The translations under genes and the position numbers were made by a program. A stretch of 34,505 bases of DNA, from the NCBI RefSeq assembly GCF_000350145.1, contig NZ_BAOL01000030.1, positions 1-34,505 of the forward strand. Direction: 5' to 3'. Of this stretch, positions 1 to 34,505 are shown in pieces. The notes below the pieces were generated by a model. It ran no database searches, was not told the origin of the DNA, and saw only the letters and a list, made by a program, of their open reading frames with translations. The DNA is from Ilumatobacter nonamiensis YM16-303. Lineage in GTDB: Bacteria; Actinomycetota; Acidimicrobiia; Acidimicrobiales; Ilumatobacteraceae. Every line of letters starts with the position of its first letter. Within the stretch, counting starts at the first letter, position 1.

Positions 1-65
1 GAACCATCCGGTGTCAGACACCGGATGGCACCGTGAGCCATCGGGTGTCTGACACCGGATGGTTC
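1..65. repeat. Nested palindromic repeat (28-bp inverted arms, each itself a palindrome)
   Basis: Positions 1-28 and 38-65 are inverted copies of each other with one mismatch, around a 9-base spacer (29-37). Each arm also contains its own odd palindrome: 4-28 and 38-62 both read CCATC(C/G)GGTGTC, one central base, then the reverse complement. The DNA or RNA could therefore fold as one long hairpin or as two small ones. It lies just upstream of the acyl-CoA dehydrogenase promoter. The shape resembles dispersed REP/MITE-like elements, but with one copy in view its class is unknown. The window begins at its first base, so it may extend to the left. Confidence 0.8.
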
Positions 66-101
66 GCGGTTGCGGGTTCGGTGGGTGGAAGGCGGGGCGG
101 A

Positions 102-107
102 TACGTT
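102..107 (+). promoter_or_regulatory. -10 box of a leaderless promoter (acyl-CoA dehydrogenase)
   Basis: TACGTT lies 7 nt before the ATG at 115, so transcription would begin at or next to the start codon. This placement supports 115 as the start rather than the TTG at 70. Confidence 0.5.
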
Positions 108-114
108 CGCGGAC

Positions 115-1326
115 ATGACCGTCACCGAGACCGCGACCGACATGTCCGCCGACGAGCAGCGGGTCAATGCGCTGATCGACGACCTGCTCGAGAACTTCCC
201 ACCGGCCGAGACCTCGACCGTCGACTTCCTGGGTGCCCAGTTCGACCGCGGCCTCGCGTGGATCCATTTTCCCGAGGGGCATGGCGGTCTCGGCCTCACG
301 CCGAAGCTGCAGCGACTGGTGAACGAGCGGGTGTTCGCCGCCGGTGGACCGAACGCGATGCACCGGAACCCGATCGGTCACGGCATGTGCGGTCCGACCG
401 TGGTGGCGTGGGGGAGCGACGAGCAGAAGGCTCGCTACCTCCGCCCGTTGTTCACCGGCGAGGAGATCTGGTGTCAGCTGTTCTCCGAGCCCGGATCGGG
501 GTCGGACTTCGCCGGGCTCTCGTCGTCCGGCGTGCGCGACGGTGACGAATGGATCTGCAACGGGCAGAAGGTCTGGACGACCCTCGCACACCTCTCGAAG
601 TGGGGCCTGCTCGTCGTGCGGACCGATTCCCAGGCCGTCAAACACGCCGGTCTGACGGCGTTCGTGGTCGACATGGAGGACCCGACCGTCGAGATCCGCC
701 CGCTGCGCCAGATGACGGGCGAAGCCGAGTTCAACGAGGTGTTCTTCTCCGACACCCGGATCCCGACGTCGGAGATGCTCGGTAGCCCGGGCGACGGCTG
801 GCGCGTGTCGATGACGACGCTGATGAACGAGCGCGTCTCGATCGGCGGCGCCATTCCGCAGAAGGGCACCGGGATGATTGCCGAGCTCGTGCGAACCTGG
901 CAGAGCGCCGACGAGAGCCTGAAGTCCCCGGCGACGAAGGACGCGGTGATGGCGCTGTGGTCACGCGCCGAGGTGGCTCGTCTGACCAACATTCGCGCCA
1001 GCCAGAACCGCAAGATGGGCGACCCCGGACCAGAGGGGTCGATCGGCAAGATGGCCTCGGCGGACCTCAACAAGGAGATCTACGAGCTGGTGATCGACCT
1101 GATGGGCCCCGAGGGAATGCTCTACGGGAGCTACGAGATGATCCGTCCCGAGACCGCGATGGGATCGGACACGCCACAGAAGGCGTTCCTGCGCGTGCGC
1201 GCCAACTCGATCGAGGGTGGCACGTCCGAGGTGATGCGCAACATCCTGGGCGAGCGGGTGCTCGGCCTTCCGGGTGACGTGCGCGTCGATCGTGACGTTC
1301 CGTGGAGCGAGATCCCGCGCAACTGA
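115..1326 (+). CDS. Acyl-CoA dehydrogenase family protein
   Basis: This is a 403-residue flavoprotein of the acyl-CoA dehydrogenase family, which oxidises an acyl-CoA to the 2,3-enoyl-CoA in the cytoplasm using FAD. The first third is the helical N-terminal domain. It is followed by the family FAD/substrate signature (QLFSEPGSGSDFAG, then the NGQKVWTT strand) and a C-terminal helical domain ending in SIEGGTSEVMRNILGERVLG. In that last motif the Glu before Gly-Gly-Thr aligns with the catalytic base of medium-chain dehydrogenases. The start at 115 was chosen because a -10 box sits 7 nt upstream and the sequence before it is not protein-like. The gene stands alone and converges on ispH with 13 nt between the stops. 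Substrate chain length cannot be told from the sequence; related actinobacterial FadE proteins act on fatty acyl or sterol side-chain CoA esters. Confidence 0.9.
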   Translation: MTVTETATDMSADEQRVNALIDDLLENFPPAETSTVDFLGAQFDRGLAWIHFPEGHGGLGLTPKLQRLVNERVFAAGGPNAMHRNPIGHGMCGPTVVAWGSDEQKARYLRPLFTGEEIWCQLFSEPGSGSDFAGLSSSGVRDGDEWICNGQKVWTTLAHLSKWGLLVVRTDSQAVKHAGLTAFVVDMEDPTVEIRPLRQMTGEAEFNEVFFSDTRIPTSEMLGSPGDGWRVSMTTLMNERVSIGGAIPQKGTGMIAELVRTWQSADESLKSPATKDAVMALWSRAEVARLTNIRASQNRKMGDPGPEGSIGKMASADLNKEIYELVIDLMGPEGMLYGSYEMIRPETAMGSDTPQKAFLRVRANSIEGGTSEVMRNILGERVLGLPGDVRVDRDVPWSEIPRN

Positions 1327-1339
1327 TCGAGGGATCTGT

Positions 1340-2416
1340 TCAGGTCGTCAGGTTCGCCAGGACCTCGCTGGCACCGAGGTTCCGGTCGTCCATCCCCGGA
1401 CGGTCGAGCAGGCTCCCACCGAGCAGCACCGTCGCCGCATCCTCGATCGCCGCCTGCAGTTCACGGATGTTGCGCGGCGGTGGGAAGTACTCGTCCTCGT
1501 CGGTGACGATGACCAGTTCCACGCCCTTCGCGGGGTCGAGGAACTCGACGACCGCATCGACGAGCTCCTCGGGGGCGGAGGCCCCGGCCGTGACACCGAC
1601 CACGCCGGAGATCCCGGCCGGGAGTTCGTCGACCGAGTTGACGCGGTACACCTGTTCACAGCCTTCAGCATGAGCGAGCCGCTCCAGAGCGAGCGTGTTC
1701 GATGAGTTCGCGGATCCGATGACGACGATTGCGTCGCAGCGTCGGGCCAGCTCCTCGATCGCCGCTTGCCGATTGGTGGTGGCGAAGCAGAGGTCACTGC
1801 GGCCGGGCGTCCACACGTCGGGGAAGCGGTCCTTCACGGCCACGGCCACACCGTTCCAATCACGGTGCGACAGGGTGGTCTGGGCCAGGAGAGCGACGGG
1901 CTGATCGGTCGGGGGAAGCGCCTCCACCTCGGCGACGGACTCGACCCGGTCGATCGAGTCCGGGGCGACCGCCATCGTTCCGACCGCTTCCTCGTGACCC
2001 TCGTGGCCGACGTACACGATGCGGAAACCCTTTCCGGCCCGCACCTTCACCTCGTGGTGCACCTTGGTGACGAGCGGACACACCGAGTCGACCACGTAGG
2101 AACCGCGGGCCCGAGCGGCTTCGACCACCTCCGGAGCGGAGCCGTGTGCCGAGAGCATGATCGGGCTGCCGGACGGGACCTCGTCGATGTCGTCGACGAA
2201 GATCACGCCCTGGTCCTCGAACCGCTTGACGACCAGCTTGTTGTGGACGATCTCGTGGTAGCAGTACACGGGAGCCGGGAACGAGCGCACCATCCAGGCC
2301 AGGGCCTTGATCGCCATTTCGACGCCGGCGCAGAATCCGCGGGGCTCGGCGAGCAGTACCTGCTCGACGCTCGATCCAGTGGGGGATCCGGTCGGTGACG
2401 GGTCGTCGGTGCTCAT
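1340..2416 (-). CDS. ispH: 4-hydroxy-3-methylbut-2-enyl diphosphate reductase (IspH)
   Basis: IspH performs the last step of the MEP isoprenoid pathway, reducing HMBPP to IPP and DMAPP with an iron-sulfur cluster. All three cluster cysteines are present: Cys29 in PRGFCAGV, Cys113 in DSVCPLV and Cys210 in DLCFATTNRQ. The substrate-binding histidines (His54 in YHEIVHN, His91 in SAHGS, His141 in GHEGHEEAVGT), the neighbouring Glu142 and the SANSSNT loop are also intact. The length, 358 residues, is normal with a short disordered N-terminal extension of about 17 residues. The ATG at 2416 has TAGATT nine bases upstream, suggesting a very short or absent leader. It is divergent from the DUF512 gene with only 48 nt between the start codons, so the two promoters overlap. 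Confidence 0.97.
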   Translation of the reverse strand: MSTDDPSPTGSPTGSSVEQVLLAEPRGFCAGVEMAIKALAWMVRSFPAPVYCYHEIVHNKLVVKRFEDQGVIFVDDIDEVPSGSPIMLSAHGSAPEVVEAARARGSYVVDSVCPLVTKVHHEVKVRAGKGFRIVYVGHEGHEEAVGTMAVAPDSIDRVESVAEVEALPPTDQPVALLAQTTLSHRDWNGVAVAVKDRFPDVWTPGRSDLCFATTNRQAAIEELARRCDAIVVIGSANSSNTLALERLAHAEGCEQVYRVNSVDELPAGISGVVGVTAGASAPEELVDAVVEFLDPAKGVELVIVTDEDEYFPPPRNIRELQAAIEDAATVLLGGSLLDRPGMDDRNLGASEVLANLTT

Positions 2417-2425
2417 CTGGACCCC

Positions 2426-2431
2426 AATCTA
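2426..2431 (-). promoter_or_regulatory. -10 box of ispH
   Basis: On the minus strand this reads TAGATT, ending 9 nt before the ispH ATG. It faces the -10 box of the divergent DUF512 gene about 20 bp away. Confidence 0.45.
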
Positions 2432-2449
2432 CCGACTCGACCGCGGCGG

Positions 2450-2455
2450 TAGCGT
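2450..2455 (+). promoter_or_regulatory. -10 box of the DUF512-der cluster
   Basis: TAGCGT lies 9 nt before the ATG at 2465. The intervening bases include GGAG, too close to the ATG for a classical Shine-Dalgarno, so translation is probably leaderless or nearly so. Confidence 0.45.
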
Positions 2456-2464
2456 GGAGCGGCT

Positions 2465-3886
2465 ATGTCCCAGACCCTCTCCCGATCACTTGCACCGCTG
2501 GTGGTGTCGGTCGCGCCCGGATCGCCGGCCGACGACGTCGGGGTGCTGCCAGGTGACGAGATCGTGGGGGTCAACGGCGACATGCCGCGGGACATCATCG
2601 AATGGCAGATGGCCACCGATGAGGCCGAGGTCGAACTCGATGTCTCGCGCGGCGGACTGGACTTCGCGATGTCGGTCGACAAGCCCGAGGGGGCACCTCT
2701 CGGGATCGAGATCTCGAGCGCCGTGTTCGATCGCGTCCGCACGTGCGACAACCACTGCGAGTTCTGTTTCATCTACCAGTTGCCGAAGGGGATGCGGAGG
2801 TCGCTGTACCTGAAGGACGACGACTACCGGCTGTCGTTCCTGTACGGCAACTTCACGACGCTGACGCGCTTCACCGAGGCCGACCTGGAACGGGTGGTGA
2901 CCGAACGACTGTCGCCACTGCACGTGAGCATCCACTCCACCGATCCGGACGTGCGCAGTGAGATGTTGAAGAACCCGCGGGGTGCGATGAGTCTGCGTTG
3001 GCTGCGGGCGTTGCTCGACCACGACATCGTGGTGAAGGGCCAGATCGTGGTGTGTCCCGGCGTCAACGACGGCGCGATCCTGGACGACACGATGGCCGGC
3101 ATCCTCGACCGATATCCCGAACTCGATTCGGTCGCCGTGGTTCCGCTCGGCATCTCGAAATTCAACCGTGAGGATGCGATGCGTTTCCATTCGCTGCAGG
3201 AGGCGCAGGACGTCGTCGACACGATTGCCGACTGGCAGGACGTGTTCCAGGCCGCACTCGGCAAGCGAATGGTGTACGCCGCCGACGAGTACTACCTGAT
3301 GGCCGAGCGCCCGTTCCCGGACGCCGAGCGCTACGACGGCTTCCACATGCACGAGGACGGCATCGGCATGGCGCGCACGTTCGAGGCCGAGTTCCACGGC
3401 CACACCGACTCCGTCACCGGCGTCCAACGCGGCTTCTTCGCCTCGGTCGACGCCCCGCCCAACCCCGCGGCCTACACGGGCCTCCACAAGTGTTCATCGG
3501 CGCACGACATCGATGCACCCGTGCAGCAGGGCGTCACGTTGAAGCCCCGTCGCACCGCGTCGGTCGGCGTGTTGACCGGCACATTGGGTGCACCCGTGAT
3601 CCGGCCGCTCGTGGAATCCGTCGGGCGCGCCGATGTTCGGATACTCGCGGTCGAGAACGAGTTCTTCGGTGGCAACACCGGGGTCACCGGGCTGATCACG
3701 GGTGAGGACGTCACCAGGGTCCTGGCTGACCAGCCTGCGGGCCATCGGTACCTGCTGCCCGATGTGTGCCTGTCCGACGACGGACGATTTCTCGATGGCG
3801 TGTCCATCGATGAACTGCCGCGACCTGTCGAGGTCGTCGCGACCGACGGTGCCGCTCTGCGCGCCGCCCTGGAAGGATCGAAATGA
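2465..3886 (+). CDS. DUF512 protein with N-terminal PDZ and radical-SAM-like cysteine motif
   Basis: This 473-residue protein has a PDZ-like domain at about residues 10-65 (SVAPGSPADDVGVLPGDEIV). A radical-SAM-like region follows, with the cysteine cluster Cys94-X3-Cys98-X2-Cys101 (CDNHCEFCF), and then the DUF512 C-terminal domain from roughly residue 290. The family is widespread in Firmicutes and Actinobacteria, commonly next to der, and its reaction is not established to my knowledge. The cysteine spacing is the canonical CX3CX2C of radical SAM enzymes, so a 4Fe-4S cluster is likely (inference). The stop overlaps the der start (ATGA at 3883-3886), so the two are translationally coupled. 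No signal peptide is visible, so a cytoplasmic location is expected. Confidence 0.9.
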   Translation: MSQTLSRSLAPLVVSVAPGSPADDVGVLPGDEIVGVNGDMPRDIIEWQMATDEAEVELDVSRGGLDFAMSVDKPEGAPLGIEISSAVFDRVRTCDNHCEFCFIYQLPKGMRRSLYLKDDDYRLSFLYGNFTTLTRFTEADLERVVTERLSPLHVSIHSTDPDVRSEMLKNPRGAMSLRWLRALLDHDIVVKGQIVVCPGVNDGAILDDTMAGILDRYPELDSVAVVPLGISKFNREDAMRFHSLQEAQDVVDTIADWQDVFQAALGKRMVYAADEYYLMAERPFPDAERYDGFHMHEDGIGMARTFEAEFHGHTDSVTGVQRGFFASVDAPPNPAAYTGLHKCSSAHDIDAPVQQGVTLKPRRTASVGVLTGTLGAPVIRPLVESVGRADVRILAVENEFFGGNTGVTGLITGEDVTRVLADQPAGHRYLLPDVCLSDDGRFLDGVSIDELPRPVEVVATDGAALRAALEGSK

Positions 3887-5253
3887 CCGAGAACACCATC
3901 GCCGGAGTCGACACCGGCGGACTGCCGACCGTGGTCATCATCGGCCGCCCCAACGTCGGCAAGAGCACGCTCTTCAACCGGATCATCGGGAGCCAGCAGG
4001 CGATCGTCGAGGACCGCCCGGGTATCACCCGGGACCGCAAGGTGCTCGAGGCATCCTGGCTCGAGGTGCCCTTCCTCGTGATCGACACCGGCGGCTGGAT
4101 GCCGGCAGGTGACGGTTCGTCCCTCGACGACAAGGTCAGCAAGCAGGTCGAAGAAGCCGTCGACGGGGCCGATGTGGTCATGTTCGTGGTCGATGCGTCG
4201 GTCGGGCTGACCGACGACGACTCGATGATCGCCAACTGGTTGCGACGGACGCGCCGCGACGTCATGGTCATCGCGAACAAGGCCGACAACGATCGACGCG
4301 AGACCGACCGTTGGGAGTTCCTGTCGCTGGGACTCGGCGATCCGATTCCGGTCAGTGCGCTGCACGGCCGCCGCGCCGGCGACCTGCTCGACGAGGTGAT
4401 CGCACGTTTCCCCGAAGAAGCCCGCCAGCACCGGGACTTCCCGGAGTACGAACGCGGCGACGACTGGGACGGCGACGACGAGGTCGCGGCGCCGCGCATC
4501 GCCATCGTCGGCCGCCCGAACGTCGGAAAGAGCACGCTGTTCAACCGTCTGGTGGGGGAGGAGCGCGCCGTTGTCCACGACATGGCCGGCACGACCCGCG
4601 ACTCGATCGACACGCTCGTCGAGACCGAGGACGGCCCGATGGTGTTCATCGACACCGCGGGGATGCGTCGCAAGGGCAAGATCGACGACTCGGCCGAGTA
4701 CTACTCGATGGTCCGTGCGCTGCGCGCGATCGACGACGCCGACGTGGCGCTGCTCGTGATCGACGGGACCGAGGGCGTCACCAGCCAGGACCAGCGCCTC
4801 GCCGAGCGTGTCGACGCCTCCGGGTGCCCGATCCTGCTCGTGCTCAACAAGTGGGAGCTCGTGCCCGCCGAGGAGCGGCCCGATCGCATGGCCGAACTGC
4901 ACCGACGCCTGGCATTCGTCGGCGACGCGCCGATCCTGAAGATCTCGGCGCTCACCGGGAAGAACGTGTCCCGCCTGCTGCCGCACCTGCAGGAATCGAT
5001 CGCCCAGTACCACACCCGCGTGCCGACCCGGGACATCAACAAGATCATCGCCGCCGCACAGCAGCGGGCACCGGGCCCGAAGGGTGCGAAGATCCTCTAC
5101 GCCGTGCAGGGGGCGACCGATCCGCCCACGTTCACGCTGTTCGTCAACCGCGAGATTCCTGCGACCTACATGCGGTACATCGAACGAACGATCCGGGAGG
5201 AGTTCGGTCTCGGCTCGACCGCGATCAAGATGCGCGTGCGAAAGAAGTCCTGA
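3883..5253 (+). CDS. der: Ribosome biogenesis GTPase Der (EngA)
   Basis: Der is the double-GTPase needed for maturation of the 50S ribosomal subunit. Both G domains are complete. Domain 1 has the P-loop GRPNVGKST at 21-29, DRPGITRD, DTGGW and NKAD at 132-135. Domain 2 has GRPNVGKST at 210-218, DMAGTTRD, DTAG at 257-260 and NKWE at 322-325. An acidic linker (about 188-203) joins them, and a KH-like C-terminal domain fills about 365-456, ending in a basic tail. The length, 456 residues, is typical. The start overlaps the DUF512 stop by 4 nt, and a small zinc-ribbon gene begins 2 nt after the stop, so the three genes form one transcription unit. Confidence 0.97.
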   Translation: MTENTIAGVDTGGLPTVVIIGRPNVGKSTLFNRIIGSQQAIVEDRPGITRDRKVLEASWLEVPFLVIDTGGWMPAGDGSSLDDKVSKQVEEAVDGADVVMFVVDASVGLTDDDSMIANWLRRTRRDVMVIANKADNDRRETDRWEFLSLGLGDPIPVSALHGRRAGDLLDEVIARFPEEARQHRDFPEYERGDDWDGDDEVAAPRIAIVGRPNVGKSTLFNRLVGEERAVVHDMAGTTRDSIDTLVETEDGPMVFIDTAGMRRKGKIDDSAEYYSMVRALRAIDDADVALLVIDGTEGVTSQDQRLAERVDASGCPILLVLNKWELVPAEERPDRMAELHRRLAFVGDAPILKISALTGKNVSRLLPHLQESIAQYHTRVPTRDINKIIAAAQQRAPGPKGAKILYAVQGATDPPTFTLFVNREIPATYMRYIERTIREEFGLGSTAIKMRVRKKS

Positions 5254-5255
5254 TC

Positions 5256-5477
5256 GTGCCGTGGTGCGAGGACTGCGCGAAGTACTACACACCGAACTCG
5301 GTGAACACCGACGGCAGCTGCCCGCAATGCGGTGAGATCCTGCAGTTGGGCGAAGGAGCGGAGCACACCCACGAGGAGGGTGGCGAGGTCGACGAGTCGA
5401 CCCCGTGGCATTTCAAGCTGATGGTGGTTGCGGTCGTGACGTATCTCGGGTGGCGTCTGATCCAGCTGTTCGCCTGA
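5256..5477 (+). CDS. Small zinc-ribbon protein with one C-terminal membrane segment
   Basis: This is a 73-residue protein starting at the GTG two bases after the der stop. The N-terminus carries two CXXC pairs (WCEDC and CPQC) separated by 16 residues, typical of a zinc ribbon. A short charged His/Glu-rich linker follows, and then one hydrophobic helix (about 52-72, FKLMVVAVVTYLGWRLIQLF) that reaches the C-terminus. It would be a tail-anchored membrane protein with its zinc ribbon in the cytoplasm. Tight placement after der suggests co-translation. I do not recognise a named family, and the function is unknown. Confidence 0.8.
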   Translation: MPWCEDCAKYYTPNSVNTDGSCPQCGEILQLGEGAEHTHEEGGEVDESTPWHFKLMVVAVVTYLGWRLIQLFA

Positions 5478-5579
5478 CCGTTCATCAGTGCGGACGGGGG
5501 CGGATCATCCTGATGGTGACCGAGCCCGGCGGCAATGGCATCTGAAGAACTCAGCGGCGGTTCGGTCGGCGTCGGCCGA

Positions 5580-5585
5580 TAGAGT
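5580..5585 (+). promoter_or_regulatory. Possible -10 box of tRNA-Pro
   Basis: TAGAGT ends 11 nt before the mature tRNA 5' end. No convincing -35 hexamer is seen. Confidence 0.35.
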
Positions 5586-5596
5586 TCCGTCCGCCA

Positions 5597-5670
5597 CGGG
5601 CTGTGGCGCAGCTTGGTAGCGCACTTGTCTGGGGGACAAGGGGTCGCAGGTTCAAATCCTGTCAGCCCGA
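5597..5670 (+). tRNA. tRNA-Pro (anticodon GGG)
   Basis: The sequence folds as a full cloverleaf. The acceptor stem pairs CGGGCTG (5597-5603) with CAGCCCG (5663-5669), and the discriminator base is A at 5670. The D arm is GCGC/GCGC. The anticodon stem pairs CTTGT with ACAAG around the loop CTGGGGG, giving anticodon GGG, which reads CCC. The T arm contains GGTTCAAATCC. The 3' CCA is not encoded. It stands alone, with no gene overlapping it and no integrase nearby. Confidence 0.95.
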
Positions 5671-5795
5671 CGACCGATGGTCCTGGTCAGATGTTTCTGA
5701 TCGGGACTTTCGTCGTTTTCGGCCAGGCGTCGTGCCGGCGACCGCTTCTGCCCGGCCGTCGGTGAACCTCGGATGAATTCACTCACTCTCAGTTG

Positions 5796-5813
5796 ATTCA
5801 AGAATTATTGAAT
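5796..5813. promoter_or_regulatory. Candidate ArsR operator upstream of arsC
   Basis: ATTCAA and TTGAAT form a perfect 6-bp inverted repeat around 6 bases, an AT-rich island in GC-rich DNA. A TTGATT hexamer (5793-5798) that could be a -35 box overlaps its left arm. Size and spacing fit a winged-helix ArsR/SmtB dimer. The ArsR encoded about 2 kb away is the obvious candidate ligand (inference). Confidence 0.5.
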
Positions 5814-5897
5814 GGTCATGCTGTCGTCGTGGACATGAAGCGATCCACCCGCTCTCGACATGCGCAACGGCGCGGTCACGACATGAGGAGAAACAGC

Positions 5898-6563
5898 ATG
5901 ACCGAGGACAACACCGAACGCGTGGAGTTGACGACCGAGCAGATCCTGCTCGTGCGCCAGGGGGCGGAACGCCTGCGCCACGAGTTCGACGGCACGTTCA
6001 ACGCCGAGACGATCGAGCGCTACATGCACAGTTCGCAGGAACTGTTGCAGGCGAAAGCGAAGTTCTCGATGTGGCTGCCGTTACTGATCGAGCGCGTCAC
6101 CCGGGACCGGCTGCGGGCGCTGGCACGACTCGAGGTCGGAACGCTCGGCAAGCCGGCTGTGCTGTTCCTCTGCGTCCACAACGCCGGACGCTCGCAGATG
6201 GGAGCCGGCTGGCTTCGACATCTCGTCGGCGATCGGGTCGACGTGTTCTCGGGCGGGACCGACCCGGGTATCGAGATCAATGGTGCCGCCGCGCAAGCGA
6301 TGGCCGAGGTCGGAATCGACATCGGCTCGGAACTCCCGCAGCCGTGGACCGACGAAATCGCCCGGGCAGCCGATGTGATCGTGTCGATGGGCTGCGGCGA
6401 CGCGTGCCCGATCTATCCGGGCAAGCGCTACGAGGACTGGGATCTCATCGATCCGACCGATCAGCCGCTCGAGGTGGTGCGCGAGATTCGTGACAACGTC
6501 CGGGCCCGCGTGGAGGCGCTCATCGCGACGCTCGAACTCGACGTCACAGCGTCAGCGGGATGA
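5898..6563 (+). CDS. arsC: Arsenate reductase, low-molecular-weight phosphatase fold with N-terminal helical domain
   Basis: This 221-residue protein reduces arsenate to arsenite for export. Residues 10-80 form a helical region of the type seen as a three-helix dimerisation domain in actinobacterial ArsC. Residues 85-220 are the LMW phosphatase-like domain, with the anion-binding loop Cys92-X5-Arg98 in FLCVHNAGRSQMG. Cys166 and Cys170 lie in SMGCGDACPIYPGKRYEDW, the conserved region of mycothiol-dependent corynebacterial enzymes. The ATG at 5898 has a clear AGGAG 8 nt upstream, unlike most genes here. The longer frame upstream overlaps the operator and is not protein-like. It converges on acr3 with 32 nt between the stops. 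Use of mycothiol/mycoredoxin as electron donor is inferred from the family. Confidence 0.9.
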   Translation: MTEDNTERVELTTEQILLVRQGAERLRHEFDGTFNAETIERYMHSSQELLQAKAKFSMWLPLLIERVTRDRLRALARLEVGTLGKPAVLFLCVHNAGRSQMGAGWLRHLVGDRVDVFSGGTDPGIEINGAAAQAMAEVGIDIGSELPQPWTDEIARAADVIVSMGCGDACPIYPGKRYEDWDLIDPTDQPLEVVREIRDNVRARVEALIATLELDVTASAG

Positions 6564-6595
6564 TCCCATCGCGGTGACACTCGCGAGTCCGGGCG

Positions 6596-7702
6596 TCACT
6601 CGACCGGGACGGCGCCCGGTCGGGCGTCCGTGGACTCCGAGGATGCCGGGAACCAGCCTTTGGTCCGGTTGGCGAACGCGACGAGCGAGAGCATCACCGG
6701 AACCTCGATGAGCACGCCGACCACCGTCGCGAGCGCCGCTCCGGAACCGAGGCCGTAGAGGCTGATCGCGACGGCGACGGCGAGTTCGAAGAAGTTCGAC
6801 GTTCCGATCATCGCGGCAGGCGCCGCGATGTCGAACGGAAGCCGAAGGGAGCGGGCTGCGCCGTACCCGATCGCGAAGATGCCGTAGCTCTGGATCAGCA
6901 GCGGGATCGCGATCATCAGGACACGCGCCGGCTGGTCGATGATCGTCTCGGCCTGGAATCCGAACAACAGGACGACGGTCAACAGCAAGCCGATGATCGA
7001 CGTCGGCTTCAACCGAGCCGCGAACCCGTCCACGGCGGCCGGTCCGCCCGTACGGATCAACGACGATCGGGTGAACAGGCCGGCAGCGAGCGGGACCACC
7101 ACGAAGATCGCGACCGACGCGACGAGCGTCGCCCACGGAACGGTGAGATCGGTGACGCCGAGGAGCAGACCGGCGATCGGAGCGAATGCGAAGACCAGGA
7201 TGAGATCGTTGATCGACACCTGGGCGAGTGTGTAGTTGGCGCTGCCGTTCGTGAGCTGGCTCCACACGAAGACCATGGCCGTGCAGGGAGCGACGCCGAG
7301 CAGGATCATCCCGGCGATGTACTCGTCGGCTTCGGCCGTGGGAACGAACTCGGAGAACACGTACCGGAAGAACACATAGGCCAGCGCGGCCATCGTGAAG
7401 GGCTTGACCAGCCAGTTGATCCCGAGGGTCAGGAAGAGACCCTTCGGCTGGTGGCGGACATCGCTCAGACAGTCGGGCTCGACCTTGAGCATCATCGGAT
7501 AGATCATCAGCCAGATCAGGACGGCCACGACGAGGTTCACCTGGGCGACCTCGAGGTCCGCGATCTGTTCGAAGACCCCGGGTACCAGGAGTCCCAGGCC
7601 GATCCCCGCGAGGATCGCGAGGGTGACCCAAAGGGTCAGGAACCGCTCGAAACCGCCGAGTCCGGTGTCGGCTCGCAGGTCCGTCGTGGTCGGCGCGCTC
7701 AT
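6596..7702 (-). CDS. acr3: ACR3-family arsenite efflux permease
   Basis: This 368-residue polytopic membrane protein belongs to the ACR3 (ArsB-type 2) arsenite/antimonite exporter family. About ten hydrophobic segments are visible from residue 20 to 355. They include the conserved [18 protein letters not shown] segment carrying Cys140, which aligns with the cysteine required for As(III) transport in this family. The C-terminal repeat has [18 protein letters not shown], another family signature. The start at 7702 (MSAPTTT) is chosen because upstream codons lie in the divergent promoter region; no good Shine-Dalgarno is seen, so the start is less certain than the identity. It is transcribed away from arsR and convergently with arsC. 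Confidence 0.92.
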
Positions 7703-7773
7703 GCGGATGCGGGGTTCATCACCGGGGTCGACAGACGGCGCGATCGGAGCGGTACGGTGGACACAGAGGACGC

Positions 7774-7803
7774 ACCGTAGCACGACTCATCGACATTCAT
7801 CAA
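7774..7803 (-). promoter_or_regulatory. acr3 promoter overlapping the arsR start
   Basis: On the minus strand, TTGATG (7798-7803) is followed after 18 bases by TACGGT (7774-7779). The -35 abuts the arsR ATG at 7805 and lies in two TCATC repeats (7788-7792 and 7797-7801), so ArsR binding here could silence both genes. The link to ArsR is inference. Confidence 0.5.
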
Positions 7804-7804
7804 T

Positions 7805-8203
7805 ATGACTTCCGACCTGATCGACGACAGCGACACCACGGAGACCGCCACGGCGATCGACGGGTCCGAGGCATGCTGCTCGGGCAGCACCGGGTGGATG
7901 GACCGCAACACCGCCGACGAGCTGGCGGCTCGACTGAGCGCTGCGGCGGATCCGGTCCGCCTCCAGGTGCTGTCGATCATCGCCCACGCGCCCGGCGGCG
8001 AGGTGTGTGCCTGCGATTTCGTCGAACCGCTCGGGAAGTCTCAGCCGACCGTGTCGCACCACCTCAAGGTGCTCACCGAAGCCGGCCTCGTCGAAGGTGA
8101 CAAACGCGGGCGCTGGATCTGGTATCGCCTCGGCCCGTCGGCCATCGATGACCTCGCCGGATCGCTCGGTGCGATCGTGGCCGAGAGCGCGGCGACGACC
8201 TGA
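7805..8203 (+). CDS. arsR: ArsR/SmtB-family arsenic-responsive repressor
   Basis: This 132-residue winged-helix repressor would release ars promoters when it binds As(III). The DNA-recognition helix is KSQPTVSHHLKVL (about 78-90), followed by the wing at EGDKRGRWIWYRL. There are two cysteine pairs: Cys24-Cys25 (EACCSG) in the N-terminal arm and Cys68/Cys70 (EVCACDF) before the recognition helix. Both positions have been used for arsenite binding in different ArsR proteins, so which set senses metal here is open. The ATG at 7805 has no Shine-Dalgarno. The SRAP gene follows after a single base. Confidence 0.92.
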   Translation: MTSDLIDDSDTTETATAIDGSEACCSGSTGWMDRNTADELAARLSAAADPVRLQVLSIIAHAPGGEVCACDFVEPLGKSQPTVSHHLKVLTEAGLVEGDKRGRWIWYRLGPSAIDDLAGSLGAIVAESAATT

Positions 8204-8204
8204 C

Positions 8205-8972
8205 ATGTGCGGCCGCTTCGTCGCCACGAGTCCGCCCGATCAGATCGCCGCGTACTTCGGGGCCGACGTCGCCGTCGAGACGCTGGGTGAGAACTTCAAC
8301 GTGGCTCCGACCCACGATGTGTACGGAGTGGTCATGCCGAAGAGCGGCGACGCGACGAGCACTCCGCAGCTCGAAGCGTTTCACTGGGGTCTGATCCCGA
8401 GCTGGGCGAAGGATCGCAAGATCGCGTCACGGATGATCAACGCCCGGTCGGAGACGCTCGCCGAGAAGCCGGCGTTCAAGGGGCTGTTCAAGAAGAAGCG
8501 TCTGCTCGTGCCGATGGACGGCTTCTACGAATGGAGGGCCGGCGTCGAGGGCGGCCCGGTCACCGCGAAGGGCAAACCGGCGAAACAGCCGATGTTCATC
8601 CATCGCAAGGACGACGAGCCGCTCGCCGTCGCCGGACTCTGGTCGGCCTGGAAGGACACCGAGGCCGAGCCGGACGAGGACGGCGCAGTACGCTGGCTCC
8701 ACAGTGCAACGGTCGTCACCACGGCCGCCAACGCGACGATGACGCCTGTGCACGATCGCATGCCGGTGCTCGTCCCGCAGTCACGCTGGTCGGAATGGCT
8801 CGATCCGTCGAACGACGACATCGAATCGCTGTCGACGCTGTTCGACATGAGCGGCGACACCTCGCTCGACATGCACCCGGTCTCGACCGACGTGAACAAG
8901 GTCAGCAACAACCGCGCCGACCTGATTCACGAGATCGATCCGCTCAGTCCAGCGACTTCAGCGCTGTTCTGA
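8205..8972 (+). CDS. SRAP (HMCES/YedK-type) abasic-site DNA-protein crosslink protein
   Basis: SRAP proteins form a stable thiazolidine crosslink to abasic sites in single-stranded DNA, shielding them from breakage. The family requires Cys at position 2 exposed after Met removal, and this protein starts MCGRF. The other active-site residues are in place: Asn32 in NFNVAPTH, Glu109 in DGFYEWR and His183 in MTPVHDRMPVLV. The conserved INARSETLAEKPAFK segment is also present. Length is 255 residues, slightly longer than YedK. It starts one base after the arsR stop, implying co-translation with arsR, and its 3' end overlaps the convergent HIT gene by 29 bp. Confidence 0.95.
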   Translation: MCGRFVATSPPDQIAAYFGADVAVETLGENFNVAPTHDVYGVVMPKSGDATSTPQLEAFHWGLIPSWAKDRKIASRMINARSETLAEKPAFKGLFKKKRLLVPMDGFYEWRAGVEGGPVTAKGKPAKQPMFIHRKDDEPLAVAGLWSAWKDTEAEPDEDGAVRWLHSATVVTTAANATMTPVHDRMPVLVPQSRWSEWLDPSNDDIESLSTLFDMSGDTSLDMHPVSTDVNKVSNNRADLIHEIDPLSPATSALF

Positions 8973-9348
8973 TCGCGTCCGCCCACGCTTCGAGATCATC
9001 CCGGTCCACCGACGCCGCAGCGTTCGCGAAACTGAGTTCGCTCTCGTGGTTGGTGGGGACGAGGTGGATGTGCGCGTGCGGGACCTCGTAGCCGGCGATG
9101 ATCATCCCGATCTTCTCGCACGGGAACGCCTGCTGCTGCGCGCGTCCGATCCGGTGGGACACCGCGAAGAGGTGGGCGACGAGGTCGGGGGACGCGTCGA
9201 CCCAGTGCTCGATCTCGGCAACCGGCACGACCAGGGCGTGACCCGGCGCCATCGGATTGATCGACATGAACACGGCGCAGCGTTCGTCTCGGTGGACGAA
9301 CGTGCCGGGGATCTCGCCGTCGAGGATCTTGGTGAAGATGGTGCTCAT
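8944..9348 (-). CDS. HIT-family nucleotide hydrolase/transferase
   Basis: This 134-residue histidine-triad protein carries the defining HAHIHLVP motif near residue 95, where the middle histidine attacks the nucleotide alpha-phosphate. The N-terminus (STIFTKILDGEIPGTFVHRDE) is typical of the Hint/HinT-like branch that hydrolyses AMP-linked substrates. The GTG at 9351 in frame could add one residue. The ATG at 9348 is preferred; the GGAGG before it is only 2 nt away and so may not act as a ribosome site. The tail overlaps the SRAP gene (stop at 8944). It is divergent from pgsA. The physiological substrate is unknown. Confidence 0.9.
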   Translation of the reverse strand: MSTIFTKILDGEIPGTFVHRDERCAVFMSINPMAPGHALVVPVAEIEHWVDASPDLVAHLFAVSHRIGRAQQQAFPCEKIGMIIAGYEVPHAHIHLVPTNHESELSFANAAASVDRDDLEAWADAIRTALKSLD

Positions 9349-9385
9349 CACCTCCGATCATGCCGCATCTCGACACCCCTCCGCG

Positions 9386-9391
9386 TACGCT
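9386..9391 (+). promoter_or_regulatory. -10 box of the pgsA-gcvH-garA-ftsR cluster
   Basis: TACGCT ends 6 nt before the GTG at 9398, the classic distance for a leaderless transcript. No clear -35 is seen. Confidence 0.5.
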
Positions 9392-9397
9392 GAAACG

Positions 9398-10057
9398 GTG
9401 AGCGCCGAGGAGACGACCGTCGATGGGCCGACGGACGAACCCGCCGAGGGGATCCTCGACGGCATCTGGTCGGTCCCCAACCTGTTCACCCTGATTCGTC
9501 TCCTGTGCCTTCCGCTCTTCCTGTGGCTCCTCTTCTCCCAGGACAATGCCGCCGGCGCGGCGTGGTTGCTCGCGCTCCTCGGGAGCACCGATTGGGTCGA
9601 CGGGTACATCGCCCGGCGCTTCGACCAGACGAGCGAGTTCGGCAAGATCTTCGATCCGACCGTCGACCGCCTCCTGTTCATCGTGGCGATCACCGCGATC
9701 ATCATCGACGGTTCGATGCCGCTCTGGTTCGGTGTCGCCGTGCTCGCTCGCGAGATCGTCGTGGGCGGGGTGATCGCGTTCTCGACGCTGTTCCTGGGAA
9801 TGCAACGCTTCGATGTCACCTGGCTCGGCAAGTGCGCGACCTTCATGTTGATGGGTGCGGTGCCCAGTTTTCTCATCGGTTCGACCGACGTGTGGGAGGC
9901 GGATTTCTTCGCCGTTCTGGCCTGGGTGCTGGGCATTCCCGGACTCGTTCTCAGCTACTGGACGGCTTTCGCCTATATTCCACTCATCCGTGCGGGCATC
10001 GCCGCCGGGCATCACTCGACCTCACCGTCAACCTCGACCCGAACTGAAGGCCCATGA
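9398..10057 (+). CDS. pgsA: CDP-alcohol phosphatidyltransferase (PgsA-like)
   Basis: This is an integral membrane enzyme that transfers a phosphatidyl group from CDP-diacylglycerol to an alcohol, most likely glycerol-3-phosphate. The complete CDP-OH signature is visible: Asp65-X2-Asp68-Gly69-X2-Ala72-Arg73-X8-Gly82-X3-Asp86-X3-Asp90. About six hydrophobic segments follow through residue 200. The GTG start at 9398 gives 219 residues and is supported by the -10 box; the in-frame upstream extension overlaps the HIT gene and is rejected. Its stop overlaps the gcvH start (ATGA). In mycobacteria pgsA2 also lies a few genes upstream of gcvH. The acceptor alcohol (glycerol-phosphate or another) cannot be fixed from sequence. 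Confidence 0.85.
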   Translation: MSAEETTVDGPTDEPAEGILDGIWSVPNLFTLIRLLCLPLFLWLLFSQDNAAGAAWLLALLGSTDWVDGYIARRFDQTSEFGKIFDPTVDRLLFIVAITAIIIDGSMPLWFGVAVLAREIVVGGVIAFSTLFLGMQRFDVTWLGKCATFMLMGAVPSFLIGSTDVWEADFFAVLAWVLGIPGLVLSYWTAFAYIPLIRAGIAAGHHSTSPSTSTRTEGP

Positions 10058-10434
10058 ACATTCCTGACGAACTTCGGTACTCCTCCGATCACGAGTGGAT
10101 CTCCCGTGATGGCAACACCGTCACCATCGGAATCACCGACTACGCGCAGGACTCGCTCGGCGATGTCGTGTTCGTCGAACTCCCCGAGGTCGGCCAGGAC
10201 CTGGCGGCGAGTGACACGTTCACCGAGGTGGAGAGCACGAAGTCGGTGAGCGACATCTACGCGCCGGTCAGCGGTACGATCTCTGAAGCCAACCCCGCGC
10301 TCGAGGACCAGCCCGAACTCCTGAACACCGACCCGTATGGCGAAGGATGGATCTGTCGGATCGAGATGTCCGACCCGTCGCAGTACGACGCACTGCTCGA
10401 CGCCGCCGCCTACCGGGACCTCACGGAAGGTTGA
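10054..10434 (+). CDS. gcvH: Glycine cleavage system H protein
   Basis: GcvH is the lipoyl carrier that shuttles the aminomethyl group between GcvP, GcvT and the L protein. The lipoylation site is Lys63 in EVESTKSVSD, and the full 126-residue beta-barrel fold is present, from RYSSDHEW to the C-terminal helix SQYDALLDAAAYRD. The start overlaps the pgsA stop by 4 nt. It is followed by the GarA-like gene after 10 nt, the mycobacterial order (gcvH-garA). It is not under the glycine riboswitch that controls gcvP about 12 kb away. Confidence 0.97.
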   Translation: MNIPDELRYSSDHEWISRDGNTVTIGITDYAQDSLGDVVFVELPEVGQDLAASDTFTEVESTKSVSDIYAPVSGTISEANPALEDQPELLNTDPYGEGWICRIEMSDPSQYDALLDAAAYRDLTEG

Positions 10435-10444
10435 GTGCACCCAG

Positions 10445-10933
10445 ATGAGCGAGTACGTCTTCTGCAATCAGTGTGGCCACCGGAACCCGCCGACAAGCGC
10501 GTTCTGTTCGAGTTGCGGCTCGCCACTCGACCGACTCGACGACCGCACGATCAATCTCACCCGGATCGACCCGCTGCAGGACGCACCGGGTACCGACGAC
10601 GACTTGGTGATCCCCGTCGGTGACCTCCCGAGCGAAACCGGGGTGCTCATCGTGCGCGCCGGCGAGCAGGCCGGCGACCGGTTCAACCTGGACAACGACC
10701 TGACCCGTCTGGGGCGTCATCCCGACAGCGAGATCAGCCTCGACGACATCACCGTGTCGCGCCGCCACGTCGACATCCAGCGGACACCCGACGGCTATGT
10801 CGCCACCGACGGCGGTTCACTGAACGGCACCTATGTCAATCAGGAGCGCATCGATCGGATCCTCCTGAAGCATGGCGACGAACTGCAGGTCGGCAAGTTC
10901 CGCCTCGTCTTCTTCGAGCGGACCGATGCCTGA
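10445..10933 (+). CDS. garA: GarA/OdhI-like FHA-domain regulator with N-terminal zinc ribbon
   Basis: This 162-residue protein carries a C-terminal FHA domain (about 66-158). The key phosphothreonine-binding residues are Arg91 in LGRHPDSEI, Ser105 in TVSRRH and Asn127 in GSLNGTYV. The fold and flanking genes match mycobacterial GarA, which binds and controls 2-oxoglutarate decarboxylase and glutamate dehydrogenase according to phosphorylation by Ser/Thr kinases. Here the N-terminus begins with a zinc ribbon (Cys7, Cys10, Cys21, Cys24) that GarA lacks. A segment with Thr35 and Thr39 (DDRTINLTR) sits where the phosphorylated threonines of GarA would be. That it is the phospho-switch is inference. 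Its end overlaps the MerR gene by 8 bases. Confidence 0.85.
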   Translation: MSEYVFCNQCGHRNPPTSAFCSSCGSPLDRLDDRTINLTRIDPLQDAPGTDDDLVIPVGDLPSETGVLIVRAGEQAGDRFNLDNDLTRLGRHPDSEISLDDITVSRRHVDIQRTPDGYVATDGGSLNGTYVNQERIDRILLKHGDELQVGKFRLVFFERTDA

Positions 10934-11771
10934 GGAGTCCACCGCCACGACGAGTTCGCACCTGTCGATCGGTGAAGTGCTCGGTCTGCTCCTCGAGGAG
11001 TTTCCCGACATCACGATCTCGAAGATCCGATTCCTGGAGAGCCAGGGTCTGATCGAACCGGAACGAACGGCCTCGGGCTACCGGAAGTTCTACGAACCCG
11101 ACGTCGAATTGCTGCGTTGCATCCTGCGCGAGCAGAAGGACAACTTCCTGCCGCTCAAGGTGATCAAGGATCGTCTCGACACCGGCGAGATCGATCCGAC
11201 GAACGAGACTCAACGTCCCGCAGGCCTCGTGAACGTTGCCGACGACCAGACCGCGGGAACTCCGGTGGACGGGTCGCTCGGAGCGTCGCGTCATCCCGCC
11301 GCGGCATCGAATGCGAACACGAATCACTCGGTTTCGAGCGGGGGAGCGGCTCACCCTCCGCAGGCGGGCGACGACACCGGCGACTTCCACTTGCCGTCAG
11401 GAGTGGTGCTCGACGCTGCCGAGATCTGCTCGATGTCGGGGCTCTCGAACGAACAGCTCGAGCAGGTCCGGTCCTATGGCGTGATCGTCCCGGCCGACGA
11501 CGGCACGTTCGACGAGGACGCGCTCGAGATCGCGCGGATCGCGAAGCGGTTTCTCACCCTCGGCGTCGATGCCCGACACATTCGGGGCTGGAAGGTCGCC
11601 GCCGACCGTGAGGCCGGGCTGTTCGAGCAGGTGATCCAGCCGTTGCTGCGCCAACGCAACCCGGAGTCGAACGAGCACGCGGTCGCGCAACTCACCGAAC
11701 TGGCGACGCTGGGTGGGCAGCTGCGCGGGGCGATGATGCGCACGCTGCTGCGTCGCCATCTCGAGCACTGA
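10926..11771 (+). CDS. ftsR: MerR-family regulator, FtsR-like (Rv1828 type)
   Basis: This 281-residue MerR-type DNA-binding protein has an N-terminal winged helix (about 11-75; HLSIGEVLGLLLEEFPDITISKIRFLE then GLIEPERTASGYRKF). A long low-complexity linker of about 75 residues rich in Ala, Asn, Thr and Ser follows. The C-terminal domain (about 160-275) is a second helical region. Architecture and position after garA match Rv1828 of Mycobacterium and FtsR of Corynebacterium, an activator of ftsZ. The ATG at 10926 overlaps the garA stop. Regulation of ftsZ here is inferred by homology only. Confidence 0.85.
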   Translation: MPEESTATTSSHLSIGEVLGLLLEEFPDITISKIRFLESQGLIEPERTASGYRKFYEPDVELLRCILREQKDNFLPLKVIKDRLDTGEIDPTNETQRPAGLVNVADDQTAGTPVDGSLGASRHPAAASNANTNHSVSSGGAAHPPQAGDDTGDFHLPSGVVLDAAEICSMSGLSNEQLEQVRSYGVIVPADDGTFDEDALEIARIAKRFLTLGVDARHIRGWKVAADREAGLFEQVIQPLLRQRNPESNEHAVAQLTELATLGGQLRGAMMRTLLRRHLEH

Positions 11772-11833
11772 CTCCGACGCGCACGAACGCGTGAATCGCC
11801 GAACGCGGCCGGACGTGGTCGCTTCCGAAGGGG

Positions 11834-11839
11834 TACCAT
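11834..11839 (+). promoter_or_regulatory. -10 box of the DUF151 gene
   Basis: TACCAT lies 7 nt before the GTG at 11847. The 75-base gap after ftsR therefore probably holds a separate promoter. Confidence 0.5.
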
Positions 11840-11846
11840 CGGAACC

Positions 11847-12332
11847 GTGATCCCTGTCGAACTGGTCGGTGTCCGGGTCGAAGTGCCCGCCAACACACCC
11901 ATGGTGTTGTTGCGCGAGCAGGAGGGCCGCCACCGGCTGCTGCCGATCTACATCGGGAGCCCCGAGGCGTCGGCGATCCACTATGCGCTCGAAGGAATCG
12001 AGCCTCCGCGTCCGTTCACGCACGACCTGTTTCTGACGACCATCGACGAACTCGGGGCGTCGCTGGACAAGGTCGTGGTCACCGAGATCCGCGATCGCAC
12101 GTTCTTCGCCGAACTCCACCTGACCACCGGCGAGGGCAACAAGGTCATCTCGTCACGACCGTCCGATGCGATCGCCCTGGCCGTGCGCTGCGGAGCGGAC
12201 CTGTTCGCCGGTGACGAGTTGCTCGACGAGCACGGCCAGGAACCGCCGGAGGAGCCCGAGGAGGACGCTGCGGAGATCATCGACGAGTTCAAGGACTTCC
12301 TCGAGAACGTCGATCCCGAAGACTTCGTCTGA
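11847..12332 (+). CDS. DUF151 / bifunctional nuclease family protein (Rv1829 type)
   Basis: This 161-residue protein is a DUF151 (bifunctional nuclease, BFN) family member. The family core is complete: LVGVRVEVPANTPMVLLRE, then LPIYIGSPEASAIHYALEG, and finally SRPSDAIALAVRCGADLF. A strongly acidic tail (about 130-161) follows, longer than the core needs. Plant members have nuclease activity, but in bacteria the role is uncertain. It starts with GTG, and the -10 box placement implies a leaderless mRNA. It lies between two MerR genes exactly as Rv1829 does in Mycobacterium. Confidence 0.9.
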   Translation: MIPVELVGVRVEVPANTPMVLLREQEGRHRLLPIYIGSPEASAIHYALEGIEPPRPFTHDLFLTTIDELGASLDKVVVTEIRDRTFFAELHLTTGEGNKVISSRPSDAIALAVRCGADLFAGDELLDEHGQEPPEEPEEDAAEIIDEFKDFLENVDPEDFV

Positions 12333-12347
12333 ACCCTCAAGTGAAGG

Positions 12348-12376
12348 TTGACGCACGCGCCGCAGGTGCGTAGTGT
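12348..12376 (+). promoter_or_regulatory. Promoter of the merR-gcvT unit
   Basis: TTGACG (12348-12353), a 17-base spacer and TAGTGT (12371-12376) form a near-consensus sigma-70 type promoter. Transcription would start about 12383, so the in-frame GTG at 12373 lies inside the -10 box and cannot be the translation start. Confidence 0.7.
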
Positions 12377-12450
12377 CGAACCCTCACACGCTCGTAACTA
12401 CGACCGTGTCCTCGATCGAACGGCGCGGGGCGTCGAGAACGAAGCAGACG

Positions 12451-12948
12451 ATGGCGCAACAGCACGATCTCCCTACGACCGACGACACCGCACCCTCGGT
12501 CGATGTCGGTTTCAGCGGTACCCGAGCGGCGAAGGTCGTCGGGATCACCTACCGTCAGCTCGACTACTGGGCGCGCACCGACCTGATCCGGCCATCGCTC
12601 AACGACGCTGCCGGGAGCGGAAGCCGCCGGCGCTACTCGTACAACGACCTGCTCGAGTTGAAGGCGATCAAGAAGTTGCTCGATGCCGGGATCAAACTCG
12701 AGCAGGTGCGCAAGGTATTCGACTACCTGCGTGAACACGTGTCGACCGACATCGCCGCGGCCCACATCGTCATCGACGGTGGCAGTGTCAACCTGTACGA
12801 CGACGGCCAGCTCATCGACGTGTTGCAACGGGGACAGGGCGTGCTGAACGTGCTGTCGATGGGCGGCGTCAAGAGTGAACTCGAGGCCGACCTGCATCCG
12901 GCGGACGCCACGCTCGACGACGCCGCACCGGTCCGCCGAATCGGATGA
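12451..12948 (+). CDS. MerR-family transcriptional regulator (Rv1830 type)
   Basis: This 165-residue regulator has one MerR winged helix (about 21-95): FSGTRAAKVVGITYRQLDYWARTDLI is the helix-turn-helix and SRRRYSYNDLLELK the wing. A C-terminal helical region containing AHIVIDGGSVNLYDDGQLIDVL follows, characteristic of the Rv1830 group. The ATG at 12451 is chosen because the upstream GTG is inside the promoter; the Shine-Dalgarno is weak. It is the third regulator in the conserved garA region, and its stop overlaps the gcvT start by 4 nt. Its targets are unknown; translational coupling to gcvT hints at a tie to one-carbon metabolism (inference). Confidence 0.85.
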   Translation: MAQQHDLPTTDDTAPSVDVGFSGTRAAKVVGITYRQLDYWARTDLIRPSLNDAAGSGSRRRYSYNDLLELKAIKKLLDAGIKLEQVRKVFDYLREHVSTDIAAAHIVIDGGSVNLYDDGQLIDVLQRGQGVLNVLSMGGVKSELEADLHPADATLDDAAPVRRIG

Positions 12949-14009
12949 CCGCACGCCAGTCTCCACTGGTCGCCCAGCACCGAGCGCTCGATGCGCAGTT
13001 CGTCGACTTCGGCGGTTGGGAGATGCCGATCTCGTATCCGACCGGCACGATCGCCGAGCACATGGCGTGTCGTACGTCCGCCACCGCGTTCGACGTGTCG
13101 CATCTCGGATCGATACGTGTCGAAGGCGACGACGCGTTCGCTCGGCTGCAGTCGACGCTCACCAACGACCTGGGCAAGGTCTCTCCCGGTCGGGCGCAGT
13201 ACACGCACCTGCTCGATGCCGACGACGGGTCGGTACGCGACGACATCATCGTGTGGTGGCATCCGCGAGCCGACGACGAGCCCGATGTCTTCGACGTGAT
13301 GCCGAACGCTTCGAACACCGAGCGGGTCGTCGACGCGCTCGGTGGAGTCGACTCGACGGCGTCCCGTGCCGTCATCGCGGTGCAGGGGCCGGACGCCCGA
13401 GCGATCGTCGCCACCGTCTTTCCGGAAGCGGGCGCGGTCGGCCGGTTCCGTGTCGCTCACTGCACCTGGGAATCGACTCCCTGCACGGTCGGCGGCACCG
13501 GGTACACCGGCGAACCCGGCCTCGAGATCGCCGTTCCCGCCGATGCCGCGGGGCCACTCTGGGACGCACTGATGGTCGCAGGAATCACTCCCGCCGGGCT
13601 CGGTGCCCGGGACACGTTGCGCCTCGAAGCCGGGCTTCCGCTCCACGGACACGAGTTGGGCCCCGGCATCACCCCACTGCAAGCGGGCCTGAACTGGGTC
13701 GTCGCCTGGGACAAACCGTCCTTCGTCGGTCGTGACGCCGCGGTGGCCGAACGCGAGCGAGGAGTCACCCGACACCTGGTGGGGATCGCCACCGAAGGTC
13801 GGCGACCGGCGCGGGAGGGGTCCGTCGTGCGAGTCGATGGTGACGATGTCGGCGTCGTGTCGAGCGGCAACTTCTCGCCGGTGCTCGGCCACGGGATCGC
13901 GATGGCATTCGTGCCGCCCGAGATCGGGATCGGGCGACCTGTCACGGTCGACGTCCGGGGCAAGGAACTCGACGGTTCCGTCGTGGAGATGCCGTTCGTT
14001 CCCAAGTGA
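12945..14009 (+). CDS. gcvT: Glycine cleavage system aminomethyltransferase (T protein)
   Basis: GcvT takes the aminomethyl group from lipoyl-GcvH and releases ammonia while loading the methylene onto tetrahydrofolate. The family landmarks are present in order: FGGWEMPISYP, ACRTSATAFDVSHLG, the catalytic Asp at 99/100 in VRDDIIV, the folate-contact Asn in MPNASN, and GYTGEPGLEI. The C-terminal barrel has GLGARDTLRLEAGLPLHG and SGNFSPVLGHGIAMAFV. Length is 354 residues, near normal. The start overlaps the MerR stop (ATGA), so both are read from the promoter at 12348. No riboswitch precedes it. Confidence 0.96.
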   Translation: MTARQSPLVAQHRALDAQFVDFGGWEMPISYPTGTIAEHMACRTSATAFDVSHLGSIRVEGDDAFARLQSTLTNDLGKVSPGRAQYTHLLDADDGSVRDDIIVWWHPRADDEPDVFDVMPNASNTERVVDALGGVDSTASRAVIAVQGPDARAIVATVFPEAGAVGRFRVAHCTWESTPCTVGGTGYTGEPGLEIAVPADAAGPLWDALMVAGITPAGLGARDTLRLEAGLPLHGHELGPGITPLQAGLNWVVAWDKPSFVGRDAAVAERERGVTRHLVGIATEGRRPAREGSVVRVDGDDVGVVSSGNFSPVLGHGIAMAFVPPEIGIGRPVTVDVRGKELDGSVVEMPFVPK

Positions 14010-14022
14010 TCTGAAACATGAC

Positions 14023-14051
14023 TTGGACGGTCAGGTATTGTCCGCTAGGTT
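14023..14051 (+). promoter_or_regulatory. cysH promoter (leaderless)
   Basis: TTGGAC (14023-14028), 17 bases, then TAGGTT (14046-14051), ending 6 nt before the cysH ATG. Both hexamers are good, so this is one of the best-supported leaderless starts in the window. Confidence 0.7.
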
Positions 14052-14057
14052 GCGATC

Positions 14058-14696
14058 ATGCAAACCCGACCAGATCAGTCGAGTATTCACGTCGATGTCC
14101 TCGCGGCAACGGCGACCGCGGCCATCGAGTGGGCGTGGTCGGCGTTCGAAGGTCGAGTGTGCGTGTTGTCGTCGATGCAGGATTCCGTGGTGACCGACCT
14201 TGCGATGCGGGTCGACCGGCGCATCCCCGTGGTCTTCCTCGACACGGGTTATCACTTCGAGGAGACGCTGGAAACCGTTCGTCGCGTCGAGGCCCGGTAC
14301 GGCATCCGCGTCGAGCGGATCACGCCGACCCGGCCGTATCGTGCCGACGTCGAACCGGGGGAGTGCTGCGCCGAGAAGCCCGACATGCTCGAACGTGCGC
14401 TCCACGGCCGGGATGCGTGGATCACCGGACTGCAGCGGTACGAGACAGCCGAACGCGCCGACGCCGGAATCATCGATGTCGACCGCCGTGGTGCCACCAA
14501 AATCAGCCCGATCGCGCAGTGGAGCGAGGCCGACCGTCTGGCCTACATCGAGCAGCGACGGGTGATCACGAATCCACTGCTGGATCAGGGCTACGACTCG
14601 ATCGGCTGTGAACCGTGCACCACGCTGCCCACCGACGGGGCTCGTTCCGGCCGCTGGGCCGGGACCGAGAAGACCGAGTGCGGGCTGCACCTCTGA
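14058..14696 (+). CDS. cysH: Assimilatory adenylylsulfate (APS) reductase
   Basis: This 212-residue enzyme reduces activated sulfate to sulfite. The PP-loop-like nucleotide site SSMQDSVVTD is at 38-47. Two cysteine pairs, Cys103-Cys104 (GECCAEKP) and Cys184-X2-Cys187 (IGCEPC), form the 4Fe-4S cluster that marks APS-using enzymes rather than the cluster-free PAPS reductases. The catalytic Cys208 sits in the C-terminal KTECGLHL. All are present, so APS is the likely substrate. Other sulfate-assimilation genes are not in the window. The gene stands alone between gcvT and a convergent coiled-coil gene. Confidence 0.95.
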   Translation: MQTRPDQSSIHVDVLAATATAAIEWAWSAFEGRVCVLSSMQDSVVTDLAMRVDRRIPVVFLDTGYHFEETLETVRRVEARYGIRVERITPTRPYRADVEPGECCAEKPDMLERALHGRDAWITGLQRYETAERADAGIIDVDRRGATKISPIAQWSEADRLAYIEQRRVITNPLLDQGYDSIGCEPCTTLPTDGARSGRWAGTEKTECGLHL

Positions 14697-14742
14697 CCCG
14701 ATCGGGCGTGCCGGCGCCGCCGACGTCACGCTGACCGGCAGT

Positions 14743-14760
14743 TCGTAGCGGTCGCTACGA
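14743..14760 (-). terminator. Hairpin at the end of the coiled-coil gene
   Basis: TCGTAGC and GCTACGA pair perfectly as a 7-bp stem with a GGTC loop. The hairpin spans the stop codon of the minus-strand gene and lies in the gap to the convergent cysH. There is no U-tract, so termination is only a possibility. Confidence 0.4.
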
Positions 14761-15435
14761 GCTCTTCTTGGTCGCCGACTTCTTCTTGGCCGGGGTCTTC
14801 TTCGCCGACGCCTTCTTCCGCACGGCCGTCGACTTGCGCGCTGAGCGCTTCGCGGCTGACGTCTTGGCGGGTGTCTTCTTCGCCGGTTCCGGTTCGGGTT
14901 CGGACGGAGCAGGGTCGGCGGGCGCTGCCGCAGTCGTCGCTGTGGGTTGCGTGGCAGGCCGAGACGAACCGCTGAAACCGGGGATCTTCAACCCGCCGAA
15001 CAGTCCGCCGGCGGTGTCGGCCAACTGACCCAGGGGAGCGAGTCGTGTGGTGACCTCGGCGAGCACTGCGTTCATCTGCGCGAGTTGGTCGGGCATCTGC
15101 TTCATTGCCGGATTGTTGAGGGTCTCGGCGAGCATCTGGAGCCCTGGAGCAACGGCGATCGCCGGGCCGGACACGACTTTCATCATGTCGTCGGCCGCCT
15201 TGACCGTGCGCGTCACCTGGGGGACCGCGGCGCGCAACGGCTCTTCCACCTCGGCGAGCAGGACGTTGATCCGCTCGGAGGTCTCGTTCAGGTTCTCCAT
15301 CGTGCGGTTGAAGTTCTCGACCCCGCGTTGGAACTGGTCGACCCCGGTGCGGAACTGCTCGACCGATTGCACCGCACCAGCAATCGGGGCGGCGAGCAGG
15401 TTGAACATCTGCGACAACGGGTCGGAATCAGCCAT
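14755..15435 (-). CDS. Coiled-coil protein with histone-H1-like Lys/Ala tail
   Basis: This 226-residue protein is of unknown function. Residues 1-145 are predicted helical with amphipathic coiled-coil character (heptad-like QFRTGVDQFQRGVENFNR, then NLNETSERINVLLAEVEE). A Pro/Ala/Glu linker (about 155-185) follows, and then a tail of about 42 residues made almost only of Lys, Ala, Ser, Thr and Arg with repeated KKTPAK and AKKSA-like units. Such tails occur in actinobacterial HupB and H1-like proteins and bind DNA non-specifically; the N-terminal part also recalls phasin-like granule proteins. Nucleoid or granule association are both possible. The ATG has TAGCTT 6 nt upstream. Confidence 0.8.
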   Translation of the reverse strand: MADSDPLSQMFNLLAAPIAGAVQSVEQFRTGVDQFQRGVENFNRTMENLNETSERINVLLAEVEEPLRAAVPQVTRTVKAADDMMKVVSGPAIAVAPGLQMLAETLNNPAMKQMPDQLAQMNAVLAEVTTRLAPLGQLADTAGGLFGGLKIPGFSGSSRPATQPTATTAAAPADPAPSEPEPEPAKKTPAKTSAAKRSARKSTAVRKKASAKKTPAKKKSATKKSS

Positions 15436-15441
15436 GAGGCC

Positions 15442-15447
15442 AAGCTA
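15442..15447 (-). promoter_or_regulatory. -10 box of the coiled-coil gene
   Basis: On the minus strand TAGCTT ends 6 nt before the ATG at 15435, the leaderless spacing seen elsewhere in the window. Confidence 0.5.
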
Positions 15448-15617
15448 CTTCCCACCCGCGGGGCGCGGGGCCATCGGCGGTCCCACGCCGACGGCGTTGC
15501 GAGTGATCGCGACCGGTGGCTGACGGCTCCCAGCGTCGACGTCCACGGCTTCCCGTCTGTCGCCACCGATTCACACCGGCAACCGACGGTGCGCGGGCAA
15601 ATGCTCGTCCGGGGCCG

Positions 15618-15641
15618 AGCGCTCGCCGGCCGGCGAGCGCT
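15618..15641. repeat. Perfect 24-bp palindrome
   Basis: The half-site AGCGCTCGCCGG is followed directly by its exact reverse complement, with no spacer. It lies about 18 bp upstream of the lipoprotein start. It could be a dimer-binding site, the tip of an RNA hairpin or a self-complementary repeat; nothing in view decides. Confidence 0.6.
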
Positions 15642-15659
15642 TGCGCGATCCTGGAAGGC

Positions 15660-16259
15660 GTGTTTCGACGACGTTCCGGCCTGACGGGCTCGTTCGCCGT
15701 TTTCGTGGCTCTCCTCGCCGCATGCAGCTCCCAGCCCGAAACCGTCGACCCGCCCTCGAGTCGCCCTGCCTCCGAGAACGCGGGGTTCCTTCGAGAACTC
15801 GATGTCGAGACCGATCTCGAACTGGAGTGCACCGGAACACGCACGAATGGTCCGCCCGAGGACTTCGAAGTCGTGCACGACGCGGTCGCCCTGCCGTCGA
15901 GCCCCGATCACCCCGCGCTGCAGACCAGTGCTCGCACGGCATCAGACGGGAGCACGTACTACTTCGCCAAGACCGGCCTCATCTGGAAGACGGACTCGTC
16001 ATTCGAACTCATCGTTCCCGACGACCAACGATCGCGAATGGCGATCAGATGGGGCGGACCCGCTCCGCACGCCCACTCGGTCGCGATGAACTGCGACGGC
16101 GCCGCCGAATGGGTTGGGTTGCCCGGCGGCTATTGGGTGACCGAACCGTTCTGCGCCGACCTCGTCGTACGCAGCGACGACCAGGAACGAACGATCCAGC
16201 TTGGCCTCGGAACGCCATGCGACAGTCAGGCCGGCCCGCAGGGTCCGAGCGACGGCTGA
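15660..16259 (+). CDS. Putative secreted lipoprotein
   Basis: This 199-residue protein starts at GTG 15660. It has a basic n-region (FRRRSG), a hydrophobic core (FAVFVALLAA) and a lipobox LLAAC with Cys22 as the lipidation site, so it should be anchored to the outer face of the membrane. The mature part begins with a Ser/Pro-rich stretch and has no transmembrane segment. Two cysteines near the end of the protein could form a disulfide. I recognise no domain. Upstream in-frame codons are rejected because they place the signal sequence internally. The ribosome site is weak (GGAAGG very close to the GTG). Confidence 0.65.
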   Translation: MFRRRSGLTGSFAVFVALLAACSSQPETVDPPSSRPASENAGFLRELDVETDLELECTGTRTNGPPEDFEVVHDAVALPSSPDHPALQTSARTASDGSTYYFAKTGLIWKTDSSFELIVPDDQRSRMAIRWGGPAPHAHSVAMNCDGAAEWVGLPGGYWVTEPFCADLVVRSDDQERTIQLGLGTPCDSQAGPQGPSDG

Positions 16260-16350
16260 CCGCGACTCGGCCACCCGACATCGCCGCCGCTCACTCGTCA
16301 AGAACAGCTCGACAGCTTCCGACGGCAGTGTCCATCACCGAGGGGCAACC

Positions 16351-16419
16351 TCACTCGAACTCTTTCGCCAGCGTCGCCTTGCCGAAACCTGCCAGGCCGC
16401 AGAGCAGGATCAGCCAACC
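16351..16419 (-). pseudogene. Remnant of a P-loop (AAA/kinase-like) gene start
   Basis: On the minus strand this frame reads GWLILLCGLAGFGKATLAKEFE and then a stop. The beginning matches the N-terminus of small actinobacterial AAA/kinase proteins, hydrophobic strand plus Walker A (GLAGFGKAT, with Ala where Ser/Thr is normal). Nothing after the stop continues the fold. I read it as debris of an inactivated gene. It overlaps the last codons of the frameshifted GNAT. Confidence 0.4.
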
Positions 16420-16836
16420 GCTGGTCGCTGATCTCCGTCCGCTTCGGCGGCTGTGTCGTCGACGAGGCGTTTGCCGAAGCTGATCACGTCGTCCTCGAGG
16501 AAACCGATCGCGCGGTAGAAGCCGGCGGCCGCCGCGTTGGTCGTGCGGACCTGGAGATTGACCTTCGGGCAGCCGACGGAGCGAAGGCGGTGTTCAGCAT
16601 GTCGCATCAGCAATGCGCCGATTCCGCCGCTCTGGCATGACGGCGCGACGGCGAGGTAGTTGATCCATCCACGGTGACCGTCGTAGCCGGCCATGACGCT
16701 GCCGACGACGGCATCATCGAGGGCCGCCACGAAGACCCGGATCGTTCCGGGCACGCACCAGATCGCACGCGGTCCACAGCTCGACGACCGCTGCCCGGTC
16801 GGATTCTCGAAACTCGCGAATCGTCGGTGGAACCAT
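16410..16836 (-). pseudogene. Frameshifted GNAT acetyltransferase (YpeA-like)
   Basis: The natural N-terminus of a GNAT protein (MVPPTIREFRESDRAAVVELW) starts at 16836 on the minus strand and runs into a stop at 16714 after 40 residues. The rest of the same domain continues in another frame: VVGSVMAGYDGHRGWINYLAV, then the acetyl-CoA loop region QSGGIGALLMRHAE, and finally CPKVNLQVRTTNAAAAGFYRAIGF. The switch lies near 16735-16745. Compared with YpeA-like proteins, about a dozen residues (the segment after NDP) also seem deleted there. A small deletion that shifted frame explains both. Unless sequencing error is responsible, the gene is inactive. Confidence 0.65.
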
Positions 16837-17035
16837 CCATGCAGTCTGATCGATGTGCCCGTCTGGCCAGCGACGGATTGTCGCGGCGTCGAGGACAAAC
16901 CGGTGGTGGTGTGGCTGACATCTCGCCCTTCGACCACCCGCTGGCCGGCGCTTCGAAACCTCGGGGCGTGCGGTCGAAGCCGAGTGGGAGAATGAGCAGA
17001 TGGAGACGGATCGATCGAGTCGTGTGGGCTGAGCG

Positions 17036-17920
17036 ATGGTGCTTCCTGACGTCGCCGAGTTCCCGTCGTCGGAGTGGGTCGAGCTACGGATTCCGGATGA
17101 GGACGACGTCGGCCTGGTGCTCGACGCCTCGACCGCCACGCTCATCCCGCTCATCACGACCATTCCCGCCAACTGCACGGTTCGCCAGGCGCGGGAGTTC
17201 ATCCGCCGTCAGCAAGATCGCCCGCGCGCAGGGCGCGGCTGGTCACTCACGATCGTCGACCGCGCCACCGGCGACGCGGTTGGGAACCTCTTCGTTTCGT
17301 GCAACTCACTGGAACTCGGCGCGATCGAAGTGGGCTACTGGGTCGCACCGTCGCACCGTGGGCGAGGACACGCAGCCAACGCGTTGCGTGCGGCGCGGGA
17401 GTGGGCGGTCGCCGACCTCGGTGCCGACCGGCTCACCTCGTACATCGACCCGGACAACGCCCCGTCGCTCCGCACGGCACAGCGAGCGGGTCTCGAGCAG
17501 GAGACGACGTACGACAGGTGGGAGCGGGTTGGCGACGAGTTCCGTCCGATGACGGTCTGGTCGTACGGCCCGGGCCGACCCGAGCCAGGTCACATCGGCC
17601 CGCTCGAGAGCCGCATGTGGTTGAACGACTACCGCGGTGATGCTCGTTGGTTCGACCATCACCTCCACGCAGACTTCGTCGAGCACGGCTGCTCCGGTGC
17701 TTTGTGGACTCGCGACCGGATCGTGAACACACGGGTCGACGAAGAGATCATGATTCGGCTTCCACTCGCCGATCAATGCCTGCAGCAGCTCGCATCCGAC
17801 ACGTGGATGCTGACCTACATCGCACACCAGCCCGACCGGAGCTGTCGGCGAGTCTCCATCTGGCAGGAACTCTCCGAGGGATGGCGCCTCCGCTTCCATC
17901 AGGGGACACCACTTCCGTAG
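17036..17920 (+). CDS. GNAT acetyltransferase fused to a DUF4440/SnoaL-like domain
   Basis: This 294-residue two-domain protein has a RimJ/RimL-type GNAT acetyltransferase at residues 12-180; the acetyl-CoA loop is APSHRGRGHAANAL, preceded by IEVGYWV and followed by YIDPDNAPSLRTAQRAGL. Residues 190-294 resemble the DUF4440/NTF2-like fold (SRMWLNDYRGDARWFDHHLH, then FVEHGCSGALWTRDRIV, and a C-terminal GWRLRFHQGTPLP), a pattern usually found as a stand-alone protein. The ATG at 17036 is the likely start, although no strong ribosome site or -10 box is seen. Substrate unknown. The join of the two domains in one frame is clear in the sequence; their functional link is not. Confidence 0.82.
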   Translation: MVLPDVAEFPSSEWVELRIPDEDDVGLVLDASTATLIPLITTIPANCTVRQAREFIRRQQDRPRAGRGWSLTIVDRATGDAVGNLFVSCNSLELGAIEVGYWVAPSHRGRGHAANALRAAREWAVADLGADRLTSYIDPDNAPSLRTAQRAGLEQETTYDRWERVGDEFRPMTVWSYGPGRPEPGHIGPLESRMWLNDYRGDARWFDHHLHADFVEHGCSGALWTRDRIVNTRVDEEIMIRLPLADQCLQQLASDTWMLTYIAHQPDRSCRRVSIWQELSEGWRLRFHQGTPLP

Positions 17921-18113
17921 TTGCATGGCGTCGGCGGCGCACCGGGCGACATGGGCTCACACGCTCGGATCCGGTCCAGCCAGACCAGCTGAGCCGCTCC
18001 AGAAAGCTCACGACGCGTTGCGCCGACCTCCGCACGAGAACGGCACGACCGAGAGCGGCCAGATGCTCAGGAAGGTGCCACATCGGCGGGGACCCGGCTG
18101 GAACAATGTCGTG

Positions 18114-18530
18114 GTGCCCTCGATCACCGGTCGCCTTGAAATCACGCTCTCAGTTCGCGACCCGGCGAGCAGCGCTGCTTGGTATTCGGAGCTTCTGGGT
18201 ATGCAAGAGACCTACGACCACACCTCGGACGACGGCCGCATGCGCTACATCTGCCTCCGCGAGCCGAGCAGTGAGCTCGTGCTGTGCCTCGTTGGTCACG
18301 CGGACAATCCCGGTGACGAGTTCAACGAGACCGGGACGGGACTCGACCATCTCGAGTTCGTCGTCGCACAACGTGAGGATCTCGCCGAGTGGGCTGCTCG
18401 GCTCGACGCATTGGGAGTCGAGCACTCGGGTGTCAAAGAGTTCGACTACACGGCCAACTCGATGGTCACATTCCGCGACCCGGACAGCATCCAACTCGAG
18501 TTCTTCTGGCGGGCGCCGGCCGACGGTTGA
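18114..18530 (+). CDS. VOC-family (glyoxalase/bleomycin-resistance-like) protein
   Basis: This 138-residue protein has a vicinal-oxygen-chelate fold made of two beta-alpha-beta-beta-beta modules. It starts at the GTG giving MPSITGRLEITLSVRDPASSAAWYSELLG, a standard VOC opening. GTGLDHLEFVV and DPDSIQLEFFW supply the metal-ligand-like His and Glu of the second module. AACAAT ends 6 nt before this GTG, matching the leaderless spacing, though it is not a perfect TANNNT. Longer in-frame starts upstream give a non-protein-like extension and are rejected. The substrate is unknown. It converges on the SET gene, with a hairpin between the two. Confidence 0.82.
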   Translation: MPSITGRLEITLSVRDPASSAAWYSELLGMQETYDHTSDDGRMRYICLREPSSELVLCLVGHADNPGDEFNETGTGLDHLEFVVAQREDLAEWAARLDALGVEHSGVKEFDYTANSMVTFRDPDSIQLEFFWRAPADG

Positions 18531-18556
18531 CGGGAACACACAGACTGAGAGCAGCG

Positions 18557-18581
18557 CGTACCGCTCGTGCGAGGAGGTACG
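18557..18581. terminator. Hairpin between the convergent VOC and SET genes
   Basis: CGTACC (18557-18562) pairs with GGTACG (18576-18581), and an inner CTCG/CGAG pair lies within the loop. It sits in the 67-base gap between two converging stops, so it could terminate both transcripts. There is no U-tract on either side. Confidence 0.4.
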
Positions 18582-18597
18582 TAGAAATGTGCCGGTG

Positions 18598-19197
18598 TCA
18601 CACGACGATCCCCCCGTCGTCGTCGGGTGCGGTTGCTCGACGCTGAGATGAGATGAGGCCCCATGCCACCGGAGCCCAGTGCTCGCCGTATCGGTCCTGA
18701 AGTTCGGACAGCTGCCAGTCGTTGCCGCTGACTCGGCGTCGACAGGATGACGATGCGCAATGGCACGTCATCATGAAGTCCGGCAGGATCGAGAACGTCG
18801 CGTAGTCGACGGTGATTTCCTCGTCGGGTCGGATCTCGCGCCGCGCGATGAGCTCAAACGGACCCGCGAGCCACACGTTGGGGTCGCAGCTGTGATTGCC
18901 GAAGTGAGCGGTCGAGCCTTGGGGAAGAACGAGATGACGGTCGGTCTCGAGATGAAATGTGTCGACGTATCGACCACTGCGATCTGCGTCGGCGAAGGCT
19001 TCGGCGAGTTCGACATCGCTGACGATCCGACCACCAAACCGGATGACGAGGTCACCAGCGGAAAGCAACTCGCCGGCGAACAACCCGTGACCCGCAATCG
19101 CCGACTCACGGACCTCGAGACTCGGGTGGACCCATGGTTCGGCGTCCGGTACGTGCAGCGTCACGGAGACATTCTCACCGATGAGACGAGGTGCCAT
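18598..19197 (-). CDS. SET-domain protein-lysine methyltransferase
   Basis: This 199-residue protein has a complete bacterial SET domain: VRESAIAGHGLFAGE opens the fold (about 29-43), FGNHSCDPN (about 98-106) is the cofactor/substrate motif, and EITVDYAT (about 126-133) holds the catalytic tyrosine. A post-SET-like cysteine cluster follows (CHCASSSC, about 144-151). It should move a methyl group from S-adenosylmethionine to a lysine, but the target is unknown. Its ATG overlaps the gcvP stop by one base (TGATG), so it is translated by coupling from the riboswitch-controlled gcvP mRNA. Inference: the product may act with, or on, the glycine cleavage proteins. Confidence 0.88.
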   Translation of the reverse strand: MAPRLIGENVSVTLHVPDAEPWVHPSLEVRESAIAGHGLFAGELLSAGDLVIRFGGRIVSDVELAEAFADADRSGRYVDTFHLETDRHLVLPQGSTAHFGNHSCDPNVWLAGPFELIARREIRPDEEITVDYATFSILPDFMMTCHCASSSCRRRVSGNDWQLSELQDRYGEHWAPVAWGLISSQRRATAPDDDGGIVV

Positions 19198-22055
19198 CAG
19201 GCCATGGCAAGTGCTTCCAGGGGTTCACAGCTGCAGACGAGGTTGCGGTCGCCGCTGACGCCGTCGATCCGGGACACCGGCGGGAAGTACTTTGCGGCAC
19301 GCAACCCGTCGACCGGGAACGCACCGAAGTCCCGCGCGTACGGCCGATCCCACTCACCGAGCAGATCCTCCGCAGTGTGCGGCGCGTGACGGAGCGGGCT
19401 GTCGTCGACGCTCCACTCGCCGGATTCGACCCGGTCGATCTCGCCGCGGATCGCGATCATCGCATCGACGAAGCGATCGACCTCGCGCAGTGTCTCGGAC
19501 TCGGTCGGCTCGATCATCAGCGTCCCGGCGACCGGGAAACTCATCGTCGGAGCATGGAATCCGTAGTCCATCAGCCGCTTCGCGACGTCGTCGTTGGTGA
19601 CGCCGGTCGTCTTCGTCAGCGGGCGGAGGTCGATGATGCACTCATGAGCGACACGACCGTTCTCACCGCGGTAGAGGACGGGGAAGTGGGGATCGAGACG
19701 ATCGGCGATGTAGTTCGCGGCGATGATCGCAACGGTCGTGGCGTGGGTCAGCCCGGGGCTCCCCATCATCTCGAGGTACATCCATGGAATCGGGAGGATC
19801 CCCGCCGAGCCGAACGGCGCCGCCGACACCGCGCCGACCGCCGCACTCGGGTCGAGCGGGTGTCCCGGGAGGAACGGAACGAGGTGCTCGCCGACACCGA
19901 TCGGGCCGACACCGGGGCCACCGCCTCCGTGCGGAATGCAGAACGTCTTGTGCAGATTCAGGTGGCTGACGTCGGCCCCGAAACGGCCCGGACGGGCGAG
20001 TCCGACCAGGGCATTGAGATTTGCTCCGTCGACGTAGACCTGACCGCCGGCATCGTGCACGATCGCGCACAACTGCGTCACGTCACTCTCGAACACGCCG
20101 TGCGTGGACGGATACGTGATCATCAGCGCGGCGAGACGGTCGCCGTACTCCTCGATCTTCGCCTCGACGTCGGCGACATCCACATTGCCACCCTCGTCGC
20201 ACTTCGTGACGACGACGTCGAGACCCGCCATCACCGCGCTCGCCGCATTCGTGCCGTGCGCACTCTCCGGAATCAGGCAGACCGTCCGCTCATCGTCACC
20301 GTTCGCTCGGTGATAGGCGCGAATCGCGAGAAGTCCGGCGAACTCACCCTGGCTCCCGGCATTCGGCTGCACGCTGACCGCCGCGTAGCCGGTGATCGTG
20401 GCGAGTCGATGCTCGAGATCCTGGATCAGGTCGCGGTAGCCCGTTGCCTGGTCATCGGGAGCGAACGGGTGGATGTCGGCGAACTCGCTCCAGGTGATCG
20501 GCAGCATCTCGCTCGTCGCGTTCAGCTTCATCGTGCACGAACCGAGCGGGATCATCGTCCGATCGAGCGCGAGGTCCTTGTCGCTCAGCCGACGCAGGTA
20601 GCGGAGCATCTCGTGTTCGGAGTGGTACCGATCGAACACCGACTGCGTGAGGAAATCGTCCGTCCGCCGGAGCTCGGTGGGCAGCCCGTCACGGGCTTCG
20701 TCGCACTCGTCGCGGTCGATCGGCCGGCCGTCGAGAGCGGCAACGATCTGCTCGACGGTGGACAGCGTGGTGGTCTCATCGAAGCTGAGACCGACCGTGC
20801 CGTCGTCGATCCGACGGATGTTGAACCCCGCCGCAAGCGCGTCGGCGACGAGGGTGTCAGCGTCTCGATCCGACGCCCGGACCGAGAGCGTGTCGAACCA
20901 GGTGTCGTTCTCGACGGTCAGACCACCGGCTGTCAGACCCGCCGCTGCGATCGATGTCAGGCGCTGGACTCGCTCGGCGATGCGGGTGAGCCCGGAGCGT
21001 CCGTGCCACGCCGCGTAGAGGCCGGCGATGTTCGCCAGCAACACCTGTGCCGTGCAGATGTTGGAGGTCGCCTTCTCCCGACGAATGTGCTGTTCGCGGG
21101 TCTGCAGTGCGAGGCGGAGCGCGGGGCGACCCGCCGTGTCGACGCTCACGCCGACGATCCGACCAGGCATCGCGCGCGCCGCCTTGTCCCGTGCCGCGAC
21201 GAACGCGGCGTGAGGCCCACCGAAACCCATCGGCACGCCGAAGCGTTGGGCCGAACCCACGGCGATGTCGGCGTTCATCGCACCGGGCGACTTCACCAGA
21301 ACGCACGCCAGGGGATCGGTCACGACGATCGCAATCGCTCCCATGCCGTGGACCCGTTCGATCTCGTCCGTCCAATCGACCACGTTGCCGCTCGATCCCG
21401 GGTGGCCGAACAACGCGCCGAACACGCCCGAGTCGTCGGACAGGGCGCCGATGTCGCCGATGACGAGTTCGATGCCGACCGGCTCGGCGCGCGTCTCCAG
21501 CACGGCGAGCGTCTGCGGGTGAACGTCCTCGTGCACGAAGAACGCTCCTCCCTTCACCTTCGACTGGCGGCGGGCCATGGTCATGGCCTCGGCTGCTGCG
21601 GTCGCCTCGTCGAGCAGCGATGCATTCGCGACGTCGAGACCGGTGAGTTCGGTCACCAGCGTCTGGAAATTGAGGATCGCCTCGAGTCGCCCCTGGCTGA
21701 TCTCCGGTTGATACGGCGTGTAGGCGGTGTACCAGGCCGGGTTCTCCAGCACGTTGCGGGCGATCACCGGGGGAGTGATCGTGGCGTGGTAGCCCATCCC
21801 GATCAGGCTGGTCACGACGGTGTTGCGGTTCGCGATCTCCCGCAGCCGGGCGATTGCCTCGTGCTCGGGCACGCCGTCCGGGAGGTCGAGGGGTTCGGTC
21901 GCACGGATCGAGACCGGGAGTGTCGCATCGAGCAGCTCGGCGGAGGTCGACGAGCCGATCGTCTCCAACATGTGCGCCAGATCGGCCTCGGACGGTCCGA
22001 TGTGACGTCGGACGAATTCGTCGGGTTCGAACAGCTCGGCAATGGGTGTGGACAC
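19197..22055 (-). CDS. gcvP: Glycine dehydrogenase (decarboxylating), P protein
   Basis: This 952-residue full-length P protein decarboxylates glycine using PLP and passes the aminomethyl group to lipoyl-GcvH. The N-terminal half starts [15 protein letters not shown] and includes the [14 protein letters not shown] segment. The C-terminal half holds the PLP lysine, Lys703, in [19 protein letters not shown]. The GTG at 22055 is the start, with GGAGG 5 nt upstream, a good ribosome site and the end of the riboswitch expression platform. Length and motifs show no damage. The SET gene is coupled to its stop; gcvH and gcvT lie elsewhere. Confidence 0.97.
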
Positions 22056-22084
22056 GCAGGCCTCCGGGAGGGGTCGGCCCCCGC

Positions 22085-22250
22085 TGTCGTTCGTGCCTGA
22101 GAGTTTGATCCCCGTCGGCGGATCGACGGCGAAGCCGATCTCTTTCCAGCGTGCCTGCTCCGACCGGTCCGGGTGCCTGAGAGATTCCGGGGTGGTTGCT
22201 CCTTCGGCGCCGCCCGCATCGTCTCACGACGATGTTGCGGCTCTCCCGAT
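22085..22250 (-). promoter_or_regulatory. Tandem glycine riboswitch upstream of gcvP
   Basis: Read on the minus strand, aptamer 1 (about 22250-22165) has GGGAGAGCC, then GGCGCCGAAGGAGCAA and TCTCTCAGGCACC. Aptamer 2 (about 22155-22085) has CTGGAAAGAGATCGG, then CGCCGACGGGGATCAA and ACTCTCAGGCACG. These are the conserved cores of the two glycine aptamers. The expression platform, 22080-22056, contains CCTCC next to the GGAGG ribosome site (22061-22065), so control of translation by hiding the ribosome site is plausible. A TAACGT -10-like sequence lies just upstream. It should turn gcvP and the SET gene on when glycine is high (the established role of the family). Confidence 0.95.
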
Positions 22251-22316
22251 CGAAGACGACGGCGTTTCGGTTGTGCTCGGAACGTTACAGGACGTGTCTG
22301 GCCCGTGATGCAACGC

Positions 22317-23495
22317 TCAGCGGGACGCGCGCTCTTCCTCGTACTTGCCGATCTCGGTGAGCTGAGCACCGAGCGTGGCGTCGACCCAGCGGCTGCCGGC
22401 GTCGATGATCTTGTCGTAGCTCGTCTGGACCGGCGCCGCCTGGCCGGTGAAGTGCGGCATCACCTCGTACGCGAACAGCTCCCAATGGTCCTTCGTGGCG
22501 TGCCAGTTGGCGAAGTCCGCACCCATCATCATGAAGCAACCGAAGCCACCGGTCTTCTCCTGGAGTCGCTCGATCTGAGCGATCGCCATGTCGGGGGTGC
22601 CGATCACCATGCGCCCGGTCTCGTTCAGGAAGTCGACGAACTCGTCGTAGTCGGACGGTGGCGGGGGATCGTTCGGGTCGCCCGTCGGCAGGATGTGACT
22701 CAGGTAGTCGAACACCCATTGCAGGCCGTACCTGCAGTTCTCACGGGCTTGCGCCTCGGTTTCAGCGATGTGCATCGGGCCCATCAGTCGCCAATCGGTC
22801 CGATCGGCGGTGTGCCCGTTCAGCGTCGCTTCCTCCTGCCAGACGTTGAAGTTGTAGTCGAGCACACCGAAACCCGCCGGCTCCGTGGCGGCGATCGACA
22901 TCAACCCCGTGCCGTACCGACCGGCGAGCTTCGAGCCCGACGGCGACACCGATGACACGAGCGCCACGTCGAAGTTGCTGTACGGCCGCATCTGCAGCAC
23001 GGCTTCCTCGCACGTGAACCAGTCGGTCTTCTCGGTGACGGTCTCACCCGCGAACAGCCGCATCATCACGTCGAACGCCTGATGCATCCGTGGCCGCTGA
23101 TCGTTCGGGTCGATGCCGAGCATCGCGGCATCGGAGGTGAGCTGCCCCGGACCGGCACCGAACATCATCCGGCCCCGGGTCAGATGATCGAGCTGGACGA
23201 TGCGGTCGGCGAGCACCATGGGATGGTGATACGGCAGCGAATTCACACCGGTCCCGAGCTTGATGTGGGTCGTGCGCTGCGACGCCGCAGCGATGAAGAC
23301 CTCGGGGCTGGCGATCAGTTCCGAGCCTGCCGAGTGGTGCTCGCCGATCCAGGCCTCTGCATAGCCGAGTCGATCGAGGTGATCGATCAGTTCCAGGTCG
23401 CGGTGCATCGCAAGCGTGGGGTTCACCCCGGTCTTGTGCATGGGCGGCAGGAAGATCCCGAATCGCAGCGGATGATCGATCGTGAAGCTCGGCAT
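22317..23495 (-). CDS. LLM-class flavin-dependent oxidoreductase (luciferase-like)
   Basis: This 392-residue protein has the bacterial-luciferase TIM-barrel fold, found in FMN- or F420-dependent monooxygenases and oxidoreductases. It opens FTIDHPLRFGIFLPPM and contains AEAWIGEHHSAG, GTGVNSLPYHHPMVLADRI and GRMMFGAGPGQL, the family pattern of flavin-contact loops. The C-terminal part has VIGTPDMAIAQIERLQE. The ATG at 23495 is the start; the 85 codons upstream in frame look non-coding. It is upstream of gcvP on the same strand with a riboswitch-sized gap, so gcvP keeps its own promoter. Substrate and cofactor (FMN or F420) are not determinable here. Confidence 0.88.
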   Translation of the reverse strand: MPSFTIDHPLRFGIFLPPMHKTGVNPTLAMHRDLELIDHLDRLGYAEAWIGEHHSAGSELIASPEVFIAAASQRTTHIKLGTGVNSLPYHHPMVLADRIVQLDHLTRGRMMFGAGPGQLTSDAAMLGIDPNDQRPRMHQAFDVMMRLFAGETVTEKTDWFTCEEAVLQMRPYSNFDVALVSSVSPSGSKLAGRYGTGLMSIAATEPAGFGVLDYNFNVWQEEATLNGHTADRTDWRLMGPMHIAETEAQARENCRYGLQWVFDYLSHILPTGDPNDPPPPSDYDEFVDFLNETGRMVIGTPDMAIAQIERLQEKTGGFGCFMMMGADFANWHATKDHWELFAYEVMPHFTGQAAPVQTSYDKIIDAGSRWVDATLGAQLTEIGKYEEERASR

Positions 23496-23673
23496 CGCAC
23501 GATCATTCCATGAACGTCGGAACGACCACGATGCCGAGCGTCTCGGCGCCGAAGGTCGTCCGGTACGTGCATTTCCGCATGACGAAATGAAGGTTCGTGA
23601 GGCGGATCGCCGCCGTCGCTGGCAGGGGAGGGCCGCCGGAATCTCCCGATCCCCGCCGCGTCCGGTGAACGCA

Positions 23674-23697
23674 GAAGGCGAGCCGAAGCTCGCCTTC
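23674..23697 (-). terminator. Hairpin terminator after the M23 peptidase gene
   Basis: GAAGGCGAGC (23674-23683) and GCTCGCCTTC (23688-23697) form a perfect 10-bp stem. On the minus strand the loop is the very stable UUCG closed by C-G. It begins 58 bases downstream of the M23 stop. A U-rich tail is lacking, as is usual in GC-rich actinobacteria. Confidence 0.7.
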
Positions 23698-23754
23698 CAC
23701 GTTCTCATCGATGTGTGCGTCGACCAACCGACGCCGGCCTTCGGGCCCAAGTGG

Positions 23755-25620
23755 TCAGCGCTTGCTGCAGGCGTCGATCGCCTTCACGTGCGGGTACGGG
23801 TTGATGGCATCCTCACCGTTCGGATGGATCTCGAAGTGGAGATGCGGCGTGGCACTCGAGCCGGTGTTGCCGACCCAACCGATCACGTCGCCCGCCTTCA
23901 CCTTCGCTCCGACCTTGATGCCGGGGGCGAAATCCATCATGTGCAGGTACGTGTAGTAGGTGCCACTTGCATGCTGGACGCGGACGCCGTTGCCGGAGAG
24001 CGCACCGGGCTGATCCCAGTACTTCTTCGAGATCGTGCCGTCGACGACCGCATACAGTTCGTTGCCCTCGTTGGCGATGATGTCGACTCCGACGTGGAGA
24101 CGACCCCCGCCGCGGGCTGCATGCCACGTGTCACCGAAGAAGCACAGACCCTGGACCGGGAAGTGCTTCATCGAGAAGGACCCGGCGTTCGGGTTCGTCG
24201 CAGACTGTCCGCCACCGTTGCCGAGAGCCAGGATCGCGACACCCTTGGCGGTGGTCACGCCGGTCTGAGGAATCCCGTTCACACTCTGGAAGGCCTTGAG
24301 CGCCGACTGAGTCGCCGAGCCGAACACCCCGTCGGCGCCACCGCGGACGACGAGGCCGGTTTCCTGGAGTGCTCGCTGGAGTTCCTTCACCTTGGTGCCC
24401 TGTGAGCCGACCTTCAGGCCGACGTAGCCCGCGGCCGCTGCCGATGAACCTCCGGAGGAACCGCCGCTGGCGAAAGCTTGCGGGGCGTTCGACGACCCGA
24501 GACCCAGCTTGTTGATCGTCCCTTGATTCACGGTGCCGCTGGCGGTGACCCCGACGGCCTTCTGGTACTGGGCGAGCGCCGACTTGGTCACGCTGCCGAA
24601 CACTCCGTCGGCACCACCGCGCACGGTGACTCCAGCCTTGATCAGTGCCGACTGGAGCTCCTTGACTTCCGCCCCACGCGAGCCGACCTTCAGCCCGAGG
24701 TAGGCGCTCGTATCAGCGGCACTCGGTGCAGGAGCCGAACCCGAGGTGAGGCCGAGGATCTGCGCTTCGCGCTGCCCGATCACACCGTTCTGGGCGAGTC
24801 CGTTGACGGACTGGAACTTCTTCACCGCCGACGTGGTCGCCGGGCCGAAGACACCGTCCGCGCCGCCGAGGATCCAGGTGCCGACACTCTGGAGTGCCTG
24901 CTGAACCGCTTTGACATCAGCACCACGGGCGCCCTGCTTCATTCCGACGTACGAGCCGCTGCCCGACGATGTGGCTGCTCCTGCCGCGGGACTCGGTGCA
25001 GAGCCGGAACTTGCGGAGGCGCCCGACAGGCCGAGGGCCTTGGACGTCGCCCCGTCGACCGTGCCGGTCTGGGGGAGTCCGAACCACAGCTGAACGTGGC
25101 GGACGGCGCGAGCGGTCGCCGAGCCGTAGATCCCGTCTGCACCACCCGCGACGTAGGCGCCGCGGGCCATCAACTTCTCCTGGAGTTCCTTGACGGCCGA
25201 TCCTTGGGCGCCCTGCGTCAGGCCGGCAGCACTGGACGCTGACGACCCGGAGGAGCCGGAGGAGCCAGACGTTCCGATCAGCGCCTGGGATGTCGCCTCG
25301 TCGACCTCTCCGGTGACGGGCATCGATCGTCCCTGCTGGAAAATGCGGACCGCATCCCGGGTCACCGCACCGAAGACGCCGTCGGCACCTCCGGTCAGCG
25401 GGATGCCGGCGTCGATGAGTGCTCGCTGGAGAGCGACCACGTCGTTGCCCTGAGCTCCGACCCGCAGGCCGATGAAGCCCGCCGACACGACGGGAGCCTG
25501 TGCCACCGGCGCCGCATGAGCCGCAGGTGTTGCGACCGTCCAGCCCACGAACGCGACGACGAACGCCACGAAGAGCTGGAGCATGCGGATCCGGACGGAT
25601 GTCTGAGTTGCACCGTTCAT
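23755..25620 (-). CDS. Secreted M23 (LytM) peptidase with five peptidoglycan-binding repeats
   Basis: This 621-residue exported cell-wall protein has a signal peptide (about 1-38): MRIRMLQLFVAFVVAFVGW-like basic and hydrophobic regions ending AHAAP. Five PF01471-type peptidoglycan-binding repeats follow at about 48-116, 133-198, 225-292, 306-374 and 399-466, each with a GGADGVFG core. They are joined by Ser/Gly/Ala linkers. The M23 domain (about 480-621) has the zinc ligands His509 and Asp513 (HVGVD) and His595 in HLHFE, with His560 and His593 as further active-site histidines. It should cut peptidoglycan cross-bridges. The ATG at 25620 is preferred over 25629 because GAGGA lies 8 nt before it. 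Confidence 0.92.
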   Translation of the reverse strand: MNGATQTSVRIRMLQLFVAFVVAFVGWTVATPAAHAAPVAQAPVVSAGFIGLRVGAQGNDVVALQRALIDAGIPLTGGADGVFGAVTRDAVRIFQQGRSMPVTGEVDEATSQALIGTSGSSGSSGSSASSAAGLTQGAQGSAVKELQEKLMARGAYVAGGADGIYGSATARAVRHVQLWFGLPQTGTVDGATSKALGLSGASASSGSAPSPAAGAATSSGSGSYVGMKQGARGADVKAVQQALQSVGTWILGGADGVFGPATTSAVKKFQSVNGLAQNGVIGQREAQILGLTSGSAPAPSAADTSAYLGLKVGSRGAEVKELQSALIKAGVTVRGGADGVFGSVTKSALAQYQKAVGVTASGTVNQGTINKLGLGSSNAPQAFASGGSSGGSSAAAAGYVGLKVGSQGTKVKELQRALQETGLVVRGGADGVFGSATQSALKAFQSVNGIPQTGVTTAKGVAILALGNGGGQSATNPNAGSFSMKHFPVQGLCFFGDTWHAARGGGRLHVGVDIIANEGNELYAVVDGTISKKYWDQPGALSGNGVRVQHASGTYYTYLHMMDFAPGIKVGAKVKAGDVIGWVGNTGSSATPHLHFEIHPNGEDAINPYPHVKAIDACSKR

Positions 25621-25641
25621 GTCGGTCATCCTCAACGTTCC

Positions 25642-25680
25642 CAACCCTCAACACAAATCTTTAGTCGAGGTTGAGGGTTG
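25642..25680. promoter_or_regulatory. Operator-like inverted repeat upstream of the M23 gene
   Basis: CAACCCTCAA (25642-25651) and TTGAGGGTTG (25671-25680) are perfect 10-bp inverted arms 19 bases apart. A partial third copy (CCCTCAA, 25689-25695) and a TTGAG (25702-25706) follow. A TAAAGA -10-like sequence lies between the arms on the minus strand. It sits 22-60 bp before the M23 start codon, where a repressor or activator could act. The binding protein is unknown. Confidence 0.55.
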
Positions 25681-26121
25681 CATCCCGACCCTCAATTCAC
25701 AGTTGAGACTGAGACTTTGTCACTCCACCCCAGCTCACGGTCGGTTTTCGAGAACAGCGTGACACCGGGGTGAATTTCCCTCGGTGTGTCCGTTCAGTTA
25801 CGTATGGTTGACATAACGGAGATTATCGGCGGTATCGGTCGGTGAAGATCGTGCTCCCGATGCGCTCGCTGTCGCCTCGATGTCATCGCCGACCACGACG
25901 CCGTCGAGCGGTCTGCCGCCGGCGCTCGACGACGCGCTCGGCTGATGGCGCTCCCGAGTTCTCGGTGCTCACGCTGGCATGATGCGGTATGGGTGCTCCG
26001 GACGTCCGGTCGACCCCCGTTCAGGGCTTGCGCCAGCGGTGCAGCGGACCGGGACGGGAGTCCGCCCGAGACATCGCGACGTGTCGCGCACTCTCCGATC
26101 GGGCCTCCCCGCAGTGTTTCG
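25681..26121. other. Gene-free region of about 440 bp containing the candidate dif site
   Basis: No reading frame here looks like protein. It holds the outer copies of the M23 operator repeat and an imperfect hairpin at about 25762-25786 (ACACCG with CGGTGT, GGG with CCC, one bulged T). The candidate dif site follows at 25806-25833, and from about 25850 there is GC-rich sequence with no clear signal. A 10-bp palindrome CGTCATGACG (26120-26129) spans the stop of the next gene. Confidence 0.6.
25806..25833 (-). other. dif: Candidate dif site (XerC/XerD chromosome-dimer resolution)
   Basis: On the minus strand the left 11-base arm (25833-25823) reads ACCGCCGATAA, the 6-base centre (25822-25817) reads TCTCCG, and the right arm (25816-25806) reads TTATGTCAACC. 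That is the 11-6-11 layout of dif. From memory, the actinobacterial dif consensus shares GCCGATAAT and TTATGTCAA exactly, and the E. coli XerD arm is TTATGTTAAAT. The site lies in intergenic DNA with no integrase nearby, as expected for the chromosomal site. Site-specific recombination itself is inference from the sequence match. Confidence 0.75.
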
Positions 26122-26508
26122 TCATGACGTTTTGTCGGGGGGAGGGCTGGCAGCGGAGAGTTCGCGGTCGCGGAGCGGACGGGCGCTCTGGAGCAGCCAA
26201 TCGAGCGCGGCCTGCAACTCGCGGTTGCTGAGCGGCGCCCTCTCGGCCAGGTCGCGATCGGTGTCCTCGACCGCGCAGGCGAGCATGTACAGATCGTCGT
26301 GGAGTCGGTCGAGTTCGACTCGGCTGATCACGATCTCATCGGTGCCGAGCGCGAGATCCGCCGCTCGCTGACGAGAGACCCAGTCCCACTGCCGACAGCG
26401 TTGACTGCAGAACTCTCGCGGTCGGCCCGGCCCCGAGCGCCGTTCCAGGACCCGTCGACACCAGCGGCACCGCTCCCCCTTCGGTGTACGCGCTTGTGAT
26501 TGCGTCAT
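26122..26508 (-). CDS. Small actinobacterial zinc-binding protein, unknown function
   Basis: This 128-residue protein starts with MTQSQARTPKG. Two cysteine pairs, CRWC (about 14-17) and FCSQRC (about 33-38), with the pattern GPGRPREFCSQRCRQWDW between and after them, suggest a compact treble-clef-like zinc site. The remaining part is helical and rich in Arg and Leu (about 55-120). Similar CxxC/GRPRxxCSxxCR proteins occur in many actinobacteria, but I know of no assigned function. The ATG at 26508 is used because the upstream extension runs into a palindrome in the divergent promoter region. Confidence 0.75.
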   Translation of the reverse strand: MTQSQARTPKGERCRWCRRVLERRSGPGRPREFCSQRCRQWDWVSRQRAADLALGTDEIVISRVELDRLHDDLYMLACAVEDTDRDLAERAPLSNRELQAALDWLLQSARPLRDRELSAASPPPDKTS

Positions 26509-26540
26509 GACGAAACCGTACCATGCGGCTCGGTTCGCCC

Positions 26541-26554
26541 GATGGGATCCCATC
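26541..26554. promoter_or_regulatory. 14-bp perfect palindrome in a divergent promoter region
   Basis: GATGGGATCCCATC lies between the minus-strand zinc-binding gene and threonine aldolase, in the 74-base gap between starts. Its place suits a regulator acting on both genes. It is short enough to arise by chance. Confidence 0.4.
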
Positions 26555-26582
26555 TCTCCCGAACGGATGACAGACTCGGACG

Positions 26583-27677
26583 GTGACCACGATGCCTCCT
26601 GCCCCCAATCGAGCCTTTGCCAGCGACAACGCCGCCGGAGCCCATCCGTCGGTGATCGAGGCCGTGCTCGAGGCGAACACAGGACACGCTCTGGCCTACG
26701 GGGCCGACGACCAGACCGCCGAGTGCGAGCAGCGATTCAACGACACGTTCGGCGCTCCGGTGGTCACTCGCGTGTGTTTCAACGGGACTGGGGCAAACAT
26801 TGCCGGTCTGGCGACGGCGATGGGTGCGCTGCGCGGCCCGCATCACGCGATCGTCTGCACCAACTGGTCACACATCGCGGCCGACGAGACCGGCGCTCCC
26901 GAGCGCGTCCTCGGGACGAAGTTGATCGAGCTTCCCTCCCCCGACGCGAAGATCACGCCGACGATGCTCGACTCGGTCGCTCACCTCCAAGGCGTGCAAC
27001 ACCATGTCCAGCCTGGTGTCGTGTCGATCACTCAACCCACCGAGCTCGGGACCCTCTACTCCCCCGACGAGGTGTCCGCCCTGTGTGCTCGTGCGCACGA
27101 CATGGGCATGCTCGTCCACCTCGACGGCGCCCGCATCGCGAACGCCACGGCAGCGCTCGGAGGCGATCTTGCCGCGCTGCGCAGCTTCACCATCGATGCC
27201 GGCGTCGACGTGATGAGTTTCGGGGGAACGAAGAATGGCGCACTGGGAGCTGAAGCGGTGATCTTTCTCCGGCCAGAGCTCGCGGAGGGGTCGGAGTTCG
27301 TCCGCAAGCAGGTCACGCAGCTCCCGTCGAAGATGCGCTACCTGTCGGCGCAACTCAACGCGCTCCTCCGTGACGACCTCTGGATCGACCTGGGCGCGCA
27401 CTCCAACGCCATGGCGGCGCGTCTCGATGAACTGGTCCGAGACATCGTGGGCGTCGAACTGGACGGTCGTCCACAGGTCAACAGCCTGTTCCCCCGCCTC
27501 CGTCGCGAGGCGATCGGGCCGTTGCGGGACTGGTGCTTCTTCTGGGACTGGGACGCGACGGTGAACCAAGTGCGTTGGATGACCGCCTGGGACACGACCG
27601 AACAGGATGTCGAGCGCTTCGCGGCGGGTCTGCGGAGCCTCCTGACCGAGCTGGATTCGGACTGTCGGGCGAGCTGA
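26583..27677 (+). CDS. Low-specificity L-threonine aldolase / beta-eliminating lyase family
   Basis: This 364-residue PLP enzyme of the threonine aldolase fold cleaves L-threonine or allo-threonine to glycine and acetaldehyde, which would feed glycine to the glycine cleavage system. The N-terminus has FASDNAAGAHPSVIEAV. The PLP-contact Asp181 is in VHLDGARIANA, and the Schiff-base Lys217 is in SFGGTKNGALGAEAV, both intact. Start is GTG 26583 or ATG 26592 (three residues shorter); CAGACT, a near-miss -10, ends 6 nt before the GTG. Sequence alone cannot separate aldolase from related beta-eliminating lyases. Confidence 0.88.
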   Translation: MTTMPPAPNRAFASDNAAGAHPSVIEAVLEANTGHALAYGADDQTAECEQRFNDTFGAPVVTRVCFNGTGANIAGLATAMGALRGPHHAIVCTNWSHIAADETGAPERVLGTKLIELPSPDAKITPTMLDSVAHLQGVQHHVQPGVVSITQPTELGTLYSPDEVSALCARAHDMGMLVHLDGARIANATAALGGDLAALRSFTIDAGVDVMSFGGTKNGALGAEAVIFLRPELAEGSEFVRKQVTQLPSKMRYLSAQLNALLRDDLWIDLGAHSNAMAARLDELVRDIVGVELDGRPQVNSLFPRLRREAIGPLRDWCFFWDWDATVNQVRWMTAWDTTEQDVERFAAGLRSLLTELDSDCRAS

Positions 27678-27699
27678 CACAAATGGTTGTAGACCACAA

Positions 27700-27728
27700 T
27701 TGACTGTGCGGTTGATTTCCTCTACTGT
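27700..27728 (+). promoter_or_regulatory. whiB promoter
   Basis: TTGACT (27700-27705), a 17-base spacer and TACTGT (27723-27728) give a near-consensus promoter. The mRNA would carry a leader of about 70 nt, in contrast to the leaderless genes around it. Confidence 0.7.
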
Positions 27729-27802
27729 GCGCCTTGATACGCCAGGAACGACCGTCGAACGGGGTTTTCGACGGTCCGGACACTCGAGGGGAACGAGATT
27801 TC

Positions 27803-28114
27803 ATGACGACGATCGACCTGCCGGCTTTGGCCATTGGCACCGACGCAGACGCGGATGATTGGATGCGGGAGGGGGCCTGCAAGGGCCTGACGCACCTGTT
27901 CTTTCCGACCGCAGCGGAACGACCGCAAGCACGCGAGCGTCGCGAGGACGCCGCCGAAGCGATCTGCGCCGGGTGCACGGTGCGCGTCGAATGCATGGAT
28001 TTCGCTCGCGACCACCACGAGTACGGCTTCTGGGGCGGCGAGTCCGAGGACCAGCGCCATGCCGCCGGCTACCGGCTGATCGCTCCGATCGGGGTGCGCG
28101 CTCGCGCCAGCTGA
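27803..28114 (+). CDS. WhiB-family iron-sulfur transcriptional regulator
   Basis: This 103-residue WhiB-like protein is a 4Fe-4S regulator found only in Actinobacteria and their phages. The four cluster cysteines have the expected spacing: Cys26 (GACKG), Cys55-X2-Cys58 (ICAGC) and Cys64 (VECMDF). The turn motif GFWGG is at 75-79, followed by a short basic tail that would contact DNA near the sigma factor. ATG 27803 has GAGGGGA about 10 nt upstream; in-frame codons before it overlap the promoter. Which WhiB subclass it is cannot be told. It converges on the gamma-carbonic-anhydrase gene with 17 nt between stops. Confidence 0.95.
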   Translation: MTTIDLPALAIGTDADADDWMREGACKGLTHLFFPTAAERPQARERREDAAEAICAGCTVRVECMDFARDHHEYGFWGGESEDQRHAAGYRLIAPIGVRARAS

Positions 28115-28131
28115 GCCGCTCGTCGGCGGAG

Positions 28132-28650
28132 CTAGTCGAGACGGCGGAGATCGGTCCGATATTGGGCCGCTCTGCGCACGTATTCCTGACTCCCCAGGTC
28201 GATGTCCTCGCGACGGGCTCGGCCCTCCTTGATCGTGGCCGGCGTTCCCACCGCGATCGCGCCGCTCGGCACCTCGGTGTCGTTCAACACCACCGCGTTC
28301 GCTGCGACGATCGACCCGGTCCGCACCACGCATCGGTGCAACACCATCGACGCGTTGCCGATGAGGACATGATCCTCGATCGTGCAGCCTTCGAGATGGA
28401 TGAGGTGGCCGAGGACGCAGTCGCTCCCCACGATCGTCGGCCAGATCGGCGTGGTGTGCAGGACCGCATTGTCCTGCACGCTGGTGCGTTCGCCGATCGT
28501 GATCTCGCCGCCGTCGCCACGCAGCACCGCGCCCGGCCACACCGATGACTGCGACCCGATCGTCACCGATCCGATGATGGTTGCGTCGGGATGCACGAAT
28601 GCCTCGCCGCTGATCGTCGGTTCCTGGGTTCCCAATGCGTAGATGGCCAC
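28132..28650 (-). CDS. Gamma-carbonic-anhydrase-like hexapeptide-repeat protein
   Basis: This 172-residue left-handed beta-helix protein has repeated hexapeptides. The RGDGGEITIGERTSVQDN and VLHTT segments match YrdA/gamma-carbonic-anhydrase proteins. Two likely zinc histidines are His65 (VLHT) and His82 (GHLIH). The position of the third family histidine, five residues after His82, is Glu87; His85 sits three residues after His82. I therefore leave the metal site open. The GTG at 28650 is chosen over the longer frame because TACGGT lies 6 nt before it. Carbonic anhydrase activity is unproven; the fold is clear. Confidence 0.85.
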   Translation of the reverse strand: MAIYALGTQEPTISGEAFVHPDATIIGSVTIGSQSSVWPGAVLRGDGGEITIGERTSVQDNAVLHTTPIWPTIVGSDCVLGHLIHLEGCTIEDHVLIGNASMVLHRCVVRTGSIVAANAVVLNDTEVPSGAIAVGTPATIKEGRARREDIDLGSQEYVRRAAQYRTDLRRLD

Positions 28651-28656
28651 GGCGGC

Positions 28657-28686
28657 ACCGTATCGATGCCGTACCGGAGTTCTCAA
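28657..28686 (-). promoter_or_regulatory. Promoter of the gamma-carbonic-anhydrase-like gene
   Basis: On the minus strand TTGAGA (28681-28686), 18 bases, then TACGGT (28657-28662), ending 6 nt before the GTG. It supports a leaderless start at 28650. Confidence 0.6.
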
Positions 28687-28788
28687 CCGGAGTCAGCCGT
28701 GGGGGGATTCGACTTCGACACGTCGGCGCCGTGCCCCTGACGTCGATCGCTCCGGCAGTATCGAATCGTTTCTGATTCGTTGAAGCGG

Positions 28789-28794
28789 TACGTT
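28789..28794 (+). promoter_or_regulatory. -10 box of the R/G-rich protein gene
   Basis: TACGTT lies 8 nt before the ATG at 28803. Just upstream, GAATC (28763-28767) and GATTC (28774-28778) form a small inverted repeat. Confidence 0.45.
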
Positions 28795-28802
28795 GGGGCG
28801 CT

Positions 28803-30356
28803 ATGCCCCGCAGGATTGACATCGAGCTGACGAGCGCGCTCGCCGACGGCTCTTGGACATGGCGTGCAGCCGGAGCCCGCGTGCCGAAAGGCGTGCTCGA
28901 CGGACAGATTCTTCCCGACGGTTCGGCCGTCGGCGATGAGATGAAGGCCGAGATCGAGCAGGAACTCGACGGGATCCAGGTCCTCTCGATCATCAAGGGT
29001 CGTGAGAAGCCGGCGCCCGACCTGCTCGAGCTGCTTCCGGTCGAGGAGAACTTTCAAGCCGTCATCGAGACGCGGGCGAAGCGTGACCGGAGTGATCGTG
29101 GTGATCGCGGCGGGCGTGGTCCGAAGCGCGGACGCGGTGGCGATCGTCGCCGCCGAGATGGTGAGGAAGGCAGCGGTGGCGGAGACAAGCGTGGCGATCG
29201 TCGCGGACCCCGCCGTCCCCATTTCGACCCGCCGCCCGAGGTTCCGCAGCGTCCGAAGCCCAAACGGCTCCGCCCCGGGAAGGCTCGCCGAAACGAAGTG
29301 CTCGCCGAGATTCCCGAGGAGCAACGTCCGATCGCCGAACTCGCCATCCAAGGCATGCCCGCCGTCCGTTCACGTCTCGCCGAGGACAACAAGAAGCTCG
29401 CCGAGGCCGGCAAGCCGACGATGCCCGAGGACAGTGTGTTGAAGATGGCCGAGAGCCTGATGCCGAAACTTCGCGTCGCCGATTGGCTCGACCGTGCCGA
29501 AGCTGCGCTGCGCCAGATGGAGAACCTCGACCTGCGCGATGTGCGCAGCGTGGTCGCAGCCAGCGACGACCCGATCGTCGCCCGCGACGAGTCGACTCGC
29601 GAGATCGCGACTCAGCTGAAGGAAGCACTGGTGAAGAAGCAGGAGCAGGAGCTCAAGCTCTGGCTCGAGGACGTCGATGCGGCACTCACCGTCGGCCGTT
29701 CGATCCGCGCCCTCCGCCTCTCGTCGCAGCCGCCGAAAGCTGGAGTGATGTTCCCGCCGGAACTCGCCCGCAAGCTCGGCGCCGCCGCCACTGCCGGTCT
29801 GACACCCGAGGACTCGTCCGATCGGTGGGCTGCGGTGATGGAAGCCGCTGCATTCTCGCCGGTGCGCACGCTGGTGACGCCGACCGAGCCGCCGACGACG
29901 ATCACCGACGATCTGCGCAAGACCGCGCTCCGCCTCGGCCCGCTGCTCCCCCAGATCGCCGAGCTCCTCGGCGTGGAGGTTCCCGCAGGTGCTCCGCGGC
30001 CGAAGCCGCTCCGGCCCGGCCCGCGCAACGACAAGCGCAAGAAGCCGGCGCGCCGTGACGGCGGAAGTGAGGGACGGCGAGACGGCGGTCGCGACGCGGC
30101 GAAGTCCCAGGCGGAAAAGCCCAAGGCCGACAAGCCCCAGGCCGACAAGCCCGAGGCAGCCAAGCCCGAGAACGACACGCCGTCGAGCAACGACCGCGCT
30201 GCCGAGAAGGCCGAGACGCCCGACCAGGGAACCGACGAGCCGACCGCGTCCCCGACGGACGAGGCCGGCGCAGCACCCGATCCCGAGGCCTCCACGGAAC
30301 CGTCACCGGAATCGGAGTCGGCGAAGCCGGACGGGGACGACACCACCACCACGTGA
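28803..30356 (+). CDS. Large low-complexity Arg/Gly-rich protein, unknown function
   Basis: This 517-residue protein of no family known to me has an N-terminal folded block (1-90) beginning PRRIDIELTSALADGSWTWR. It is followed by a 60-residue Arg/Gly/Asp stretch (about 92-152; DRGGRGPKRGRGGDRRRR), like RG-rich RNA-binding tails. A helical middle region (about 165-320, LAEIPEEQRPIAELAIQGMP, then KKQEQELKLWLEDVDAAL) leads to a Pro-rich part, and then a tail with repeats of AxKPxADKPxA and Asp/Glu/Ser/Thr. It is most likely an RNA- or DNA-associated protein (inference from composition). It may be a lineage-specific family. Confidence 0.75.
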   Translation: MPRRIDIELTSALADGSWTWRAAGARVPKGVLDGQILPDGSAVGDEMKAEIEQELDGIQVLSIIKGREKPAPDLLELLPVEENFQAVIETRAKRDRSDRGDRGGRGPKRGRGGDRRRRDGEEGSGGGDKRGDRRGPRRPHFDPPPEVPQRPKPKRLRPGKARRNEVLAEIPEEQRPIAELAIQGMPAVRSRLAEDNKKLAEAGKPTMPEDSVLKMAESLMPKLRVADWLDRAEAALRQMENLDLRDVRSVVAASDDPIVARDESTREIATQLKEALVKKQEQELKLWLEDVDAALTVGRSIRALRLSSQPPKAGVMFPPELARKLGAAATAGLTPEDSSDRWAAVMEAAAFSPVRTLVTPTEPPTTITDDLRKTALRLGPLLPQIAELLGVEVPAGAPRPKPLRPGPRNDKRKKPARRDGGSEGRRDGGRDAAKSQAEKPKADKPQADKPEAAKPENDTPSSNDRAAEKAETPDQGTDEPTASPTDEAGAAPDPEASTEPSPESESAKPDGDDTTTT

Positions 30357-30381
30357 TTCGCCGCGGTCCGTCGACGAGTTC

Positions 30382-30387
30382 TACGCT
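30382..30387 (+). promoter_or_regulatory. -10 box of the enoyl-CoA hydratase gene
   Basis: TACGCT lies 8 nt before the ATG at 30396, again leaderless spacing. Confidence 0.45.
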
Positions 30388-30395
30388 CGGCGGTC

Positions 30396-31181
30396 ATGGC
30401 TGACATCGTCACGTACGAAACCCGCGAGCGGACTGCGCTCATCACCCTGAACCGTCCCGAGGCCCGCAACGCGGTCAACGGCGACGTTGCCGAGGGAATG
30501 GAGGCCGCCATCGACCAGATGGAAGCCGACGACGAGGTCTGGATCGGCGTCCTCCAGGCCAACACCGAGGGTCAGTCCAAGCCGGTCTTCTGCGCCGGCG
30601 CAGATCTCAAGGCGATCAACAGCGGCGATGCCGCGCGACTCAGCACGGCCCGCGGCAATTTCGCCGGGTTCGTGTATCGGGAACGCAAGAAGCCGGTGAT
30701 CGTCGCGGTCGATGGTCTCGCAACGGCAGGGGGATGTGAGATCGTGCTCGCCGCCGATCTCGTGGTGGCGTCCAGGAACTCGGCGTTCGGTCTCGCCGAA
30801 GTCAAGCGGAACCTGATCGCCGGTGCCGGCGGATTGTTCCGCCTGCCGCGGGCGATCGGGAAGTCCGCGGCGATGGAAGCCATCCTGACCGGCGAGCCGA
30901 TTCCTGCCGAACGCGCCTACGAGCTCGGACTGGTGTCACGTCTCGTGGAACCGGGTGAGGCAACGACCGAAGCGCTGCGACTCGCCGAGCAGATCACCGC
31001 CAACGCTCCCCTCGCCGTGTGGGAGAGCCGCAAGGTGGTTCTCGCGAGCGAGGATCAGGACGACGACACGTTGAAGCAGATGACCGATGCCGCGATGGGC
31101 AAGGTGATGTCGTCGGAGGATCTCAAGGAGGGCCTCACCGCGTTCATCGAGAAGCGCACTCCCCAGTGGACGGGCCGCTGA
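30396..31181 (+). CDS. Enoyl-CoA hydratase/isomerase (crotonase) family protein
   Basis: This 261-residue crotonase-fold enzyme acts on enoyl-CoA in beta-oxidation or a related acyl-CoA pathway. The oxyanion-hole segments are FCAGADLKAIN and VDGLATAGGCEIVLAADL. Both glutamates that act as catalytic acid/base in hydratases have counterparts, Glu115 (GGCEIV) and Glu135 (GLAEVK). The C-terminal half (GAGGLFRLPRAIGKSAAME, then ERAYELGLVSRLV) is typical. Hydratase is the best guess; isomerase or hydrolase activity cannot be excluded. Its partner enzymes are not adjacent, although an acyl-CoA dehydrogenase is at the left end of the window. Confidence 0.88.
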   Translation: MADIVTYETRERTALITLNRPEARNAVNGDVAEGMEAAIDQMEADDEVWIGVLQANTEGQSKPVFCAGADLKAINSGDAARLSTARGNFAGFVYRERKKPVIVAVDGLATAGGCEIVLAADLVVASRNSAFGLAEVKRNLIAGAGGLFRLPRAIGKSAAMEAILTGEPIPAERAYELGLVSRLVEPGEATTEALRLAEQITANAPLAVWESRKVVLASEDQDDDTLKQMTDAAMGKVMSSEDLKEGLTAFIEKRTPQWTGR

Positions 31182-31184
31182 TTC

Positions 31185-31643
31185 TCAGAGTTCGCGGTAG
31201 GTCGTGATCAGGCGGGCCACGATGCCCGCACGCTCGTAGAGGTTCTTCGTGTGGCGGTCGCCCGGCAACGACTCGCCCTGGACCGCCATCGCGCCTGCAG
31301 CCTTGCCGCGCTCCATGACGAACTCGAGCATCGTGTCACCGAAGCCGTTCTCACGTGCCTGCGGGGTGACCCACACCTGATCGACGCGCAGGATCTGGTC
31401 GTCGCCGAGCACGGCGACCAAGTATCCGACGACGGTCTCGTCGATGTGCGCAACGGCGACATCGACCCCCGGTGCCCGGCACCGCTCGACCCAGCCGGAA
31501 CCAACGGGCGGATGCTCGATCAGCCAGCGGTCGCCGCCGCGCTGGCCGACCAACGCAGCTCGGGCCTCGGTTTCGAGAAGTTCGAGTTGGGCGATGTCGT
31601 CGGCGTCATCGGGGGCGGCCGGGCGAACCAGAGGATCGATCAC
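31185..31643 (-). CDS. GNAT-family N-acetyltransferase
   Basis: This 152-residue GNAT protein has VRPAAPDDADDIAQLE at its start and VVGYLVAVLGDDQILRVDQVWVTPQARENGFGDTMLEFVM in its core. The acetyl-CoA loop is degenerate (QARENGFG instead of Q/RxxGxG/A), so activity is likely but not sure. TKNLYERAGIVARLITTY closes the fold. It starts with GTG, which overlaps the stop of the preceding gene (GTGA), so it is translationally coupled as the third gene of the acidic-protein operon. The substrate is unknown. Confidence 0.8.
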   Translation of the reverse strand: MIDPLVRPAAPDDADDIAQLELLETEARAALVGQRGGDRWLIEHPPVGSGWVERCRAPGVDVAVAHIDETVVGYLVAVLGDDQILRVDQVWVTPQARENGFGDTMLEFVMERGKAAGAMAVQGESLPGDRHTKNLYERAGIVARLITTYREL

Positions 31644-32146
31644 TGGTCGGCCAGCTGCGCGAGCTTGCCGAGAACCGTCCGGCGCCGACGGTGAGCGGTT
31701 TCGTACCGCCCGATCTCGTCCCGCTTCGCGGAGTCGAGCGCTTCCAGCTTTGCGACGATGTCGATCGCGGGCAGCGTGTCGTAGTCAGGGAGGGCCAGGT
31801 CGGCGACGTCCGGCAGCGGGTCGCCCGAGGTCGCCGTCGATTCCTGGCTATTCGCACCGGAATCGCTGGTGGAGGCCGGAACCGAGTCCCTCGATGGATC
31901 CTCGGCCACGGTGGTCTCGGTGGGGCTCGTCGCTGCGGCCTCGAGCCGGCTGCGCACCTGAGCGACACCCTGGTCGACGGTGAACCGACCGATGAACCGG
32001 GCGTTGTTCAACTCCTGGCGAGCCTGCTTGACCGCCCGTGGACCGTCCTCGATCAGCATCGCCCCGAGCCCGATCGGCGCGTAGACCAGTAGGTCGATCG
32101 CTACCCGGAGGACCGAGCTCGCGTCGTGTGCTCGGCCCCGACGCAT
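31640..32146 (-). CDS. Small helical membrane-associated protein, unknown function
   Basis: This 168-residue protein starts MRRGRAHDASSVLR at ATG 32146 (GTG 32149 is possible). A hydrophobic helix (about 14-32, AIDLLVYAPIGLGAMLIEDG) could insert in or lie on a membrane or lipid surface. The middle is Ser/Thr-rich and disordered. The C-terminus (about 120-168) is a helical bundle, YDTLPAIDIVAKLEAL, then YETAHRRRRTVLGKLAQL. That C-terminal pattern is shared with small actinobacterial proteins, some described as lipid-droplet-associated. Function unknown. It is the second gene of a three-gene operon, 17 nt after the acidic protein gene and overlapping the GNAT gene. Confidence 0.7.
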   Translation of the reverse strand: MRRGRAHDASSVLRVAIDLLVYAPIGLGAMLIEDGPRAVKQARQELNNARFIGRFTVDQGVAQVRSRLEAAATSPTETTVAEDPSRDSVPASTSDSGANSQESTATSGDPLPDVADLALPDYDTLPAIDIVAKLEALDSAKRDEIGRYETAHRRRRTVLGKLAQLADQ

Positions 32147-32163
32147 CACTGGATCGTTCGAAC

Positions 32164-32649
32164 TCAGGAGAAGATCGGGCAATCGTCGTCGCCAACGGGA
32201 CAGTTGGGGGCCGACGTCTTCACGAGCAGGAAGCACGAGTTGCAGAGCTGTTCGTTCTGCTGCTTCGGCTGCAAGCGTTCGCCGCCTTCGCCACGGGTGT
32301 CCCCTGGTGACACATCGGCTTCGTCGTCATCATCGTCGTCATCGTCGTCGTTGGCGACCAGGCGATCCTTGAGGATCTTGTCGAGATCCTCCTCGACGTC
32401 GTCGTCGTCGACCATGTCGTCATCGTCGTCGTCATCGTCGTCCTTGCGCTTCTTGCGCTTGGTTCGCGGCGCGTCGTCCTCGTCACCTTCTTCGTCGTCG
32501 TCATCGTCGTCGCCGTCATCGTCGTCGTCGGTCGACGAATCGTCGTCGTCCTCGTCGAGTTCATCGGCATCGGGATCGTCGAGGTCGTCGCCCTCGTCGT
32601 CACCGTCTTCTTCCTCGATGTCGTCGTCCAAAGTTTCGTCGTCAGCCAT
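32164..32649 (-). CDS. Asp-rich DUF4193-like protein with C-terminal cysteine motif
   Basis: This 161-residue protein has about 110 N-terminal residues that are overwhelmingly Asp and Glu, with runs of up to nine Asp and only short Lys/Arg islands (RTKRKKRK). DNA here is an extended GAC/GAT trinucleotide tract. The short conserved segments VEEDLDKILKDRL and, at the end, QNEQLCNSCFLLVKTSAPNCP resemble actinobacterial DUF4193 proteins, where a CxxCFL motif is typical. The C-terminal cysteines (two in CNSC, then two more) could bind zinc. It heads a three-gene operon. Function unknown in the family. The start at ATG 32649 has TAGCGA about 15-20 nt upstream. Confidence 0.75.
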   Translation of the reverse strand: MADDETLDDDIEEEDGDDEGDDLDDPDADELDEDDDDSSTDDDDDGDDDDDDEEGDEDDAPRTKRKKRKDDDDDDDDDMVDDDDVEEDLDKILKDRLVANDDDDDDDDDEADVSPGDTRGEGGERLQPKQQNEQLCNSCFLLVKTSAPNCPVGDDDCPIFS

Positions 32650-32761
32650 GTTGCTCGCGATCGCTATTCGTGTCGTCCCAGGAACGTGCGGATGCAGGTC
32701 CGGTTCGGCGGAGCATACGCAAAGGCATGGCGACCGTCGGATGGCAGTGCTGTGACACCCG

Positions 32762-34372
32762 TCACAGCTCGGGAGATGTGCCTCTCCGTTGCTCGGCGCG
32801 GCGCTCGGATTCGAGCCGTTCGAGTTCGGGAGCCTCCGTCGTCATGAAACTCATCGCAGCCGCCAGTGCATGATGGCCGGCCTGCTCGGCGATCAACCGG
32901 TGCATGTCGAGCGCCACTCGGCGATACGACGGGTGACCCTGTGGCGACGATCGCAGTTCGAGCATGTGGAACGCCTCACGCACGTTGAACTGCATGTTGT
33001 ACCGCATGCGGTACGCCATCGACACGGCGTACGCCGCTTGCTCCGGGTAGCTCTCGAGCAGATCGTCGTGCAGCGCCGCCGAGCGACTCATCGTCTCGTC
33101 GAACAACCCGCCGACACCGGCTTCCTCCACCAACTCCGGACGGGTGTAGCCGTGATTCGGGGTGAGCCGCTGCCACTCGATCGTGAGCATGCGGTGGCGC
33201 TGCATGTCGCGAAACGCGCCGTAGTCGCTGAGCACGTCGAAGCGGTAGAAGCTGCGCTCGAACGCGCGGCCCGGCTTGTGGCGTCGATTCTGCCGGTCGC
33301 CGATGTAGGCCTTGAGGAGCGACATCCGCTCGTCGACACCGAACGACCGCACCTTCTCGAGGATCTGGGTCTCGGGGAGCGACGAGTGCGAGTAACAGAT
33401 GGCGGCCAGGATGTTGTCCTCGGCATCGGGGTCGAAGTCGACGAGCGTCACTTCGGCGGCCGGCTCGACCGGTGCTCCCCCGAGCAGGTCGGCGACGGCT
33501 TCACCGGAACGGTCCCGGGTGTCGGCGAGGTACTCGCTCCAGCGGCCGCCGCGCTCCGCGATGTCGACACGACGGAGGAAGCTGGGGATCACCTTCCGCA
33601 GTTCGTGGAGCATCAGGTCGGCGTACGACCGTGCCTCGGGCAGCGGGTGCGACCTCATGCGGAGGAGCAGCGCCTCGAACGCCTGGCCCGTGCCGTAGAT
33701 GCCCACGTTCGAGGTGGCCGCTGCCGGGAGCATCCCCCGTACGGCATCGAGCGCTTTGGCCCGCGTCGCCGTGCGATACACGAACTCGCTGTCGTCGGGC
33801 CCGCGTTCGACCGTGTCCCGAACGTGGTCGGTCACGAACTCGGCGCACTGACTGTAGGCATCGAAGATGCGATCGAGGTCGCCGACGTACCGCGTGCCGA
33901 GTGGCGAGGCCAGCACGGCGGGATCGCGGTAGTACCGGTACCGTCCCCCGAGGCGACTGTCGTACGCGATGTAGCGCGTGCTCTGTTCGAGGTAGCTCAT
34001 CAGCCGCCCCCACTCGAGCACCTTCGTCAGCAGGTTCGACGCCTGCTCACACGCGAGATGGACGCCGCCGAGTTGCGCGACCGAGTCGTCGCCGTAGTCG
34101 AAGAACACCCGCTCGTACAGCTCCTCGGCGCGGTCGAGACCGACCGTGGCGTCGATCGACTGGTCGCCACGGATGTCGAGATCACCGACGAACTCGTCGA
34201 GGAACAGCCGTCGGAGCGACTTCGGACTGCGGCTGTATCGAGCGAAGAGTGCACCTTTGACCACCTCGGGCAGGTTGACCAGGGCGAACACGGGCCCGTC
34301 CAGGTTCGTGAAGTACCGACGCAGGACGTCGGACTCGTCCGACGTGAAGGATTCAGGCACGTACACAGCCAC
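32762..34372 (-). CDS. Tandem ThyX-like (flavin-dependent thymidylate synthase family) protein with split motif
   Basis: This 536-residue protein has two ThyX-like domains in tandem, about 45-265 and 365-515. The canonical motif of this family is RHR-X7-S (within RHRxxSxNEQSxRY). In the first domain the aligned segment is WGRLMSYLEQSTRY (121-134): EQSTRY and Ser131 are kept, but the Arg-His pair is lost. In the second it is RHRMLTIEWQR (392-402): RHR is kept, but the serine position is Arg402. Conserved C-terminal segments of ThyX (ALDAVRGMLPAAAT and YNMQFNVREAFHMLELR) appear in both. Thymidylate synthesis is uncertain; a composite active site is possible (inference). The start GTG has TAGAGT 8 nt upstream. 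Confidence 0.8.
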   Translation of the reverse strand: MAVYVPESFTSDESDVLRRYFTNLDGPVFALVNLPEVVKGALFARYSRSPKSLRRLFLDEFVGDLDIRGDQSIDATVGLDRAEELYERVFFDYGDDSVAQLGGVHLACEQASNLLTKVLEWGRLMSYLEQSTRYIAYDSRLGGRYRYYRDPAVLASPLGTRYVGDLDRIFDAYSQCAEFVTDHVRDTVERGPDDSEFVYRTATRAKALDAVRGMLPAAATSNVGIYGTGQAFEALLLRMRSHPLPEARSYADLMLHELRKVIPSFLRRVDIAERGGRWSEYLADTRDRSGEAVADLLGGAPVEPAAEVTLVDFDPDAEDNILAAICYSHSSLPETQILEKVRSFGVDERMSLLKAYIGDRQNRRHKPGRAFERSFYRFDVLSDYGAFRDMQRHRMLTIEWQRLTPNHGYTRPELVEEAGVGGLFDETMSRSAALHDDLLESYPEQAAYAVSMAYRMRYNMQFNVREAFHMLELRSSPQGHPSYRRVALDMHRLIAEQAGHHALAAAMSFMTTEAPELERLESERRAEQRRGTSPEL

Positions 34373-34380
34373 GGGATCAG

Positions 34381-34386
34381 ACTCTA
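34381..34386 (-). promoter_or_regulatory. -10 box of the tandem ThyX-like gene
   Basis: On the minus strand TAGAGT ends 8 nt before the GTG at 34372. The remaining bases to the end of the window (34387-34505) show no gene or clear signal. Confidence 0.45.
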
Positions 34387-34505
34387 CGGCCCGCCGGTAC
34401 CGCCACCCGGGATCGCGCGAGCCCGTGAGCAGGGCCTCGGCGAGAACGGTCGACCGAGCGTCTGGCGACCAACCGGCGTTCTCGTGAACAGTTCGCGCAC
34501 GGAGC

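Follow-up and report, generated by a model that had tools for sequence, protein, structure and literature searches.

A predicted chromosomal dif site where polar words converge on a contig of an Ilumatobacter-like draft genome

A 28-bp sequence in a gene-free gap of the window, i.e., the whole stretch of 34,505 nucleotides analyzed here, raises two linked questions: whether it could be dif, the site at which chromosome dimers are resolved, and whether this contig spans the replication terminus. An earlier note had proposed both. Read directly in the minus-strand direction, from 25833 down to 25806, the 28-mer (25806-25833) is ACCGCCGATAATCTCCGTTATGTCAACC, and it is composed of two 11-bp arms and a 6-bp centre (ACCGCCGATAA-TCTCCG-TTATGTCAACC), as expected for an XerCD-type chromosomal dif. 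The assignment of the two arms to XerC and XerD follows the E. coli arm order, which we presume to hold here (Table 1). The 28-mer lies between two minus-strand open reading frames (ORFs), at 23755-25644 and 26122-26553, and direct reading together with these ORF positions confirmed the 11-6-11 layout, minus-strand arms, and gene-free setting initially described. The first ORF encodes an M23 peptidase with five peptidoglycan-binding domains, with the 28-mer ~160 bp upstream, while the second is a short ORF whose 3' end is ~290 bp from the 28-mer and which matched no known family.

Two other features were observed in this part of the window. Positions 25639-25695, where the M23/peptidoglycan-binding gene starts, include an 11-nt perfect inverted repeat (CAACCCTCAAC/GTTGAGGGTTG, at 25642-25652 and 25670-25680) and a 13-nt direct repeat. 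These repeats are partly conserved in the genus, had no match in Rfam, and possibly represent a regulatory site or leader. Separately, two tandem glycine riboswitch aptamers (22080-22258, minus strand, 60.9 and 34.3 bits, Rfam RF00504) directly precede gcvP, the glycine dehydrogenase gene (19197-22055, minus strand), a usual arrangement.

Table 1 Features of the candidate dif region, with coordinates in the window.
Feature	Position	Strand	Basis
Predicted dif site, ACCGCCGATAA TCTCCG TTATGTCAACC	25806..25833	-	Unique in genome; core kept and flanks diverged in 7 genus members; adjoining switch in oligomer polarity
Putative XerC-type arm, ACCGCCGATAA	25823..25833	-	Analogy with E. coli arm order; CC[CG]ATAA core kept across relatives
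Central 6-bp region, TCTCCG	25817..25822	-	First T and final CG constant in genus; middle three bases vary
Putative XerD-type arm, TTATGTCAACC	25806..25816	-	TTATGTCAA invariant in genus; TTATGTAAA and TTATGTCAC variants elsewhere in family
GGGGGAG words, KOPS/AIMS-like, pointing towards dif	410..26144; starts 410, 4554, 11340, 14357, 21769, 25071, 26138	+	Strand scan
GGGGGAG words pointing towards dif	26473..33481; starts 26473, 26936, 27059, 29946, 33475	-	Strand scan

We evaluated the copy number of the 28-mer in both the window and the draft genome. Allowing ≤3 mismatches, the pattern CCGATAATNNNNNTTATGTCAA had a single match in the window, compared to none in 100 shuffles. In the 4,282,232-base draft assembly, it again matched once, while a backwards control pattern did not match at all; since this assembly comprises 399 contigs, uniqueness in the source genome refers to assembled DNA. 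A search for additional copies, which the earlier note had put forward as a check, thus returned a single site: the looser pattern ATAATNNNNNTTATGTNAA (≤2 mismatches) matched the 28-mer with 0 mismatches, and its sole other match was a poor one with 2 mismatches, ACAATCCGGCTTATGCCAA, on another contig (C396:28151-28169). The same contig C396 also encodes a tyrosine recombinase at 4797-5261, 23 kb off. A complete chromosome from the same genus (4,830,181 bp) likewise carried only one site, at 2,871,868-2,871,887 on the minus strand, so that both genomes display the single copy per chromosome expected of dif. A short sequence may by its length alone resemble the dif consensus by chance; for the 28-mer this is extremely improbable, however, as the pattern was absent from all shuffles, unique across 4.28 Mb, and both orthologous and conserved in relatives.

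The window was collinear with positions 2,839,532-2,881,977 of the complete relative, apart from local differences in some genes, and the orthologous site occupied the same gene slot, between the same two genes. This complete relative was one of ten genomes sampled for the genus, seven of which included exactly one copy of an exact CSATAATNNNCGTTATGTMA match. In a 340-base alignment of seven genus members, CGCC[CG]ATAAT...CGTTATGTCAA was invariant while the flanks differed, i.e., the core was maintained in related genomes without its surroundings. Across the family, a match with ≤3 mismatches was obtained for 135 of 150 genomes, and for 73 of the 76 good-quality ones, the latter count being an upper estimate of true sites; weak matches in some AT-rich small genomes of the family were at chance level based on a reversed control. 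Other genera of the family (L016-L031) displayed dif variants with CCCATAAT and either TTATGTAAA or TTATGTCAC arms, uniform within genera. A wider contig scan used a pattern with a fixed CG in the centre, which biases the taxonomic spread obtained, and its few non-actinobacterial matches may be due to chance.

This conservation pattern also bears on whether the 28-mer could instead serve the neighboring M23 peptidase gene, as a promoter or as a site for protein binding, and resemble dif by accident. The 28-mer is indeed ~160 bp upstream of this gene, a slot that its ortholog in the complete relative also occupies, and the XerD arm of the 28-mer reads TTGACA on the plus strand. However, this TTGACA points away from the M23 gene, no sigma-70-like promoter was detected in a scan of 25400-26400, the upstream DNA flanking the 28-mer has diverged in the genus, and many actinobacteria have a 28-mer of the same layout where polarity switches. 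No hits were obtained at the 28-mer itself in scans for promoters, terminators, and Rfam families, and we consider an accidental resemblance of this type highly improbable.

The candidate machinery for a dif site is encoded in the same genome. Six tyrosine recombinases were identified, including an XerD (TIGR02225, 334.2 bits for a cut-off of 329.6) in a pyrG-NUDIX-xerD context, and an XerC-like protein for which TIGR02224 was the best model, at 288 bits and below the curated cut-off of 335. The latter is flanked by dprA on one side and by an M23 gene then rpsB on the other, i.e., the typical dprA-xerC-rpsB context, with neighbors of both genes named by reading their sequences. The genome also encodes an FtsK that combines alpha, motor, and gamma domains, the last of which aligns with the P. 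aeruginosa FtsK-gamma structures 2VE8/2VE9. All six tyrosine recombinases are located on contigs other than the one carrying the 28-mer, in line with the lack of a nearby integrase originally noted. Importantly, integrative elements exploiting Xer recombination (IMEX-type) bear dif-like 28-mers, and the site could in principle be an attachment site or a decoy derived from such an element. This is very unlikely here: beyond the absence of a recombinase gene on its contig, the 28-mer is single-copy in the genome, the flanking genes are collinear with the complete relative without any insert at the site, and polar words converge on it.

These polar words were identified from the complete relative, using only stretches >300 kb from dif for training. 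GGGGGAG was the most strand-biased 7-mer (143:5), far ahead of the rest, with a bias z of 11.3 compared to a 95% label-shuffle maximum of ~4.8. In dense stretches outside of the training set, plus-strand GGGGGAG words extended to 2,870,723 and minus-strand ones began at 2,872,761, with few exceptions, a flip which brackets dif to 2 kb; approaching dif, the density of the word climbed from 0.98 to 2.65 per 10 kb. An unbiased count across 146 dif-like loci (119 public and 27 from the family) again retrieved GGGGGAG as the top 7-mer (477:24). This word thus displays a strand bias per arm, a flip at dif, and an enrichment towards dif, as expected for KOPS or architecture imparting sequences (AIMS), and GGGGGAG along with close variants are most likely the words steering FtsK in this genome. 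We further consider it reasonably probable that GGGGGAG would be an FtsK-orienting word across Actinomycetota, maintained since the Acidimicrobiia split from the other classes and recognized by a conserved gamma domain of FtsK, in which case word polarity alone would suffice to locate dif and replichore junctions on individual contigs of draft genomes.

In the window, GGGGGAG switched strand between 26,138 and 26,473, with 11 of the 12 words on the expected side of the 28-mer and the exception (26138) only 0.3 kb beyond it. A polarity model, i.e., a weight table of fifteen 7-mers derived from 136 loci outside the genus, placed the best switch in the same interval (26,138-26,473), and its 2-log-unit interval (25,071-26,473) included the 28-mer. 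The gain of this model over a constant polarity was 49.8 log units for the window, similar to windows of the complete relative spanning dif (up to 50.8) and to be compared with ≤9.2 for windows well away from it. When GGGGGAG was evaluated contig by contig in the draft genome, 35 of 47 adjacent pairs agreed in polarity among the first 99 sites listed, which is supportive but limited. Overall, the 28-mer sits where polar oligomers converge, as would a dif at the replichore junction, and since GGGGGAG switches strand inside the window, adjoining the 28-mer, the suggestion that the window spans the junction and terminus is supported.

GC skew is too weak to settle the terminus question; the polar words decided it. 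Skew was weak and flat in the window. Across 75 sampled 20-kb stretches of the complete relative, the changepoint fell at 2.72 Mb and the dif is at 2.87 Mb, which puts the two within ~150 kb of each other, or 3% of the genome length. The interval was broad, with a bootstrap 10-90% range of 2.72-2.85 Mb and the 97.5% point at 2.92 Mb. Skew nevertheless differed between the two sides of this dif (t-test p ~0.0005). The skew of the complete relative is thus consistent with the dif position, but its noise precludes placing the terminus to better than 100 kb, and the inversion within a few kb that the earlier note had proposed to look for could not be resolved at this scale. The same note had also placed the site opposite oriC, which is roughly but not exactly the case: in the complete relative, dnaA is near ~1.4 kb and dif at 59% of the map, leaving unequal dnaA-to-dif arms of 2.87 and 1.96 Mb. 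In this chromosome, polar words switch exactly at dif, and not at the midpoint.

Taken together, the sequence evidence indicates that the 28-mer at 25806-25833 is almost certainly the chromosomal dif of an Ilumatobacter-like actinobacterium (Ilumatobacteraceae, Acidimicrobiia), because it is unique, kept without its flanks, in an orthologous position, accompanied by XerC, XerD, and FtsK-gamma, and at the convergence of polar oligomers. Its proposed role as the dimer-resolution site is supported by the same observations. Protein binding at the 28-mer, reading of GGGGGAG by FtsK, and recombination are predicted based on the known Xer/dif/FtsK pathway. Under this model, homologous recombination would leave sister chromosomes linked as a dimer, and septal FtsK would translocate the DNA of each arm, with polar words that point to dif from both sides setting its direction. 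On arriving at dif, FtsK would activate XerD, and XerC and XerD would then recombine the two dif copies to yield chromosome monomers. From a practical standpoint, a single 34-kb contig is sufficient to fix the replication terminus in this draft genome, from a class that has received little study, and the switching of polar words locates dif to ~1 kb where GC skew fails.

The E. coli dif, GGTGCGCATAATGTATATTATGTTAAAT, is recombined by XerC and XerD under the control of FtsK, with GGGNAGGG as the KOPS. The Ilumatobacter site resembles it in the inner parts of the arms (ATAA...TTATGT) and in arm order, and differs from it in the outer arm bases and central region. Closer counterparts are found in actinobacteria, for which dif/XerCD sites are reportedly also associated with the names of Hendrickson and Lawrence. 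Sites of this type are known throughout Actinobacteria and were predicted in 66 of 66 single-chromosome members by Kono et al. 2011 (PMC3025954). They share with the Ilumatobacter site the 28-bp 11-6-11 layout, the GCCGATAAT and TTATGTCAA cores, and a single copy per chromosome at the replichore junction; the latter site, however, is from Acidimicrobiia, and its genus displays a central region ending in CG. A literature search (subscription journals being outside its coverage) found no published Ilumatobacter dif. Dif in Actinobacteria and GGGGGAG-core words flipping at dif in Corynebacterium (PMC2830990) were already known. Specifically, in C. aurimucosum, G(A/T/C)GGGGGA and (T/C)GGGGGAG, with 856 leading- and 61 lagging-strand copies, locate dif (PMC2830990). 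The same GGGGGAG core, polarity flip, and enrichment towards dif are observed in Ilumatobacter, but here the word was recovered without prior word choice and in another class, with a putative role in FtsK guidance. This extends a signal known from Corynebacterium to Acidimicrobiia, and provides a candidate FtsK guide motif for this class.
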